Assembly (NCBI GenBank): GCA_022803075.1
Contig: JAFFTF010000004.1
Coordinates: 62,001-126,000 of the forward strand
DNA from: Micrococcales bacterium 31B
GTDB lineage: Bacteria; Actinomycetota; Actinomycetes; Actinomycetales; Dermabacteraceae
Length of the DNA stretch: 64,000 nucleotides
Reading direction: 5' to 3'
Below the pieces are notes generated by a model, which searched no databases, had not been told where the DNA came from, and was given only the letters and a program-made list of their open reading frames with translations. This document shows positions 1 to 64,000 of the stretch, in pieces; the stretch's first letter is position 1; each line of letters begins with the position of its first letter. A program made the position numbers and the translations under genes.

Positions 1-1860
1 AGGCTTCTGCTGGGCCTCGCGTTCGGCGCCGCCCTGGTCGTTGTGGCAATCCTCGTGCTCGCCTATGCCCTGATTCCCGTGCCCCGCCCCAATGACTTCG
101 CCATCTCCCAATCGACCACGGTGTACTACTCGGACGGTAAGACCGAAATCGGTCGCTTCTCTGAGGTTAATCGCGAGGTCATCGCGGCGGAGGAGATCCC
201 CCTCGACATGAAGCAGGCCATCGTCGCCTCCGAAGACAGCGCGTTCTACTCCAATAGTGGTGTCGACCCCAAGGGCATCGCCCGCGCCCTCGTCAACAAT
301 GCCCGCGGCAACGCACAGCAGGGCGCCTCCACCATCACGATGCAATACATCGAAAACTACTATCGCGGCACCGATAAGACGTACCTGGGCAAGGTCCGCG
401 AGGCCCTGCTCGCGTACAAGATCGAACGGCAGTTCAACAAGGACACCATTCTCTCGAGTTACCTCAACACCATCTACTTTGGCCGCGGGGCGTACGGGAT
501 CCAGCGGGCGGCACAGGCGTACTACGGCAAGGATGCCACGGAACTCACCGCGAGCGAATGTGCTCTGCTGGCCGGCATCGTGCCCGCCCCGAGCGCTTAC
601 GACCCCGCGCTGAGCCCCGGCATCGCGCGCGAGCGCTGGGAGCGCGTGCTCGACCGCATGGTGCTCTCGGGCGGGCTGACCCCAGCCGAACGCGAGCAGC
701 AGGTCATGCCGGAGACTATCTCGTACCGACTCGAACAGGCCTACCAGGGGCCCAACGGTTATCTCATGGCGATGGTGCACGATGAGCTGCGCACGACGGT
801 GGGGATCAGCGAGGACGAAATCGAACGCGGTGGCCTGCGCGTCGTCACGACTTTGAACGCGGACGCCCAGGCGGCCACGTTCCGCGCCGTCAAGGGTTTG
901 GTCGGCCGGCCCGAGGGCACGCAGGTGGGTGTCGCATCCGTGGATCCGACGAGTGGGGCCGTGCTCGCCGTCTATGGAGGCGACGATTATCTGAAGACAC
1001 CTAACAACAACGCCACCCAGGCCATCGTGCAGGGCGGCGCCCTCTTCAAGCCGTTCGCGTTGGCCGCCGCCGTGGAGTCCGGCACTCGGCTGGACCAGCC
1101 CCTGACCGATCTCGCGAGTGACGCGCCGCGCGATCCCTTGGCCGCGGGGGTGCAGCAGGTGCGTCGCATCGACCCGAACACGGGAGTCGCGACGGTGAGC
1201 GTGCTGGCCGCGACGGCCTTCGCGTTGGATTCTCCGTATACGCAGTTGAACGCCGAGGTGGGCGGGACTCGAACGCGAGCCGCGGCGCTGGCTGCGGGGA
1301 TCCCCACCGACACCTTCGGCCTCGACGACTCCGACCTGAACGTGCTCGGTACGGCCGCGCCCCGGCCCCTCGAAATCGCGACCGCGTACGCGACGTTCGC
1401 CTCGGGCGGGCAGCGCCACACTCCGTACATCGTGGCGAGCGTGACATCGCCCGGTGGTAAGCGTTATCTCGCGCAGCCGGTGGCCGACACGGTGTTTACC
1501 TCTGATGTCGCGAGTTCGGTGAACTACGCCCTCTCTGCGGCCGTGACGGACGGCGTGGCCCGGCCCGCCGCCGCGCTCGGGCGCCCCGCTGCGGCCATGA
1601 GTGCCACGAATGGCACCACGTCACTCTGGTTCGCCGGGTACACCCCGCAGATCTCCACCGCGGTCGCGATCTTTGCGACCGACGCCGAGGGGCGGCCGGC
1701 GGCCCTCAAACCCTTTGGCAGGTACGATACGCTCGCTGGCAGCGGACAACCCGCCGATGTGTGGCTCACGGTGCAGGCCGCCTACCTACGGGGAGAGCCG
1801 ACACAGGCGTTCGTGCGGCCTCCCGAACGCCTGATCAGCGGGGCGGCACCGGCGGCGTAA
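1..1860 (+). CDS. Class A penicillin-binding protein, GT51 with degenerate transpeptidase domain (5' partial)
   Basis: The gene enters from outside the window, so its start is unseen; 619 residues are visible. They begin with a membrane anchor (about residues 2-24), followed by a GT51 glycosyltransferase domain with EDSAFY at residue 78 and QGASTITMQ near 106, which polymerises lipid II on the outer face of the membrane. The second domain resembles a penicillin-binding transpeptidase but all three active-site boxes are altered: the SxxK serine is Ala347 (GGALFKPF, Lys350 kept), SxN appears as ALD, and KTG is replaced by MSA at 533-535 before NGTTSLWFAGYTPQ. The fold context is otherwise well kept, so this looks like an intact gene for a glycosyltransferase with a non-catalytic transpeptidase module. 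Family assignment is confident; loss of transpeptidase activity is inferred. Confidence 0.9.
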   Translation, partial: RLLLGLAFGAALVVVAILVLAYALIPVPRPNDFAISQSTTVYYSDGKTEIGRFSEVNREVIAAEEIPLDMKQAIVASEDSAFYSNSGVDPKGIARALVNNARGNAQQGASTITMQYIENYYRGTDKTYLGKVREALLAYKIERQFNKDTILSSYLNTIYFGRGAYGIQRAAQAYYGKDATELTASECALLAGIVPAPSAYDPALSPGIARERWERVLDRMVLSGGLTPAEREQQVMPETISYRLEQAYQGPNGYLMAMVHDELRTTVGISEDEIERGGLRVVTTLNADAQAATFRAVKGLVGRPEGTQVGVASVDPTSGAVLAVYGGDDYLKTPNNNATQAIVQGGALFKPFALAAAVESGTRLDQPLTDLASDAPRDPLAAGVQQVRRIDPNTGVATVSVLAATAFALDSPYTQLNAEVGGTRTRAAALAAGIPTDTFGLDDSDLNVLGTAAPRPLEIATAYATFASGGQRHTPYIVASVTSPGGKRYLAQPVADTVFTSDVASSVNYALSAAVTDGVARPAAALGRPAAAMSATNGTTSLWFAGYTPQISTAVAIFATDAEGRPAALKPFGRYDTLAGSGQPADVWLTVQAAYLRGEPTQAFVRPPERLISGAAPAA

Positions 1861-1868
1861 CCGGGGCC

Positions 1869-1903
1869 GCGCCGCCCGAACGAGACGCGCCGCCCGAACG
1901 AGA
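1869..1903. repeat. Tandem 17-bp repeat between PBP and methyltransferase genes
   Basis: GCGCCGCCCGAACGAGA occurs twice with an 18-bp period, directly before the next start codon. The second copy supplies the GAGA stretch that may serve as a weak ribosome-binding site. Confidence 0.6.
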
Positions 1904-1908
1904 GTGAC

Positions 1909-2988
1909 ATGACTGAATCCCTTCCTCCCAGCGCGGTCGCGCCCGACGGGGTGACCCGGCTACTGGTGGACCTCGCGTCCGAGAGCCTGCCGGGCGCGAC
2001 CCGGGTGCTGGTGGTCGACGACCCCGACGGTGCGTTGGCGCTCGCCGCGGCCCGCGCGGGCTGCGAGGTTGAGATCTGGTGTGACTCGCTCGTGCACGAG
2101 CGGGCGGCGGGGGCGGCCTGCGCCCAGTTGCCTCGGGTGCGCGTGGTGGATCGACCGGGGGCGAGCGATCTGGCGCTGGTCCGCCTGCCGAAGTCGTTGG
2201 GTGCGCTCGCCGAAATCTGCGATGCGATTGCGCGTGCGGGCTGCACCGGGGCGATCTTTGCGGGTCGCGTCAAATACATGACTCCGCGGCAGAACGCGGT
2301 GATAGCGCGCTACTTCGAGGGCGTGCACGCGACCCGGGGCCGGTTCAAGTCGCGGGGCATCGTCGCGGGGTCGCCGCGGGGCCGGCTACCGGTCGAGGGC
2401 GAATTGTGGCAGGTTGTGGACGCCCAGGTGGCCGGGCTGGCACTGCAGGTGCACAGCCGCAGCGGAACTTTCGGAGCTGGAAAAATTGATTTTGGCAGTG
2501 CATTTTTGCTAGAGAACATGGGCACCTTCTTGCTGCAACAATTACCAAATCGACCCCTTGTGGCGCTCGACATGGGTTGTGGCAATGGAATTATTGCAGC
2601 ATTCCTAGCCTCCTCTAGCGGCAACGTTAGCGTCACGGCCAGCGACATCTCACGCTCCGCAGTGACCTCCGCGAACGCCACCTTTGCCGCCAACCATCTC
2701 GACTCCGCCGTCGCCCTCAGGTCTGACGCTCTCGATCACGCCGAGCCCGGCAGCGTCGACCTGGTCATCACCAACCCGCCCTTTCACGACGGCGGAGCAG
2801 TCGACACCGCGATGTCGCAACGGCTCTTTGCGGGCGCCGGTCGGGCACTCGCTCCCGGCGGCGAGCTGTGGTGCGTGTTCAACTCCATGCTGCGTTATCG
2901 GCCCCTACTCACCGAGGCCGTGGGCGCCACCACCCTGATCGCCCAGAATCGAAAGTTCACGGTCACGCGCAGCGTCAAGTCCCGTTAA
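1909..2988 (+). CDS. RsmC/RlmG-like rRNA guanine-N2 methyltransferase
   Basis: A 359-residue class I SAM-dependent methyltransferase. The C-terminal half carries the SAM loop ALDMGCGNGIIAAFL (about residue 220) and the catalytic NPPFHDGG motif (about 288), which is typical of enzymes methylating the exocyclic N2 of guanine in rRNA (RsmC for 16S, RlmG for 23S). The N-terminal half is a divergent non-catalytic methyltransferase-like domain, the two-domain layout usual for RsmC/RlmG. The target base cannot be decided here. ATG is preceded by GAGAGTGAC, a weak ribosome-binding site. A low-GC stretch (about 2465-2640) sits at the domain junction, and the coding strand changes there from G-rich to C-rich. 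Confidence 0.82.
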   Translation: MTESLPPSAVAPDGVTRLLVDLASESLPGATRVLVVDDPDGALALAAARAGCEVEIWCDSLVHERAAGAACAQLPRVRVVDRPGASDLALVRLPKSLGALAEICDAIARAGCTGAIFAGRVKYMTPRQNAVIARYFEGVHATRGRFKSRGIVAGSPRGRLPVEGELWQVVDAQVAGLALQVHSRSGTFGAGKIDFGSAFLLENMGTFLLQQLPNRPLVALDMGCGNGIIAAFLASSSGNVSVTASDISRSAVTSANATFAANHLDSAVALRSDALDHAEPGSVDLVITNPPFHDGGAVDTAMSQRLFAGAGRALAPGGELWCVFNSMLRYRPLLTEAVGATTLIAQNRKFTVTRSVKSR

Positions 2989-3089
2989 GCCGAGTTCACA
3001 GTCCGTCACCCAGGGCACCGCAAAATGGTTACCCGGAGCCCACAGTGCTGAAATGAGGTCAATCGCAACCACGGCAGAAACGGAAACCC

Positions 3090-5279
3090 ATGGATCTCGA
3101 CTACCTGCGCGGGCAGACCGTGCTCGTGGTGGGTGATGGTCGGCCCGCCTATCGCCGCGCCTGCGCATTCCGGGCCGCGGGGGCGCACGTCACGACGCTG
3201 ACGCGCCACGGCGAGTGGAGCTTCGACACGGGCTCCCTGCCGCGCCTGGCCGTCACCCTCGGCCTCGAAGGCCACGTGGTGCACGCGCCCGAACTCAACC
3301 ACCTGGCGCAGATCCGCATGTGCCACGCAGTGCAGCTTGACGTGACCTTGTACGCCGGGGAGGATTCCCGCCGCGCGGCGATGCGCCTGCATCCGGCCGG
3401 CAGCGCCGCCCGCCAGGACGACCTCATCCGCGAGGCCTGGCTGGTTGAGATCGTGACGGACGATGACGACCTGGCCACCGAGTGGGCGGAGCGGGCGGCG
3501 GCCCTCAAGCGCCCCGTCGCTCGCCGCGCAGCGCCACAGCCGGTGGATGTCACGCTGGTCGGCGGCGGGCCGGGGGGCTCCGAGCTCCTGACCGTGGCCG
3601 GCCTGGCGGCGCTCGAGGAGGCAGACGTTGTGTTCGTCGACCGGTTGGGGCCCGGACGCGAGGTACCCCACCTGGCCCCGGGAGCCCTCGTCATCGATGT
3701 GGGTAAGGCGCCGGGTCACCACCGGGTGCCTCAGGCGCAGATCGAGGATCTGCTGCTTCGGTTTGCGGCCGAGGGTGCCCGAGTGGTGCGCCTCAAGGGG
3801 GGCGACCCGTTTGTGTTCGGGCGCGGCGGGGAGGAACTCTCGAGCGCGCTCGAGGCGGGCCTCAGCGTTGACTCGATTCCGGGCATCACGAGCGCCATCG
3901 CCGTGCCGGCCGCGGTGGGCATCCCGGTGACGCATCGGGAGGTGACGCGCGCGTTCACGGTGATCTCGGGTCACGAGGAGTTTACGGACGCCGAGTGCCG
4001 CGGACTCATCGATACCGGCGGAACCATCGTGATCCTGATGGGGATCGGCACCCTGGAGCCCAACGTGCGCGGATTGCTGCGGCACGGGTTGCCCGGCGAG
4101 ACACCGGTGTCGATCGTGGAGAACGGCCACACCCCGCAGCAGCGCGAGGTGCGTGCGTCGCTCGCGGAGGTGTCGCTGGTTGCGGCGCGCGAACGGGTAC
4201 GAAACCCTGCCGTTATCGTCATCGGAAATACCGTTGAGAAAGCTGCAAATCTCTCTTCTGATGCTGCAACAGTTGCATTGCAAGATCGCAAAAGCAATCT
4301 TCAAGATCTTCTGGCACCTGCAAAACTAAGAATCGTGAGCGACAGCCCCGAGCCTCGCGACGACACTCAAGACGTGCTGCCGCTACTGCGGGGGTACCGC
4401 ATCGCCGTCACCGCCGACCGCCGCAGCAACGAGCAGATCGAGGCGTTTCAACGCCGAGGCGCGGACGTGCTCCATGCGCCCACCATGCGCATCGTCCCCG
4501 TCGCCGACGATGCCACACTGCGAAGCGACACGGCCGCGATCGTGCGTGCCCGCCCCGACATCGCGCTCATCACGACAGCGCAGGGGCTCTACGGCTGGCT
4601 CGATGCTCAGGCTGACACCACCGAAGACGCCACCCTGCCCACCCTGCCCACCCTGCCCACCCTGCACGAAACTCTCGCCCGCGCTGAGATCCTCGTGCGC
4701 GGCCCGAAGGCCCGCGGCGGGGTGCGCGCACGCGGGCTACGCGATGCCGGGGTCGCCACCGACGAGACTACTGCCTCCCTCGTCGACCTGGCGCTCGAGC
4801 GTGCGGCCGCAATCCAGGCGGCCCGCACCCGTCATCAGGCAACCACCCCAGCCACCGGCCTCACCATCGCCCTCCAACTCCACGGCTACACCGACGAGCA
4901 GCAGATCGCGCGGCTCACCGCGGCCGGCCACCGCGTGCTCACGGCCGCCCCCTACCGCTGGCAGGGCCCACCCGATCCCCAGGCCGTCACGCGGCTACTC
5001 GACGACATCATCGAACGCCGAGTGCACGCCGTCACCTTCACCGCCGCGCCAGCCGCGGCCTCCCTGCTCGCCGTGGCCCGCGCGTCCGGCCTGACCGAGC
5101 CCCTGCGCGAGGCCTTCGCGGCCGACGTACTGGCCGCCGCCGTGGGGCCCGTGACCGCGCAGCCCCTGCTCGACGCGGGAGTTCGTACGAGTTTCCCGCC
5201 GCGGCACCGACTCGGGGCGCTCGTCAAACATGTCTCCGAGAGCCTCCTGCGCGATCGCCCCCCGATGCACGCCTCATGA
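3090..5279 (+). CDS. Trifunctional siroheme protein: precorrin-2 dehydrogenase-like, uroporphyrinogen-III methyltransferase and uroporphyrinogen-III synthase
   Basis: The 729 residues contain three domains. Residues 1-150 are Met8/SirC-like, with a dinucleotide-binding start (TVLVVGDGRPAYRRA); they would oxidise precorrin-2 to sirohydrochlorin. Residues 152-395 are a SAM-dependent uroporphyrinogen-III C-methyltransferase (VDVTLVGGGPGGSELLT, VVRLKGGDPFVFGRGGEE, IPGITSAIAVPAAVGIPVTHR). Residues 430-725 match HemD, which cyclises hydroxymethylbilane to uroporphyrinogen III. Together they would give sirohydrochlorin in one polypeptide, and the overlapping next gene would insert metal. The Met8 part is short and its NAD loop is divergent, so its activity is less certain. 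A 9-bp repeat encodes TLPTLPTLPTL inside the HemD part, and a low-GC patch (4205-4340) marks the methyltransferase/HemD junction. Confidence 0.88.
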   Translation: MDLDYLRGQTVLVVGDGRPAYRRACAFRAAGAHVTTLTRHGEWSFDTGSLPRLAVTLGLEGHVVHAPELNHLAQIRMCHAVQLDVTLYAGEDSRRAAMRLHPAGSAARQDDLIREAWLVEIVTDDDDLATEWAERAAALKRPVARRAAPQPVDVTLVGGGPGGSELLTVAGLAALEEADVVFVDRLGPGREVPHLAPGALVIDVGKAPGHHRVPQAQIEDLLLRFAAEGARVVRLKGGDPFVFGRGGEELSSALEAGLSVDSIPGITSAIAVPAAVGIPVTHREVTRAFTVISGHEEFTDAECRGLIDTGGTIVILMGIGTLEPNVRGLLRHGLPGETPVSIVENGHTPQQREVRASLAEVSLVAARERVRNPAVIVIGNTVEKAANLSSDAATVALQDRKSNLQDLLAPAKLRIVSDSPEPRDDTQDVLPLLRGYRIAVTADRRSNEQIEAFQRRGADVLHAPTMRIVPVADDATLRSDTAAIVRARPDIALITTAQGLYGWLDAQADTTEDATLPTLPTLPTLHETLARAEILVRGPKARGGVRARGLRDAGVATDETTASLVDLALERAAAIQAARTRHQATTPATGLTIALQLHGYTDEQQIARLTAAGHRVLTAAPYRWQGPPDPQAVTRLLDDIIERRVHAVTFTAAPAAASLLAVARASGLTEPLREAFAADVLAAAVGPVTAQPLLDAGVRTSFPPRHRLGALVKHVSESLLRDRPPMHAS
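4632..4664. repeat. In-frame 9-bp tandem repeat in the HemD domain
   Basis: The unit ACCCTGCCC is repeated about 3.7 times and encodes the tripeptide TLP repeatedly. It lies in a loop-like region, so copy-number change would lengthen the protein without shifting the frame. Confidence 0.8.
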
Positions 5280-6037
5280 CCGAGACGCCCCTCATCGGCC
5301 TCGCCCACGGCAGCCGCCACCCCGCCACCCGCGCCGCAGTCGAGGAGGTCATGGCGCGAGCGTCGCTGCTCGCGGGCGGAGTGCCCGCCCGCGCGGCGTT
5401 TCTCGACCTCACCGAACCCGACCTCGAAACGGTCTGCCGCGACCTCGTCGCAGCGGGCCACACGCAGGCCGTCGTCGTGCCGCTGTTGTTCACGAATGCT
5501 TACCACGCGCGCGTTGACACCCCCCAGGCCGTGAAACGCGCCGAAACCGCCACGGGCCTGCGCCTGAGGCGTGCCGACATCCTCGGCATCGACCCCTCGA
5601 TCGCCGAGGGCCTGCTGCACCGCGCCCGCGAGGCCGGGCTCGACGGCTCCGACCCCATCTCGCTCTATGCCGTCGGGTCGTCCTCCGCCGCCGCGAACGA
5701 GGAGGTACGTGAACTGGCCCGCGACCTCGCCCTACGGCGACCCGGCACCTCCGCCACCGCGTCATTCGCCACCTCGGCGGAGCCCCGGGGGCGCGACCTC
5801 GCCGCGGCCCTCGAACCGGGCGATCGTCTCGTGTTTGCGTCCCTCTTCTTGGCGCCCGGCACCCTCTTGGATACATTACATACGGCGCACCCGAGCCCAG
5901 CGCGGGCTCGCATAGCCGCGCCCCTGGGCGTCCTCGCCGCCCCCGCCATCGCCCGGCGCTACCTGGGCGCACTCTCTGAAGGACACAACCCGTGGCGACA
6001 TTGCCCCGCTGGATCCGCAGGCTCGACGGCTTCCTGA
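5276..6037 (+). CDS. Sirohydrochlorin chelatase (SirB/CbiX family)
   Basis: A 253-residue cytoplasmic chelatase expected to insert Fe2+ into sirohydrochlorin to make siroheme for sulfite or nitrite reductases; Co2+ insertion is the family alternative. The start GLAHGSRHPATRAAVEEVM carries the first active-site His, and VVVPLLFTNAYHARVDTP carries the second. Length fits a two-half CbiX protein. The ATG overlaps the preceding stop (ATGA), so translation is coupled to the siroheme fusion gene, which makes iron the likelier metal. The C-terminal tail after ARRYLGAL is not conserved-looking and overlaps the next gene by 46 bases. Confidence 0.85.
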   Translation: MTETPLIGLAHGSRHPATRAAVEEVMARASLLAGGVPARAAFLDLTEPDLETVCRDLVAAGHTQAVVVPLLFTNAYHARVDTPQAVKRAETATGLRLRRADILGIDPSIAEGLLHRAREAGLDGSDPISLYAVGSSSAAANEEVRELARDLALRRPGTSATASFATSAEPRGRDLAAALEPGDRLVFASLFLAPGTLLDTLHTAHPSPARARIAAPLGVLAAPAIARRYLGALSEGHNPWRHCPAGSAGSTAS

Positions 6038-6963
6038 TTCTGCTCGTTCTCACCGTCGTCATCGCCACTCTGCTGCCCGCCCGCGGCAGCATGGCCCCGA
6101 TCATGGACGGCGCCTCCACCGCGGGCATCTTCTTGCTGTTCTTCCTCTACGGCGCGCGGCTGCCCACGCGCGAGGCCATCGCGGCGCTCAAGGAGTGGCG
6201 GCTGCACGGCGTCACGCTCGCGATCACGTTCTTGCTGTTCCCCCTGCTCGGGCTCCTGGCGCTGCTGATTCCCGACACGCTCATGCATGCTGACCTGCGA
6301 CTTGGGCTGCTGTTTCTCACCCTGCTGCCGTCGACCGTGCAGAGTTCGATCGCATTGACCTCACTCGCGGGCGGCAACGTGCCCGCGGCGATCTGCTCCG
6401 CGAGCTTCTCGAACCTGCTGGGCGTGGTCGTGACCCCGCTGCTCGTGACGATCTACATGCACGCCGACGCCGGCATCAACGCGAGCTCGGTGCTCAACAT
6501 CGTCACGCAGTTGCTCGTTCCCTTCGTGCTCGGCCAGCTGCTGCAACGCTGGATCGGCCCCTTCATCAAGCGGCACACCATTCTCACCAAGATCGTCGAC
6601 CGGGGTTCCATTCTGCTCGTCGTGTACACGGCGTTCAGCCACGGTGTCGTCGCGGGCATCTGGTCGCGCACCCCGTGGGTGCAGATCGTGCTGGTGGGCG
6701 TCGCCTGCTGCGTGCTCCTCGCGCTCGCGCTCAGCATTTCGGCGCTGATCGCACGCTGGTGCGGGTTCACCCTGCCCGACCGCATCGTGGTGTTGTTCTG
6801 CGGCTCCAAGAAATCGATGGCGAGCGGCCTGCCCATCGCGAACGTGCTGTTGCCCGCCGCGAGCGTGAGCGTGATGATCCTGCCGCTCATGCTGTTCCAT
6901 CAGATTCAGTTGATGGTGTGCGCCGTGATTGCGCGCCGCCTCGCCAAGGCGCCGCGCGACTAG
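5992..6963 (+). CDS. Bile acid:sodium symporter-like (BASS/SBF-like) membrane transporter
   Basis: A 323-residue polytopic protein with about ten hydrophobic segments, beginning with WIRRLDGFLILLVLTVVIAT. The layout and the stretch FCGSKKSMASGLPIANVLLP near residue 265 fit the SBF-like branch of the bile acid:sodium symporter superfamily (YfeH type); the substrate is unknown. The GTG start at 5992 has GAAGGA eight bases upstream and lies inside the end of the chelatase gene, so it is probably co-translated. The link to siroheme synthesis is positional only. Confidence 0.82.
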   Translation: MATLPRWIRRLDGFLILLVLTVVIATLLPARGSMAPIMDGASTAGIFLLFFLYGARLPTREAIAALKEWRLHGVTLAITFLLFPLLGLLALLIPDTLMHADLRLGLLFLTLLPSTVQSSIALTSLAGGNVPAAICSASFSNLLGVVVTPLLVTIYMHADAGINASSVLNIVTQLLVPFVLGQLLQRWIGPFIKRHTILTKIVDRGSILLVVYTAFSHGVVAGIWSRTPWVQIVLVGVACCVLLALALSISALIARWCGFTLPDRIVVLFCGSKKSMASGLPIANVLLPAASVSVMILPLMLFHQIQLMVCAVIARRLAKAPRD

Positions 6964-7034
6964 CGGGCCACCGGAGCGTCCGGCCGGACGCCCCGGCCCT
7001 CCCTGGCAGCGCCCCCACCGCAGCCCGCGGCCGC

Positions 7035-8480
7035 TTAGGCCTCGCGGCTCTCCCACCAGGCCAGCAGCTCTGCCCGGGCCTCGTCGAAGTCGAGCGGGCC
7101 GCGCTCGAACCGCACCTCGAGCAGGTGCTTGTACGCGGCACCGACCTCGCGGCCGGGTTTAATGCCGAGGATCTCCATGATCTGCTCGCCATTGAGCGAG
7201 GGGCGCACGGCGGCGAGTTCTTCTTTTTCGCTGAGCTCTTCGATGCGGTGTTCGAGGTCGTCGTAGTCGGTCGCGAGCTTGCGCGCACGCGCCCGATTGC
7301 GGGTCGTGCAGTCGGAACGCGTGAGGCGGTGGAGCCGGTGCAGCACGTCGCCGGCATCGGTCACGTAGCGGCGCACGGCCGCGTCGGTCCAACTCTGGTC
7401 GCCGTACCCGTGAAACCGCAGGTGCAGCTCGATGAGGCGCGAAACGGCCTTGATGGTGTCGTTGTCGAACTTCAGAGCGCGCATGCGCCGTCGCGCCATT
7501 TTGGCGCCCACGATTTCGTGATGGTGAAACGACACGCCCCCGCCCGGCTCGAAGCGACGCGTGGGCGGTTTGCCAATGTCGTGCAGCAGGGCCGCCCAGC
7601 GCAGCACGAGGTCGGGGGCCGGCACGGCGCCGTCGGGCCCGGTCTCCAGCGCGATGGCCTGGTCGAGCACCGTGAGGGAGTGCTCGTAGACGTCCTTGTG
7701 GCGGTGATGCTCGTCCATCTCCAGCGTGAGCGCCGGCAATTCGGGTAGCACGTGGTCGGCCAGGCCGAACTCGACGAGCGCCTCGAAGCCGCGGCGGGGT
7801 GATTCGGCGAGGATCGTTTTGCACAGCTCGTCGCGCACCCGTTCGGCCGAGACGATGGCGATGCGGGGCGCCAGGGCGGTCATCGCTTCGCACACGCGTT
7901 GCGAGAGGCTGAAGCCCAGCTGGGCGGCGAAGCGGGCGCCGCGCAGCATACGCAGCGGGTCGTCGTCGAAACTCTGCTCGGGTGTGACGGGGGTGTCGAG
8001 TTCGCCGAGTTCTAGGGCGGAGACCCCATCGAAGGGGTCTACCAGTTCGAGGCTGGGCAGGCGCACCGCCATGGAGTTGACGGTGAAATCCCGCCGCGAG
8101 AGGTCGCCTTCGAGGGTGTCGCCGAAGTCAACCTGCTGGGGTTTGCGCGAGTCGGCGTCGTAGGTTTCGGTGCGGTAGGTGGTGATTTCGACTTTGAGGT
8201 CGCCGCGTTGCCCGCCGATCGTGCCGAAGTCGCGGCCCATCTCCCAGATGGACGAGCCCCAGGCGCGCAGGATCGCCTCGGTGTCGTCGGGGCGCGCCGA
8301 GGTGGTGAAGTCGAGGTCTGCGCAGTCGCGCCCGAGCAGGGCGTCGCGAACCGGGCCGCCGACGAGGGCCAGTTCGAATCCTGCCGCCTCGAAGCGGCGC
8401 CCGAGGTCGTGAACGGCATCGGGCAACTGAGAAAAGGTGTCGCGCACGCGGGCGCTGGCGGCGGAGGTTGAGGTAGCCAT
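7035..8480 (-). CDS. pcnA: CCA tRNA nucleotidyltransferase with HD domain
   Basis: A 481-residue class II nucleotidyltransferase that adds or repairs the 3' CCA of tRNAs. The N-terminal catalytic motif is LVGGPVRDALLGRDCADLDF, whose Asp pair binds metal; the RRDFTVNSMA and DPLRMLRGARFAAQLGF motifs follow, and a C-terminal HD domain contains LLHDIGKP. A GTG at 8519 is in frame, but family members start near MATSTSA, so ATG 8480 is preferred although no good ribosome-binding site precedes it. Neither tRNA in this window encodes CCA, which fits a need for this enzyme. It is divergent from the DUF6049-murJ operon, the usual actinobacterial arrangement. Confidence 0.93.
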   Translation of the reverse strand: MATSTSAASARVRDTFSQLPDAVHDLGRRFEAAGFELALVGGPVRDALLGRDCADLDFTTSARPDDTEAILRAWGSSIWEMGRDFGTIGGQRGDLKVEITTYRTETYDADSRKPQQVDFGDTLEGDLSRRDFTVNSMAVRLPSLELVDPFDGVSALELGELDTPVTPEQSFDDDPLRMLRGARFAAQLGFSLSQRVCEAMTALAPRIAIVSAERVRDELCKTILAESPRRGFEALVEFGLADHVLPELPALTLEMDEHHRHKDVYEHSLTVLDQAIALETGPDGAVPAPDLVLRWAALLHDIGKPPTRRFEPGGGVSFHHHEIVGAKMARRRMRALKFDNDTIKAVSRLIELHLRFHGYGDQSWTDAAVRRYVTDAGDVLHRLHRLTRSDCTTRNRARARKLATDYDDLEHRIEELSEKEELAAVRPSLNGEQIMEILGIKPGREVGAAYKHLLEVRFERGPLDFDEARAELLAWWESREA

Positions 8481-8564
8481 AATCAGTTCAATTGTTGCAG
8501 GTCTCTCGTGGGACCGCACCGCTCAGTTCACGGGTAGGCCCAGATTTCACATTACAGTGGAGCC

Positions 8565-10988
8565 ATGCGCAGCTCTTCCCGCCGACCCCTGTGCCGCCCC
8601 CGCGCGGTCGCGGGCGCGGCGGCGGTGAGCTGGTTGTGCCGTTGTGCTGCCCGGACGCCCCGGTGGCCCGTGCCGCGTCTCCTGGCGCTGGTTGCGCTCC
8701 TCGTTCTCCCGCTGTCGCTGCTGACTCCCGCGGCGGCTCGGGCGACTCTGCCGGCCTCCGCGGTGGGCGCGGCGGCCGCCCACGCTGAGGGTGACTTTGA
8801 CCTGGCCCTGACGGGCCTGAGCCCGAGTTATGTGAGCAGTGGCGGCACGGTGTCGCTGTCGGTGTCGATCACCAATGCCTCGACGGCGCCCCTCAACCAG
8901 GCCGTCGTCCGCGCGTACCTCTCCACGTCGCCCTTTATTACGCGGTTTAGCGTCTCGCAGTGGGAGTCGACCGCGCTGGGGCAACGCCGGGGTGAATCCG
9001 TGGGCGAGCAGGCCATAAACACACTGATCCCGGTGGGCGGCTCCCTGTCGACGACCTTCGTTTCGACCCCCCTGAATCGCTCGGGTTCGGGCCCTTACGG
9101 CCTGGTAGTAAGCCTGATAGACCCAGAATCCGGGGAGACCCTCTCCGAGCAACGCTCGTTTGTGGTGGTGAACCCGCCGAGCACCTCCACCAAGGTGAGC
9201 GTCGTAGTTCCGCTCGTGAACCCCGACCCCGTGGGCACAGCGGCGTTTGCCGTGACCGAGTCCGGCGTCACCGAGCCGAGCCCCGAGTTGTTGCAGCGCG
9301 CCGAAGCGGGCGTACATGCGCTCTCGTCGGGCGCGTTCGCCAGCGCCATGGCGGTGGCTCAGGTGCCCGGAATTACCTGGACGCTCGATCCCTCCCTGGT
9401 GTTGGACACCTCCGTGCTGAGCCCCGAGGAGCGGACGGCCCAGCTCGACCCCGACGCGGAGTCCCCGGCAGCGACGGAGTCACCCACCACAACGACGCCG
9501 ACCGGCGCGACGGAGGGCCAGCCGACGGGGGCGGGCGCAACCAACCCGGCCACCGGCGCGTCCGAACCCGACCAAACCCCGTCGGGGGGTGCCGATACCC
9601 CCTCGGAGGCGACGACCACCACACCCTCGGAATCCACGACCTCGGCGACGGCAGCGCCTAGCCCGAGTGCGACGACGCTGGCCGCTCCGCTGCGCGACGC
9701 GATGCGGGGCGTGCGAGACGCGCTCGTGGCCGGCGCTCAGGGCCGCGACATCTATGGTGGTGACTTCGCGTCGCTGCCGCTCGCTCAGGTGCGTTCGGCA
9801 AGCGACCAGGCGCAGTATGCGCAGGTGCAGCAGTGGAGCACCGAGGCGTGGGAAGACCTGGGCACCGCACCGCGGGGCACGCTGGGCTCGCTCGCGCTCG
9901 ATACGGTGAGCACGACGGCTCTTTCGCAGTGGCAACGCGCGGGAGCGACACAGATGCTGCTGCCCGACGTGACCGTGGCCCCGATGGAGAACCTCACGTT
10001 TACGCCGACGGGGCTCGCCCGCCTCAATCTGGGCGGCGCGACATTTAGCGCCGCCCTCAGCGATTCGCCTCTGAGCAGCGACCTGGCCGATTTCGAGACC
10101 CTCGACGGTGGCATTGTGGCTCAGCAGCGAATGCTGGCTGACCTCGCAGTGATTTCAAGCGAGTTGCCCGAGACCCAGCGCAGCGTGGTGATTGCGGCGC
10201 CGCGGAACTGGTCGCCGCAGGTGCTCAGCACGAAGGCGGCCCTGGGGCAAATTTTCTCGGCGCCGTGGGTCGAGGTGCAGCCGCTATCGGACCTGTTTGA
10301 AACCCCCGTAAATGTGTCGCGGGCGCCCCCTCAGGCCATGTCGGAGACACGCAGTGGGTTCTTCGACCCCGTGCCAGCTCGGTCGATCGTGCCGGACGCG
10401 GGGCCCTACGTGGAGTCTGCGCAACGCATCGAGCAGGCGTCGGCCTTCGAGTCGATGCTGTCGGCTGGTGCCAGCCTCGAGCCGCTGCAGAGGCTGAGTT
10501 TTGCCGCAATTGCGGCATCGGCCAGCGCGCCCGATCAATCCGTGGTCAATTTGGCTTTAGAATCTATCAGCGCTGCCGTCACTCCGACAGCGCCTGCAAA
10601 AGTTAATTTTGTGGCGGAGAGCGGCAACATTCCGGTCTCCATCCGCAACTCTCTGAACACCCCTATTACTCTGCGGCTCAAGGTTGTCCCCGACCTTCCC
10701 TTGCTGCGGTCGGACCGCACCATTTCGGTTCAGTTGGCACCACAGGAGACCCGCTCGGTCACCATGCCGATCGTTGCCCTGGCTAACGGAGACACCTCAG
10801 TAATCGTCGAGGTCCTGGACGCCGACGGCAACACCGTGGCAGCGTCCGTGCCGTTCACCGTCTCGGTGCGGGCGCAGTGGGAGGGGCTGGTCACCTATAT
10901 CGTCGTCGGCCTCATCGCAGGACTCCTTATCTATGGATTTCTGCGCCGCCGGTTCACGAGTAAGCGCACTACGTTGGAGTCTCGTTGA
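8565..10988 (+). CDS. DUF6049-family secreted, membrane-anchored protein
   Basis: An 807-residue extracytoplasmic protein. An Arg-rich N-terminus and a hydrophobic stretch near residues 42-60 (LALVALLVLPLSLLTPAAA) form an export signal, and a C-terminal anchor (TYIVVGLIAGLLIYGFL) ends in the basic stretch RRRFTSKR. Between them lie an Ig/CARDB-like first domain (SPSYVSSGGTVSLSVSI), a long Thr/Pro/Ser/Ala linker at about 295-375, and a large domain of unknown function. Actinobacteria keep this family directly between pcnA and murJ, so a role in envelope biogenesis is plausible; no biochemical function is known to me. Its stop TGA overlaps the TTG start of murJ. Confidence 0.85.
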   Translation: MRSSSRRPLCRPRAVAGAAAVSWLCRCAARTPRWPVPRLLALVALLVLPLSLLTPAAARATLPASAVGAAAAHAEGDFDLALTGLSPSYVSSGGTVSLSVSITNASTAPLNQAVVRAYLSTSPFITRFSVSQWESTALGQRRGESVGEQAINTLIPVGGSLSTTFVSTPLNRSGSGPYGLVVSLIDPESGETLSEQRSFVVVNPPSTSTKVSVVVPLVNPDPVGTAAFAVTESGVTEPSPELLQRAEAGVHALSSGAFASAMAVAQVPGITWTLDPSLVLDTSVLSPEERTAQLDPDAESPAATESPTTTTPTGATEGQPTGAGATNPATGASEPDQTPSGGADTPSEATTTTPSESTTSATAAPSPSATTLAAPLRDAMRGVRDALVAGAQGRDIYGGDFASLPLAQVRSASDQAQYAQVQQWSTEAWEDLGTAPRGTLGSLALDTVSTTALSQWQRAGATQMLLPDVTVAPMENLTFTPTGLARLNLGGATFSAALSDSPLSSDLADFETLDGGIVAQQRMLADLAVISSELPETQRSVVIAAPRNWSPQVLSTKAALGQIFSAPWVEVQPLSDLFETPVNVSRAPPQAMSETRSGFFDPVPARSIVPDAGPYVESAQRIEQASAFESMLSAGASLEPLQRLSFAAIAASASAPDQSVVNLALESISAAVTPTAPAKVNFVAESGNIPVSIRNSLNTPITLRLKVVPDLPLLRSDRTISVQLAPQETRSVTMPIVALANGDTSVIVEVLDADGNTVAASVPFTVSVRAQWEGLVTYIVVGLIAGLLIYGFLRRRFTSKRTTLESR

Positions 10989-13900
10989 GTCAATCACCCG
11001 CCGTTCAGCCAGCCTCGGGAAAGTCGTCCCTGCTGCGCAATAGCGCCAAGATGGCCATCGCCACCCTGATCTCTCGGGTGCTCGGCTTCGTCAAGGGCGC
11101 GGTGCTCACCCTCGCCATCGGCACCGCCGTCGCGGGTAACGCCTTCACGGCGGGCAACTCGCTACCCAACCAGCTCTACATTTTGATCGTGGGCGGCGCG
11201 CTCAACGCGATCTTGGTGCCGCAGATCGTCCGGGCCTCGAAGGCCAAAGACGGCGGCGCCGACTTCATCAATCGCCTGCTCACCCTAGGCATTACGTTCT
11301 TTCTCGGGCTCACGCTCGTGGCCCTCGCGCTCTTCGTGCCGCTCTTCGACATTTTCGCCCCGAACAACGAGGGCGTCACGCGCCAGTTGGGCCTGATGTT
11401 CGCACTCTGGTGCGTGCCGCAGATCTTCTTCTACTGCCTCTTCACGCTCCTCGGGCACATGTTGAACGCGCGCGAAAACTTCGGCCCGTACACCTGGGCG
11501 CCGGTCTTCAACAATCTGGTCGCCATCCTCGGCGCGGTGCTATTCATCATCCTCTTCGGCAGTTACCACGAGGCCACCAACGACCCCGCGTTCTGGGGCC
11601 CCGGCCCCATCCTGTTGATCGGCGGATTCGCCACGCTGGGCGTGGCCCTGCAGGCGATCGTGCTCATTCCCAGCCTCAAGAAGGTCGGTATTACCTATCG
11701 CTGGACCTGGGGATTCCGCGGCATGGGCCTCGCCAACGTGGGCAAGATCGGCCTCTGGACCATCGCGGCCCTGGCCCTGGGTCAGGTCACCGTGATCGCC
11801 TTCAACGTGGCGCTGGGTGCGGCGAACACCGCCAGCGCGGCCTTCGTGGCGAGCAACGACCCGGCCAACAACCCCATCGTCGGTGCCTTCGGCTTCAACA
11901 TGATCGGCTACGTCGTGTTCATGTTGCCGCAGTCGCTCATCGTGGTTTCACTCGTGACCGCGATATTCCCGCGGATGTCGCACGCCGCCGTGGACCGCGA
12001 TTTTCCCCTGTTCCGCGAGCATTTCTCGCAGGCGATGCGCGCCTATGTGCCGGCCATGATGTTCGGCGTCGCTGGACTCATTGCGTTGGCTGAACCCGTG
12101 GTCTCGCTCGCGACGTTCGGCGCGCCGCAGGTGCAGGTTGAGGCCATGGCCGTGGTCACGCAGATTCTGCTGCTGGGCGTGCCCGGTTTTGCCGCGATCT
12201 TCGTGATTAAGCGCGCCTTTTATGCGTTCGAGGACGGGCGCACGCCATTTCTCCTGCAGATCCCAGTCACCGCCGTGACCTGGGTGGTCGTCCTGGTGGC
12301 CCTGTGGCTGGCCCCCGATTCGCGCATGGCCATCTGGGCCGCCTGGTCGAGCACGATCGGCAATACGCTCGCCGTCATTCCCGGCCTGTGGGCACTGCGC
12401 CGCCGCATCGGCTCGCTCGATGGTCGCCGCATCGCCATGACCTACGCGCGCGCCACGCTCGTCACGCTCATTACGACCCTCATTGGCTGGTCCATGGCCA
12501 CCCTGATGGATCCGCTCAGTTACGTCAGCCTCTGGGGAGCCATGCTGACGGGAATCCTGGTGGGTGCCGTCATGCTCGCGCTATTCATTGGCCTGTGCGT
12601 GATCTTCCGGGTCGAAGAGATGCTCTCGGTGGTGTCGCCGCTGCTACGCCGCGCTCGCCTCGGCCGGTTCCTCCCAGCGGGAGTCGCCGGGGGCGCCGCG
12701 ATCCCTGCGGCCGCCCAGAGCGACGACGTACCCCCGGCCATCGCCACCGAGGGCGAATACGCCCTGCAGATTCCCTATGGTCCCGATGGCGGCCTGACCG
12801 AGGTTCCCGGGGGTTTCATTCCTCTCCGGGACGCCCCGTACCTAACTACCCGGGCGGCCGCAGGTACCGGAGAGCGGGCCGACCGCGCGTCCGATAACCC
12901 GACCGGTACCGAGGGTGAGATTCAGACGGAGGCGTACTCGGGCACGCCCCTGCACCTCGACGGCGAACCGCACTTTCCGATCGACGCGACCGGTGACGCT
13001 GAGGCCACCCTGCTCGAAGTGCATGAGTCCACGTACCATAGAAATAATGCCGTTGCCGCCGCGGAGTCCCTGGGCGGCACCCATCGCACGTCAGACGAGG
13101 TAACCATGAAGAAGAAGGCGCCTGAACAGGCGGCCGAGCAGGTTTCGGGTGAGGAATCCGACGCGCTGAGCGGCCGATACCGCCTCGGCAAGCAACTCTT
13201 CGTGTCTGACACCAATTCCCTGTACAGCGGCACCGATACCGTCCTGAATCGGCCGGTGAACATTCAGATCGTGCGCGCTGGCGAGCATTCGCGGGCCGTG
13301 AACAAGGCTGCGCTGGACATGGTGTCGTTCAAGCACGCTGCCTTCTCGCAGGTATTGAGCGTAGACATGCAGGAGGGTGAGGTCATCATCGTGCAGTCGA
13401 AAACGTCCGAATTCAGCCTCACCGACCTGGTTCGCAGCGGGGGGCTCCCTTTCGAAACGGTGCGCGCGATCATTGGTTTGAGCGCTGAGGCGCTCGAGGT
13501 GGCGGGGCGTCGCGGGCATCTCCACGGGGCTCTCACGAGCGATCACATCATGGTGAACGCCGACGGCACGATCCAGATTCGAGGTTTGGGTTTCGAGTCG
13601 GCGCAGTATGGCATAGACACTCGCGAGCCGGGTCGCTGGGCGCGTCGCGATGCCGTTGCGCTGATGCAGGCGATGTACCTCGGCATTACGGGCCACACTC
13701 CGGTGCGTTTCGGGGCGACCGATCGCACGGGTGTCACGGCGAACGAGGGGCGCACTCCGCTGATCGACATGCCGCATGCCCCGTATGTCGACGATCAGGT
13801 GGTGCGACCGAGCCGCGTGCCGGGCGCGTCGCGGCCAGTGGCTCCGTACATTGATGAGGCCATTGAACTGGTGGTCAACAGCCCGAGCGATTCTGGCGAG

Positions 13901-14995
13901 GGCGTGGCCGACATGCACGACGTGATTGAGTTGTTGAAGCCCTGGGAGCGTCCGAAGGATTCGATCCCGGTGCCGCGCCCCGCGGGTGCGCGAGTCATTA
14001 ATGGGCAGGTCTCGCAGCGCGCGGGCTTTGCGAGTGCGACGTACGACGACGGCCCGCATAGTCCCGCCGTGATCGATGCGAAGGCCATCGCGAGGGCGAA
14101 TCGCGCCTTCGCGGAGAAGCCGTCGTCGCTCCTGGACGTCGAAGAGGCCGAATACAACCCGACGTTGAAGAACAAGTCTCGGGTGGAGGTTGCAACGGGC
14201 GCTGCGGCAGCTACGGGTGCTGCCGTGGTGAGTGCGTTCAAGGCTCCGCGCGAACGCATCGTGGGTCCCGCCTCGGCGGGCCTCGGCGCGGTATTGCAGG
14301 TCGCGCTCGATAAGGGGGGCCAGCATGAGCCCCCGGAGCGGGTGGTCGTGAATGGCCGCGTGTTCAACGCGCAGAAGTTCACGCTGATTCTGGTGGGTCT
14401 TGGGGTTGCTGTCGCGATCATCGCCGCCGTCATTCAAATCGTGCCGGTGTTCACCACGACGTTCGGTGCCTTGGGCGCGGCTCGCGGAGGCACGCAGGCG
14501 ACGGCTCCGGCCACTCCGGCACCCACGGCGACGTCTGCCGCTCCCGGGGACGTCGCTCCGACGACGGCCGCGCCGAAGATTGTGGGCGTGCAAACGTTCA
14601 GTGGTCGCGGTGAGGAGAAGCAAAGTGATGTCGGGTTCCTGTTTGACGGTAATCCTGACACGCAGTGGACCACCAATACGTACCGCACGCAGGCCTTCGG
14701 AAATCTCAAGCCACTCGTGGGTCTGGGTATTGCGTTCGAGGCCCCCGCGACGGCAAAGCGGGTTACGATTCAGTTCGATGGCGATGGTGGTCACGTCATC
14801 GTCTTACCCGGAAAACTTAACGAAGCCCCCCTCGGTGAAGCGCCCGTGTTGGCAGAAGGTGACCTGCAAGGTGGAAACCTCGTGCTCGACCTTCCTGCAG
14901 ACACCGTCGTTGACGGTCTGACCGTGGATATCACGAGCCTGTCCGGTTCGGGATCTAGTTGGCGAGTTACTATCAAGGAAATTACTATCGAGTAA
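10985..14995 (+). CDS. murJ: MurJ lipid II flippase fused to a pseudokinase and extracellular domain (MviN type)
   Basis: This 1336-residue protein has the layout of mycobacterial MviN. Residues 1-575 are a MurJ/MviN membrane domain that flips lipid II for peptidoglycan synthesis. An acidic linker leads to a protein-kinase fold (about 725-960), a disordered stretch, one membrane segment (about 1131-1155) and an extracellular discoidin-like domain (about 1198-1336, FDGNPDTQWTTNTY). The kinase fold is inactive by sequence: the VAIK lysine is Gln (VNIQIV), HRD is HGA (LHGALTSDHIMV) and DFG is GLG. In Mycobacterium the equivalent domain is phosphorylated and bound by an FHA protein, which is not in this window. 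The start is TTG overlapping the upstream TGA, chosen for coupling and because MurJ homology begins there. Confidence 0.93.
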   Translation: MSQSPAVQPASGKSSLLRNSAKMAIATLISRVLGFVKGAVLTLAIGTAVAGNAFTAGNSLPNQLYILIVGGALNAILVPQIVRASKAKDGGADFINRLLTLGITFFLGLTLVALALFVPLFDIFAPNNEGVTRQLGLMFALWCVPQIFFYCLFTLLGHMLNARENFGPYTWAPVFNNLVAILGAVLFIILFGSYHEATNDPAFWGPGPILLIGGFATLGVALQAIVLIPSLKKVGITYRWTWGFRGMGLANVGKIGLWTIAALALGQVTVIAFNVALGAANTASAAFVASNDPANNPIVGAFGFNMIGYVVFMLPQSLIVVSLVTAIFPRMSHAAVDRDFPLFREHFSQAMRAYVPAMMFGVAGLIALAEPVVSLATFGAPQVQVEAMAVVTQILLLGVPGFAAIFVIKRAFYAFEDGRTPFLLQIPVTAVTWVVVLVALWLAPDSRMAIWAAWSSTIGNTLAVIPGLWALRRRIGSLDGRRIAMTYARATLVTLITTLIGWSMATLMDPLSYVSLWGAMLTGILVGAVMLALFIGLCVIFRVEEMLSVVSPLLRRARLGRFLPAGVAGGAAIPAAAQSDDVPPAIATEGEYALQIPYGPDGGLTEVPGGFIPLRDAPYLTTRAAAGTGERADRASDNPTGTEGEIQTEAYSGTPLHLDGEPHFPIDATGDAEATLLEVHESTYHRNNAVAAAESLGGTHRTSDEVTMKKKAPEQAAEQVSGEESDALSGRYRLGKQLFVSDTNSLYSGTDTVLNRPVNIQIVRAGEHSRAVNKAALDMVSFKHAAFSQVLSVDMQEGEVIIVQSKTSEFSLTDLVRSGGLPFETVRAIIGLSAEALEVAGRRGHLHGALTSDHIMVNADGTIQIRGLGFESAQYGIDTREPGRWARRDAVALMQAMYLGITGHTPVRFGATDRTGVTANEGRTPLIDMPHAPYVDDQVVRPSRVPGASRPVAPYIDEAIELVVNSPSDSGEGVADMHDVIELLKPWERPKDSIPVPRPAGARVINGQVSQRAGFASATYDDGPHSPAVIDAKAIARANRAFAEKPSSLLDVEEAEYNPTLKNKSRVEVATGAAAATGAAVVSAFKAPRERIVGPASAGLGAVLQVALDKGGQHEPPERVVVNGRVFNAQKFTLILVGLGVAVAIIAAVIQIVPVFTTTFGALGAARGGTQATAPATPAPTATSAAPGDVAPTTAAPKIVGVQTFSGRGEEKQSDVGFLFDGNPDTQWTTNTYRTQAFGNLKPLVGLGIAFEAPATAKRVTIQFDGDGGHVIVLPGKLNEAPLGEAPVLAEGDLQGGNLVLDLPADTVVDGLTVDITSLSGSGSSWRVTIKEITIE

Positions 14996-15729
14996 TGAAC
15001 ACGTCACGACAGCGCGAGCTGAAGCATCTCCAAGACGCGGTTCATTCGAAACCCGAAAAACAGCACCGCTCTTGGGTGCTGATGGCCGCGGGGGCTGTCG
15101 TTGTCGTGGGCATGGCCTTCCTGGCAATGCTGTATGTTGGCTGGTCAGCGAACTTGGCTGACAGTACCTCACCCCTTGTGGACGCCTCGGTGGCCCGCCA
15201 TGAGGATACGCCCGTACCCACCCTGGCTGCGACGGATATGGCCGCCAACAGTGCTTCGACACCTGCGACCCCCGCCGAGATTGCGGAGATCCCTCAGGTG
15301 GATGCCAACGGAATACCGGTAATTTCTGAGTCAAATCTTGGCGATTATTCGCTTGAGATTTTACGCAAAACCACCAAGTCGATGACGGTCACGGGCGACA
15401 TTCAGTCGTGCTTGGCAGCCATCGGCGCCACGGATCCGATTCGCGCGGTGCAGCAGGTGAATTGGCAGTCAAGCTCGTCGAACAGTTCCGTGGAGTCCTG
15501 GCTGATTGTGACGTCCAAGACCACCCTCGCCGACCTGCAGTCAATAGGCGGAGAGGTGCAAAGCGTGATCATGCCGCTTGAATGTGCAAACCTGCCGACG
15601 GGAGAGGCGGTGGCATCTGCTGACGCGGCCGTCCCAACCTCGTATTTCTTGTCTAAGTTCAGCGTTCCCCCAGGGCTATCGAGCGAGACGGGCGTGGTCA
15701 CGCAGTCCGGGTCCACGTCGCCCCGCTAG
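14995..15729 (+). CDS. Single-pass membrane protein of unknown function in the murJ operon
   Basis: A 244-residue protein whose ATG overlaps the murJ stop (TAATG), so it is translated with it. It has a basic N-terminus (MNTSRQRELKHLQ), one membrane segment at about residues 33-52 (VLMAAGAVVVVGMAFLAMLY), a Pro/Thr/Ala-rich linker and an extracytoplasmic domain (about 95-215) with two cysteines (QSCLAAIG and PLECANL) that could pair. I do not recognise the family. In mycobacteria sigM and an anti-sigma gene lie between mviN and trxB; this gene occupies that place but shows no anti-sigma motif. Base composition is less GC-rich than its neighbours. Confidence 0.75.
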   Translation: MNTSRQRELKHLQDAVHSKPEKQHRSWVLMAAGAVVVVGMAFLAMLYVGWSANLADSTSPLVDASVARHEDTPVPTLAATDMAANSASTPATPAEIAEIPQVDANGIPVISESNLGDYSLEILRKTTKSMTVTGDIQSCLAAIGATDPIRAVQQVNWQSSSSNSSVESWLIVTSKTTLADLQSIGGEVQSVIMPLECANLPTGEAVASADAAVPTSYFLSKFSVPPGLSSETGVVTQSGSTSPR

Positions 15730-15854
15730 GCGCCCCGGGCTCAGGCTGGCGAACTGGCCGACCCTCTCGAAATTGCGGAACAAATTCGCTCCGGAGCGCG
15801 TTGCACGGTTGAATGTGAAGTACCCAAGGTGGGTGGTTCTATTGAGGAGATCCC

Positions 15855-16796
15855 GTGTCGCAAGAAGTTCGCGAAATCATCATTGTTGGTAGTGGCCCGG
15901 CGGGCTACACGGCAGCCATTTACGCTGCTCGGGCCGGTCTACAGCCGCTTGTGATCGCGGGTGCTCTCGCGAGCGGTGGCGCGCTCATGAACACAACCGA
16001 CGTGGAGAACTTTCCCGGCTTTCCCGAGGGCGTCATGGGCCCCGACCTCATGGAGAACCTGCAGCAGCAGGCCGAGCGTTTCGGCGCGGAGGTCGTGTTC
16101 GACGACGCCACCGAGCTGACGCTCGAGGGTGACGTCAAAACGGTCGTGACCTCGGCGAGCGGAACGCACCAGGCGCGCGCGATCATTCTGGCTACGGGTT
16201 CGGCCTACCGCGAGATCGGCCTCGAAGACGAAAAGCGCCTCTCGGGTCGCGGCGTGTCGTGGTGCGCCACGTGCGACGGGTTCTTCTTCAAGGGTCAAAA
16301 CATTGCTGTGGTGGGCGGCGGCGATTCCGCAATGGAGGAGGCCACGTTCCTCACCAAGTTTGCCGAGTCGGTCACGGTCGTGCACCGTCGTGATTCGCTG
16401 CGGGCCTCGAAGGTGATGGCCGAGCGCGCCCTGAACAATCCCAAGATCACGTTCGCGTGGAACAGTGAGGTCGTGGGCATTCAGGGCGACACCAAGCTGT
16501 CATCGATCACGTTGAAGAGCACCGAGGACGCGACCGAGTCTCAGCTGGATGTTACGGGCCTGTTTGTTGCAATCGGGCATCTGCCGCGCACCGAGCTCGT
16601 GAAGGGGCAGATCGAGCTCGACGACGAGGGTTACATCGTTTGCGAGGGTCGCTCGACCCGCACGAGCCTGCGTGGGGTTTTCGCGTGCGGCGACGTGGTT
16701 GACCACACCTACCGCCAGGCGATTACCGCCGCGGGTTCGGGCTGCGCGGCCGCGCTGGACGCCGAGAGCTTCCTTGCGTCGCTGGGTGATGCGTAG
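15855..16796 (+). CDS. trxB: Thioredoxin reductase
   Basis: A 313-residue FAD/NADPH disulfide reductase that reduces thioredoxin in the cytoplasm. It shows the FAD motif [20 protein letters not shown], the redox pair WCATC (Cys137, Cys140), the NADPH motif [16 protein letters not shown] and the C-terminal [21 protein letters not shown]. The GTG start has GAGGAG eight bases upstream. Unlike the genes before it, it is separated from the upstream reading frame by 125 bases and probably has its own promoter. A strong hairpin follows directly after the stop. Confidence 0.96.
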
Positions 16797-16809
16797 TCAC
16801 TAGACTTTC

Positions 16810-16853
16810 TCGGTGGGCACCTACACTGTGTGGGTGCCCACCGATTTTGTTGT
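16810..16853 (+). terminator. Hairpin terminator after trxB
   Basis: Perfect 12-bp inverted arms (16810-16821 and 16833-16844, TCGGTGGGCACC and its complement) enclose an 11-base loop and are followed by TTTTGTTGT. It begins 13 bases after the trxB stop. It covers the first possible start codons of the next reading frame. Confidence 0.75.
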
Positions 16854-17169
16854 CAGCCGCCTGATGGCCGCGCGACCAGACATCGACCTTTCGAGTGGCT
16901 GCCACGCCGTGGTGATATATGCGCTGTGGTCGACACCCGGTCGCTGGGTGTTTCACAGTTGCGACGAGTTGGCCGGCGAGTTGCCTCGTGGCCGGGTGAC
17001 GTTTCACTTTATCGAGGCCGACGCCTCGGTGGCCGAGTTTGCGCCCCAACTACCGCTGGTCGTGGTGGTGAGGGAGGGGCAAGAGATCGATCGACGTGTG
17101 GGGGCGGTGCCGAAGCCAACGTTGAAGCAGTGGCTGTTGCTGCTCAGCGAGGGCTGCGCGCCGGTATAG
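16813..17169 (+). CDS. Thioredoxin-fold protein lacking the CxxC active site
   Basis: This frame of at most 118 residues lies where trxA normally follows trxB and keeps the thioredoxin outline: a beta strand into W at the active-site position (VVIYALWSTPGRW) and the late LPLVVVVREGQEIDRRVGAVPK, the usual cis-proline strand and RxVGA turn. The WCGPC redox motif is replaced by WSTPG, so no disulfide chemistry is possible there; the only cysteines are near residues 30, 51 and 115. The GTG at 16813 lies inside the trxB terminator hairpin, so ATG 16864 is an alternative start. It may be a non-redox chaperone-like relic or a decaying gene. A separate functional thioredoxin would be expected elsewhere in the genome. 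Confidence 0.68.
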   Translation: MGTYTVWVPTDFVVSRLMAARPDIDLSSGCHAVVIYALWSTPGRWVFHSCDELAGELPRGRVTFHFIEADASVAEFAPQLPLVVVVREGQEIDRRVGAVPKPTLKQWLLLLSEGCAPV

Positions 17170-17232
17170 GCAGAGACCTTGCCAACGTGTCTGTGTGGGC
17201 CTGACCATGGCACTCGTCGGCGAGTCGAATAC

Positions 17233-17508
17233 TTTTCCACTGGAATTTCCACACCACGCGCGGCCACTCCACATTTTTTCCACAGGCGGACAGTGGGAAT
17301 GGGTCGGCTCGAGGAAGAACACCTAACAATTAGTGGCCATCGGTCACTTGTTGTTAAAGCCGCTGTTCAAGGCCTCGCCTGAGAGATTTATGCAGAAAAG
17401 TCAAAAATCTTGGATGTGGGTGTGTTAAGGGAGATTTTCCACAACCTCGTCGGCCTGCTGTGGATTGAGGCGGCGGGAGGGGAGGCTGCGGGACGTCTTT
17501 TCCACACT
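17233..17508. promoter_or_regulatory. Cluster of DnaA-box-like motifs
   Basis: Six motifs resembling TTATCCACA lie within 280 bp: TTTTCCACT at 17233, ATTTCCACA near 17245, TTTTCCACA at 17276-17284, TTTTCCACA at 17435-17443, TGTGGATTG at 17459-17467 (reverse) and TTTTCCACA at 17498-17506. An A/T-rich stretch (about 17387-17432) separates the two groups. It could titrate DnaA or be a derelict origin copy; binding is unproven. Confidence 0.45.
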
Positions 17509-17642
17509 CGATGTCGTGTCTCCGCTGACCATTTGTAGACGTCCCAGCGGTTGTCGACGTCTCGACGTGAGTGTGCGCGCCCCGGGGTTCGCGACGGCTA
17601 CTTTCCGTGCAGAGCGGAGAGGAGGAGCGAGGATGTTCGCAC

Positions 17643-17658
17643 TGTTCCACGTGAAACA
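17643..17658. other. parS site 1 (one-base variant)
   Basis: TGTTCCACGTGAAACA, one base from the perfect palindrome GTTTCACGTGAAAC and within the known consensus GTTNCACGTGAAAC for ParB binding. The flanks extend the symmetry to ACTG...CAGT. Confidence 0.93.
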
Positions 17659-17913
17659 GTGCGGCCTGCCGGGCCACCGGTTCGCTGTGCACGGAGGGGC
17701 GTACAGAAGCCGTTCGCAGGCATCCAACCAGGCCAGTTGAACTCAAAAGTCGGCTAGGAGGCCGTCTCACGGCCTCGCGAGCGCGGAGCAACCGATCACC
17801 CCAGGAGTAGCGCGTTAGGGGCTCAGAGGGGCCTCGCACGAAGCAGCTTTTTGAGATGGTGCCCGAAATCGTGCATTCCTCGGCCGCTCGTGGTGCCCGG
17901 TCACGCAAGGGCT

Positions 17914-18072
17914 TCACGGATCTGGTAGTGGCCACTCCCAGCGCCCTGGCGGTGGTTGGGGTCTGTGGATGAGATCGACCATGTTGGTGAACTCCTGCGG
18001 GCCGCGCTTGCGAGGGTCACTGCGTTGCCAGAGGTGTTCGTCAACTCTCTCGAAGTGCACGACCCAGAAGCG
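17914..18072 (-). pseudogene. ISL3-family transposase remnant
   Basis: Read on the minus strand the stretch encodes VDEHLWQRSDPRKRGP followed by QEFTNMVDL, which matches VDEHVWHHVDPRKRGP and KELTGMVDL of the ISL3-type transposase near 62.1 kb of this window. Only about 50 residues remain, ending at a stop at 17914; no terminal repeats are visible. It is a small decayed fragment of a mobile element. Confidence 0.65.
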
Positions 18073-18080
18073 TGGCGGGT

Positions 18081-18121
18081 CTGACAAGGCCGGGGGTCTG
18101 ACAAGGCCGGGGGTCTGACAA
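18081..18121. repeat. 17-bp tandem repeat
   Basis: CTGACAAGGCCGGGGGT repeats twice, with a third partial copy (CTGACAA) starting at 18115. Confidence 0.8.
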
Positions 18122-18190
18122 TGCGATAAATACGGGCTCTCCTGCTTTGGATGCGAAGGTCACTCACGCATTCCGCGTTCGGCGATGTCT

Positions 18191-18204
18191 GTTTCACGTG
18201 AAAC
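18191..18204. other. parS site 2 (perfect)
   Basis: GTTTCACGTGAAAC, a perfect 14-bp parS palindrome for ParB, in non-coding DNA. Confidence 0.95.
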
Positions 18205-18471
18205 GTTGAAGCGGACACCAAAATCCCTACCGGACCAGCCGGGCCACCGAACGCGATCAGTATCCCGGTTGCACGAACAGGGTACCGGCTCACCGCCGTG
18301 ACAGTGCCTGCTGTGAGCGGACATTCGCCCGGCGAAGGCCGATCCTCGACTCCCCACGACAACCGAGTTCCCAACTACTGCGGGTCGGCGGCCTCGGCAG
18401 ACAACGGGGCGTGGTGTAGGGGTCAATTCTACGCCCCCGGGGTCCAACTCACTCAAGGTGTCATTCTGCAT

Positions 18472-18485
18472 GTTTCACGTGAAAC
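18472..18485. other. parS site 3 (perfect)
   Basis: GTTTCACGTGAAAC, a perfect parS palindrome 281 bp from site 2. Confidence 0.95.
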
Positions 18486-18718
18486 GTCCGCCGAAGCACC
18501 CAGTATGGCCTGCCCTCGACGCGAATGCGGCTTGACCTCCGGCGGCTCACCCGCGCCGTAAACGACATCAGCGATCACGCGCTACAGAGGCGTAGAAGTG
18601 AGTCCCGCAGTGTGGTGTAGCGCGGCGGTCCGGTTCGGCATTCACGACGTAGACGCGGTCACCGTGTGTTTCTTCGAGAAAACTCGCTACTTCTCACTCG
18701 AATGGAGTCATCAGAGAG

Positions 18719-19401
18719 ACCGCTCCTTACATTGTCGACCCTGCCGGCGTGCTGAGCGAAGCCCTCGCCGAAGCGTCGCCGGATCTCATGCGGCAATTAC
18801 TGCAGACCATGATCAAGGCGCTGTTATCCGCGGACGCTGACGCCGTGGGTGGCGCGCAACGGACAAACCCAGTCCGAGCGTATCGCGCCAGGCAACGGCC
18901 ACTGGCACCGCGAACTCGATACCCGCGTCGGCACCGTAGATGTCGCGACTCCCAAGCTGCGGTCGGGGAGGTACTTCCCGCTGTGGCTGCTCGAGCGGCA
19001 CAAGCGGGCCGAGACGGCATTGATCACCGTCGTCGCGGACTGCTACCTCGTCGCGGACTGCTACCTCGTCGGGGACTGCTACCTCGTCGGGGACTGCTAC
19101 CTCGTCGGGGTCTCAACCCGCCGGATGGACAAGTTCGTCAAGACCCTCGGGATCCCCAACTTGTCGACATCACAGGTCTTGCGGATGGCCGCGGACCCCG
19201 ACGAGCACGTCGGCCAGATCTGCCACCCTCCCCTCGGTGACGCGGGCCCGTTCACGTTCGTCGCCGCCGACGCACTCACCATGAAGGTCCGAGAAGACGG
19301 GCGCGTGATTAACGCGTTCGTGCTGGTTACGACCGGCGTGAACAGGGACGGGCGCCGAGAAGTACTCGGTCTACGGGTCGCCTCCAGCGAGACGGGAGCG
19401 G
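18719..19401 (+). pseudogene. IS256-family (mutator-type) transposase remnant
   Basis: The fragment begins with TAPYIVDPAGVLSEALAEAS and ASPDLMRQLLQTMIKALLSA, typical of the N-terminus of actinobacterial IS256 transposases. A one-base frameshift near 18850 moves the match to the next frame (HRELDTRVGTVDVATPKLRS, FPLWLLERHKRAETALITVV, FTFVAADALTMKVREDGRVI). It breaks off after LGLRVASSETGA, so the catalytic C-terminal half is gone. The expected ATG is also missing. An in-frame 18-bp repeat expands the sequence before GVSTRRMDK. It is certainly non-functional. Confidence 0.88.
19032..19103. repeat. Four 18-bp tandem repeats inside the IS256 remnant
   Basis: The units GTCGCGGACTGCTACCTC (two copies) and GTCGGGGACTGCTACCTC (two copies) encode DCYLVA/DCYLVG in series. 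Related transposases have this segment once, so the array arose by local duplication. Confidence 0.88.
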
Positions 19402-19671
19402 CCTCGAACAGCTCCGTCGCTGACCTCGTCGCCCCAGCCAAGGCGGTGCCGACACCATCCTCGAAACCAGCGCCCAACCCTCGCCACGAAGGCGACAGCA
19501 CCACCCCACTACTAGGGACGTGACCACGGTAGAAGTTTCGGCCGCCATCACCACTGCAACCCGAGAGAGGCCCAATACACGCCGTCAATTCCGCACGCTG
19601 CCCCGGTGGTTGCGCCTACGCAGGATGATTGGCGGACCGCAATCCGCCAACCACACATCGCCGCCTCCGAT

Positions 19672-19685
19672 GTTTCACGTGGAAC
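19672..19685. other. parS site 4 (one-base variant, reversed)
   Basis: GTTTCACGTGGAAC, the reverse complement of the GTTCCACGTGAAAC variant seen at sites 1, 6, 7 and 10. Confidence 0.9.
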
Positions 19686-20466
19686 GCGACCGAGCGGGTG
19701 CGCATAGTCGAAAAACTCGCATGACCCCACCACCGTTCAGACGGCAAAATGAAACTCGACCTCGAATTCTGGGATGAGTCCCTTGGTGTTGGAATGCATT
19801 GAATCCCGGGAAGCGGTGTGGTGGTTGGCGAACGTCGTAGTTGGTAGGCGCCGAGATCGAGGCGTTCGGGATGCACGCCTCGGCACTCGCGTTGGACACG
19901 AACGTGAGTAGATGATCGGTGAGGATGTCCGCGCAAGAGTCGTCGAGATTCGGGTACTCGCTAATGTCACGGAGATCAGGTTCGCGGCAATGCTGCGCCG
20001 TCTTTGCCAGGCAACGAGGCTAGTGCCCAGCGCTGACCGCGACCTGGCCGAGGAAGGGGACAGACCTAACCAGGAGAGTGTCAGTGAATCTGCAGGCCTA
20101 GACACGGCCGAGGTAGCCATTCCAGGTCGCCCGATCTTGACCGTCAAGACCCACAGACCCAGGACCTCGTGGCGACGTTGCAGCTGGCGTCGGTTGCCTT
20201 AAACTCTTCGGAGAAGTTCACTCTTCCATCCTCTTTGACCTTCTTGTGAGAGCGCCGGTGGAGACCGTGAACCCCGCCGTCCCGTTACAGGTGCTGCATT
20301 CAGGATGCCATTGCGAGATACGGGTACCTTGACGCGCTGACGAACTCGCAATGTCGACCGTGCAAATTCCGCCGATCACGTCGGGCGAAGACTCGGTCGG
20401 ACCACGCGGGGCTCGTGGCGAGTAAACCCTCACGCGACCTCACAACAGATTCGTCATCCCAGCATG

Positions 20467-20480
20467 GTTTCACGTGAAAC
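20467..20480. other. parS site 5 (perfect)
   Basis: GTTTCACGTGAAAC, a perfect parS palindrome in non-coding DNA. Confidence 0.95.
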
Positions 20481-20576
20481 ACCCGCACGCGGACGCGCGT
20501 CACTCAGGGCCCACGTGAATGAACCAACGCCATCCGCTGTGTGCGGAAGCAACCGCGGGGATGGAGAAGTAAAGTC

Positions 20577-20616
20577 GCCACGGCCACGGCCACGGCCACG
20601 GCCACGGCCACGGCCA
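20577..20616. repeat. GCCACG hexanucleotide repeat
   Basis: Six perfect GCCACG units followed by GCCA. It is not inside a credible gene and is a probable slippage tract. Confidence 0.92.
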
Positions 20617-20969
20617 AACCTATAACCGTGCGCGAACTACCGACGGCTCTGAATACGAGGAGATGTACGAGACCGAAGTCCGTGGTAGAGCCTCTTGCAC
20701 TGGATTTGCGATGGCCCATAGAGGGAAAGTCCGAAGGCAATAGTCGCCACTGACGCCACTTCGGATACCGCGTGAGTTAGACGGCGGTTGCCAGTAAGTG
20801 GCCGATACAAGGCAACGCATGGTGAAGATTGTCGAGTCGCCGAGGACGACAACTAGCACCAGTACCGGGCCAGGTCAGTTGAGTGTTGGCCGTCCTCGGG
20901 TAGAGCCGTGTATGACGAGGCTTTTGGAGATCGTCGAATGGGAAGGTCCATCGTTGGACCGGCAACGGT

Positions 20970-20983
20970 GTTCCACGTGAAAC
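20970..20983. other. parS site 6 (one-base variant)
   Basis: GTTCCACGTGAAAC, a variant within the ParB consensus. Confidence 0.92.
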
Positions 20984-21759
20984 ATGCCCGACTTGCACTA
21001 CAAGGTCTCGTTGAGAACCAGCCGCATCGGCCCCCAACATGCCAGGTCCCACATCAAGTGCCGCCCTGATCGGACCTCAACACCTCAAGGGCACCTGTAC
21101 AAGACCCTGTGCAGTGCACGCCAATGCGCCGCAGCATTCGACCGTGACTCGCCGCCCACAGCGCTCTACAATCGCGCAGCGACCATGTCCGTACCCTAAT
21201 ACAACAGGAAGGTCTGCATTCTCGCCGCGTTGGGGCAGAAATTGGGGCTGTGTGCCCTCCTAATGGCCCGTGGCTGCGGGAATGACCGATCACCCCACTG
21301 GCCCCTTGAAAGGGCGGCAGAGGGCCGTCCCATAGACCCCCCTACTCGCACTCATCCTCGAAAATTTTCTTCGGCTGCACCGAGTCGTGTCGGATTCCGT
21401 GACATTTTCAGACTCTGCTCGATGAACCGATCGACGTCCATTTGCCTCATTGGCAGTGTTCACTAGCGCTCCACTGGGCGGCAGATCATCCGTTCTCTGA
21501 CCGAACCGATGAGCCTATGCCGTTCACCGCAAGTACGTGGAGAAGACCGCAATTGCGATCACTCTCAGCGGCGTCCCCAGGATCTGAGCCAACGCCATCG
21601 CGAATTCTTCGGGAACCGCTCTCATACCCCGTTCAAAACGCCAACCCATCACGTGCCTAGAGGATGCGGCACCTTGTGCAGTCGTGGTCCACCTCGACGA
21701 CATTGTCGTTGCACGTTAGTTGTCCAGCGATAAAACTGTCGGGATCGTCGAAACGAAGT

Positions 21760-21773
21760 GTTCCACGTGAAAC
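21760..21773. other. parS site 7 (one-base variant)
   Basis: GTTCCACGTGAAAC in non-coding DNA, 293 bp before site 8. Confidence 0.92.
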
Positions 21774-22052
21774 ATCTCCCGTGGACACCTTGGCACGGAC
21801 GCACAACCGGGCACACATTAGCGTTCGAACACAGCCACTTTCTACTGACTGGCAACCTTCTTTGCATTGGTAATGAACCAAGTTTCGCCTCATTGGGCCC
21901 CTACTCTGACCGTGGTTGATGGGCGTGTGGCACCACAAGGAACGACATAGCTGTACTAGGCCCTACCCATGAGCCAACTCGTCGACCGCGAGGAAATGGC
22001 TCCTTCCAGCCGAGGTCACCCCATCCTGAGAGGTCTCCAACCTTCTATTCAT

Positions 22053-22066
22053 GTTTCACGTGAAAC
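22053..22066. other. parS site 8 (perfect)
   Basis: GTTTCACGTGAAAC, a perfect parS palindrome. Confidence 0.95.
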
Positions 22067-22156
22067 ACGTGCATCGACGTGCGATGCTTGCTATCGGCTC
22101 TCGTAGCTCGAGAAGTGGACGGCAGGGCCAAGTCCAAAGATGTTGTTAGAGGGAGT

Positions 22157-22177
22157 GGCACAGGCACAGGCACAGGC
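22157..22177. repeat. GGCACA hexanucleotide repeat
   Basis: About 3.5 perfect GGCACA units. It is the same repeat length (6 bp) as the arrays at 20577 and 22683. Confidence 0.8.
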
Positions 22178-22632
22178 GTGCTAGCGAGCCACAGTGCACC
22201 TAGTACTGCGTTCTGGCATGGTTGCCATTCCCGGCCCGGAGCCGCAATTCGATGGGTTACGGGTCCAGAATGTCTCGTGTGTCCGGCGCGCAGCGGGGCT
22301 CAGGTGTGCGCCCATCCTTTGCCGGGTAGTTGTTATGTTCGAGATTGTCGCGGTTGATGTCGTGGGCGGGCTCGCTAACTGCGTCGAGAGTGACACGCAC
22401 GGGCTGCGCGCAGTGCTCAGGGTGATCACGGTGCCCAGGGATTGGGTGCTCCGCAATGCTTGTGGAGCCACCATGGGAGGGCTTGGCGTCGGTGATCGAC
22501 GAGCGGGCCGGGACTCGTATTATTAGCGCGCAGCGAGGGGACTCGTGGATTCCTCGTGACTGTACGAGGACTCCAGTGAACCAGTACTTGGGTATTTCCT
22601 GGATGGTGTTTTACCTGGGAGGGGCAACATTG

Positions 22633-22788
22633 GCGCCATTGTCAGCGATTGCGCCAGCGGCAGCGGCAGCGCCAGCGCCAGGGTTGCGGTTGCGGTTGCG
22701 GTTGCGGTTGCGGTTGCGGTTGCGGTTGCGGTTGCGGTTGCGGTTGCGGTTGCGGTTGCGGTTGCGGTTGCGGTTGCGCCATTGTCAG
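22633..22788. repeat. GTTGCG hexanucleotide array bounded by a 13-bp direct repeat
   Basis: Sixteen perfect GTTGCG units span 22683-22778, preceded by degenerate GCGGCA/GCGCCA hexamers from about 22647. The whole is bracketed by GCGCCATTGTCAG at 22633-22645 and 22776-22788. The frame across it reads Leu-Arg repeats on the plus strand and Ala-Thr on the minus strand; neither is a believable gene. Confidence 0.95.
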
Positions 22789-23063
22789 AGGATGGCGACT
22801 TTGCTGGTCTTGAGATTGCGTTCGATCGGTGATCTAAGTGTCCCGTGTGGGGCTTACTACGGCACGTGCAACTCCAACGACGGCCGTCAACAGGAATCGT
22901 TAAAGGGCTGGCATTGGCCTGCAAAGTAACAAACTTTCGGACACACCTTTAGGCTTATAACCGTCCGTTGCGTTTCCCACCGAGAACTGCCGCGGTCTGC
23001 CATTCCACTGGCGCGCATGCAGAATCGCCTGCAACCTCATCTCGACGTAAGCACCCCATCAAC

Positions 23064-23077
23064 GTTTCACGTGAAAC
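23064..23077. other. parS site 9 (perfect)
   Basis: GTTTCACGTGAAAC, a perfect parS palindrome. Confidence 0.95.
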
Positions 23078-23340
23078 TTCACTGTGCCCTGCCGATAATT
23101 GCACCTCCAGCGTCGCGTCCGTGCGAGGTATGTCGTATCGGGCACCCAGCGTCGCCACGTCTATCCGCATTCGTTTCAGGACGCCGGACACGAACCCTCG
23201 CTGATAGTGCAACACGGCTCGCGCGTCTCAGTCTGCCACCGAGGTCACGTGTTACCGAACTCACGCCTCCACCGATCTCGCAGTTGGCTGAGTCTGCGGC
23301 TGAGAGTGCCACGCTGCTCACGAGTGTGGTCAATGCGAGT

Positions 23341-23354
23341 GTTCCACGTGAAAC
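23341..23354. other. parS site 10 (one-base variant)
   Basis: GTTCCACGTGAAAC, a variant within the ParB consensus. Confidence 0.92.
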
Positions 23355-23580
23355 ACCCGCGTCAATACAAGGCGCACGGACATCCACGCTGCTGCGGGGT
23401 AGCAGCAAGATACTAGTCACCGAACCTTCGCCACACTCATGCACGAGGCCGGTATCGCACTTCGGCATTTCCAACGCTGTCTCACCATGTCGATGTCGGC
23501 CTCGGGCGGCGCAACACCTAGATCGTCAGTTGTCGTCCACTCGCGTGTCTCCCGGCATCACGCTGCAACACTGCCCCTTT

Positions 23581-23594
23581 GTTTCACGTGAAAC
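23581..23594. other. parS site 11 (perfect)
   Basis: GTTTCACGTGAAAC, 240 bp after site 10, the tightest spacing in the array. Confidence 0.95.
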
Positions 23595-24009
23595 ACACCG
23601 GCCAGGTTTCCCGCTCTCAATCGCGATTTCACACCTTCGACCGCTGCAATCTGCACGCAAGAAACCCTGACACTCAGAGAAACGACAAAAACGCGATGAG
23701 CGCCCTTCTCCCAGCCTTAACCCCCAGAATCAACCAATCACTCCACCCTCGGCCTCAAAGTCGCTGTAAGGGGCCCTCCACGCCCTTGTTATTTTCGATC
23801 GTGGCCTCATTATTGGGGGGGCGGTACCGCGGCGATCTCACGTGGTCGCCGTGTGTCGGTCAGTGCACGTGTGCATGGCACCGATGCCCACGCACACACG
23901 GCACCCCACTCTGGCGGAGACGTCCGCCGGCACGAAGGATGAGCACGTGCTCAGGTCGAGATATGCTCCCCGCGCGTACACGCCCAGCGGTCGGCTCGAT
24001 CCACTAGAC

Positions 24010-24023
24010 GTTTCACGTGAAAC
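24010..24023. other. parS site 12 (perfect)
   Basis: GTTTCACGTGAAAC, a perfect parS palindrome. Confidence 0.95.
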
Positions 24024-24317
24024 AGTTCGGACCCTCTATGGGTTGCTCGACCGACGCGGTGGGCTGTCACCACCCGACCGTGTCAACGACTTCACCATGC
24101 AGAGACGTGGCTCCCGCTATCGGCCCAACGCGACCAGTATGTGTGGAAAACTCACTGACGCGAGGCTCGTACAGCGGATCGCCCGTCGAGATTTCGAGCG
24201 AGCTTGCCCGCGTCACCCGGCAAAACTCCAGGTCAGCTCATTGCAGCTGCAAAGACATGCAATCGGCCAGCTCGAAAATTGAATTTGCACAGGTGCGCCG
24301 TTGTTCTGTGTAAAACA

Positions 24318-24355
24318 CAAGGCGCCGACGTTTCACGTGAAACGTCGGCGCCTTG
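24318..24355 (-). terminator. 38-bp perfect palindrome: probable parB terminator containing parS
   Basis: CAAGGCGCCGAC and its complement flank the parS core, giving 19-bp arms without a loop or mismatch. It starts 10 bases past the parB stop in the direction of parB transcription and is followed there by TTTTACAC. As RNA it would fold into a very stable hairpin. Terminator function is inferred; the palindrome and parS are seen directly. Confidence 0.65.
24330..24343. other. parS site 13 (perfect, centre of a long palindrome)
   Basis: GTTTCACGTGAAAC forms the centre of the 38-bp perfect palindrome immediately downstream of parB. Confidence 0.95.
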
Positions 24356-24365
24356 ACGCAGATGC

Positions 24366-25886
24366 TTACTCGTCAACCTCGGCACCGGGAGCAATAACCT
24401 CCAGAATCCGTTGGAGGTCGTCCATGCCGCTGAACTCGACAGTGAGTTTGCCACGGCGGGTTCCCATAGCGATCTTTACCCGAGTATCGAACCTATCGGA
24501 GAGTCGACCGGCAATGTCGTCCATCACGGGGTTGATGGTGCGTCCTATACGATGCGCCGGGAGATCGGGGGCTTGGTTATCACCCAGAGCCACGAGTTCT
24601 TCGGTTGCTCGAACCGAAAGGCCCTCAGCCACAACCTTCTGCGCCAGTCGTTCAATTGCCGCGTTGTCTTTCAAACCCAGCAGGGCCCTCGCGTGCCCCA
24701 TGGACAACACGCCGGCGGCCACGCGACGCTGCACGAGCGGCGGCAACTTCATCAAGCGGATCATGTTCGAGATCTGGGGCCGCGAGCGTCCGATCCGAGA
24801 CGCTAATTCTTCCTGGGTGCACCCGAAATCCTCCAGCAACTGGCTGTAGGCCGCTGCCTCTTCGAGTGGGTTCAACTGTGCTCGATGCAGGTTTTCGAGA
24901 AGTGCATCGCGCAGGAGGTCATCGTCGCTGGTGGTGCGAATGATGGCCGGCACGAATTCCTTGTCGGCCAATTTGCTGGCTCGCCAGCGGCGCTCACCCA
25001 TGATGATTTCGTACTGCAGCCCGTCAGGCACAGAATCGAGCAGGGGCTCGGGGATGGGACGCACCACAATCGGCTGAAGCACACCAATCTCGCGCACTGA
25101 AAATACCAGTTCGTCGAGTGCCTCCTCGTCAAAGACTTCGCGAGGCTGCCGCGGATTCGGCCGAATGGAATTAACTGGCAGGTCGGCGAATGCGGCGCCC
25201 GGCACGGGCAACAGGGCCGCGGCATCCGTTTCGGTCTTGTCCTCCACCGGCTGGGGGTTCTCAACCACGGTTGGTGCGCCGGTCTCCACGGCTAGGCCCT
25301 GAACTTCCTCAGCCACAACTGACGTTGCCGTGGCAGATTCGGGCTGTGGGTCAACACCCGTTTCACGTGAAACATCCCCGTGAGGCTCAGCATCCGAACC
25401 CTGCGCTGACACTACCGCATTCTCCGGCTTCACCATCTCGGCCACCGCCGGTTCCACGGGAACAGAGTCAACGACCTTCGGGTCAGCTGGCTGAGGCGCA
25501 TCTACCGCGGGCGCTTCACGCGATTTCGTCGGCGAGGCGCCCTTTGCTCGGGAAGACTTCGTCGCAACCTTGTCGGTGCTCGGTGCAGCAGCTTCGGTGG
25601 CCTTCGCTGGTTTAGCCGCGCTCGTCGCCTTCGTGCCGGCGCGGGAGGCCCTCATGTCGCCCGCCAGGGACGAGGCCAGATCCGACGCGCGCCGCTTCGG
25701 CCTCTCGTCGCCTTGGGGGAAGAAAGTGTCGATACCCTGTCGTCCCGTACGGTAGGACGCGGGGGTTGCGTCTTCGCTGGGACGGGCCACCTTGGCGTCC
25801 GGCTCAACCGGTGGAGTGGTGAGAGCGGGAATCAGCGAACCCAGCCCACGCCCCAAACCACGGCTCTGATTCTTGCGTTCAACCAT
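24366..25886 (-). CDS. parB: Chromosome-partitioning protein ParB
   Basis: A 506-residue CTP-dependent DNA clamp that loads at parS and spreads. A short conserved start ([12 protein letters not shown]) is followed by about 200 residues of low-complexity Ala/Thr/Pro/Glu sequence, an unusually long disordered insert. Next come the CTPase domain with [15 protein letters not shown] (about 236) and GERRWRA (297-303), the [14 protein letters not shown] motif (331-344) and the parS-recognising helix-turn-helix ([20 protein letters not shown]). The C-terminal dimerisation region ends at GAEVDE. It lies 8 bases behind parA as an operon. A perfect parS lies within the coding region of the insert (residues VSRET, about 172-176). 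Confidence 0.97.
25360..25373. other. parS site 14 (perfect, inside parB)
   Basis: GTTTCACGTGAAAC within the coding sequence of the low-complexity insert of parB; the codons read V-S-R-E-T. Confidence 0.95.
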
Positions 25887-25894
25887 GAAGGAAC

Positions 25895-26794
25895 CTACTT
25901 AGTCGTAGCGCGCTGCGCTATTTCGCGGGCGGCCTCGAGATACGCCTGGGCACCCGATGAACTGGGGTCATACGTGATGACGGTTTGACCATAACTGGGT
26001 GCCTCGGAGACACGCACGGAGCGAGGGATGGCCACGGCCAGCGTCTGCTGGGCAAAGTGGTTTCGCACGTCCTCGGCCACCTGCGTGGCGAGGCGGGTTC
26101 GCCCATCGAACATGGTCAACAATATTGTTGAAATTTCAAGTGAAGGGTTCAGGTGCGCCTGAATCAACCCAATGCTCTTCAACAACTGTGACAAGCCCTC
26201 CAGCGCGTAGTACTCACACTGAATCGGAATCAACACTTCGTTCGCGCACACGAATGCGTTCACGGTCAGCAATCCGAGCGACGGAGGGCAGTCGATGAAA
26301 ACATAGTCCAGTCGGGGCAGTCCCTTGCGTTCACGAAACTTGGCGTACTGAGCCAGCGCCGCCTTGAGTCGGTCTTCGCGGTGCGACAGCGACACCAATT
26401 CAACTTCGGCGCCAGCCAAATCGGTCGTCGAGGGAACACACAGTAGCGACTCGAAATCTGGGCACGACTTCACGACCTCCGACATGGGGACGTCCTCAAT
26501 CAGCACGTCATACACGCTCGAGACGCCCGAGTGATGATCTACCCCAAGCGCCGTCGACGCATTGCCCTGGGGATCGTTATCAATCACCAACACGTTCAAC
26601 CCATGCTGAGCGAGCGACGCCGCAATGTTGACGGCCGACGACGTTTTGCCCACGCCGCCCTTCTGATTGGCTACCGTGAAAACGCGAGTGTGGTGCGGTA
26701 TGGGTAGCGTCAGCTCGGCGGCCTCCGGTGTGTAGCGTGTCGCCAGTCTCGAAGCAGACTCTGCGGCAGGTGTAGCCAACGGTTTTCTCCCCAT
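25895..26794 (-). CDS. parA: Chromosome-partitioning ATPase ParA (Soj)
   Basis: A 299-residue deviant Walker ATPase that binds DNA with ATP and moves ParB-parS complexes. It shows the deviant Walker [21 protein letters not shown] (about 43-62), the switch region [17 protein letters not shown] and [17 protein letters not shown]. About 38 residues precede the ATPase core. The codirectional rsmG gene ends 136 bases upstream, so parAB probably has its own promoter in that gap; no confident -35/-10 pair was found. Confidence 0.97.
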
Positions 26795-26930
26795 TCGAAA
26801 GACATCACTCGCGAAACTTCAGCCTAATACCAAGTGAGCATGCGCCGCATAGCCCCGCAGTATTGTCCGCGCGGATCGCTCACAAGCGGCGGCAAAAACA
26901 TCGCGATCAGATCAAGGTCAACTCTAACGG

Positions 26931-27653
26931 TTACGCTGACGCAGCAGCGCGTACCAACCTCACTATGGTCGTGGGTTGCTCAAGGCCGTTCGCATCACAC
27001 GTCAACACCTCGGCGCTGCTGACCTTGAACTTTCGCAGTACCTTGGCGGCGGCATCCACCTCAGCCTCGGCCGAGCGGCCCTTCATAGCCAGCAACTCAC
27101 CACTGGAAGCTACCAAAGGTAGGCACCAGCGCGACAACTTATCGAGCGCTGCCACCGCCCGCGCCGTCACCACGTCAAAGGTCCGCTGACCGTGCAGCTC
27201 CTCAGCGCGCGCCCTCACGATCTCGACGCTCACCCCCAGATCATCGGCGACCTCCGCCAGCCAGGTCGTGCGCCTATCCATCGGCTCCACGAGCGTCACA
27301 CGCAGATCCGGACGCGCGAGCGCCAGCACGAGACCCGGCAACCCAGCCCCGGAGCCAACGTCACAGACACGTGCGTCCGGCCGAATCAACTCGTGAAAAA
27401 CGCCGCAACCCAGTACGTGCCGTTGCCACATGCGCGGCACCTCGCGCGGCCCCACCAGTCCACGCTCTATGCCCGAGGTGCACAGATGATCCACGAAGCG
27501 TTCCACGAGCGCGAGGCGATCTCCGAATATTTCAGCAGCGGCGCGTCGTTCGTCGGGCCCAAACTCAGGTCGGGCCGTCGTGTCGATCGGTTCCTCCGAC
27601 GGCCCGGTGGTACCCGGCCGGGCGGACGCGCGCGGGGCTGGGCGCTCGCTCAT
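26931..27653 (-). CDS. rsmG: 16S rRNA (guanine-527-N7) methyltransferase RsmG
   Basis: A 240-residue SAM-dependent methyltransferase acting on G527 of 16S rRNA. It has the motif DVGSGAGLPGLVLALARPDL (about 98-117), LVEPMDRRTTWL, and the conserved FDVVTARAVAALDKL. About 45 N-terminal residues are Pro/Arg/Ala-rich and not conserved. It lies 6 bases behind jag, in the usual origin-proximal order. Confidence 0.95.
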   Translation of the reverse strand: MSERPAPRASARPGTTGPSEEPIDTTARPEFGPDERRAAAEIFGDRLALVERFVDHLCTSGIERGLVGPREVPRMWQRHVLGCGVFHELIRPDARVCDVGSGAGLPGLVLALARPDLRVTLVEPMDRRTTWLAEVADDLGVSVEIVRARAEELHGQRTFDVVTARAVAALDKLSRWCLPLVASSGELLAMKGRSAEAEVDAAAKVLRKFKVSSAEVLTCDANGLEQPTTIVRLVRAAASA

Positions 27654-27659
27654 GCCCGG

Positions 27660-28277
27660 TTACTTGTCGGCGGGAAAAACGACGACGTGACGGTTCGAGT
27701 CGGTGCCCTCGGAGTCACTCACGAGACCCGCCGCGGCGATGGCATCGTGGATGACCTTGCGCTCAAAGGGGTTCATGGGATCAAGGTGGACGGGTTCACC
27801 GTTGGCGCGCACCGATTCAATGGCATTCTCAGCGATCAACTTCAAGCGCGAACGCATCGTGGTGCGATGCCCGGCAATATCGAGCATCAGTCGCGAGCGG
27901 TAACCAGTCTTCGTCTGCACGGCAAGACGAGTCAACTCCTGCAGCGCCTCCAACACCTCACCGTTGCGGCCTACCAGCAGTTTTAGTTCTTTTGTATCGT
28001 CGTTGAGGATCGCGATAGACGCGCGACCACCCTCCACGTCAATGTCGATGTCACCATCGAGATCGACGATGTCGAGCAGTTCCTCGAGATAGTCGGCGGC
28101 GATGTCACCTTCTTCTTCGAGCTGCTCAATCGTCAGGCTGGTCCGCTCTCCGCGGCCCTCGGCCGAGTCGTCGGCATCCTCCGACGCGTCGGCGCTGTCT
28201 GCTACCTCGGCGACCGCCTCGGTTTCGGCAACCTCAACTTCGAGGTCAACGTTGTCTTCCTGCAGATCGTTCGACAT
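27660..28277 (-). CDS. jag: KH/R3H RNA-binding protein Jag (KhpB)
   Basis: A 205-residue protein with a very acidic first 60 residues, a KH-like domain (KELKLLVGRNGEVLEALQEL, about 95-114) and a C-terminal R3H domain (NPFERKVIHDAIAAAG, about 168-183). The family binds RNA and, in other Gram-positives, influences cell elongation and division. It stands between yidC (14-base gap) and rsmG. The usual N-terminal Jag_N domain of Firmicutes is absent, as is normal in actinobacteria. Confidence 0.93.
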   Translation of the reverse strand: MSNDLQEDNVDLEVEVAETEAVAEVADSADASEDADDSAEGRGERTSLTIEQLEEEGDIAADYLEELLDIVDLDGDIDIDVEGGRASIAILNDDTKELKLLVGRNGEVLEALQELTRLAVQTKTGYRSRLMLDIAGHRTTMRSRLKLIAENAIESVRANGEPVHLDPMNPFERKVIHDAIAAAGLVSDSEGTDSNRHVVVFPADK

Positions 28278-28291
28278 GATGTCTCCTTGGA

Positions 28292-29452
28292 CTACTTCTT
28301 GTTACGTGGCTTTTTGGGGCTCGGGTTACCTGGGTTTTGACCCTTGGACTGGTTACCAGAAGCCTGACCCTTGGACTGGTTACCGGGGCTTTCGACGGCG
28401 GAACCGCTGTTGGGACTCTGCGGGCTGGAGGGGGTCGCCTGATTGAGCGGTTTCCCATCGGGACCCTGCGTTCGCTTGGCCTTCGGCGCCGACTTCTTGG
28501 GTTGATTGCGCTTGGGCTGTTCGCGCTGCCCCTGAGGCTTTTCGGCCGCGGCGGCGAGACGGGCCGCGCTGGCCTCCTCCTCGAGGGTCGGCAACCCCTT
28601 GCGCACGCGCTTGGCATTGAGCCGCTCACGGTACTTCTCTTCGGCCTCCGAGCCGGGGGTGGGGCTGTTGCGAATAACGTAGTACTGCTGTCCCAAGGTC
28701 CACAGGTTAGAGACGGTCCAGTAGAGCAGCACGCCGATGGGGAAGTTGAAGCCCGTGATACCCATGATCGCGGGCAGCATGTAGAGCATGATCTTCTGCG
28801 TTTGACCCATGGGGCCCTCGAGCGCCGAGGGAGGCATGTTCTTCATCGAGATCTGCCGCTGCGTGATGAACAGGGTCGCGCACATGGCGATGATCAGAAT
28901 TACTGCGAGGACGCGACTCGGATTCCCGGCGGTGGCCTGCATGAACGTGTCAGAGAACTTGGCTCCGAAAAGCACCGCGTTGTGGGCTTCGGTGGCCAGG
29001 CGCATCGTCAAGTACCCGAAGTCACCCTCGTGAATACCACCCTGAGCGTGCTGGGGAATCTGGTAGTACAGCACTCGGTACAGGCCGATAAAGATCGGGG
29101 TCTGCAGCAGCAGTGGTAGGCACGAGGAGAACGGGTTGGTGCCGGTGCGACGGTAAAGTTCCATCGTTTCCTGGCTCATCGCCTGGCGGCTGGCTGGGTC
29201 GGTCTTGCCCTTGTACTTGTCCTGAATCTTCTTCATCTCAGGCTGTATCAACTGCATGCCACGCTGAGCCTTGATTTGGCGCACGAAGAGCGGAATCAGC
29301 AGTACCCGCACCACGACAACGAGGCCGACGATAGACAACGCCCACGTCGCCCCGCCCGCCGAATCCAACCCAATCAGGGTCAGCAGCTTGTGCGCCATCA
29401 CCATGATGAAGGCGATCGCCCACTCAATGGGATAGAAAATCGTATCTAACAT
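28292..29452 (-). CDS. yidC: Membrane protein insertase YidC
   Basis: A 386-residue Oxa1/YidC-type insertase with about five membrane segments (WAIAFIMVMAHKLLTL, WALSIVGLVVVVRVLLIPLF and onward). The first-loop motif RQIKAQRGMQLIQPEMKKIQ and the hydrophilic-groove arginine region (VVRVLLIPLFVRQ) are present. The C-terminus from about residue 300 is basic and low-complexity, ending with repeats of GNQSKGQ and PKKPRNKK; it probably contacts the ribosome. It lies between yidD and jag, as in most bacteria. Confidence 0.96.
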   Translation of the reverse strand: MLDTIFYPIEWAIAFIMVMAHKLLTLIGLDSAGGATWALSIVGLVVVVRVLLIPLFVRQIKAQRGMQLIQPEMKKIQDKYKGKTDPASRQAMSQETMELYRRTGTNPFSSCLPLLLQTPIFIGLYRVLYYQIPQHAQGGIHEGDFGYLTMRLATEAHNAVLFGAKFSDTFMQATAGNPSRVLAVILIIAMCATLFITQRQISMKNMPPSALEGPMGQTQKIMLYMLPAIMGITGFNFPIGVLLYWTVSNLWTLGQQYYVIRNSPTPGSEAEEKYRERLNAKRVRKGLPTLEEEASAARLAAAAEKPQGQREQPKRNQPKKSAPKAKRTQGPDGKPLNQATPSSPQSPNSGSAVESPGNQSKGQASGNQSKGQNPGNPSPKKPRNKK

Positions 29453-29518
29453 GGAGGCTCCTCTGCCCGGTCGACCGGAGCAATTCAGGTCGGTTAGAGG
29501 CGTCGTTCGTGTAAAAAC

Positions 29519-29809
29519 CTAGTGTGAAGAACTGCCCGAGTTCGCGACAGTCGGCGGTTCATTGTCTCGCACCACAGGATCGTAACCACCATCTGACCAG
29601 GGGTTGCAGCGCAACAATCTCCAGCACGCCACAGCAACTCCTTTGACAGCGCCGTGATGGCGCAGTGCGTCGATCGCATAGTGCGAGCACGAGGGCTCGT
29701 ACTTGCACGACGGGGGAAACCACGGCGAGACCACCAACTGATATCCCCGCACGAATGCCACGAGCGCTCGTTCGGGTGCGCGTCGAAGGGTTGCCCAAGC
29801 AGCGGACAT
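29519..29809 (-). CDS. yidD: YidD membrane-insertion accessory factor
   Basis: A 96-residue protein with the conserved YidD core: GYQLVVSPWFPPSCKYEPSC (about 22-41), SHYAIDALRHHGAVKG and RLLRCNPWSDGGYDPV, including the three cysteines. It is thought to assist YidC at the inner membrane. The GTG or ATG start lies 4 bases past the rnpA stop, so the two are coupled. Confidence 0.95.
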   Translation of the reverse strand: MSAAWATLRRAPERALVAFVRGYQLVVSPWFPPSCKYEPSCSHYAIDALRHHGAVKGVAVACWRLLRCNPWSDGGYDPVVRDNEPPTVANSGSSSH

Positions 29810-29813
29810 ATCG

Positions 29814-30218
29814 TCAGGCCGGTTCGTGGGGTCGGCCGCTGCGTTGGTGGTCCCGCTCGAAGTAGCGTCGCTGCGCCGTCCTCAAGCTGCTCACGACCTC
29901 ATGGTGCAGGTCAGTAAATGGAACTTCTCCTGCACCGGCGAGAGCACGGATGACGACGTCACCCTCTGCCGCAAGCAGACCGTGCTCGGTCGGCTGGTTC
30001 AATGCCTCGGCCATGATGGCCCGAAACCTGCGCTTAATCAGATTGCGACCCACTGCTCCGGATACCTTTTTAGGCACAACGAAACCCACGTGCGCCGTTC
30101 CATCGCCCACTCGGGGCGCGAAGTGAACGACTACGTGGGTTCGAGCAGCTCGGGTGCCTGATCGCATGACCCGCGAAAAATCGCGCGCCGTGCGCAGTCG
30201 GCACCGGGCCGAGAGCAC
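29814..30218 (-). CDS. rnpA: Ribonuclease P protein component
   Basis: A 134-residue basic protein subunit of RNase P, which matures tRNA 5' ends. The RNA-binding motif RNLIKRRFRAIMAEA (about 58-72) and the start RLRTARDFSRVMRSG are diagnostic. The start codon is GTG, 5 bases after rpmH. Confidence 0.95.
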   Translation of the reverse strand: MLSARCRLRTARDFSRVMRSGTRAARTHVVVHFAPRVGDGTAHVGFVVPKKVSGAVGRNLIKRRFRAIMAEALNQPTEHGLLAAEGDVVIRALAGAGEVPFTDLHHEVVSSLRTAQRRYFERDHQRSGRPHEPA

Positions 30219-30223
30219 CGGCC

Positions 30224-30361
30224 TTACGCCGAGATTTCGGCGCGACCCTTGCGACGGCGAGCGGCCAGGATGGCGCGGCCGGCACGGGTGCTCATGCGCA
30301 GGCGGAAGCCATGAGTCTTCGCACGGCGGCGGTTGTTAGGCTGAAAGGTCCGCTTAGACAC
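30224..30361 (-). CDS. rpmH: Ribosomal protein L34
   Basis: A 45-residue protein, [20 protein letters not shown] at the start and [13 protein letters not shown] at the end, the full normal length for L34. A longer in-frame extension upstream is not conserved. The GTG start at 30361 has TTGGAGA nine bases upstream. It is the first gene of the rpmH-rnpA-yidD-yidC block, divergent from dnaA. Confidence 0.97.
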
Positions 30362-30880
30362 AGCAGTTCTCCAATGTATTAAAACGTCGTTGAAAGCCTC
30401 GACCAAGGGGAAGAACGAGGCGCATGAACCAGTCGCACGCTTCTCATCGAAGCGCCACCTGACCCACAATGGATGCCCAGGTGTCGCGGAAAGTCACCAC
30501 TCATTAGTGCATGCAAACGACATAGGCCTACTAAGGCTAGAGCTGGCCGACCACCTGGGTCAAACGCCGGCACCCATTCGGTGAGCAACAACACGCGCGG
30601 CCGTCCCTTGGGCAGGCGATCGCGGTCGGTTCCGGACGCCGCGTGGCCCGTCGGTCCGTCACCCTCTCCCCATCGTGACTATCCAATTGTGGAAAACCAG
30701 TCCCGAAACCGCTACAGTAATCCACAGCATGACCGAGGTTTTCCACAAAAACCGCGGATCTGGCGTCCTGAGGGGGAACTTTATACACAGCGCCGACGTT
30801 CGCGGCCTGTCGTTCCTTTCACCACCGGCCCGACAGGCTTCATCTCGGTCGGAACTTTAAGATTTGCATCGGGAGATCAC
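30362..30880. promoter_or_regulatory. rpmH-dnaA divergent control region with DnaA boxes
   Basis: This 519-bp spacer contains no gene. DnaA-box-like motifs cluster in its dnaA-proximal half: TGTGGAAAA (30688-30696, reverse), TAATCCACA (30718-30726), TTTTCCACA (30739-30747) and TTATACACA (30781-30789). Such boxes usually mediate dnaA autoregulation. Composition is lower in GC than the genes. Exact promoters for rpmH and dnaA could not be placed. Confidence 0.7.
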
Positions 30881-32314
30881 ATGCAGAACACGTCCGAGCG
30901 CGAGAAATGGGCCTCGTTCCTCATCTTGCTGAAGGAACAACCCGATGTTTCCCCGCTCGACTATGCCTCCGCCAAGTTGTCCGAACTCGTGGCAGTGGCC
31001 GGTCAGCACATCATCGTGGCCGTAAAGAGCGACCGCGAACGCACCGTGTTCGAGCGGCAGATCAGTGCACAGGTCTCAAACGTCATGACTGCCCTGTTTG
31101 GGCCGGGAACCCGACTGAGCATCACCATAGATTCGACCATTACGGGCTTCGAAAATCTCCTAGAACCTGAACCCGAACCGGAGCCGGAACCCGAGCCCGA
31201 GGTAGAAACCGGGCCACCCGCGGCGTCCAGCCCCCTCACCCTGGGACCGGCCGATGAAGTGGAGGCGGCCGACGCGGGCGTCCTGAACCCCAAATACACC
31301 TTCGAGAACTTCGTGGTCGGCGAGTCCAACCGATTTGCCAACGCCATCGCCATGGCCGTCGCGGAACAGCCCGGTACCACGAATTACAACCCACTGCTCA
31401 TTTACGGTGATTCGGGCCTAGGCAAAACCCACCTGCTGCACGCCATAGGCAACTACGTGAAGGAGAACATCCCTCACCTCAACATTTGTTATGTGTCGAG
31501 CGAAGACTTCGCAACTGAGTTCATCAACGCGATCCGGGAGAACGTGATGAACGAGTTTAAACAGCGCTATCGCACCTACGACATTCTGCTGATCGATGAC
31601 ATTCAGTTCATGGCCGGCAAGACCGACACCATGGTCGAGTTTTTCCACACCTTCGACGCGCTCTACCGCGAAGGCAAGCAAATCGTCTTGACGTCGGACA
31701 TTGCACCCAACCTCTTGAACAACTTCGAGGAACGACTGAAATCGCGGTTCAGCAGCGGTGGAGTGGCGAGCATCGAACCCCCGCAGTTCGAGACGCGCAT
31801 GGCTATCCTTCGCAATAAGGCCATGCAAGACAACATGAATGTCAAAGATGACGTGCTGGAGTTCATTGCCACGAACATCACCTCGAACATCCGTATTCTC
31901 GAGGGTGCGCTGGTACGTGCGCATGCGTATGCGATCCTGCAGAACTTCGCGCCCACCATCGCGTCGACGCGACAGATTTTGAAGGACGTGATCTCCGAGG
32001 GTGGCTCGATTGAGGTGACGGTGAAAACCATCATCGAAGAGACTGCCAAGTACTATCAGTTGGACGTCGACGACATTTGTGGCAAGTCACGTACGCGCCT
32101 GATCACGCTCGCCCGCCAGATCGCCATGTACCTGTGTCGCGAGTTGACGAATCTTTCATTGCCGCAGGTGGGACACCACTTTGGGGGCCGGGATCATTCG
32201 ACCGTGTTGCACTCTGTTCGCAAGATCAACGCTTCGATGGCCGAACGGGCGAAGGTGTTTAACGATGTCTCGCAGTTGACCGCCCAAATCAATGCCGCGT
32301 CTCGCAAGGAGTGA
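30881..32314 (+). CDS. dnaA: Chromosomal replication initiator DnaA
   Basis: A 477-residue AAA+ initiator. Domain I covers residues 1-90. Domain II is a short linker with an EPEPEPEPEPEPE run (about 95-107). Domain III has Walker A GDSGLGKT (176-183) and Walker B ILLIDDIQF. Domain IV carries the DNA-binding signature CRELTNLSLPQVGHHFGGRD. The same frame is open far upstream, but homology starts at MQNTSEREKW and ATG 30881 has GGGAG five bases before it. DnaA boxes lie on both sides, consistent with origin binding and autoregulation. Confidence 0.98.
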   Translation: MQNTSEREKWASFLILLKEQPDVSPLDYASAKLSELVAVAGQHIIVAVKSDRERTVFERQISAQVSNVMTALFGPGTRLSITIDSTITGFENLLEPEPEPEPEPEPEVETGPPAASSPLTLGPADEVEAADAGVLNPKYTFENFVVGESNRFANAIAMAVAEQPGTTNYNPLLIYGDSGLGKTHLLHAIGNYVKENIPHLNICYVSSEDFATEFINAIRENVMNEFKQRYRTYDILLIDDIQFMAGKTDTMVEFFHTFDALYREGKQIVLTSDIAPNLLNNFEERLKSRFSSGGVASIEPPQFETRMAILRNKAMQDNMNVKDDVLEFIATNITSNIRILEGALVRAHAYAILQNFAPTIASTRQILKDVISEGGSIEVTVKTIIEETAKYYQLDVDDICGKSRTRLITLARQIAMYLCRELTNLSLPQVGHHFGGRDHSTVLHSVRKINASMAERAKVFNDVSQLTAQINAASRKE

Positions 32315-32847
32315 TGTGACACACCTCACTTGCAACCCACCTCTTTGGTGAAATCGCAGATCAGGGCCGTTTCCAAAGGTGTGGATAAACCTGTGGAATC
32401 TTGTGAGCTACGCAGCAGCATATGTGAGCTGTCTCCGGCCCTCTGTGAGCTGTTTCAGGCGAGTTTTTTGGGTTTCCACATTCGAGTCTCAATAGCTCAG
32501 CGAGAGCTCACGAGGAGCTAACAGAGCAAAATGGTGTCTCATCTGCACAAAGGGTGGTTTTGAACAGTATCCACAGGCCCTATTACTACTACTACTCTTC
32601 TCTAGAGGCACAGAATGTGGATTTGTGGTGTTGCGTGCTCCAACTGGTGCGGCTTCGGGTGGATCGTGGCCGCGTCAGGTTGTGACGCGACGGAGCGCGG
32701 TGGGCTGAGTCTCCACTAGGCTGAAGTGGTTTGGCAGCGGAGTCGTCAGAATTCAGGCGAGACCGATAGTGCCAAGATTGAGTGGCGGCGCGGCCGCACA
32801 CGTGAAACGCGTGGAGTGACCCTCCGCGCTACTTCGAAAGGGTTCTC
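32315..32847. other. oriC: Probable chromosomal origin oriC (dnaA-dnaN spacer)
   Basis: This 533-bp non-coding spacer has a perfect DnaA box in reverse (TGTGGATAA, 32380-32388), TGTGGAATC at 32392-32400, GTTTCCACA near 32472 and GTATCCACA at 32567-32575. Three TGTGAGCT motifs are spaced exactly 21 bp (32402, 32423, 32444). A DnaA-trio-like tract follows the last box. The right part (32660-32847) probably holds the dnaN promoter and contains a parS half-site, CACGTGAAAC, at 32799. Location and motifs together support oriC. Confidence 0.85.
32567..32597. promoter_or_regulatory. Origin unwinding element: DnaA box, GC clamp and DnaA-trio tract
   Basis: GTATCCACA is followed by GGCCC and then TATTACTACTACTACTC. 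The complementary strand, read 3' to 5' from 32580, is GAT-AAT-GAT-GAT-GAT-GAG, which fits the 3'-[G/A]AT-5' DnaA-trio definition known from Bacillus and many other origins. This is the likely start of strand opening. Confidence 0.7.
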
Positions 32848-33987
32848 ATGAAGTTTCAACTCGACCGTGATGTGCTTGCGGACGTCGTGAACTGGGTGGC
32901 ACGCACGCTGCCTGCACGCCCTCCCATGCCTGTGCTCTCGGGCTTGCTGCTTGCGGCAGACGACATGGGCACCCTCACGATTTCGAGTTTCGACTACGAA
33001 GTTTCAGCCCGGATGGAGGTCGCGGCCGAGGTGCACGAACCAGGCACGGCACTGGTGTCGGGCCGACTACTGGCTGACATCTCGAGGGCCCTACCCGCAA
33101 AGCCGGTGCACTTTGAACTTGAGGGTGGCAAGATCACGCTCAACTGTGGCACGTCGCGTTTTACCCTCGCGACCATGCCCGTGGAGGAATACCCTGCGCT
33201 GCCCCTGATGCCCGAGGCATCGGGTTCAATCGACGCCAAGGTATTCACCGATGCCATCTCGCAGGTCTCCATCGCAACGTCGAAAGACGACACGTTGCCC
33301 CTGCTCACCGGCATTTTTGTGGAGATCCAGGGCGAAAAGATCACCATGCTGGCGACCGACCGCTACCGCCTCGCGGTGAGGGAATTGAACTGGGTACCGG
33401 CCGATCCCAGTTTCGAATCGACGGCGGTTGTACGGGGGCGCACCCTCACTGAGGTATCGAAGTCGCTCGGAGGTGGCGAGCCCGTCACGGTCGCCCTGAC
33501 GAGTGGGCAGGGCCGCGATCTCATTGGTTTCCAAGCCGGCGGCCGCCGCACCACGTCGCTGCTGGTTGAGGGCAAGTACCCCGACGTTCGCCAACTGTTC
33601 CCCAAGGACGCCCCCATCTCGGCCGTGGTTAACGCCAAGGAGCTCGCCGATGCCGTCAAACGCGTATCACTCGTCGCGGAGCGCTCGACCCAGGTGCGAC
33701 TTGCCTTTGCTGACGGCCACGTCGTGCTCGAGGCCGGCGCCGGAGACGACGCGCAGGCCAGCGAGACGCTTGAGGCGTCCATCGAGGGTGAGGACATCGT
33801 CGTGGCCTTCAATCCAGCGTTCTTGCTCGACGGGCTTGGCGCCCTAGGCACCGCGTACGCGAAGTTCGCCCTGACCAACCAGGTCAAGCCCGTGATCCTG
33901 ACACCGCTCGCCAAACTCGAGGGCGCCAATGATCACGAGGACAGCAACTATCGCTACCTCCTGATGCCCATTCGCCACACGAACTGA
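32848..33987 (+). CDS. dnaN: DNA polymerase III beta sliding clamp
   Basis: A 379-residue clamp with three repeated clamp domains. The typical start is MKFQLDRDVLADVVNWVART; VRELNWVPAD appears mid-protein and the C-terminus is YRYLLMPIRHTN, close to the canonical MPMR ending. It tethers polymerase to DNA. ATG is preceded by GAAAGG. Its TGA overlaps the recF ATG, so the pair is co-translated. Confidence 0.97.
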   Translation: MKFQLDRDVLADVVNWVARTLPARPPMPVLSGLLLAADDMGTLTISSFDYEVSARMEVAAEVHEPGTALVSGRLLADISRALPAKPVHFELEGGKITLNCGTSRFTLATMPVEEYPALPLMPEASGSIDAKVFTDAISQVSIATSKDDTLPLLTGIFVEIQGEKITMLATDRYRLAVRELNWVPADPSFESTAVVRGRTLTEVSKSLGGGEPVTVALTSGQGRDLIGFQAGGRRTTSLLVEGKYPDVRQLFPKDAPISAVVNAKELADAVKRVSLVAERSTQVRLAFADGHVVLEAGAGDDAQASETLEASIEGEDIVVAFNPAFLLDGLGALGTAYAKFALTNQVKPVILTPLAKLEGANDHEDSNYRYLLMPIRHTN

Positions 33988-35327
33988 TGTTTATCAGCCA
34001 TCTCACTCTCAGCGATTATCGCAGCTACGAGAAGGCTGAGTTCAGTTTCGACCCCGGCGTCACGGTATTGGTGGGTCCCAATGGCCACGGCAAAACCAAT
34101 GTCATGGAGGCGATTGGGTACCTGGCCACCATGACCTCTCACCGCGTGGCGCACGATGCCGCTCTCGTGCGACGCGGCTGCGAAAGCGCGGTGATCCGTG
34201 GTGTGGTGCAGTCCGATGAGACCGATGAACGACCTCAGAAGATCGAGGTGCAGATCATTCCCGGGCGGGTCAATCGTGCCCGCCACCAGGGGGTTGCCCG
34301 ACGCCCCCGAGATCTCACGGGCATCGTGAGAACGGTCCTCTTCGCACCCGAAGACCTACAGCTCGTGCGCGGCGATCCAGATCTACGGCGTCGGTTTCTG
34401 GACGACCTGCTCGTGCTCATCGCGCCGCGGTTCGCGGGGGTCAAGGCCGACTACGACAAGGTAGTCAAGCAGAGAAACTCCCTGCTCAAGTCAAGTATTA
34501 GCCGAGAGAACCCACGCCGGGCAGGCGCCGCCCGCCGCAAGGCAGAGAATGTTGCGGTCGCCGTCGAGGACGCCGAGGTGGGTGCCGTGGGAGGCAATCA
34601 CCTGGCCACCCTGGCGTCCGGTCCCTCCCCCCTCAGCACGCTCTCAGTCTGGGACGATCAACTGGTAGCGCTCGGCAGCGAACTCACTCGGGCACGCATT
34701 CACCTCGTCGCACGACTCGTGCCGCACTTCAAAGCCGCATATCTGCGCGTGAGCGAAGATCAGGAAACCCCCGACGCACAACCCAGCGCCGAAGGTACTG
34801 AGGCACTCGCTGCTCAATCACCCGCGCACCTTCGCTATGCTGCACGCGTCGAACTTCCCGAAGGCGAGGTCACCCCGACGAATCCCACGGGCCTGCCGAG
34901 CCAAGCGCAAGTGCGCGCCGCACTCGCGGTGGCACTTGCCGACCTGCGTCGGCAAGAACTCGATCGGGGAGTGACACTCGTGGGCCCTCATCGTGACGAT
35001 CTGGCGCTTGAACTTCTGGATTTTCCGGTCAAGGGCTACGCGAGCCACGGGGAGACATGGTCGATCGTGCTGGCTCTCAAACTGGCAGCGTTTGAGTTGC
35101 TACGCCAAGAGACGGCGTCTTGGGAGGCGGGCGACCCCATACTGATCTTGGATGACGTTTTCGCGGAACTCGATGTGGGGCGCCGCCGTAGGCTGGCAGA
35201 AATCATACGCAACACTCAACAAGTTCTTATTACTGCAGCCGTCGATGAGGATCTTCCTGCTGGCCTATCTGGTGCGAAGTACGGAATCCGGAGGGATGAC
35301 GGTATTTCTGCAGTAGTTTGCGCCTAG
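33987..35327 (+). CDS. recF: DNA replication and repair protein RecF
   Basis: A 446-residue SMC-like ABC ATPase of gap repair. Walker A is VGPNGHGKTN (about 31-40), Walker B ILILDDVFAELD (about 386-397), with VGPHRDDLAL before it. It is longer than the usual 360-400 residues because of an Ala/Glu-rich insert (about 175-215) and another near 255-275. The start overlaps the dnaN stop. The gene end becomes clearly A/T-richer, continuing into the spacer before dciA. Confidence 0.95.
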   Translation: MFISHLTLSDYRSYEKAEFSFDPGVTVLVGPNGHGKTNVMEAIGYLATMTSHRVAHDAALVRRGCESAVIRGVVQSDETDERPQKIEVQIIPGRVNRARHQGVARRPRDLTGIVRTVLFAPEDLQLVRGDPDLRRRFLDDLLVLIAPRFAGVKADYDKVVKQRNSLLKSSISRENPRRAGAARRKAENVAVAVEDAEVGAVGGNHLATLASGPSPLSTLSVWDDQLVALGSELTRARIHLVARLVPHFKAAYLRVSEDQETPDAQPSAEGTEALAAQSPAHLRYAARVELPEGEVTPTNPTGLPSQAQVRAALAVALADLRRQELDRGVTLVGPHRDDLALELLDFPVKGYASHGETWSIVLALKLAAFELLRQETASWEAGDPILILDDVFAELDVGRRRRLAEIIRNTQQVLITAAVDEDLPAGLSGAKYGIRRDDGISAVVCA

Positions 35328-35385
35328 ACATTATCTGTGAAAATAAATTATCAGCAACAGCTAGCCAGGTGGAGGTCAAAACATC

Positions 35386-36021
35386 GTGCGACGATCCGAC
35401 GACTCCCACGCGGCCGAGCACTTGGATAATAGCCAGGAAGCGGACGAACCCGATTCGGCAGACCTTGACGCCGATTTTGCCGCCACCCCCGAGGAGCAGG
35501 CTGCTCGTGTGCATGAATTTCAAGACCTCCCTCACCTCGCCCTCTATCAGGCTCGTGCCGACGCGCGTGCGCGCCGCCATCGGCCCACGAGTCTTGGTCA
35601 AGCGCGTCGCGGCCAGGTCGCCGAGGCCGCATCGGCCCGGCTGATCGGTACGGGGAGCGGGGCGAGAGATCCCCTGGCGCTCGGAGTAGCCGTGCGGCGC
35701 CTTATCCAAGATAGAGGCTGGGACCACCAATTTGCAGTGGGAAAGTTGATCGGCGACTGGCCGACGGTCATCGGACCAGAACTGGCCCAACACTGCACCC
35801 CGACCACCTTCGTGGAGGGTGAATTGACCATTCAGTGTGCGTCGACAACCTACGCGACCTCACTGAAATTGCTGCTAGGCACCCTGCAACAGCGAATAGA
35901 CTGTGAAGTCGGGGAAGGTGTAGTGACGTCCATCAGGATTGAAGGCCCGCGACCGCCGCGTCAGGTGAAGGGCAAGTATCGGATTCACGGCTATAGGGGA
36001 CCACGCGATACGTACGGCTAG
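35386..36021 (+). CDS. DciA-like protein (DUF721), probable helicase-loading factor
   Basis: A 211-residue protein. The conserved DUF721 core begins near residue 105 (DPLALGVAVRRLIQDRGWDH) and runs through WPTVIGPELAQHCTPTTFVE and LTIQCASTTYATSLKLLLG. DciA proteins load or operate the replicative helicase in bacteria without DnaC/DnaI. About 100 acidic, Arg-rich residues precede the core. The GTG start has GGTGGAGG ten bases upstream. The location between recF and gyrB is standard for actinobacteria. Confidence 0.88.
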   Translation: MRRSDDSHAAEHLDNSQEADEPDSADLDADFAATPEEQAARVHEFQDLPHLALYQARADARARRHRPTSLGQARRGQVAEAASARLIGTGSGARDPLALGVAVRRLIQDRGWDHQFAVGKLIGDWPTVIGPELAQHCTPTTFVEGELTIQCASTTYATSLKLLLGTLQQRIDCEVGEGVVTSIRIEGPRPPRQVKGKYRIHGYRGPRDTYG

Positions 36022-36365
36022 GCCGCAGGACACGTCGACCACCGCTGCTTTGGAGAGATTCGAATATCGGCTGAATCGTCACAGAAGCGATTTTTCTGCC
36101 CAAAAATGTTGGCTCACTCTCACGGGTCTCTGAAACTCGCTGAAAAGGCCGTTTACATGCCGCGCAGCGCGCGAAGAAGAGGGACCACTCCAGGTAGAAT
36201 TAGTGAGTTGAACCTTGCGTCGCAAAGTGGCACCCGCACAGCGGGGTCAGGACGGTTCGCACGACTCCTTAGTCGTGCGTTACTCGGGGTACACCGCGAC
36301 GTCTCGCCGGGGGCGAGTATCGCGTCGATTTGAACGCAGATTTACCTAGAGGAGTTGGTCGGCCA
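36022..36365. other. dciA-gyrB spacer
   Basis: About 340 bp with no gene. It must contain the gyrB promoter; TAGAAT at 36195 is a possible -10 but no matching -35 was found. Nothing else recognisable is seen. Confidence 0.5.
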
Positions 36366-38363
36366 GTGGCTGAAACGGCGTCTGAGGGCCCAAACCTAAG
36401 CGCATACGGTGCGGAGAACATTACCGTATTGGAGGGCCTCGAAGCCGTCCGCAAGCGCCCCGGCATGTACATCGGGTCGACCGGTGAGCGAGGCCTGCAT
36501 CACCTGGTCTATGAAGTCGTAGACAACTCCGTCGATGAGGCCCTCGCCGGGCATGCCACCGAGATTATTGTGACCCTGTTGGAAGACGGCGGCGTGCGCG
36601 TGGTTGATGACGGACGCGGTATTCCCGTCGACATCCACCCCACCGAGGGTAAGAGCACGGTTGAGGTTGTCATGACCATCCTCCATGCCGGCGGTAAGTT
36701 CGGTGGCGGCGGCTACGCGGTATCGGGTGGCCTACACGGTGTGGGCATCTCTGTGGTCAACGCTCTCTCCTCCCGGGTCGACACCGAGGTGCGTCGCCAG
36801 GGTTACGCGTGGCGAATGTCGTTCCGTGACGGTGGCCAACCGCTTGCGCCGCTCGAAAAGTGCGAGGCCACCGACGAAACGGGCACCACGCAGACGTTTT
36901 ATCCCGACCCCGCCATCTTCGAAACGGTTGCCTTCGACTTCGAAACCCTGCGTGCCCGGTTCCAGCAAATGGCGTTCCTGAATAAGGGGCTAAGAATTTC
37001 GCTGACCGACGAGCGCGTAGAGCCCAGCGATGAGGACCCGACGCATTCCGAAGAGGGTGTCTTGCGACAGGTCACGTACTGCTATGAAGGCGGACTCGTC
37101 GACTACGTACAGCACCTCAACCATGCCAAGCGTGCAGACCTCGTGCATGACGAGATCATTGCGTTTGAAACCGAGTACCTCGAACCCCTGTTTTCGGTCG
37201 AAATTGCCATGCAGTGGACCACCGCATACAGCGAGTCGGTGCACACCTATGCGAACACGATTAATACGCACGAGGGGGGCACCCACGAGGAGGGCTTCCG
37301 TTCTGCGTTGACGGGTCTCGTGAATCGCTACGCTCGCGATAAGGGCATCATCAAAGAGAAGGATGACAACCTCACCGGTGATGACATTCGCGAGGGTCTG
37401 ACCGCGGTCATCTCGGTGAAACTGGGCGAACCTCAGTTCGAAGGTCAGACGAAGACCAAACTGGGCAACACGGAGGCTCGTACCTTCGTGCTCAAGGTGG
37501 TGAATGAGCAACTCACCGATTGGTTTGATTCGCACCCGGTGCAGGCCAAGGAGATCATCCGCAAGTCGCTACAGGCCGCCGCAGCCCGCATCGCGGCCCG
37601 CAAGGCACGCGAAACGACTCGTCGCAAGGGATTGCTAGAGTCGGGCGGTTTGCCCGGCAAGTTGAAGGACTGCCAGACACGCAACGCCGAAGAGGCCGAA
37701 ATCTTCATCGTGGAGGGCGACTCGGCAGGTGGTTCTGCCGTGCAGGGTCGTAACCCGCGTACCCAGGCAATCCTGCCGATCCGAGGCAAGATCCTCAACG
37801 TCGAAAAGGCTCGGCTGGACCGCGCTCTGGGCAATCAGGAGGTACAGGCGCTCATTACGGCCTTCGGTGCCGGCGTGGGTGAAGACTTTGACATTGAGAA
37901 GCTGCGCTATCACAAGATCGTTTTGATGGCGGACGCCGACGTAGACGGCCAGCATATTTGCACCCTTTTGCTGACCCTACTGTTCAGGTACATGCGGCCG
38001 CTCATTGAGCATGGCTATGTATATCTCGCGATGCCTCCTCTGTATCGCATCAAGTGGTCGAACTCGGCCCACGACTACGTGTACTCCGACGCTCAGCGCG
38101 ACGCGTCGCTGGCCGAGGGTGAGGCCTCCGGTAAGCGTCTGCCCAAGGAGGGCATACAGCGATACAAGGGCCTGGGTGAGATGGACTACCAGGAACTCTG
38201 GGAGACCACGATGGACCCGAGCCATCGCACCCTGCGCCAGGTGCAGATTTCTGAAGCTGCCGCAGCCGACGAAATCTTCTCGATTCTGATGGGTGAGGAT
38301 GTCGAATCGCGACGTAACTTCATTCAGCAAAACGCTAAGGACGTGCGGTTCCTCGATATTTAG
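36366..38363 (+). CDS. gyrB: DNA gyrase subunit B
   Basis: A 665-residue GHKL ATPase and TOPRIM subunit of gyrase. It has [42 protein letters not shown], the ATP lid [14 protein letters not shown], and TOPRIM motifs EGDSAGGSA and [13 protein letters not shown] at 36330 would add 12 residues, but GTG 36366 (VAETASEG) has AGGAG 12 bases upstream and fits family N-termini better. The gene end and the 89-bp gap to gyrA are markedly A/T-rich compared with the surroundings. Confidence 0.97.
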
Positions 38364-38452
38364 AAATGCAGTCAAAGAATCAACTTTTGCAGTACAAATG
38401 ATTACTTTTGAAGCATTACGATATTGAGAATTGCAAGTAAGGACACCATCAA

Positions 38453-41149
38453 GTGACTGAAGTGACACCCCCCATCGAGCACGGCAACATCGAGCAGGCC
38501 GACCTCCAGCTCGAAATGCAACGCAGCTACCTCGACTACGCCATGAGCGTTATCGTCGGCCGAGCCCTGCCGGATGTGCGCGACGGCCTCAAGCCCGTGC
38601 ATCGCCGCATTCTGTTCGCCATGTACGACGGTGGTTTTCGTCCTGATCGGGCCGTCAACAAGTGCGCCCGCGTCGTCGGCGACGTCATGGGCAAGTACCA
38701 CCCGCACGGAGACAGCGCGATCTACGACGCCCTGGTGCGACTCGTGCAGCCGTGGTCGATGCGTTACCCCCTCGTCACCGGTCAGGGTAACTTCGGCTCC
38801 GCCGGTAACGACTCCGCCGCCGCCTCGAGGTATACCGAATGCAAGATGGCGCCACTCTCCATGGAGATGGTGCGCGACATCCTGCAAGACACCGTTGACT
38901 TTCAGCCCAATTACGACGGCAAGAACCTCGAGCCCAAGGTACTGCCGTCGCGCATCCCCAACCTACTTGCGAACGGCTCGGCCGGCATCGCCGTGGGTAT
39001 GGCCACCAATATTCCGCCCCATAACCTCAAAGAACTGAATGACGGCGTCCAGTGGTTCTTGCAAAACCCCGAGGCCACGCGCGAAGAACTGCTCGAGGCC
39101 ATGATTCAGCGCATCAAGGGTCCCGACTTTCCGACGGGTGCGACGGTGCTGGGTCGTCGCGGCATCGAAGACATGTATCGCACCGGCCGCGGTTCGATCA
39201 CGCAGCGCGCCGTCGTGAAAATGGAAGAGATTCAGGGCCGCATGTGTCTCGTGGTCACCGAGCTGCCCTACCAGGTCAACCCCGACAATCTGGCCATGAA
39301 AATCGCCGACCTCATCAAGGACGGCAAGATCCAGGGCATCGCCGACATGCGCGATCAGACCAGCGGCCGCAACGGCCAGCGACTCGAGATCATCCTGAAG
39401 CGCGACGCCGTGGCGAAGGTGGTGCTGAACAACCTCTACAAGCACACGCAACTGCAGGACAACTTCAGCGCGAACATGTTGGCTCTGGTCGACGGTGTGC
39501 CCCGCACTCTCACGCTCGATCAATTCATTCGGTACTGGGTGAATCACCAGGTCGAAGTGATTGTGCGTCGCACCCAGTTCCGCCTGCGTGAGGCCGAAGA
39601 ACAGATCCACATCTACCGCGGTTACCTCAAGGCACTCGACATGCTCGATGAGGTTATTGCCTTGATTCGTCGCTCACCCACGGCTGAGCGCGCGCGTGAC
39701 GGCCTCATGGAGCTGCTGGAGATCGACGACGTTCAGGCTGACGCGATTCTCGCCCTGCAGCTTCGTCGCCTAGCGGCGATGGAGCGCGACAAGATCATTG
39801 AACGCCACGATGAACTGCAAGCGCTCATCGCAGACTACGAATCGATTCTCGCGAGCCCCGAGCGCCAGCGCAGCATCGTCAGCGAAGAACTCGAAGAGAC
39901 CGTCGCCAAGTATGGTGACGACCGCCGCACGGAGATCGTGCCGTTCGAGGGCGACATGTCGATGGAAGACCTGATCCCCGAAGAAGAAATCGTCGTCACT
40001 ATTACGCGCGACGGGTACGCCAAGCGCACCCGCAGCGACCAATACCGCTCGCAACGCCGCGGCGGCAAGGGCATCAAGGGTGCCCAGCTGCGCGGCGAAG
40101 ACGTGGTCGAACACTTCTTCGTCACGACCACGCACCACTGGTTGCTGTTCTTTACCAATCTGGGTCGTGTGTACCGTGCGAAGGCCTACGAGCTGCCGGA
40201 GGCAGGTCGGGACGCCAAGGGTCAGCACGTGGCCAATTTGCTGGCTTTCCAGCCCGGTGAAGAAATCGCCCAGGTGATGGATCTGCAGGACTATGACCAG
40301 GCCGAGTATCTCGTGCTCGCGACTCGACGCGGTCTCATCAAGAAGACCCGCCTGGCCGAGTACGACTCGAACCGGTCTGGGGGAGTGATCGCCATCAACC
40401 TGCGCGAGGTCGAGAACGAGAACGGCGACGCCATCAAAGACGAATTGGTGTCTGCAGCACTGTGCAGTGCAACGGACGACATTATTTTGGTGTCGGCTCT
40501 GGGCATGTCGGTGCGCTTCACGGCGAGCGATGACGCGCTGCGGCCCATGGGACGCGCAACGTCGGGCGTGACGGGCATGAAGTTCCGCGGTGACGATGAA
40601 CTGCTGTCGATGGATATTGTGCGTGACGGCACGTACGTGTTCGTGGTGACCGAGGGCGGGTACGCGAAGCGTTCACTCGTGGAGGACTATCGCGTGCAGG
40701 GCCGCGGCGGGCTCGGCATCAAGGTCGCCAAGATTTCTGACGGCCGCGGACGCCTCGTTGGTGCGTTAATCGTGGAGGAATCCGACGAGGTGCTGGTTGT
40801 CATGGAGAAGGGCAAGATTGTTCGCTCCAGCGTGCTGGGCGTGCCCGTGAAGGGCCGCGACACCATGGGCGTCGTGTTTGCAAAGCCTGATTCGGGAGAT
40901 CGCATCATCGCTGTTGCCAAGAACCCGGAGCGCACGCTTGATGAGGTTGCGGAGGATGAGTCAGAAAATTCATCTGGCAGCTCTAACGTGTCCACTGCCA
41001 CGGCAAATTCGCATGAATCTGCCAACAATGCGGGTGATGAACTCGTATCAACGGCAAGTTCGGTGGACAATGACACTGAGCCTATGTCGGAACTTGACGC
41101 GCCCGCCGCGTCTGCCGATACGAACGACAACGAAGACTCTGGAGACTAA
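38453..41149 (+). CDS. gyrA: DNA gyrase subunit A
   Basis: An 898-residue subunit that breaks and reseals DNA. The catalytic tyrosine is Tyr127 (SRYTECK). The quinolone-determining segment [14 protein letters not shown] keeps Ser88 and Asp92, the susceptible-type residues. The GyrA box QRRGGKG is present in the C-terminal beta-pinwheel. The last 70 residues are acidic and Ser/Asn/Thr-rich, ending NDNEDSGD. The GTG start has AAGGA upstream. Two bases separate it from the following DUF3566 gene. Confidence 0.97.
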
Positions 41150-41151
41150 GC

Positions 41152-41703
41152 ATGAGTTCATCGACGGGCACCCTCGCATCCGATTCGAACCGTAAGCAAC
41201 CCACGGGCAAGTCCTCTGGCGCTGCCAAGGCTCCGGCTCCGGCCTCGAAAGCGAAGGCTGCCACCGACAAGTCTGTTGCCGCAGAGTCTGCCAACGTGAA
41301 GCCTGCCGCAGCCAAGCCCGTCGCACCCAAGGTGAAGGTGGAGCCTCGTCGAATCCGATTGGTGCTGTCGCGTGTCGATCCGTGGTCGGTCATGAAACTG
41401 TCATTCCTACTGTCTGTGGTGTTGGGTATTGCCACGGTGGTCGCGGTTGCCTTCGTGTACTCGGTGCTCAACGGCATGGGTGTTTTCAACTCGGTGCAGG
41501 AGTTCATCAGCAACGTCGTCGGTAGCACGAGTGAGTTCTCGATTCTTGGCTATGTTGAGTTCAGCAAGGTGATCTCTTTCGCTGTGATTGTCGCAGTAGT
41601 GAACGTGTTAATCATCACGGCGCTCTCCACGATCGGTTCGCTCTGTTACAACATTGCGGCGGCTCTCTTGGGTGGTCTGCACGTGACGCTGACCGACGAC
41701 TAA
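41152..41703 (+). CDS. DUF3566 membrane protein
   Basis: A 183-residue protein with an Ala/Lys/Pro-rich cytoplasmic first 60 residues and two membrane segments (about 80-105, LSFLLSVVLGIATVVAVAFV; about 135-165, VISFAVIVAVVNVLIITALS). RRIRLVLSRVDPWSVMKLSF is the DUF3566 signature. The family is found almost only behind gyrA in actinobacteria; no firm molecular function is known to me. Its ATG is 2 bases after the gyrA stop, so they are co-translated. Confidence 0.93.
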   Translation: MSSSTGTLASDSNRKQPTGKSSGAAKAPAPASKAKAATDKSVAAESANVKPAAAKPVAPKVKVEPRRIRLVLSRVDPWSVMKLSFLLSVVLGIATVVAVAFVYSVLNGMGVFNSVQEFISNVVGSTSEFSILGYVEFSKVISFAVIVAVVNVLIITALSTIGSLCYNIAAALLGGLHVTLTDD

Positions 41704-41887
41704 ACACCGCGTTGCGGGCTTGGCTCCGTGTGAGGAGGATCAAGTCGGCCTGGGCTCCCACGGTTTTGGTTTCGCTGCGAAGTTGGGGTAATGTTTAGCA
41801 GTCGGCACGAGAGTGTACGACCATTTTTATGGCGAGGGCCGCGAGGTCGGAGCGCATAAAAGGTATGGCCGGGTGTGCCCGGCCAGC

Positions 41888-41961
41888 GGGCCTATAGCTC
41901 AGACGGTTAGAGCGCTTCCCTGATAAGGAAGAGGTCACAGGTTCAAGTCCTGTTAGGCCCA
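41888..41961 (+). tRNA. tRNA-Ile (GAT)
   Basis: The acceptor arm GGGCCTA (41888-41894) pairs with TAGGCCC (41954-41960) and the discriminator is A. The anticodon stem CTTCC/GGAAG holds the loop CTGATAA with anticodon GAT at 41922-41924. The T-arm contains GTTCAAGTC. CCA is not encoded. Confidence 0.98.
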
Positions 41962-41992
41962 CGTAACGCACGCACGATGAAGGGTGTCAACA

Positions 41993-42112
41993 ATGAAGAA
42001 GATTCTGCTGTTGCTCCTGATCGCTGCGGGTGGTTACCTGGTGTGGCGCAAGGTTGAAGAGGAACGCCTGGAGGCGGATCTCTGGAACCAAGCCACTGAC
42101 CTGGTCGCCTAG
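41993..42112 (+). CDS. DLW-39 family small membrane-anchored protein
   Basis: A 39-residue protein between the two tRNA genes: a hydrophobic start (MKKILLLLLIAAGGYLVWRK) followed by a charged stretch and the family-defining EADLWNQATD. The length is exactly that of the actinobacterial DLW-39 family, which is found in this gyrA-tRNA neighbourhood. It is probably inserted in the membrane by its N-terminus; function unknown. The ribosome-binding site is weak. Confidence 0.92.
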   Translation: MKKILLLLLIAAGGYLVWRKVEEERLEADLWNQATDLVA

Positions 42113-42156
42113 GTTCTCACTGGGAATCTGAGCAGTGCGGTTTAAAATTTCATCAC

Positions 42157-42229
42157 GGGGATATGGCGCAATTGGTAGCGCACCTGCTTTGCAAGCAGGG
42201 GGTTAGGGGTTCGAGTCCCCTTATCTCCA
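42157..42229 (+). tRNA. tRNA-Ala (TGC)
   Basis: GGGGATA (42157-42163) pairs with TATCTCC (42222-42228, one G-T pair). The anticodon stem CCTGC/GCAGG holds loop TTTGCAA with anticodon TGC at 42190-42192, and the T-loop is TTCGAGT. CCA is not encoded. It marks the right edge of the conserved origin region. Confidence 0.98.
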
Positions 42230-42236
42230 CGTATCA

Positions 42237-42272
42237 AGCCGCCGCTTCGAGTTTCGAGGCGGCGGCTTTGTT
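42237..42272. terminator. Hairpin after tRNA-Ala
   Basis: Arms AGCCGCCGCTTCGA (42237-42250) and TCGAGGCGGCGGCT (42254-42267) match with one mismatch and are followed by TTGTTA. It can stop the tRNA transcript, and also the convergent minus-strand gene that ends at 42298. Confidence 0.8.
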
Positions 42273-42297
42273 ATTCGCTAGGCACGGTGTGTAGCAC

Positions 42298-43215
42298 TCA
42301 AGCGGCCAACTTTGCGAGGCCGGTGCGGTAGTCGGTGATGGCGAACTCGGGAAACCTGGCTTCGAACTTGGCCGACGTGAACAGGTTCTCTTGTGCGTAG
42401 CGAGGTAGGAGTTCACGGATCTCGCGAGCGTCGGCCGACGCGAGGCCCGCAGCCCAGAGTAGCCACGAGGGCATCACGGTGTAGCGAGGCGACGTGCCGA
42501 ATACAGTGGCGGCTCGGTGGATAAACTCGCGATAGGTGGGTCGCTCGGAGTGGACGGGCAGATGCCAGGTTTGACCGAAGGCGTCGGGGGTGTTGCCGAG
42601 CGTGGCGAGGGCGCGGCTGGCGTCGGGGGTCCAGATGAGGGTGCGGCGCACATCATCGCGCACAGGCGCTAGAGGTCGTCGACCCGAGCGCAGGCGGTCG
42701 AGGATAAGCGCATGGGTAAAGCTCTGGGTGCGGCCCGGGCCGTAAAACTCCGGTGCGCGGCCGATGACTAGGTCGATGTAGCCGCGGCTCATCTCGGCGA
42801 GGACGGCGTTTGCCATGGCCGCGCGGACTGCGCCCTTGCGCCCCACGGGAGCGAATTGTGTGGTCTCGGTCTGCACCCTGTCGTCTTGGGGGTACATGTA
42901 GGTGTTGTCGAAGTAGACAAACTTGGCGCCGGCGGCGCGGGTGGCGGCAAGGGCATTTCGCAGCATGGTCGGGAACTGGCGTTCCCAGAGTTCGGTGTTG
43001 GCGGGCAGGCCTGCGGCGAAGTAGACCACATCGCTGCCCATGACGGCCGTCGTGGTTTGTGAGGCGTCGAGGAGGTTCGCCGATACGAGTTGATCGGTGT
43101 CGTGGATTCGCTGGGGGTTGCGGCTGACGAGGCGCAGGTCCTGTGTGTGAGAGCGATAGAGTTCGCGCGCCAATTCAGTGGCGATCTGGCCGGTGGACCC
43201 CAGAATAGTCTGCAT
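42298..43215 (-). CDS. NAD(P)-dependent epimerase/dehydratase-like protein
   Basis: A 305-residue extended short-chain dehydrogenase fold. The dinucleotide loop ILGSTGQIATELARELYR is at the very N-terminus; VYFDNTYMYPQ and FYGPGR follow at positions seen in atypical members, with no clear YxxxK. The substrate is unknown. It sits next to tRNA-Ala at the start of the accessory cluster and is transcribed toward the tRNA. Upstream DNA (43216-43319) carries nothing clear. Confidence 0.8.
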   Translation of the reverse strand: MQTILGSTGQIATELARELYRSHTQDLRLVSRNPQRIHDTDQLVSANLLDASQTTTAVMGSDVVYFAAGLPANTELWERQFPTMLRNALAATRAAGAKFVYFDNTYMYPQDDRVQTETTQFAPVGRKGAVRAAMANAVLAEMSRGYIDLVIGRAPEFYGPGRTQSFTHALILDRLRSGRRPLAPVRDDVRRTLIWTPDASRALATLGNTPDAFGQTWHLPVHSERPTYREFIHRAATVFGTSPRYTVMPSWLLWAAGLASADAREIRELLPRYAQENLFTSAKFEARFPEFAITDYRTGLAKLAA

Positions 43216-43319
43216 GCAATCCTCGATTCTGCGTTGTTTGTACCAATGTACTCACTGGTGAATTGGACATGTAGTCAGCAATGATATCGATGTCAACGTA
43301 CCCGAGCGTTCCCCTGCGG

Positions 43320-44237
43320 CTACAGCAGCAGGCCGAGCATGACCGGCATGGTGACGAGCGAGAGCACCGTCTGCGCGCCCGTGATCGAGGCCATGAGGGG
43401 CGCGTCGCCGCCCATGCGCTCGGCCAGTACGTAGGAGGATGACGCGATGGGCAGTGCTGTCAGCACGACGAGGCTCGCGAGCGGCGCCCCCTCGAGGCCG
43501 AGGGCCATGCCAAGCCCGCCACACGCCGCGGGCAGCGCGACCAGCTTGGCAACGGCTGCAAAACTGATATACAGGGCGTCTCTGCGCGAAGCCCGCCACG
43601 TAATGGCTGCTCCCGCCGCGAGGGTGCCGCAGACGAGCGCGGGCTGCGCCAGCATGTCTATCGAAATGCTCACGAACTCGGGCAAGCGAACGTTCAGGGC
43701 GCCAAACAGCAGGCCAACCACACAGCCCAAGATCAGTGGATTCGTAATCACTTCACGCCACAAGCGTGGCCGTCGCGAGCCCGCGTTAGGGGCGCCGTAC
43801 ACCGACAGCGCGACTACCGAAATGACGTTGATGAGCGGCACCATGATCGCCGCAGCGAGGGCGAACGTGCTGACTCCGAGCGCGCCGTTGAGGGCCGACG
43901 CAAACACCAGGCCAATATAGGTGTTCTGGCGAATCGAACCCTGCAGGATCGACGTCAGCTGAGGCCCGGACGCCCGTAGGGCCCGTTTCAGCCCCAGCAC
44001 CAGTGCCGTCATGAGCAGGATCGGCACGGTAATGCTCGCGACGAGCGGCAGCGGCTTCACCACGCCCAGATCGGTGCCGGCGAGCGAGGAGACGAAGAGC
44101 GCGGGCGTGAAAATGTGGTACGTCAGCCACTCGAGGCCGCGCCAGAACTCGGTGGAGGGCAGGAGCCAGCGCCTGAGCGACCAACCACCGATGAGGAGTG
44201 CCACGACCGGCAGGATTGCCGTGCTGACGAGATGCAT
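43320..44237 (-). CDS. AEC-family (auxin efflux carrier-type) transporter
   Basis: A 305-residue protein with about ten membrane segments in two halves. The first half has WLTYHIFTPALFVSSLAGTD and the middle has RQNTYIGLVFASALNG, both typical of the AEC/MdcF family of carboxylate or solute permeases. Substrate unknown; the neighbouring aromatic monooxygenase suggests an organic acid. The ribosome-binding site is weak. It lies downstream of the monooxygenase gene but is separated from it by a strong hairpin. Confidence 0.85.
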   Translation of the reverse strand: MHLVSTAILPVVALLIGGWSLRRWLLPSTEFWRGLEWLTYHIFTPALFVSSLAGTDLGVVKPLPLVASITVPILLMTALVLGLKRALRASGPQLTSILQGSIRQNTYIGLVFASALNGALGVSTFALAAAIMVPLINVISVVALSVYGAPNAGSRRPRLWREVITNPLILGCVVGLLFGALNVRLPEFVSISIDMLAQPALVCGTLAAGAAITWRASRRDALYISFAAVAKLVALPAACGGLGMALGLEGAPLASLVVLTALPIASSSYVLAERMGGDAPLMASITGAQTVLSLVTMPVMLGLLL

Positions 44238-44315
44238 GAGGTCGAGAATGCGCGATCACGCCGGTCAGCGCAAGCGCCACGGTGCGCTCGTGAACAGCCT
44301 TCGGGCCACGCAGAA

Positions 44316-44356
44316 ACCGGACGCTCCGGTGCCACGTGGGCACCGGAGCGTCCGGT
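44316..44356 (-). terminator. 17-bp perfect hairpin after the flavin monooxygenase gene
   Basis: ACCGGACGCTCCGGTGC (44316-44332) is complementary to 44340-44356 around a 7-base loop. It begins 14 bases past the monooxygenase stop in its reading direction and is followed by TTTCTG on that strand. Confidence 0.8.
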
Positions 44357-44369
44357 ATGAATATTGCGG

Positions 44370-46259
44370 TTACTTCGCGGGGGCGACGAACACACCGTCG
44401 AAGAACGCCGCGAGCGAATCCGTGCCGTCGAGGGGCAGGATGTGCGCGACGTACTGGTCCGGGCGAACCACGACGATGGCGCCGTCACGCGAGATGTTGC
44501 GAGCCTCGAAGATATCGTCGGCGGGGTCGACCGCGTAGATCTTTTCGTAGTCGAACACCTGGTAGGGGCCGACGCGGGGGCGGAACGCCGCGGGCACCGT
44601 GTTGATGTTGACGTCGATGTGCGGCGCCTGGTAGATGACCTTGGTGTCGACGTAGACGTCTTGATTGGCGCCCTCGGGGCGGTACTTCACGAGCGGTGAG
44701 GCCGCGTCGTCGTTCAGCCAGGCCGCGAGAGTGGCCGTAGCCGAGCCCTCGTTCAGGCCGTCCTGGCCGGCGAAGACGTAGATGCGCCATTTGCCATCCG
44801 CACGCGCATGATGGCCGAGCTGTACGGGCACACCGTCGCAGACTCGCATGACGGGTCGCGAGTGGAACCGCTTGCCGAGGGTGAAGCCCGCGGCGAGGTC
44901 TTGCTGCGGGTCGCCCGCGACGATCATGGACGGCACGTACTCGGTCATGAATCCGGCGGGGAACTCGGCGGTCTGCACGTAGAAGCGCTCGACCTCCTCG
45001 GGGTCGCTGAGCTGTTCGGGCTTGGCGGCCATGAGGCTCGACCACTGCTTGTCGAAGTCGATCAGGTTCTGCGCAATGACCTGGCGTTCGGCCGAGTACG
45101 TGGCGAGCAGTTCTTCGGGGGCGCGGCCCGAGAGCACGTGACCGAGCTTCCAGCCCAGGTTGAAGCCATCCTGCATCGACACGTTCATGCCCTGGCCGGC
45201 CTTGGCGCTGTGCGTGTGGCACGCGTCGCCCATGATGAAGACGCGGGGCTTGCGGCCGGTCGCGGCGTCGGCGTCGTCGAAGCTGTCGGTCACGCGGTGA
45301 CCCACTTCGTAGACGCTGCGCCACGCAACGTGACGCACCTGAACGGTGTAGGGGTGCAAGATCTGGTTGGCTCGCGCCTCGACCTCTTCTTGAGTGGTCT
45401 TTCGGACGCTGCCCGAATCGTCGGGCGAGACCTCACCGAGGTCGACGTACATGCGGAAAAGGTGATTACCTTCGCGCGGGATGTGCAGGATCGAGCCGCC
45501 ATCGTTCGACTGGATCGCGCACTTGCGGCGAATGTCGGGGAAGTCGGTGTCGGCGAGCACGTCCATCACGCCCCAGGCATGAAACGCCTGGTCGCCCTGG
45601 AGTTTGCGGCCAATGGATTCGCGCACCCGGGAGCGGGCGCCGTCGCCACCGACAACATACTTGGCGTTGACGATGCGCTCTGTGCCTGCGTCATCGCCTA
45701 CGGTGCGCTTGAGCGTGACCGCGATGGGGTATTCCTGGGTATCGTCGCGGGTCAGCGTGACGAACTCCCAGCCGTAATCGGGCTTGTTGCGGGCGGGAGA
45801 GTTCGCCATGAACTCCAGGAAGTAATCCTGCACGCGGGCCTGGTTCACGATCAGGTGAGGCAACTCACTAATGTTGGCCGGGTCGTCGGGGGCGACTGCG
45901 GTGCGGACGATGTTCTTGGGATTGTTGACGTCGGGCTTCCAGAACGCCATTTCGGTGATCTGGTAGGCCTCTTCGGTGATGCGCTTGGCGAAGCCAAACG
46001 CCTGAAAGGTCTCGACGCTGCGGGCCTGAATACCGTCGGCTTGGCCGACCTCTAGGCGGCCGCCGCGGCGCTCCACGGCGCGCGTCGTGAACTGCGGAAA
46101 CTGCGACAACTGGGCGGCCAGCATGATTCCTGCTGGGCCGGTGCCGACGATGAGCACGTCGACGTTGTCGGGAAGGTTCTCGGGACGGTCGATGCCTACG
46201 CCTGCGGCGGGCTCCACACGGGGGTCGCCGGAAACATAGCCGAAGTGGTGAAATTGCAC
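44370..46259 (-). CDS. FAD-dependent aromatic hydroxylase (3-hydroxybenzoate 4-monooxygenase/phenol 2-monooxygenase family)
   Basis: A 629-residue group A flavin monooxygenase. It has the FAD motif VDVLIVGTGPAGIMLAAQLS (about 33-52), the DG motif YVVGGDGARSRVRESIG, the GD motif FIMGDACHTHSAKAGQGMN, and the C-terminal thioredoxin-fold domain of the phenol hydroxylase group. The start (FHHFGYVSGDPR) and GRLEVGQADGIQARSVETFQ resemble 3-hydroxybenzoate 4-monooxygenases, which make protocatechuate. The exact substrate is unproven. The GTG start has GAGGAG eight bases upstream. Two copies of the cluster operator lie about 80-110 bases upstream. Confidence 0.85.
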   Translation of the reverse strand: MQFHHFGYVSGDPRVEPAAGVGIDRPENLPDNVDVLIVGTGPAGIMLAAQLSQFPQFTTRAVERRGGRLEVGQADGIQARSVETFQAFGFAKRITEEAYQITEMAFWKPDVNNPKNIVRTAVAPDDPANISELPHLIVNQARVQDYFLEFMANSPARNKPDYGWEFVTLTRDDTQEYPIAVTLKRTVGDDAGTERIVNAKYVVGGDGARSRVRESIGRKLQGDQAFHAWGVMDVLADTDFPDIRRKCAIQSNDGGSILHIPREGNHLFRMYVDLGEVSPDDSGSVRKTTQEEVEARANQILHPYTVQVRHVAWRSVYEVGHRVTDSFDDADAATGRKPRVFIMGDACHTHSAKAGQGMNVSMQDGFNLGWKLGHVLSGRAPEELLATYSAERQVIAQNLIDFDKQWSSLMAAKPEQLSDPEEVERFYVQTAEFPAGFMTEYVPSMIVAGDPQQDLAAGFTLGKRFHSRPVMRVCDGVPVQLGHHARADGKWRIYVFAGQDGLNEGSATATLAAWLNDDAASPLVKYRPEGANQDVYVDTKVIYQAPHIDVNINTVPAAFRPRVGPYQVFDYEKIYAVDPADDIFEARNISRDGAIVVVRPDQYVAHILPLDGTDSLAAFFDGVFVAPAK

Positions 46260-46335
46260 TGAATTCTCTCCTCACACCATTGTGGGCGTGCGCGTCTCAG
46301 GGGTGAAGTCGCGCGGTGGCCGGGGGGCCGCGCCT

Positions 46336-46370
46336 ATCGTATACGATCTGCCAGTCACATCGTATACGAT
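46336..46370. promoter_or_regulatory. Two ATCGTATACGAT operators in the monooxygenase/decarboxylase divergent region
   Basis: Perfect 12-bp palindromes lie at 46336-46347 and 46359-46370, 23 bp centre to centre (about two helical turns). The same motif occurs at 54652 near the GntR-containing operon. Probable binding sites of that GntR regulator. Confidence 0.75.
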
Positions 46371-46529
46371 TTTTCGCCTCCTGTGGGATACCATGGTGTA
46401 GTCCGGCAATGTTGCTGAGAGTTTGCTTCACACCCACAGCCGATGCCCGAAAAAGGGGCATGCGCCATGCACCCGCATGAGCGAGTCACATATGGAATCC
46501 CCCTTCCCTCCACAGTGGATTGGATGCAT

Positions 46530-48191
46530 ATGCCTACCGTCACCCACCATGTTGCCCACGCACTCTCCCAGCACGTCGAACACGTCTTCGGCCTCATGGG
46601 CAACGGCAACGCTCACTTTCTCGACGCCCTCCTGCGCGAAACCGACGTCGCCTTCACGGCCGTCCGCCACGAGGCCGGCGCCGTGGTCGCCGCCGACGCT
46701 TACTTCCGCGTTAGCGGCAAGATAGCCGCCGCCTCGACCACCTACGGAGCGGGCTTCACCAACACCCTCACCGCTCTCGCCGAGTCGGCACAGGCGCGCG
46801 TTCCCCTCGTTCTCATCGTCGGGGACGAGCCCACCTCGGGCCCTCGCTCGTGGGACGTCGACCAGATCGCCCTGGCCTCGGCCGTCGGTGCCCGCACCTA
46901 CACGGTGGGCCGCCTCGACGCCGCCGCCACCACCGTGATCGCCATCGAACACGCGCTTTCGTACCGCGTGCCCGTGGTCCTCGCGATTCCCTACGACATG
47001 CCCAAGCGTGACGCGGGCGAACTTCCCCAACTCGCCGACCTGCAGCTGCCCCAGCCTGCACCCCTGAGCGTCTACCAGCAGACGGCCATCACGCGCGTGG
47101 CTAAGGCCCTCGCGGCCGCGGAACGCCCCGTAATGCTGGCCGGCCGCGGCGCCCACCTCTCGGGTGCGGGGGCCGAACTCGGCGCCCTGGCCACCCACAC
47201 GGGTGCCCTCACGGCCTCGTCGGCCCTGGCTCGCGGCATCTTCCCTGAAACCCAGTACGACCTCGGCATCACGGGTGGATTCGGCGCCGAGGGTGCCATG
47301 GAACTCATCCACAGCGCCGACGTCGCGCTCGTCTTCGGAGCCTCGCTGAACCAGTTCACGATGCGCTTCGGCGGCCTCTTCGGCCCCGACACGCTCGTGG
47401 TCCAGATTGACGCGGCACCCAACGCCACCAACGCGCGCGTCAATGAATTTTTGCAGGGCGACGCGCGCACCATCGCCGCCGCGCTCGTGGAGGCGCTGCG
47501 CGCCGAACAGCCGGACGCCACGTCGCCGGGTTGGCGCGAAGGCGTGGACCTGGCGTCCGCCCGGGTCTACGAGGCCGGCGACGACCTGGCACCCGATGGC
47601 CGCCTCGACCCCCGCTCGGCCGCCGTCAAGATCGGTGAGTTGCTGCCAGAAGACCGCGTCGTGGTCAGCGACGGAGGCCATTTCATTGGCTGGGCCAATA
47701 TGTACTGGCCGGTCAAGGAGCCGGGCCGCATGGTCATGGTGGGCACCGCCTACCAGTCGATCGGCCTCGGGTTCCCGAGCGTGCCGGGTGCCGCGGCGGC
47801 CGCGCCCGATTCGACCATCGTGCTGACCACGGGTGACGGCGGCGGCCTCATGGCCATTGCCGACCTCGAGAGCGCCGTGCGCACGGCCGGCGGCCGCGGC
47901 ATTTGCGTCGTGTGGAACGACGGCGCCTACAGCGCCGAAGTGAATCTGTATGGCCTGCAGGGCCTCGTGAAAGACCCGATGCTGATTCCCGTGGTCGACT
48001 TCGCCGCGATGGGAGCGGCGGTCGGCGCCGAAGGGCACGTGATCCGCACGCTCGCAGACCTCGACGTGCTGCGCGAGTGGGCCGCCAAGCCCGTCGCAGA
48101 GCGCCAGTACCTGCTGCTTGACCTGCGGGTTTCGGGTGACGTGATCGCTCCGTACCAGCACGAGATCATCGCCATCAACTCGGGCAAGTAG
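46530..48191 (+). CDS. Thiamine-diphosphate enzyme, benzoylformate decarboxylase-like
   Basis: About 553 residues in the three-domain ThDP fold. The catalytic Glu is in FTAVRHEAGAVVAADAY and the ThDP/Mg motif is GDGGGLMAIADLES ending with VVWNDGAYSAE. The family spans benzoylformate and phenylpyruvate decarboxylases and acetolactate synthase-like enzymes; the aromatic neighbourhood favours decarboxylation of an aryl 2-oxo acid. ATG 46530 (MPTVTHH) suits family N-termini. In-frame ATG 46467 with AAGGGG upstream is an alternative that would add 21 residues. It is divergent from the flavin hydroxylase across the paired operators. Confidence 0.83.
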   Translation: MPTVTHHVAHALSQHVEHVFGLMGNGNAHFLDALLRETDVAFTAVRHEAGAVVAADAYFRVSGKIAAASTTYGAGFTNTLTALAESAQARVPLVLIVGDEPTSGPRSWDVDQIALASAVGARTYTVGRLDAAATTVIAIEHALSYRVPVVLAIPYDMPKRDAGELPQLADLQLPQPAPLSVYQQTAITRVAKALAAAERPVMLAGRGAHLSGAGAELGALATHTGALTASSALARGIFPETQYDLGITGGFGAEGAMELIHSADVALVFGASLNQFTMRFGGLFGPDTLVVQIDAAPNATNARVNEFLQGDARTIAAALVEALRAEQPDATSPGWREGVDLASARVYEAGDDLAPDGRLDPRSAAVKIGELLPEDRVVVSDGGHFIGWANMYWPVKEPGRMVMVGTAYQSIGLGFPSVPGAAAAAPDSTIVLTTGDGGGLMAIADLESAVRTAGGRGICVVWNDGAYSAEVNLYGLQGLVKDPMLIPVVDFAAMGAAVGAEGHVIRTLADLDVLREWAAKPVAERQYLLLDLRVSGDVIAPYQHEIIAINSGK

Positions 48192-48210
48192 CCGTAGCCA
48201 GACGTTCAAC

Positions 48211-48240
48211 GGGCCACCACGACAACTCGTGGTGGCCCGC
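48211..48240. terminator. Convergent 13-bp hairpin
   Basis: CGGGCCACCACGA (48211-48223) and its exact complement (48228-48240) enclose CAAC. It stands between the ends of the decarboxylase (+) and MoaF-like (-) genes and can serve both. Confidence 0.82.
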
Positions 48241-48251
48241 TTTCGGGTGTC

Positions 48252-49127
48252 CTAGGCGTCCGGGTAGGTCGTCTCGCTCAGCAGCGTGAGGCGAGAATCG
48301 AACGGCAAGTGAACGGGGTCGAGCGTCGAGTTCTCCCAGCAGAACATGCGGCCGATGGAGCGCTGCTGCTGAAAGTCGATCACGAGCACGCTCTCGACGG
48401 GCATGACCGTCTCCGTCCAGAAGTAGATGACCAGGTCATCGCCGAGCTCGAAGGCCTTCGTCTGTTCGACATCAGCGAGGCCCTTCTCGCCGCCACGCAC
48501 GCACTGCCAGGCCACCGTGCTCGCGTTGAGGTACACGTGTTCGTAGGCCTCGGTGGCGCTGTAGCGGTAGAGCACCCGCTTGCCGACGAGGTAGTCGGTG
48601 CGCTCGCGCGGCTCAATCTCGCCGCTGCCAACGAGACGCCCCGAGATGAAGTCGGTTTGCATGCGCACCTGGCCGTTGCGGCCCACGAAATAACTGTCGG
48701 CCGTGGTGACGCGGCCATCCGCGAGATTCACAATCATGACGAGTGCGTGGGTCTTCACGCTTTCGCCTTTTTGAAACTCGATGTAAAAAATTCCCTCACG
48801 CACTTCGATCGCTCGGTACGTGTGCGTGCCCGTGTCTCCGCTGCCCTCGCCCGCGGTGATCAGCCACGTAAGACTCGTCGCACTGGCGAACGTATGTCGA
48901 ATCGTGATGCCGCCCTCATAGTTCACGTCAAGGGTCTGGCCGACGAGGGAGTCGCTCGCGGGCAGGCTCGGCTCCCCGAAGCCTTCGAGCATTTCAGAGA
49001 CGTCCGGCCAGGTCTCGATCGGCACGAACTCTTGGCTGTCAACGGTGACAAACGCAGTCGATGTGGCAGGTCGGGACGATATTTCGGACGCGGGGGTGGT
49101 CGGGTTGGTCGTAGTCGTTGGGGTCAT
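48252..49127 (-). CDS. MoaF-like protein
   Basis: A 291-residue protein with two lipocalin-like halves characteristic of MoaF: the first around DVNYEGGITIRHTFASATSL, the second around GKRVLYRYSATEAYEHVYLN and MPVESVLVIDF. Despite the common database name about molybdopterin, MoaF was defined in the tyramine/monoamine regulon of Klebsiella; its biochemical role is unclear. The ATG at 49127 has AGGAG seven bases upstream; an earlier in-frame start has no such site. It is divergent from a TetR regulator across an inverted-repeat operator. Confidence 0.82.
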   Translation of the reverse strand: MTPTTTTNPTTPASEISSRPATSTAFVTVDSQEFVPIETWPDVSEMLEGFGEPSLPASDSLVGQTLDVNYEGGITIRHTFASATSLTWLITAGEGSGDTGTHTYRAIEVREGIFYIEFQKGESVKTHALVMIVNLADGRVTTADSYFVGRNGQVRMQTDFISGRLVGSGEIEPRERTDYLVGKRVLYRYSATEAYEHVYLNASTVAWQCVRGGEKGLADVEQTKAFELGDDLVIYFWTETVMPVESVLVIDFQQQRSIGRMFCWENSTLDPVHLPFDSRLTLLSETTYPDA

Positions 49128-49200
49128 GGTGGTCTCCTGTGACGGGGCGGCGGGCCACGGTGCCCACCGCAAAACTCTGCAAGTGCTGAATGGCTCCCAT

Positions 49201-49216
49201 TTAAGCAGACGCTTAA
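49201..49216. promoter_or_regulatory. TTAAGC-N4-GCTTAA inverted repeat, probable TetR operator
   Basis: A perfect 6+6 inverted repeat lies in the divergent space between the MoaF-like gene (start 49127) and the TetR gene (start 49299). Such sites are typical for autoregulating TetR proteins. Confidence 0.65.
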
Positions 49217-49298
49217 TTTGGCTGTCAAGAGGGTGTTCCCACGCATCCGAACGTCAAAAGTGCCGCTAGAGCCCGGTTTTCTACCTATACTGAACGAC

Positions 49299-49907
49299 GT
49301 GGCAGGCACTAAAAACAACTCAGATAACCTAAGTACCCGCTCCGCCAAAACTCAGCGCAAGCCTTACGGAACCGGACGCGAAGCACTGATGCGAGCGACC
49401 ATGCACGTCATCGCGCAAAAAGGGCTACGCGGCATGACCTATCGATCCGTCGCCGAGGCGGCCGGAGTCGATAACTCCCTCGTTGCGCACCATTTTGGTA
49501 ATCGCGACACCCTCGTTTCGGAGACCCTCAAATGGGTCACCGAACAGTCCATCTCGGAGTCTCGCATCGACGATTTCGCGACCTCACCCGACTCCTTTCA
49601 GAGCGCGTTGGGCGATTCGCTGCATCGCGATGCGGACCTCCATCTCTTCCAATTTGAAATGATTATCGAAGCACGCCGCCGACCAGATCTCGCTCCGCTC
49701 GTGCGCAACCTCTACGAGGGGCACATCGGAGCCTTGGCGCGCAGCGTCGAAACCCACACCGGCAGTCCCATCGGGGACGTCAGCGCACGCGCGCTGTTCG
49801 CAGCAATGGACGGTCTCGCCCTGCAATTCTTGGGCGGAGTCATCGACCGCGAGGGGCTCGACGCCGGGCTGCGCCGCGTGTGGGAAGGCAGCGGCCTCGC
49901 CGCCTAG
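49299..49907 (+). CDS. TetR-family transcriptional regulator
   Basis: A 202-residue repressor-type regulator. The N-terminal helix-turn-helix spans ALMRATMHVIAQKGLRGMTY and RSVAEAAGVDNSLVAHHFGN (about 28-70); the C-terminal ligand domain is unassigned. GTG 49299 is preferred over an upstream in-frame start: TATACT lies at 49286-49291, so transcription could begin at or next to the GTG (leaderless). It probably controls the divergent MoaF-like gene through the inverted repeat at 49201. Confidence 0.85.
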   Translation: MAGTKNNSDNLSTRSAKTQRKPYGTGREALMRATMHVIAQKGLRGMTYRSVAEAAGVDNSLVAHHFGNRDTLVSETLKWVTEQSISESRIDDFATSPDSFQSALGDSLHRDADLHLFQFEMIIEARRRPDLAPLVRNLYEGHIGALARSVETHTGSPIGDVSARALFAAMDGLALQFLGGVIDREGLDAGLRRVWEGSGLAA

Positions 49908-49970
49908 ACGAAACGTGTCACCAGCCTAAACGACCCAATCTACCCGCAGCACAACGTTTCTCTAACCGTC

Positions 49971-50006
49971 AGACCCGCCGCTCGGAAGTCCGAACGGCGG
50001 GTCTTT
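49971..50006. terminator. Convergent hairpin between tetR and P450 genes
   Basis: AGACCCGCCG (49971-49980) pairs with CGGCGGGTCT (49995-50004), followed by TT; an inner TCGGA/TCCGA pairing extends it. It lies between the two convergent gene ends. Confidence 0.8.
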
Positions 50007-50018
50007 AACGTGCGGCGA

Positions 50019-53015
50019 CTACGCGGTCTGCACCGCCGTGCGACCCGCCACGTACTCCGCGAGCACGCCCTCGATCCACTCCACGGCGGCCTCGCCGGCC
50101 GGCACTGGACCGCCCGCATTGTGGCGACCATACTCACCCACCCGCACGGCCCCGCACGCCGCCAACGTCTCGTCCACGATCTCACTGCCCCGCGAATAGG
50201 TGCGGGCATAACTGGTGTCGCCCATGCCAAACACCGCATACCGCACCGCCGCAAGATCGGGCTGAGCTGCCACGAGTCGCGCATGCGCGGGCCGCACCGC
50301 GGTCGGCAATTCACCGTCGCCGTACGTGGAACACACCACCACATGTAGTCGTTGCGGCTCCAGCAGCGCGGCCTCGACCTCGGCAAGATCGCGCACCTCG
50401 ACCGCGGCCCGATCGCCCAGGGCCTGCGACAACTCCTCGCTGACCAGCTCGGCGCCGCCCGACTCGGTCCCAAACCACACCGTGAGCGGAAGATCGCCAC
50501 CGCCCCCGCCCGCCACGAGCGGCGTCACCTCGGGCAACTCGATGCTCGTGTCACGCGCGGCCGCAACCAGCGCGGCCCGAGTGCCCAACTTGGCACGCGT
50601 GCGTCCGGGAGCCGCCCCCAACGTCTCGCGCACGTCAATGCGCCGCCACCCGTCAAAGTCGGTCTCGTCCGGGTCGCCCGACCAGCCGGGAGCTCCCGAG
50701 CCCACCCGACCCGCCGCGGCGTCCTCGGTAATCAACCGCGCCAGCTCGCGTGCGTCGGTGCGCTGATCGGGAATCGTGCCGCGCGGACCTCTCCGCAACC
50801 ACCCCGCCGTATACAGGCCCGGCTCCACCCGGCCGCCCGCGTGGGCTCCTGGCACGACCGGCGAGTCGGGGTCCGCCGCGAAACCCACCGCCGTGATCAC
50901 ACTCGTCACGGGCAGCGACACGCTCTCGTGCCCGACCCGCGCGATCACGCTCGCGACGCGGCCCTGCGCACCGCCCTCGAACGCCTCGGGTGTAGCCCCA
51001 AACCACCAGTTCACCACGACGCGCGGGGCACCATCGGGGGCACCCTCCACCAGTTGACGCACGGCATCGATGCGGGCGTCCTTGCCGGGGGGCACGTCAT
51101 CGGGCGTCGCACCGACGAGGCCGGCGCGCACGACGTGCCGCACGCCCCGCAACCCCGCCAATTCGCGCACCATGACGGGGTCGAACTTGCAGGCCTCGGG
51201 CGTGCTGCGCGCCACGACGTGCACCGTCGCGAGGCTCGCGGTGAGCGCGTCGCGAGCGGTATCGGAGACATCGCTGCCCGCCAACTCGCTCACATCACGC
51301 GCGAGCAGGCGAATCACATCCATGGCCACATTGCCCGCGCCGATCACGGCCACGGTCTCACCCAGGTCACCAAGCGGCTCCTCGTCGGGGTGCGTGTTCA
51401 GCAGCCGCGTGACGCGACCCGCGCCCACGACCCCAGGGAGGTCGGCGCCGGGAACGGGCAACGCGGCGTCCGCATGCATGCCGGTCGCGAGCACGACCGC
51501 GTCATAAGTGGCGCGCAGGGCGTGCAGGCACGTGTGTTCGCCGAGCCGCGTCGACCCGCGAAAGCGCACGCCCTCGTGCGTGAAGAGCTTGTCGAATTGG
51601 CGCGCCACCGACTTCGTACCCTGGTGATCGGGTGCGACGCCCGAGCGAATCAGGCCAAACGGCGTGGGCTGCGCGTCGAACACTTCGAGCGTCGCGTGCG
51701 GCAGGGCGCGCCGCAGGGCCTGCGCCGTGAACAGGCCCGCGGGGCCCGCCCCGATGATGGCCACGCGCGGCGCCAGCACCTCCTCTCGCGCGCCCGTACC
51801 GGACGCCGCCGGCGCCGCGGTAGCCACGTCGTCCCACGTCACCGGCAGGCTGAGCATGCCTCGGAACACCCAGCCCCCCACCTCGGCGGGGCGCTCCGGC
51901 ACGGCGCGCAACCCGCGCAGCCGCGAGAACACGAGCGGCAGGGCCACCTCCGCGACCTCCGCGCGCGCCGCCCACGCGCCCAGGCACACGTGGACTCCCT
52001 TGCCAAATGCAAGGTGCGGCTTGACCTCGCGACGAATATTGAACGACTCGGCGTCGTCCCACACCGACTCGTCGCGGTTGGCGGAGAGCAGGCAGATGCC
52101 CAATTTGGACCCCGCGGGCAGTCGCACCCCCTCCAGCACCGTGTCGCGCTTGACCTGCCGCGAGTACAGGCCGATCGGGGCGACCCAGCGAATGGTCTCG
52201 TCGAAGGCGGCGTTCCACAGGCTCGGGTCCTCCTCGACCGCGGCCCGTTGCTCCGGATGCGTCAGCAGGGCCCACGTCGCTACGCCGAGCGCGTCGCGGG
52301 GCTCATTGAGGCCGCCGCCGATGGTCATCTTGACGTTGGCGCGAATGCTCTCGAGCGGCATGCGCTCACCCGGCTGGCTGAGCAGCGACGAGATGAGGGA
52401 GTTATCGGGGTGCTTCGCATGCCAGTCCAGCATCTCGTCGAGCGCTGCATCGACCTCGTCGAACGATCGCTTTCCCTCAGCCCACACGTGGGGATCGTTC
52501 GCGTAATTGCCAGTTGCATCAATCATCGTTTGCGACCAGCGCTGCAGGTCGGCCTGCGTCGAATTGTGCAGGCCAATCAGTTCGCGCAGGCTCTCCGCCG
52601 AGTAGGGGGCCGCGAAATCTGCGATGAAATCGGCGCCGGGGCCTTTCTCGATGAACTCCTCGAGATAGCGCTCGGCAGTGCGCTGGAACATCGACTTCCA
52701 CACTTTGTGCACGACGCCCGGGCGCAGCTCGGGCTGCCACTGCCGCCGCTCCACATAGTGTTCCGGATCATCGCGGCGCAGCATCGAATGCCCCATCGCA
52801 CGAATCATGAGTGAGCCCTCCTCATTTGCGGAGAACACCTGTTGATCGAGCTCGGTTTCGTGCACTGCGGCATACGTCGTAATGAGGTAGCGGCCCACCT
52901 GTGGCACCCAGTGCACGCCGCCCTCGGCGCGCAGGCGTTGATAGATGGGGAACGGATCGCGGTACAGATCGGGGATGCTCACCCAATCTGCGATAGGGGC
53001 TTCACGGGTTGTCAT
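50019..53015 (-). CDS. Self-sufficient cytochrome P450: P450, adrenodoxin-reductase-type FAD domain and flavodoxin in one chain
   Basis: A 998-residue protein. Residues 1-395 are a P450 with the ExxR pair (Glu273, Arg276) and heme ligand Cys344 in FGKGVHVCLG. The I-helix reads GGGLNEPRD (233-241) in place of the usual acid-Thr pair. Residues 415-770 match ferredoxin/adrenodoxin reductase: VAIIGAGPAGLFTAQALRRA, FGLIRSGVAPDHQGTKSV, the NADPH loop VAVIGAGNVAMDVIRLL and GWLRRGPRGTIPDQ. Residues 842-998 are flavodoxin-like (WFGTESGGAELVSEE, STYGDGELP, FGMGDTSYA). Electrons would flow NADPH-FAD-FMN-heme within one chain. ATG 53015 has AAGGAG seven bases upstream; a longer frame lacks it. The substrate is probably an aromatic compound, by context only. 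Confidence 0.92.
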   Translation of the reverse strand: MTTREAPIADWVSIPDLYRDPFPIYQRLRAEGGVHWVPQVGRYLITTYAAVHETELDQQVFSANEEGSLMIRAMGHSMLRRDDPEHYVERRQWQPELRPGVVHKVWKSMFQRTAERYLEEFIEKGPGADFIADFAAPYSAESLRELIGLHNSTQADLQRWSQTMIDATGNYANDPHVWAEGKRSFDEVDAALDEMLDWHAKHPDNSLISSLLSQPGERMPLESIRANVKMTIGGGLNEPRDALGVATWALLTHPEQRAAVEEDPSLWNAAFDETIRWVAPIGLYSRQVKRDTVLEGVRLPAGSKLGICLLSANRDESVWDDAESFNIRREVKPHLAFGKGVHVCLGAWAARAEVAEVALPLVFSRLRGLRAVPERPAEVGGWVFRGMLSLPVTWDDVATAAPAASGTGAREEVLAPRVAIIGAGPAGLFTAQALRRALPHATLEVFDAQPTPFGLIRSGVAPDHQGTKSVARQFDKLFTHEGVRFRGSTRLGEHTCLHALRATYDAVVLATGMHADAALPVPGADLPGVVGAGRVTRLLNTHPDEEPLGDLGETVAVIGAGNVAMDVIRLLARDVSELAGSDVSDTARDALTASLATVHVVARSTPEACKFDPVMVRELAGLRGVRHVVRAGLVGATPDDVPPGKDARIDAVRQLVEGAPDGAPRVVVNWWFGATPEAFEGGAQGRVASVIARVGHESVSLPVTSVITAVGFAADPDSPVVPGAHAGGRVEPGLYTAGWLRRGPRGTIPDQRTDARELARLITEDAAAGRVGSGAPGWSGDPDETDFDGWRRIDVRETLGAAPGRTRAKLGTRAALVAAARDTSIELPEVTPLVAGGGGGDLPLTVWFGTESGGAELVSEELSQALGDRAAVEVRDLAEVEAALLEPQRLHVVVCSTYGDGELPTAVRPAHARLVAAQPDLAAVRYAVFGMGDTSYARTYSRGSEIVDETLAACGAVRVGEYGRHNAGGPVPAGEAAVEWIEGVLAEYVAGRTAVQTA

Positions 53016-53178
53016 GGGGGTCTCCTTCGGTGGAAACGGGGTGGGGATGGTGCGTAGCAACGCAAGATGGCGCTGGGAGCGGACCCCGTGTGCGTCCAGA
53101 AAATTCAACACACCAATGTGGAGGACGCGAACCGCTCAAGCAGCGCAACTATCACTGACCCTACCAGCGTCTACAGCA

Positions 53179-53212
53179 ACGACGCCCGGAACCAAAAGGA
53201 ACTGGGCGTCGT
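53179..53212 (-). terminator. Hairpin after the MFS transporter gene
   Basis: ACGACGCCC (53179-53187) pairs with GGGCGTCGT (53204-53212); inner GGAAC/GTTCC-like bases extend the stem. It lies downstream of the transporter stop and upstream of the P450 gene. Confidence 0.6.
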
Positions 53213-53231
53213 AGGTGGAGAATTGTGATGC

Positions 53232-54602
53232 TTACGCGATGCCGCGAATCGGACTCACTTGCTGCTCGGCTTCGTGATCGGGGCCGAGCGGGATGCCGCT
53301 ACGGTCCTTCAAGATCAGCGTCGCGATGATGCTGATGAGGACCACGCCGGCGAGGTACATCGAGATGCCCGAGGTGCCGCCCGTGTTCTTGAGAATCAAT
53401 TGGGCGACCGTGGGGGCAAAGGCGCCACCGAAGATCGCGCCGATGGCGTACGAGATTGAGACGCCCGAGAAGCGCACCGAGGCAGGGAAAAGTTCGGTGT
53501 AGAAGGCCGCCTGCGGTCCGTAGGTCAGGCCGAGGCCCACCGACGTGATGAGGAACGAGGCCGTGAGCGACGCGAAGGTGCCCTGGTTGACCAGCGGGAA
53601 CATCGTGAAGATGCCGACCAACAGTGCTACCCAGCCGATCAGGTAGGTGTTTCGACGCCCGATCTTGTCGGCCAAGTAGCCGCCCAGCCACGTGAACACG
53701 AACCAGCCGATGGCGCCGATGGCGACGGCCCAGAGTACGGGGCCGCGGTCCATTTTCAAGGCGCCTTCGGGGTTGGTGGCGTAGTTCTGCAAGAATCCGC
53801 CCGTTGTCATGTAGCCGACCGCGTTATTGCCCATGAACAGGCCGGCGGCGAGAAGAACCAGCAGGGGGTGCTTCTTCAGCAGCTGGATGATAGGCATCTT
53901 GGTCTGCTCGCTGCGCGCCGCGATCTCGGCGAACACGGGGCTTTCTTCGACGCGGCTACGGATGTAAATGCCGATGAAGATCATCACGATCGAGAGCAGG
54001 AACGGCACGCGCCAGCCCCACTGATTGAAGGCATCGCCGGGGGCGATGATGTTCATGACCGCGAGCACGCCCGAGGCGAGCAGCATGCCGAGCGGCACGC
54101 CGAGCTGCGGTGCGGCACCCATGATGCCGCGCTTGCCGTTGGGAGCGTGCTCGACGGCCATGAGGACTGCGCCGCCCCATTCACCGCCGGCCGAGATGCC
54201 CTGCACGATACGCAGGAAAATGAGGATCGCGGGGGCCGCGAGGCCGATCTGCGCCGTGGTGGGCAGCACACCGATGAGCGCGGTGGCGACGCCCATCATG
54301 ATGAGGGTCCACATGAGTACCACACGTCGACCAAACTTGTCGCCGAAATGGCCGGCCAGGAACGCGCCGAGGGGACGGAACAAGAAGCTGAGGCCAACGG
54401 TGAGGAACGAGAGGATCTGGGCGATGCCAGCGCCCGCGGGTTCGAAGAACACGTGGCTGAACACGAGGCCGGCCGCGAAGGCGTAGATAAAGAAGTCGTA
54501 CCACTCCACTGTGGTGCCGACGATCGTCGCGAAGGCTACGCGGCGATGTTCTGCAATGCTAGAGGCGCCCCCTGGTAGGGGGCTGGACTTGAGGTTCGAC
54601 AT
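53232..54602 (-). CDS. MFS transporter, metabolite:H+ symporter (ShiA/proline-betaine type)
   Basis: A 456-residue transporter with 12 membrane segments. The start AFATIVGTTVEWYDFFIYAF and GHFGDKFGRRVVLMWTLIMM are hallmarks of the metabolite:H+ symporter branch, which includes shikimate and aromatic-acid permeases; GRIVQGISAGGEWGG-like sequence (RIVQGISAGGEWGGAVLMAV) is also typical. It likely imports the aromatic substrate of the cluster. ATG 54602 has AGGAG five bases upstream. It is divergent from the FAH-RraA operon across the second operator pair. Confidence 0.9.
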   Translation of the reverse strand: MSNLKSSPLPGGASSIAEHRRVAFATIVGTTVEWYDFFIYAFAAGLVFSHVFFEPAGAGIAQILSFLTVGLSFLFRPLGAFLAGHFGDKFGRRVVLMWTLIMMGVATALIGVLPTTAQIGLAAPAILIFLRIVQGISAGGEWGGAVLMAVEHAPNGKRGIMGAAPQLGVPLGMLLASGVLAVMNIIAPGDAFNQWGWRVPFLLSIVMIFIGIYIRSRVEESPVFAEIAARSEQTKMPIIQLLKKHPLLVLLAAGLFMGNNAVGYMTTGGFLQNYATNPEGALKMDRGPVLWAVAIGAIGWFVFTWLGGYLADKIGRRNTYLIGWVALLVGIFTMFPLVNQGTFASLTASFLITSVGLGLTYGPQAAFYTELFPASVRFSGVSISYAIGAIFGGAFAPTVAQLILKNTGGTSGISMYLAGVVLISIIATLILKDRSGIPLGPDHEAEQQVSPIRGIA

Positions 54603-54651
54603 GGGCACTCCTATGTGTCATGCAGCAGATGCATCATTGCTGTCTGAGTAA

Positions 54652-54695
54652 ATCGTATACGATTATAGACGAGATGGGTAGCGATCGTATATGAT
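54652..54695. promoter_or_regulatory. Second operator pair ATCGTATACGAT / ATCGTATATGAT
   Basis: A perfect copy lies at 54652-54663 and a one-mismatch copy at 54684-54695, between the divergent MFS and FAH-RraA genes. The second copy overlaps the likely promoter of the plus-strand operon that encodes the GntR regulator. Confidence 0.75.
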
Positions 54696-54730
54696 CGTTA
54701 CGTTCCCAGACGATGACAAAGGAGTATCAC

Positions 54731-56272
54731 GTGGCGAACCCCGCGCAAACCCCCAGGTCGCAGGCCGATTCAGTCCCCGCTGACGAGATTACGAACGGAA
54801 CGGCACTGCAGCCCGGCAAGATCATCGCCGTACATCTGAGCTATGCATCGCGCGCCGCACAGCGCGGCCGCACCCCCGCCGCCCCCTCGTATTTCTTCAA
54901 GCCCACCAGTTCGGTGGCCGCGAGCGGCGCGACGGTCGAACGCCCCGCCGGCACCGAACTGCTGGCCTTCGAAGGTGAAATCGCCCTCGTCATCGGCAAG
55001 CCCGCCTACCAGGTCGCCCTCGCCGACGCGTGGGAGCACGTCGCCTACGTCACCGCAAGCAACGACTGGGGCCTTTACGACCTGCGCGCCAACGACAAGG
55101 GCTCTAACGTGCGCAACAAGGGCCGCGATGGGTTTACCCCCGTCGGCCCCCGCCTGATCGACGCGCGTAGCATCGACCCAGCCGCTCTGCGCATCCAGAC
55201 CTGGCTCAACGGCAACCTCGTGCAAGACGCCACCACCGACGAGCTGATCTTCCCCCTCGCCCAGTTCGTCGCTGACCTCTCGCAGCACTTCACGCTGAAC
55301 GAGGGCGACGTCATTCTGACCGGCACCCCCGCCGGCTCCTCCGTCGCGCAGCCCGGCGACACCGTCGAGGTGGAGGTTTCCGCCCCCACCGCCCCCGGCG
55401 CACCCACCTCGGGTCGACTCGTCAGCCACGTCACCGAGGGCACGGTCGCCTTTGACCCCACCGTGGGCTCGCTGCCGAGCGTCAACGACCTGCAGCGCGA
55501 AGAGGCTTGGGGCTCGCGTGAGGCAGCTGGCCTCGCCGACACCAGTGGTCCCACGCTCGACCCCGCCCTGCGCGCCAAACTGCTCGAAGCTCCCGTGGCG
55601 GGGCTCTCCCAAGAGTTGCGCAAACGTGGGCTGAACGGAATCTTTATCGACGGCGTCCGCCCCACCCGCCCCGGCCAAAAGCTCGTGGGTACCGCCAAGA
55701 CCCTGCGCTTCGTCGCCCTGCGCGAAGACCTCTTCAAGAGCCACGGCGGCGGCTACAACGCCCAAAAGCGCTGTTTCGACTCAATTCGCCCCGGCGAAGT
55801 GGTGGTCATCGAGGCCCGTGGTGAGCGCAGCACCGGCACGCTCGGTGACGTCCTCGCCCTGCGCGCCATCAACCGCGGTGCGGCCGGCGTCGTGACCGAC
55901 GGTGGAGTCCGTGACTACGAGATGGTGGCGGGCTTTGACCTGCCCGTCTTCACCCAGGGTGCGCACCCCGCCGTGCTCGGCCGTAAGCACGTGCCGTGGG
56001 AACACGACACCACCATCACGTGCGGTGGCGCCACCGTGCAGCCCGGTGACATCATCGTCGGCGACGTCGACGGCGTCATCGTGATTCCGCCCGCCCTCGT
56101 GGAAGAGGTCGTCAACGCGGCCCTGGCACAAGAAGAAGAGGACGCCTGGGTGGCTGAGCAGGTCGAGGCAGGCCACCCGGTCGATGGCCTGTTCCCCATG
56201 AACGCCGAATGGCGTGCCCGCTATGAGGCGGCCAAGGCCGGTGCAGCGGGCACCACCTCGGAGGGCGCCTGA
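54731..56272 (+). CDS. FAH-family hydrolase/isomerase fused to an RraA-type aldolase/decarboxylase domain
   Basis: A 513-residue fusion. Residues 25-235 are a fumarylacetoacetate hydrolase fold as in HpaG (metal-binding FEGEIALVIG, SNDWGLYDLR, GDVILTGTPAGSS). Residues 290-490 are an RraA/HMG-aldolase fold with the signature GDVLALRAINRGAAGVVTDG followed by GVRD. HpaG decarboxylates and isomerises 5-oxo-pent-3-ene-tricarboxylate in homoprotocatechuate breakdown; RraA-type enzymes decarboxylate or cleave 2-oxo acids. The split of work is unknown. GTG 54731 has AAAGGAG six bases upstream and is preferred to ATG 54713. It is the first gene of the operon. Confidence 0.85.
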   Translation: MANPAQTPRSQADSVPADEITNGTALQPGKIIAVHLSYASRAAQRGRTPAAPSYFFKPTSSVAASGATVERPAGTELLAFEGEIALVIGKPAYQVALADAWEHVAYVTASNDWGLYDLRANDKGSNVRNKGRDGFTPVGPRLIDARSIDPAALRIQTWLNGNLVQDATTDELIFPLAQFVADLSQHFTLNEGDVILTGTPAGSSVAQPGDTVEVEVSAPTAPGAPTSGRLVSHVTEGTVAFDPTVGSLPSVNDLQREEAWGSREAAGLADTSGPTLDPALRAKLLEAPVAGLSQELRKRGLNGIFIDGVRPTRPGQKLVGTAKTLRFVALREDLFKSHGGGYNAQKRCFDSIRPGEVVVIEARGERSTGTLGDVLALRAINRGAAGVVTDGGVRDYEMVAGFDLPVFTQGAHPAVLGRKHVPWEHDTTITCGGATVQPGDIIVGDVDGVIVIPPALVEEVVNAALAQEEEDAWVAEQVEAGHPVDGLFPMNAEWRARYEAAKAGAAGTTSEGA

Positions 56273-56273
56273 T

Positions 56274-56984
56274 ATGTCGCCCCAGAGCAAGTCTGAACTC
56301 GCCTACGCGTGGATCCGCGATCGCATCGTGAACCACGAGTTCGCGGGGGGCTACAAGTTGGTACTCGCGACCATTGCCACGACCCTCGACATGAGCGTCG
56401 TGCCGGTGCGCGAGGCCGTGCGTCGCCTCGAAGCCGAAGGCCTCGTCGAGTATGAGAAGAATGTCGGCGCCCGCGTGGCCCTCGCCGATGAGCGCGAGTA
56501 CGTGCATTCGATGCAGACGCTCGGCGTCGTCGAAGGCGTCGCGACCTCGCTCTCGGCCCCGTTTCTTTCTGCGGAACAGATCACCGAGGCACGCGAAATC
56601 AACCGCCGCCTCGAAGACTTGCTCGACGACTTTGACCCGTTTAGGTTTACGCAGGTCAATCAAGATTTTCACAAGGTTTTGTTCCTGCCCTGCCCGAATC
56701 CGCAGATCCTCGATCTGGTGGATCGGGGCTGGTCGAAGCTCGCGGCCATCCGGTCGTCGACCTTTACCTTCGTGCCGTTCCGCGCGCACGAATCGGTGCG
56801 AGAACACGAGGAGATCCTCACGCTCATCGAGCGAGGGGCTGACCCCATCGACATCGAGCAGGCGGCGCGCCAGCACCGTTGGCGCACGATGAACGCCTAC
56901 CTCGCCATGCGCCACGCCTGGACGCCGACGGGTGAGGGCACCAATGAACACCGCAAGGAACCCACGCCACTCGGCATCAAGTAA
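56274..56984 (+). CDS. GntR-family regulator (FCD type)
   Basis: A 236-residue regulator. It has an N-terminal winged helix-turn-helix (AYAWIRDRIVNHEFAGGYKL, MSVVPVREAVRRLEAEGLV, about 10-66) and a C-terminal all-helical FCD domain that senses a metabolite (FTQVNQDFHKVLF, REHEEILTLIERG). The start follows the FAH-RraA stop by one base. FCD regulators bind short palindromes, so it is the best candidate for ATCGTATACGAT. Being inside the operon it probably represses its own synthesis until a pathway compound binds. Confidence 0.88.
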   Translation: MSPQSKSELAYAWIRDRIVNHEFAGGYKLVLATIATTLDMSVVPVREAVRRLEAEGLVEYEKNVGARVALADEREYVHSMQTLGVVEGVATSLSAPFLSAEQITEAREINRRLEDLLDDFDPFRFTQVNQDFHKVLFLPCPNPQILDLVDRGWSKLAAIRSSTFTFVPFRAHESVREHEEILTLIERGADPIDIEQAARQHRWRTMNAYLAMRHAWTPTGEGTNEHRKEPTPLGIK

Positions 56985-57061
56985 AGGCCCCAGAATTTGA
57001 CCCCCGCATAAGTACGAATCACTACGCAGTTCTCATACACGTTCCTTAACGAGGAGGATCC

Positions 57062-58561
57062 ATGACTTCGAACCACACCGCGCCAGCCGATCTGCCCGAT
57101 CGCATTCGCCACTACATCAACGGCGAGTTTGTTGACTCGATCGACGGCGACACGTTCGACGTGCTCGACCCCGTCACCAACGAAACCTATGTGCAGGCCT
57201 CGGCAGGCAAGAAGGCTGACATCGAGAGAGCCGTCGCCGCCGCCAAGCTTGCCTTCGACGAGGGCCCGTGGCCTCGCATGCTGCCGCGCGAACGTTCGCG
57301 CGTGCTGCACCGCATCGCCGACATCGTTGAATCGCGCGACGAGCGCCTCGCCGAACTCGAATCGTTCGACTCGGGTCTGCCCATTAAGCAGGCCCTCGGC
57401 CAGGCCCGCAGGGCCGCCGAGAACTTCCGCTTCTTTGCCGATCTGATCGTCGCGCAGGCCGACGACACCTTCAAGGTGCCCGGCCGCCAGATCAACTACG
57501 TGAACCGCAAGCCCATCGGCGTTGCCGGTCTCATCACGCCCTGGAACACGCCCTTCATGCTCGAAAGTTGGAAGCTCGGCCCGGCCCTCGCCACGGGTAA
57601 CACGGTCGTGCTGAAGCCCGCCGAGTTCACTCCGCTTTCGGCATCGCTGTGGGCTGGCATCTTCGAGGAGGCAGGCCTGCCGCAGGGCGTGTTCAACCTC
57701 GTCAACGGCCTCGGCGAAGACGCGGGCGACGCCCTCGTCAAGCACCCCGACGTGCCCCTCATTTCGTTCACCGGCGAGAGCCGCACCGGCCAGATCATCT
57801 TCGGCAACGCGGCCCCGTTCCTGAAGGGCCTGTCGATGGAACTCGGCGGCAAGAGCCCCGCCATCGTGTTCGACGATGCCGATCTCGACGTAGCCATCGA
57901 CGCGACCATCTTCGGCGTGTTCTCGCTGAACGGCGAGCGCTGCACCGCAGGCAGCCGCATCCTCGTGCAGCGCGGCGTGTACGAAGAGTTCGTCACCCGT
58001 TACGCCGAGCAGGCCAAGCGCGTCAAGGTGGGTCTGCCCAGCGATCCCACCACCGAGGTCGGCGCCCTCGTGCACCCCGAGCACTATGACAAGGTCATGA
58101 GCTACGTCGAAATCGGCAAGGGCGAGGGCCGGCTGGTAGCTGGCGGCGGGCGTCCGGAAGGATTCGATACGGGCAACTTCGTCGCCCCGACCGTATTCGC
58201 CGACGTGAAGCCCGACGCGCGCATCTTCCAGGAGGAAATCTTCGGGCCCGTCGTCGCGATCACGCCGTTCGACACCGACGAAGAGGGTCTTGCCCTGGCC
58301 AACAACACGCGATACGGCCTCGCCGCCTACGTGTGGACCAACGACCTCAAGCGCGCCCACAACATTGCCCAGAACATCGAGGCCGGCATGGTCTGGCTTA
58401 ACTCGAACAACGTGCGCGACCTGCGCACGCCGTTCGGCGGCGTGAAGGCCTCCGGCCTGGGCCACGAGGGTGGCTACCGCTCGATCGACTTCTACACCGA
58501 CCAGCAGGCCGTTCACATCACGCTCGGTGCGGTGCACAACCCCACCTTCGGCAAGCAGTAA
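57062..58561 (+). CDS. hpaE: 5-carboxymethyl-2-hydroxymuconic-semialdehyde dehydrogenase
   Basis: A 499-residue NAD-dependent aldehyde dehydrogenase. The conserved ITPWNTPFMLESWKLGPALA, catalytic Glu in MELGGKSP and catalytic Cys in FSLNGERCTAGSRI are present. The C-terminal FGGVKASGLGHEGGYRSIDF is typical for the HpaE/muconic-semialdehyde group. With the extradiol dioxygenase next door it should oxidise the ring-cleavage product of homoprotocatechuate. GAGGAGG lies directly before the ATG. It is co-oriented with hpaD, hpaH and hpaI. Confidence 0.9.
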   Translation: MTSNHTAPADLPDRIRHYINGEFVDSIDGDTFDVLDPVTNETYVQASAGKKADIERAVAAAKLAFDEGPWPRMLPRERSRVLHRIADIVESRDERLAELESFDSGLPIKQALGQARRAAENFRFFADLIVAQADDTFKVPGRQINYVNRKPIGVAGLITPWNTPFMLESWKLGPALATGNTVVLKPAEFTPLSASLWAGIFEEAGLPQGVFNLVNGLGEDAGDALVKHPDVPLISFTGESRTGQIIFGNAAPFLKGLSMELGGKSPAIVFDDADLDVAIDATIFGVFSLNGERCTAGSRILVQRGVYEEFVTRYAEQAKRVKVGLPSDPTTEVGALVHPEHYDKVMSYVEIGKGEGRLVAGGGRPEGFDTGNFVAPTVFADVKPDARIFQEEIFGPVVAITPFDTDEEGLALANNTRYGLAAYVWTNDLKRAHNIAQNIEAGMVWLNSNNVRDLRTPFGGVKASGLGHEGGYRSIDFYTDQQAVHITLGAVHNPTFGKQ

Positions 58562-58633
58562 TTCACCATCCCCTCGGCCCGCGTCACGGAGACGCGGCGC
58601 GGGCCTCCCCCTATTCACGCAAGGACGCATGAC

Positions 58634-59776
58634 ATGACCGCAGATCGCACCCCCACCTCGTCGGGCTTCTTCGTCTCGACCGAGGTGAACGTCAACACCG
58701 ACAACCCCGTACCCACGCCCAAGGCCCCCGCACCCGATGTGCTGCGTTGCGCCTACATGGAAATAGTGGTCACCGACCTCGCCAAGTCGCGCGAGTTCTA
58801 CGTCGACGTGCTCGACCTGGTCGTCACGGCTGAGGACGAAAACTACGTCTACCTGCGCTCGATGGAAGAGTTCATCCACCACAACCTCGTGCTGCGCAAG
58901 GGCCCCGTGGCCGCCGTCGCCGCATTCTCTTACCGCGTTCGCACCCCCGAGGACGTCGACAAGGCCGAGGCCTACTTCCAGGAACTCGGCTGCCGCACGG
59001 AACGCCGCAAGGACGGCTTCGTCAAGGGCATTGGCGATTCGGTGCGCGTCGAAGACCCCCTGGGCTTCCCCTACGAGTTCTTCTACGAGGTCGAGCACGT
59101 CGAGCGTCTCGCCTGGCGCTACGACCTCTACACGCCCGGCGCGCTCGTGCGCCTCGACCACTTCAACCAGGTCACGCCCGACGTGCCCCGCGGCGTGAAG
59201 TACATGGCTGACCTCGGGTTCCGCACCACGGAGGACATCCAGGACGAGAACGGCACCGTCTATGCAGCCTGGATGCGCCGCAAGCCCACCGTGCACGACA
59301 CCGCCATGACCGGTGGCGATGGCCCCCGCATGCACCACGTGGCCTTCGCGACGCACGAGAAGCACAACATCCTCGCGATCTGCGACAAGCTCGGCGCCCT
59401 GCGCCGCTCCGACGCGATCGAGCGTGGCCCCGGCCGCCACGGTGTGTCGAACGCGTTCTACCTGTACTTGCGCGATCCCGACGGTCACCGCGTCGAGATC
59501 TACACGCAGGACTACTACACGGGCGACCCCGACAACCCGGTCGTCACGTGGGACGTTCACGACAACCAGCGCCGCGACTGGTGGGGCACCCCCGTTGTGC
59601 CCAGCTGGTACACCGATGCGTCGCTCGTGCTCGACCTCGACGGCAACCCGCAGCCCCTGGTCAAGCGCACCGACGACAGCGAAATGGCCGTCACCATCGG
59701 AGCCGATGGCTTCAGCTACACGCGCGCCGACGACGACCAGCCCATGCCCGAATACAAGCTGGGCAACCAGCTCTAA
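58634..59776 (+). CDS. hpaD: 3,4-dihydroxyphenylacetate 2,3-dioxygenase (homoprotocatechuate dioxygenase)
   Basis: A 380-residue type I extradiol dioxygenase with two vicinal-oxygen-chelate domains. Metal ligands His176 (VRLDHFNQV), His235 (MHHVAF) and Glu288 (HRVEIYTQDYY) lie at a constant offset of +21 from His155, His214 and Glu267 known for the Brevibacterium fuscum enzyme, so this is a close family member. It opens the ring of homoprotocatechuate next to a hydroxyl group. The N-terminal tail is about 15-20 residues longer. AAGGA precedes the ATG. The 72-bp gap after hpaE has an imperfect GC-rich hairpin (58576-58605). Confidence 0.93.
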   Translation: MTADRTPTSSGFFVSTEVNVNTDNPVPTPKAPAPDVLRCAYMEIVVTDLAKSREFYVDVLDLVVTAEDENYVYLRSMEEFIHHNLVLRKGPVAAVAAFSYRVRTPEDVDKAEAYFQELGCRTERRKDGFVKGIGDSVRVEDPLGFPYEFFYEVEHVERLAWRYDLYTPGALVRLDHFNQVTPDVPRGVKYMADLGFRTTEDIQDENGTVYAAWMRRKPTVHDTAMTGGDGPRMHHVAFATHEKHNILAICDKLGALRRSDAIERGPGRHGVSNAFYLYLRDPDGHRVEIYTQDYYTGDPDNPVVTWDVHDNQRRDWWGTPVVPSWYTDASLVLDLDGNPQPLVKRTDDSEMAVTIGADGFSYTRADDDQPMPEYKLGNQL

Positions 59777-59784
59777 GGAGCCCC

Positions 59785-60570
59785 ATGCTCTCCCCAGAAA
59801 CCATCGCACAGCTCGCCGAAGAACTCGCGCAAGCGGATCGTGAGCACACGGTCATTCCGCGTATCACCGCCCGCTACCCCGAGGCCACGGTCGAGGATTC
59901 GTACGCCATCCAGGGCGTCTGGCGCGATCGCATGATCGCCGCCGGGCGCACCCTGGTGGGTCGCAAGATCGGGCTCACCTCCAAGGCGATGCAGCAGGCC
60001 ACGGGCATCACCGAACCCGATTACGGCGTCATGTTCGACGACACCGTGCACCCCTCGGGCGTCGTGATCGACACCTCGAAGTACTCCAACGTGCGTATCG
60101 AGGTGGAACTCGCGTTCGTGCTGGCCAAGCCCCTCGAGGGGCCCGACTGCACGCTCGACGATGTGCTCGCCGCCGTTGACTACGTGGTGCCCGCGCTCGA
60201 AGTGCTGAACTCGCACATCGAACTCGAGGGCCGCACGATTGTCGACACGATCAGCGACAACGCGGCCTACGGCGCGATGGTCCTGGGTGAGACGAAGAAG
60301 CGGGTCGACGAGGTTGACCTGCGGTGGGTTCCCGGCGTGCTCTCCAAGAATGGCGAGATCGAGGAGACCGGCGTCGCCGCCGGTGTGCTCGGCCACCCCG
60401 CCACGGGTGTCGCCTGGCTCGCGAACAAGTTTCACCAGCACGGCGCGCGCCTCGAAGCGGGGGAGATCATCCTCGCCGGGTCGTTTACGCGGCCCATGTG
60501 GGTCGCCGCGGGCGACGAGGTGCTGTGCGACTTCGGGCCGATGGGGACGATCGCGTGTCGGTTCGAGTAG
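59785..60570 (+). CDS. hpaH: 2-oxo-hept-3-ene-1,7-dioate hydratase
   Basis: A 261-residue hydratase of the FAH-related HpcG/MhpD family. Characteristic parts are [46 protein letters not shown] (metal-binding Glu pair) and [11 protein letters not shown]. It adds water to the linear dienoate and so prepares it for aldol cleavage. ATG 59785 has AAGGAG seven bases upstream and lies 8 bases behind hpaD. The end overlaps the next start by 16 bases. Confidence 0.92.
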
Positions 60571-61385
60571 GCAACGGCTACCCGGGCCTGGGTGGGCCGA
60601 ACACGCTGCGGGCCGCCCTGGCGTCCGCCTCTCGCCCCCTCTATGGCGGCTGGGTCTGCTCGGGCTCGCCCGTCATGGCGGAGGTGATGGCAGGTTCGGG
60701 GCTCGACTGGCTCCTCATCGACATGGAGCACACGCCGAACTCGCTCGAATCGGTGGTCGTGCAGTTGCATGCGATCTCGGGGTATCCCGTGGTGCCGGTC
60801 GTGCGCGTGCCGGTGAACGACCCCGTGATCATCAAGCAGGTGCTCGACATCGGTGCTCAAACCATTCTGGTGCCGATGGTCAACAACGCTGACGACGCGA
60901 AGGCAGCGGCGGCCGCCGTGCAGTACCCTCCGCTCGGGGTGCGTGGCGTGGGCAGTGCGCTGGCTCGATCGGCGCGCTGGAACCGCACGCCCAACTATCT
61001 GACGGAAGCCTCGCAGTACGTGAGTGTATACGTGCAGGTAGAAACCTCGGACGCCGTGGCCAACGCTGGCGCGATTGCCGCCGTTGACGGCGTGGACGGG
61101 GTGTTCGTGGGCCCCAGCGACCTGGCCGCCTCGATGGGTGTGTTGGGCCAGCAGGGTCACCCGGACGTGGTCGCAGCAGTGGAGTCGACGTTCGCGGCGG
61201 TGCGCGCCGCGGGCAAGCCCGTGGGCGTGAATGCGTTCGTGGCGGAGTCTGCGAAGGCCTATGCCGCGGCGGGGGCCTCGTTCGTGGCGGTGGGTGCCGA
61301 TGTGGCGCTCGCGGCGCGGGCGTCGGAGGCCCTCGCGAAGGAGTTTATTCCGGCCGACGCGGCGGACGTGAACGCTTCGTACTAG
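60555..61385 (+). CDS. hpaI: 4-hydroxy-2-oxo-heptane-1,7-dioate aldolase
   Basis: A 276-residue class II pyruvate aldolase of the HpaI/HpcH family, which splits the last intermediate to pyruvate and succinate semialdehyde. It shows DWLLIDMEHTPNS, the QTILVPMVNNADDA segment, YPPLGVRGVG and VQVETSDAVANAGAIAAVDG, followed by VFVGPSDLAASMG with metal ligands at the conserved Glu and Asp. The GTG start overlaps the end of hpaH. It ends the operon, before a strong terminator. Confidence 0.92.
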   Translation: MSVRVGNGYPGLGGPNTLRAALASASRPLYGGWVCSGSPVMAEVMAGSGLDWLLIDMEHTPNSLESVVVQLHAISGYPVVPVVRVPVNDPVIIKQVLDIGAQTILVPMVNNADDAKAAAAAVQYPPLGVRGVGSALARSARWNRTPNYLTEASQYVSVYVQVETSDAVANAGAIAAVDGVDGVFVGPSDLAASMGVLGQQGHPDVVAAVESTFAAVRAAGKPVGVNAFVAESAKAYAAAGASFVAVGADVALAARASEALAKEFIPADAADVNASY

Positions 61386-61414
61386 GTCTGGCCTGGTTCA
61401 TGCATCAGGGCAAG

Positions 61415-61454
61415 GGGGATCGCCGTACCTTCGGGTGCGGCGATCCCCATTTTT
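61415..61454 (+). terminator. Rho-independent terminator after the hpa operon
   Basis: GGGGATCGCCGTACC (61415-61429) pairs with GGTGCGGCGATCCCC (61434-61448; one mismatch) around a TTCG loop, followed by ATTTTT. Confidence 0.93.
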
Positions 61455-61466
61455 GGTGTCAATTTT

Positions 61467-62797
61467 GCTCTTCGGACATTGGGTGGGGGTGAGGCTGTAG
61501 CAGTGGTTGGCGGGTAGGGGTCGAGATCCTCGAAGATCAGTAGTGCTAACTGTCTGATTGTCTCCGAGGACGTCGACGTGTCTCACTGTACTTCGGTGTG
61601 CGCTGATGCGCTCTCTGCTGTTGATCCGTGTTCCCGCTGCGATCTCCTTCTCGGCCTCGATGGTGTCCATGTTGAGCGTGTCGACCGGCGCGACGGGCTG
61701 CTGAAAGTGACGGTCGGGAGCCCACCAGAGGTGGCTGGGTGCCCGTCGTGCGGGTCATCGCGGTCGGTCGAGGGCGACGCCGACGGGTACTGCATGACGT
61801 GCCCGGCGTGACACGAGTGCAGATCGTGTGGCGGCAACGAGTATGGCGCTGCGATGACGACGAATGCGCGAAGAAAACGTTCGTCGAGCAGATCCCCACA
61901 CTCGTCGCAGCGCGCGGGTCGATCACCACCCGCGCCATCGCCTGGGCGATCAGGCAACTGCGACGCGAACATGCCACCATCGCTGGTCTTGCCCGCCTGC
62001 TCGGCACATCGTGGAAGACCGTGTGGCGGGCCGTCGAACCCGAACTGGTCAGCCTCGCGGCCGATGAGTCCCGCTTCGATGGCGTCACCACCCTCGGTGT
62101 CGATGAGCATGTTTGGCATCACGTCGACCCCCGAAAGCGCGGCCCGAAGGAACTGACCGGAATGGTCGACCTGACCCGCGACACAAAGGGACGGACACGC
62201 GCGAGGTTACTGGCCCTGGTGCCAGGCCGGTCGGGGAACGCCTACGCGTCCTGGCTCGACAAACGCGGCCACGCGTGGCGCCAGCAGGTACACGTGGCGG
62301 CGTTAGACCCGTTCGCGGGGTACAAGACCGCCATTGACGACAAACTCGAGGATGCCACCGCGGTCCTGGATGCGTTTCACGTCGTGAAACTCGCTACCGC
62401 AGCAGCCCGCGAGGTTCGCCGCGGCGATTGAGGCCAAGTCGGCGCATGGGGAGGTGTACGTCGCGTGGCAGTGCGCGCAGGAACTTCGCTCGGCCTATCA
62501 CTTGAAGGATCTCCTCGACGGGAGGCGGATCGCGAAGAAAGTCGTCGGGTCATTCTCGTCGTGTCCGATCCCGGAGATCGCACGCCTGGGCCGCACCCTG
62601 CGCCACTGGAAAGACGCCTTCCTGGCGTACTTCACCACCGACCGCGCGAACAACGGCGGCACCGAAGCCATCAACGGGATCATCGAACTCCACCGCAGAC
62701 TCGCCCGAGGCTACCGCAACCGCAACAACTACCGATTACGCATGCTCCTCGCCGCCGGAGGCCTCACCCCATAACCCCCACCCAATGTCCGAAGAGC
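61467..62797 (+). mobile_element. ISL3-family insertion sequence with intact ends and broken transposase
   Basis: A 1331-bp element bounded by perfect 24-bp inverted repeats: GCTCTTCGGACATTGGGTGG begins the left one (61467-61490) and its complement ends the right one (62774-62797). The content is an ISL3-type transposase reading frame in pieces. The adjoining 8-bp flanks (TCAATTTT, CCGTAAAC) differ, so no target duplication is visible and one flank has probably been rearranged since insertion. Confidence 0.9.
61578..62774 (+). pseudogene. ISL3-family transposase, frameshifted and internally deleted
   Basis: The coding sequence starts with LLLGLDGVHVERVDRRDGLL and the zinc-finger-like CPSCGSSRSVEGDADGYC. 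It shifts frame near 61760-61800, continues with WRCDDDECAKKTF, TTLGVDEHVWHHVDPRKRGP and HVAALDPFAGYKTAIDD, then breaks again at about 62425 after AAAREVRRGD. The last part (VYVAWQCAQELRSAYHLKD to GTEAINGIIELHRRLARGYR) is in another frame; roughly 60 residues that normally separate these parts are missing. It cannot make active transposase without an intact copy elsewhere. Confidence 0.9.
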
Positions 62798-62905
62798 CCG
62801 TAAACGGGCGCGAGAGGGCGTGCTTTTTGAAGAAGGGGATATTCATTTGCGCAGCTTCTGCAGTAATTGATAATCGATTCGGCTTGACAATTCTTTGCGC
62901 GGGGG

Positions 62906-63826
62906 GTGGCCCTATGGTCCATAGTGTCTGCCACTGGGTTTGCCGCCACGTTGGGAGTGTCCCGTCCCGGGCTGGTGTATCCACAGCCAATCCTCGTGGC
63001 GCTGCTGGCTACCGTGCTGCAAGTTTTGGTAGGCCACGCCGCGGGGCGCGCGTTGCCGCTATTCGCTGCCATACCGCTCGTGCTTTCGGTGTGCTTCGTG
63101 GCACCAGTCGTCCTGGCCGCACTAGACACAGCAGGGTTTGCTATTTATTCCACGGTCAATAACGGCGTGCTCGTCCCAGAAATGGCCATCGGCGAAGAGT
63201 TCTACTCGCTGCAGTTGGCCATGGCGACAGGCAGTGTCGTTGCGCTCGGTCTGCTGCTGGCGGGGCCACGGCGGGCAGTCCGGGTCACGGCCACGCTGTT
63301 CGCTGGGGCGACCCTAGCGCTGGCAGTGTATGCGTTCGTGGCGCAGCCACCACGAGACCACCTGGCAGGCCGAAGCGGCGCAAAATTTGAGTGCACGACA
63401 CAAAGCGGTGTGACCGTGTGCGTCGCGCTCGACGATGTGAGGTTCATGCCTCGCTTACTTGACGCAGCCTTGGAGGTGCGGGCCGCTCTACCCGCAGAGG
63501 CTACCCCTTCGACCTACGTGCAGGTTGGTCTCGCCACACAGGCATCGGAGGAGGCCCGGCTATCTCTCGTCGCAACTCGCTCTGGCGATGCAGTGTCGGA
63601 CATCGCCGGGGTGGCCGCGCGCTGGCATACCTGCGACGGCATCGACCCGAACGTACTTCTGGGGCGTGAATTGTGGCTGCTTGCGACTGTTCGCGGTGAC
63701 CGCGAGGCCTTGAAATTCGAGGTAGTGCAGCGCGCCATGCCAGCGAGTGAGGATGCATCGAGCGCTTGGGCCGAAGTGCAGTTCCCGCAGTGCGTCGGTG
63801 GGGAGGGCGAGACAGATGCGGGGTGA
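62906..63826 (+). CDS. Membrane protein of unknown function
   Basis: A 306-residue frame from GTG 62906. About four membrane segments lie in the first 150 residues (PILVALLATVLQVLVGHAAG, LFAAIPLVLSVCFVAPVVLA, ATGSVVALGLLLAG, ATLFAGATLALAVYAFVA), followed by an extracytoplasmic domain with FECTTQSGVTVCVALDD, whose two Cys may form a disulfide. I do not recognise the family. It begins only about 110 bp past the insertion sequence, with a stop codon in frame just upstream, so the N-terminus may be truncated or the start misplaced. It overlaps the next gene by 11 bases, suggesting an operon. Confidence 0.65.
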   Translation: MALWSIVSATGFAATLGVSRPGLVYPQPILVALLATVLQVLVGHAAGRALPLFAAIPLVLSVCFVAPVVLAALDTAGFAIYSTVNNGVLVPEMAIGEEFYSLQLAMATGSVVALGLLLAGPRRAVRVTATLFAGATLALAVYAFVAQPPRDHLAGRSGAKFECTTQSGVTVCVALDDVRFMPRLLDAALEVRAALPAEATPSTYVQVGLATQASEEARLSLVATRSGDAVSDIAGVAARWHTCDGIDPNVLLGRELWLLATVRGDREALKFEVVQRAMPASEDASSAWAEVQFPQCVGGEGETDAG

Positions 63827-64000
63827 CGTGCAGTCGGCGGAATGGCGTTCTCTGTGGCTGTTTGCCCGCGCCCGCCGGGCAACGGGGCATGTCGTGGCGA
63901 TCATGGCCGTCGCCATTTTGTCGACCCTCATCTCGACGGTGGCCGTGCCCGCAGCTCAAGACTTTGGCGACAACCTGGCATACGGTTACCTGTACTATCC
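63816..64000 (+). CDS. Membrane protein of unknown function (3' partial)
   Basis: The gene starts at ATG 63816 inside the end of the previous gene and runs off the window after 61 codons. It has a basic start (RSLWLFARARRATGH) followed by a hydrophobic segment (VVAIMAVAILSTLISTVAVP). It is probably another membrane component made together with the preceding protein; too short to classify. Confidence 0.6.
   Translation, partial: MRGDVQSAEWRSLWLFARARRATGHVVAIMAVAILSTLISTVAVPAAQDFGDNLAYGYLYY

Follow-up and report, generated by a model that had tools for sequence, protein, structure and literature searches.

The scheme of cytochrome P450 classes I–X includes P450–flavodoxin (VI), P450–reductase–[2Fe-2S] (VII), and P450–CPR (VIII) proteins (PMC11173547). 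P450 BM3/CYP102 (class VIII) is self-sufficient, with FAD and FMN serving the heme within one chain in the order P450–FMN–FAD, and its FAD domain has the FNR/CPR fold. P450RhF/CYP116B (class VII), likewise self-sufficient and with an N-terminal heme domain, uses an FMN/NADH/[2Fe-2S] phthalate-oxygenase-type reductase and has no flavodoxin. In the RDX-degrading XplA/XplB system of Rhodococcus (class VI), XplA consists of an N-terminal flavodoxin joined to the P450, while XplB is a separate protein. The flavodoxin-driven P450cin system (class III) comprises three separate proteins: a P450 of a different family from the one described below, cindoxin, and cindoxin reductase. GcoA and SyoA are aromatic O-demethylase P450s; turnover of the demethylase GcoA uses NADH via GcoB, a separate [2Fe-2S]-FAD-NADH protein (PMC6021390). 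CYP1232A24 of Arthrobacter sp. is an unfused chain of 405 aa in the PDB (6g71), and its gene cluster contains, according to a review, a flavodoxin and a flavodoxin reductase, reported as separate proteins (PMC9687028, citing Klenk et al. 2019).

The window, a 64,000-nucleotide stretch of contig JAFFTF010000004.1 of Micrococcales bacterium 31B, carries a P450, an FAD reductase, and a flavodoxin in a single open reading frame on the minus strand, which starts with ATG at 53015, stops at 50019, and has no internal stops. A promoter scan at this gene gave nothing decisive. The gene and its parts are as follows:

50019..53015, minus strand: P450–FAD reductase–flavodoxin fusion gene, complete, 998 aa, kept at full length in 55 named genomes
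53022..53027, minus strand: Shine-Dalgarno sequence AAGGAG, six bases ahead of the fusion-gene ATG
51831..53015, minus strand: P450 heme domain, CYP1232 type, aa 1–395 (6g71, 566 bits, 61% identity; Foldseek TMt 0.92)
52293..52319, minus strand: I-helix motif GGGLNEPRD, aa 233–241, with Glu238 retained and Thr replaced by Pro239
52188..52199, minus strand: EXXR motif of the P450 domain, E273–R276
51984..51986, minus strand: heme-ligand Cys344, invariant
51771..51830, minus strand: linker 1, aa 396–415, Ala/Gly/Ser-rich (pLDDT below 50 at 401–411; 11–73 aa in relatives)
50532..51770, minus strand: FAD/NAD(P)H reductase domain, about aa 416–828, adrenodoxin-reductase/FprA fold, XplB-type
50490..50531, minus strand: linker 2, about aa 829–842 (pLDDT below 50 at 836–839)
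50022..50489, minus strand: flavodoxin (FMN) domain, aa 843–998 (core about 843–987), best PDB match cindoxin (4oxx)

The Pfam matches follow one another in the order p450 (2.3e-15), Pyr_redox_2 (2.6e-12), and Flavodoxin_1 (7.9e-18), bearing out the domain order proposed in the initial annotation. In PDB searches, CYP1232A24 matched the first 398 residues, FprA and adrenodoxin reductase matched the middle part, and cindoxin matched the C-terminal part; among the matches listed, no solved chain spans the FAD and flavodoxin parts in such a pairing. The Rossmann motifs for FAD and NAD(P) are intact, as are the FMN loops. With its heme-ligand cysteine and EXXR motif, the P450 domain is predicted to be a functional heme-thiolate domain, and the fold together with the two Rossmann motifs places the FAD domain in the adrenodoxin reductase/FprA-fold family. 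An AF2 model built from 34 sequences had a mean pLDDT of 84, with dips below 50 in the two linkers, and Foldseek searches with this model returned 6g71, FprA (TMt 0.78), adrenodoxin reductase, GcoA, and SyoA. The protein is thus modelled as three folded domains joined by disordered linkers, the mutual arrangement of the domains not being fixed by a model with a pTM of 0.60.

The domains and motifs predict a chain of FAD reductase and FMN flavodoxin such as that of class III, but this chain lies in one open reading frame conserved as a fusion, rather than in three separate proteins. The C-terminal position of the flavodoxin and the fused reductase set the protein apart from class VI, the absence of a Fer2 domain in Pfam searches from class VII, and an FAD domain that matches FprA/adrenodoxin reductase rather than FNR/CPR, followed by the FMN domain, from class VIII. 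The layout therefore differs from those of BM3, RhF, and XplA, as had been claimed, and the objection that a characterised class might already have it found no support, since the scheme of classes I–X includes no class with an adrenodoxin-reductase-fold FAD domain followed by a flavodoxin (PMC11173547).

Identity between the P450 domain and CYP1232A24 was 61.4% over the heme domain. By the usual limits of more than 40% for a family and more than 55% for a subfamily, the P450 part would belong to CYP1232, subfamily A, an official name being the business of the nomenclature committee. On the P450 tree, CYP1232A24 and the fused proteins form a clade with support of 100/98, outside of which fall the stand-alone P450s of Arthrobacter/Paeniglutamicibacter and others; the fused proteins lie on one side of a branch whose support (73/77) is not decisive. 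The closest solved P450s are CYP1232A24, GcoA, and SyoA, all of them aryl-ether demethylases, the latter two being about 30% identical. Kinship of the P450 domain with XplA was ruled out, the identity being 26% over 361 aa. One more remote P450 relative (L073:8064-10253, 34% identical) is fused to an NAD-binding and [2Fe-2S] (Fer2) reductase in a CYP116B-like layout, so that the P450 group has undergone fusion at least twice, independently.

The I-helix had been described as lacking the usual acid–threonine pair, and unusual oxygen chemistry had been proposed on this ground. The threonine is indeed replaced by proline at position 239 in every fused protein examined, but the acid, Glu238, is retained. 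One could suppose that, without the threonine, catalysis proceeds chiefly via the peroxide shunt, or that the P450 is a reductive enzyme like XplA, which has lost its Asp/Glu-Thr motif (PMC8081977). However, the GGxNEP I-helix with its EP pair is common to all examined fused proteins and to the stand-alone ferredoxin-dependent CYP1232-like P450s, CYP1232A24 is alike in this helix, and the counterpart in GcoA, which runs on NADH (PMC6021390), is QEP. The EP motif is therefore ancestral to the group, and it provides no evidence for new chemistry in the fusion protein; moreover, a peroxygenase would have no use for a dedicated two-flavin chain. We consider altered oxygen chemistry highly improbable. 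The odd I-helix does not by itself point to it, and special I-helix chemistry was set aside, since the motif is family-wide.

On the FAD-domain tree, the fused members group together (87/84) and belong with the stand-alone flavodoxin reductases, XplB among them, which are split from housekeeping FprA at 100/100; on the flavodoxin tree the flavodoxins of the fused proteins form one group (95 SH-aLRT) placed with XplB-type pairs. The phylogeny of each domain had been proposed earlier as a check; the idea that XplA/XplB partners had been rejoined in another order holds for the flavin partners and fails for the P450. The FAD domain also shares with XplB a (G/A)RS motif with a single arginine, while FprA has RR; with serine in place of the second arginine, a preference for NADPH is uncertain, and both NADH and NADPH are possible. 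XplB reportedly works with NADH (PMC8081977).

Genes for [2Fe-2S] ferredoxins or putidaredoxin-type reductases were absent at all 60 fused loci inspected for them. Every stand-alone CYP1232-like relative examined has an adjacent [2Fe-2S] ferredoxin gene after the P450 gene and, within the stretch available, all but one also have a putidaredoxin-reductase-type gene there, so that the ferredoxin-type partners and the fused flavin partners are mutually exclusive at the loci examined. The trees suggest the passage from a ferredoxin-served P450 to a flavodoxin-served one, as reported for CYP1232A24, and then to a fused one; a swap of ferredoxin for flavodoxin followed by fusion would be the simplest history. 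In many bacteria, genes for an FAD reductase and a flavodoxin sit side by side. XplB-type pairs with no P450 annotated nearby were seen at L076 (a Klebsiella plasmid), L077, and L078, enterobacterial plasmids being included.

A scan of genome contigs with a single protein query gave no match, and an alignment query recovered the fused loci. This alignment-based scan of GTDB contigs found intact fused loci with the same domain order in 55 named genomes, which answers the domain-architecture check proposed for this protein; several of the assemblies are single-contig or complete, and the full-length relatives are roughly 51–69% identical to the window protein. The taxa are mainly Micrococcales and include Agrococcus, Leucobacter, Microbacterium, Brevibacterium, Gulosibacter, Citricoccus, Kocuria, Tersicoccus, Enteractinococcus, Yaniella, Subtercola, Labedella, Enemella, Arthrobacter RIT-PI-e, Pseudoglutamicibacter, and two Halomonas. 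In sets overlapping these named genomes, the fusion was present in 8 genomes of the order, in about 11 of 300 genomes from the family to which G277 belongs, and in 15 of the 57 species within a single genus (a count of match rows, the records agreeing with Brevibacterium).

These data bear on the suspicion that a sequencing or assembly error had merged separate P450, reductase, and flavodoxin genes. Such genes do exist: on a plasmid of R. pyridinivorans P23 they lie in the same order and nearly touch, the P450 being unrelated. But the same fusion recurs in the 55 named genomes, single-contig assemblies among them, the fused proteins form one group in each domain tree, and the domains are conserved while the linkers vary freely in length. 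An artefact is therefore ruled out for practical purposes, and this possible refutation of the initial annotation did not hold.

Some copies of the fused gene are disrupted. Those of Leucobacter massiliensis and Brevibacterium renqingii (L124 and L128) have frame changes in the P450–FAD linker, L154 has one within the FAD domain, and L145 lacks approximately residues 174–785; gene fission, decay, or sequencing errors such as indels could account for them. The copies of Halomonas EAR18 (L100) and SpR1 (L126) appear to have moved from actinobacteria into Gammaproteobacteria.

The following genes lie around the fusion gene in the window:

44370..46259, minus strand: phenol 2-monooxygenase-type flavoprotein hydroxylase, PRK08294-type (NF006144, 992 bits, cutoff 560)
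53232..54608, minus strand: MFS transporter of the metabolite/H+ symporter family, a conserved neighbour, probable aromatic-acid uptake
54713..56272, plus strand: FAA-hydrolase/RraA fusion, HpaG-like, divergent (NF009399, 824 bits, cutoff 444)
56214..56984, plus strand: GntR/FCD regulator
57062..58561, plus strand: hpaE, 5-carboxymethyl-2-hydroxymuconate semialdehyde dehydrogenase (TIGR02299, 657 bits, cutoff 638)
58634..59776, plus strand: hpaD, homoprotocatechuate 2,3-dioxygenase (TIGR02295, 434 bits, cutoff 321)
59773..60570, plus strand: hpaH-like hydratase (best family TIGR02312, 334 bits, under the cutoff of 351.5)
60567..61385, plus strand: hpaI-like aldolase (best family TIGR02311, 308 bits, under the cutoff of 369)

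With hpaD and hpaE adjacent and above the NCBIfam cutoffs, the genes directly past the MFS transporter make up a homoprotocatechuate (hpa) meta-cleavage cluster, in which the FAA-hydrolase/RraA-like fusion occupies the place where hpaG would be expected. Between the hydroxylase gene and the fusion gene (46443–49172) lie genes for a thiamine-diphosphate (ThDP) enzyme and a MoaF-domain protein, and the ThDP enzyme recurs near some of the Microbacterium and Labedella fused genes. The gene order and lengths at 24366–41703 resemble those of parB, parA, rsmG, jag, yidC, dnaA, dnaN, recF, gyrB, and gyrA; judging by order and length alone, the aromatic cluster seems to sit near the chromosome origin. 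The region at about 19500–24300 has few convincing coding frames and is flanked by denser genes.

Homoprotocatechuate is usually produced from 4-hydroxyphenylacetate by HpaB, and no HpaB was found in the window's own genome. The hpa neighbourhood, the absence of HpaB from this genome, and the kinship with aryl-ether demethylases therefore make a self-sufficient methoxyphenylacetate O-demethylase the best reading of the fusion protein. We regard it as likely that a CYP1232-type aromatic O-demethylase with its own XplB-like flavodoxin reductase and C-terminal flavodoxin demethylates methoxyphenylacetates to homoprotocatechuate. The earlier guess of phenolic or aryl-ether substrates pointed in this direction but was too broad, the neighbourhood narrowing it to methoxylated phenylacetates feeding homoprotocatechuate cleavage. 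CYP1232A24/F1 reportedly produce 3,4-dihydroxyphenylacetate by demethylation of 3,4-dimethoxyphenylacetate and homovanillate. The genome also encodes a mycothiol-dependent formaldehyde dehydrogenase, which we count as weak support for demethylation.

The domain content predicts self-sufficient turnover driven by NAD(P)H. Going by domain identity, electrons would follow the route NAD(P)H, FAD, FMN, and heme: NAD(P)H would reduce the FAD of the reductase domain, single electrons would pass to the FMN of the flavodoxin domain, and the flavodoxin, made mobile by the flexible linkers, would swing over to the proximal side of the P450 and reduce the heme. The heme would then activate O2, and the methyl group of the aryl methyl ether would be hydroxylated and released as formaldehyde; such O-demethylation is probable from kinship and gene neighbourhood. 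Homovanillate, 3,4-dimethoxyphenylacetate, or similar methoxylated phenylacetic acids are the likely substrates, and the putative product, homoprotocatechuate, would feed the adjacent hpa genes.

The same self-sufficient enzyme could instead use a different aromatic acid, methoxylated (4-methoxyphenylacetate, for example) or unsubstituted, or carry out a ring hydroxylation, with the neighbouring flavoprotein hydroxylase making homoprotocatechuate. This hydroxylase is a possible second source of homoprotocatechuate, and a homolog 67% identical to it also lies beside the fused copy of Halomonas EAR18. At most fused loci, those of Leucobacter and Brevibacterium, hpa genes are absent within 10 kb, hpaD being found within this distance in 14 of the 55 other intact loci. 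However, the closest solved P450s are demethylases without exception, and the association of hpa genes with the fused gene is repeated in more than one phylum: the transferred gene of Halomonas EAR18 has hpaD, hpaE, and an HpaG-like gene as neighbours. The hpa cluster of EAR18 differs from the window's, its hpaD and hpaE being only 44–50% identical. Overall, a different substrate appears rather unlikely, and demethylation of methoxyphenylacetates is preferred.

The P450 subfamily and the redox-partner type are already known; the natural fusion and its order are new. A search of open-access full text, with subscription papers mostly outside its scope, yielded no earlier description of a natural fusion of a P450 with an adrenodoxin-reductase-type FAD domain and a flavodoxin. 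We think it fairly probable that these proteins represent a separate undescribed class of self-sufficient P450s, in which an adrenodoxin-reductase-fold flavodoxin reductase and a flavodoxin follow the P450, the FAD part is unrelated to the CPR/BM3 module, and the flavin domains have the opposite order; it would have arisen once, via the exchange of ferredoxin for flavodoxin within a single P450 family, and later reached other Micrococcales as well as Halomonas.

The fusion provides a natural flavin-reductase module of the adrenodoxin-reductase fold that is tied to a P450 and maintained in at least 55 genomes. Its FAD reductase–flavodoxin part may act as a new drop-in redox partner, and, if the proposed function is true, applied work on lignin-derived methoxyaromatics would benefit from a one-protein aryl O-demethylase that requires no added partners. 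For the bacteria themselves, the predicted role is probably the removal of methyl groups from plant-derived aromatic acids.
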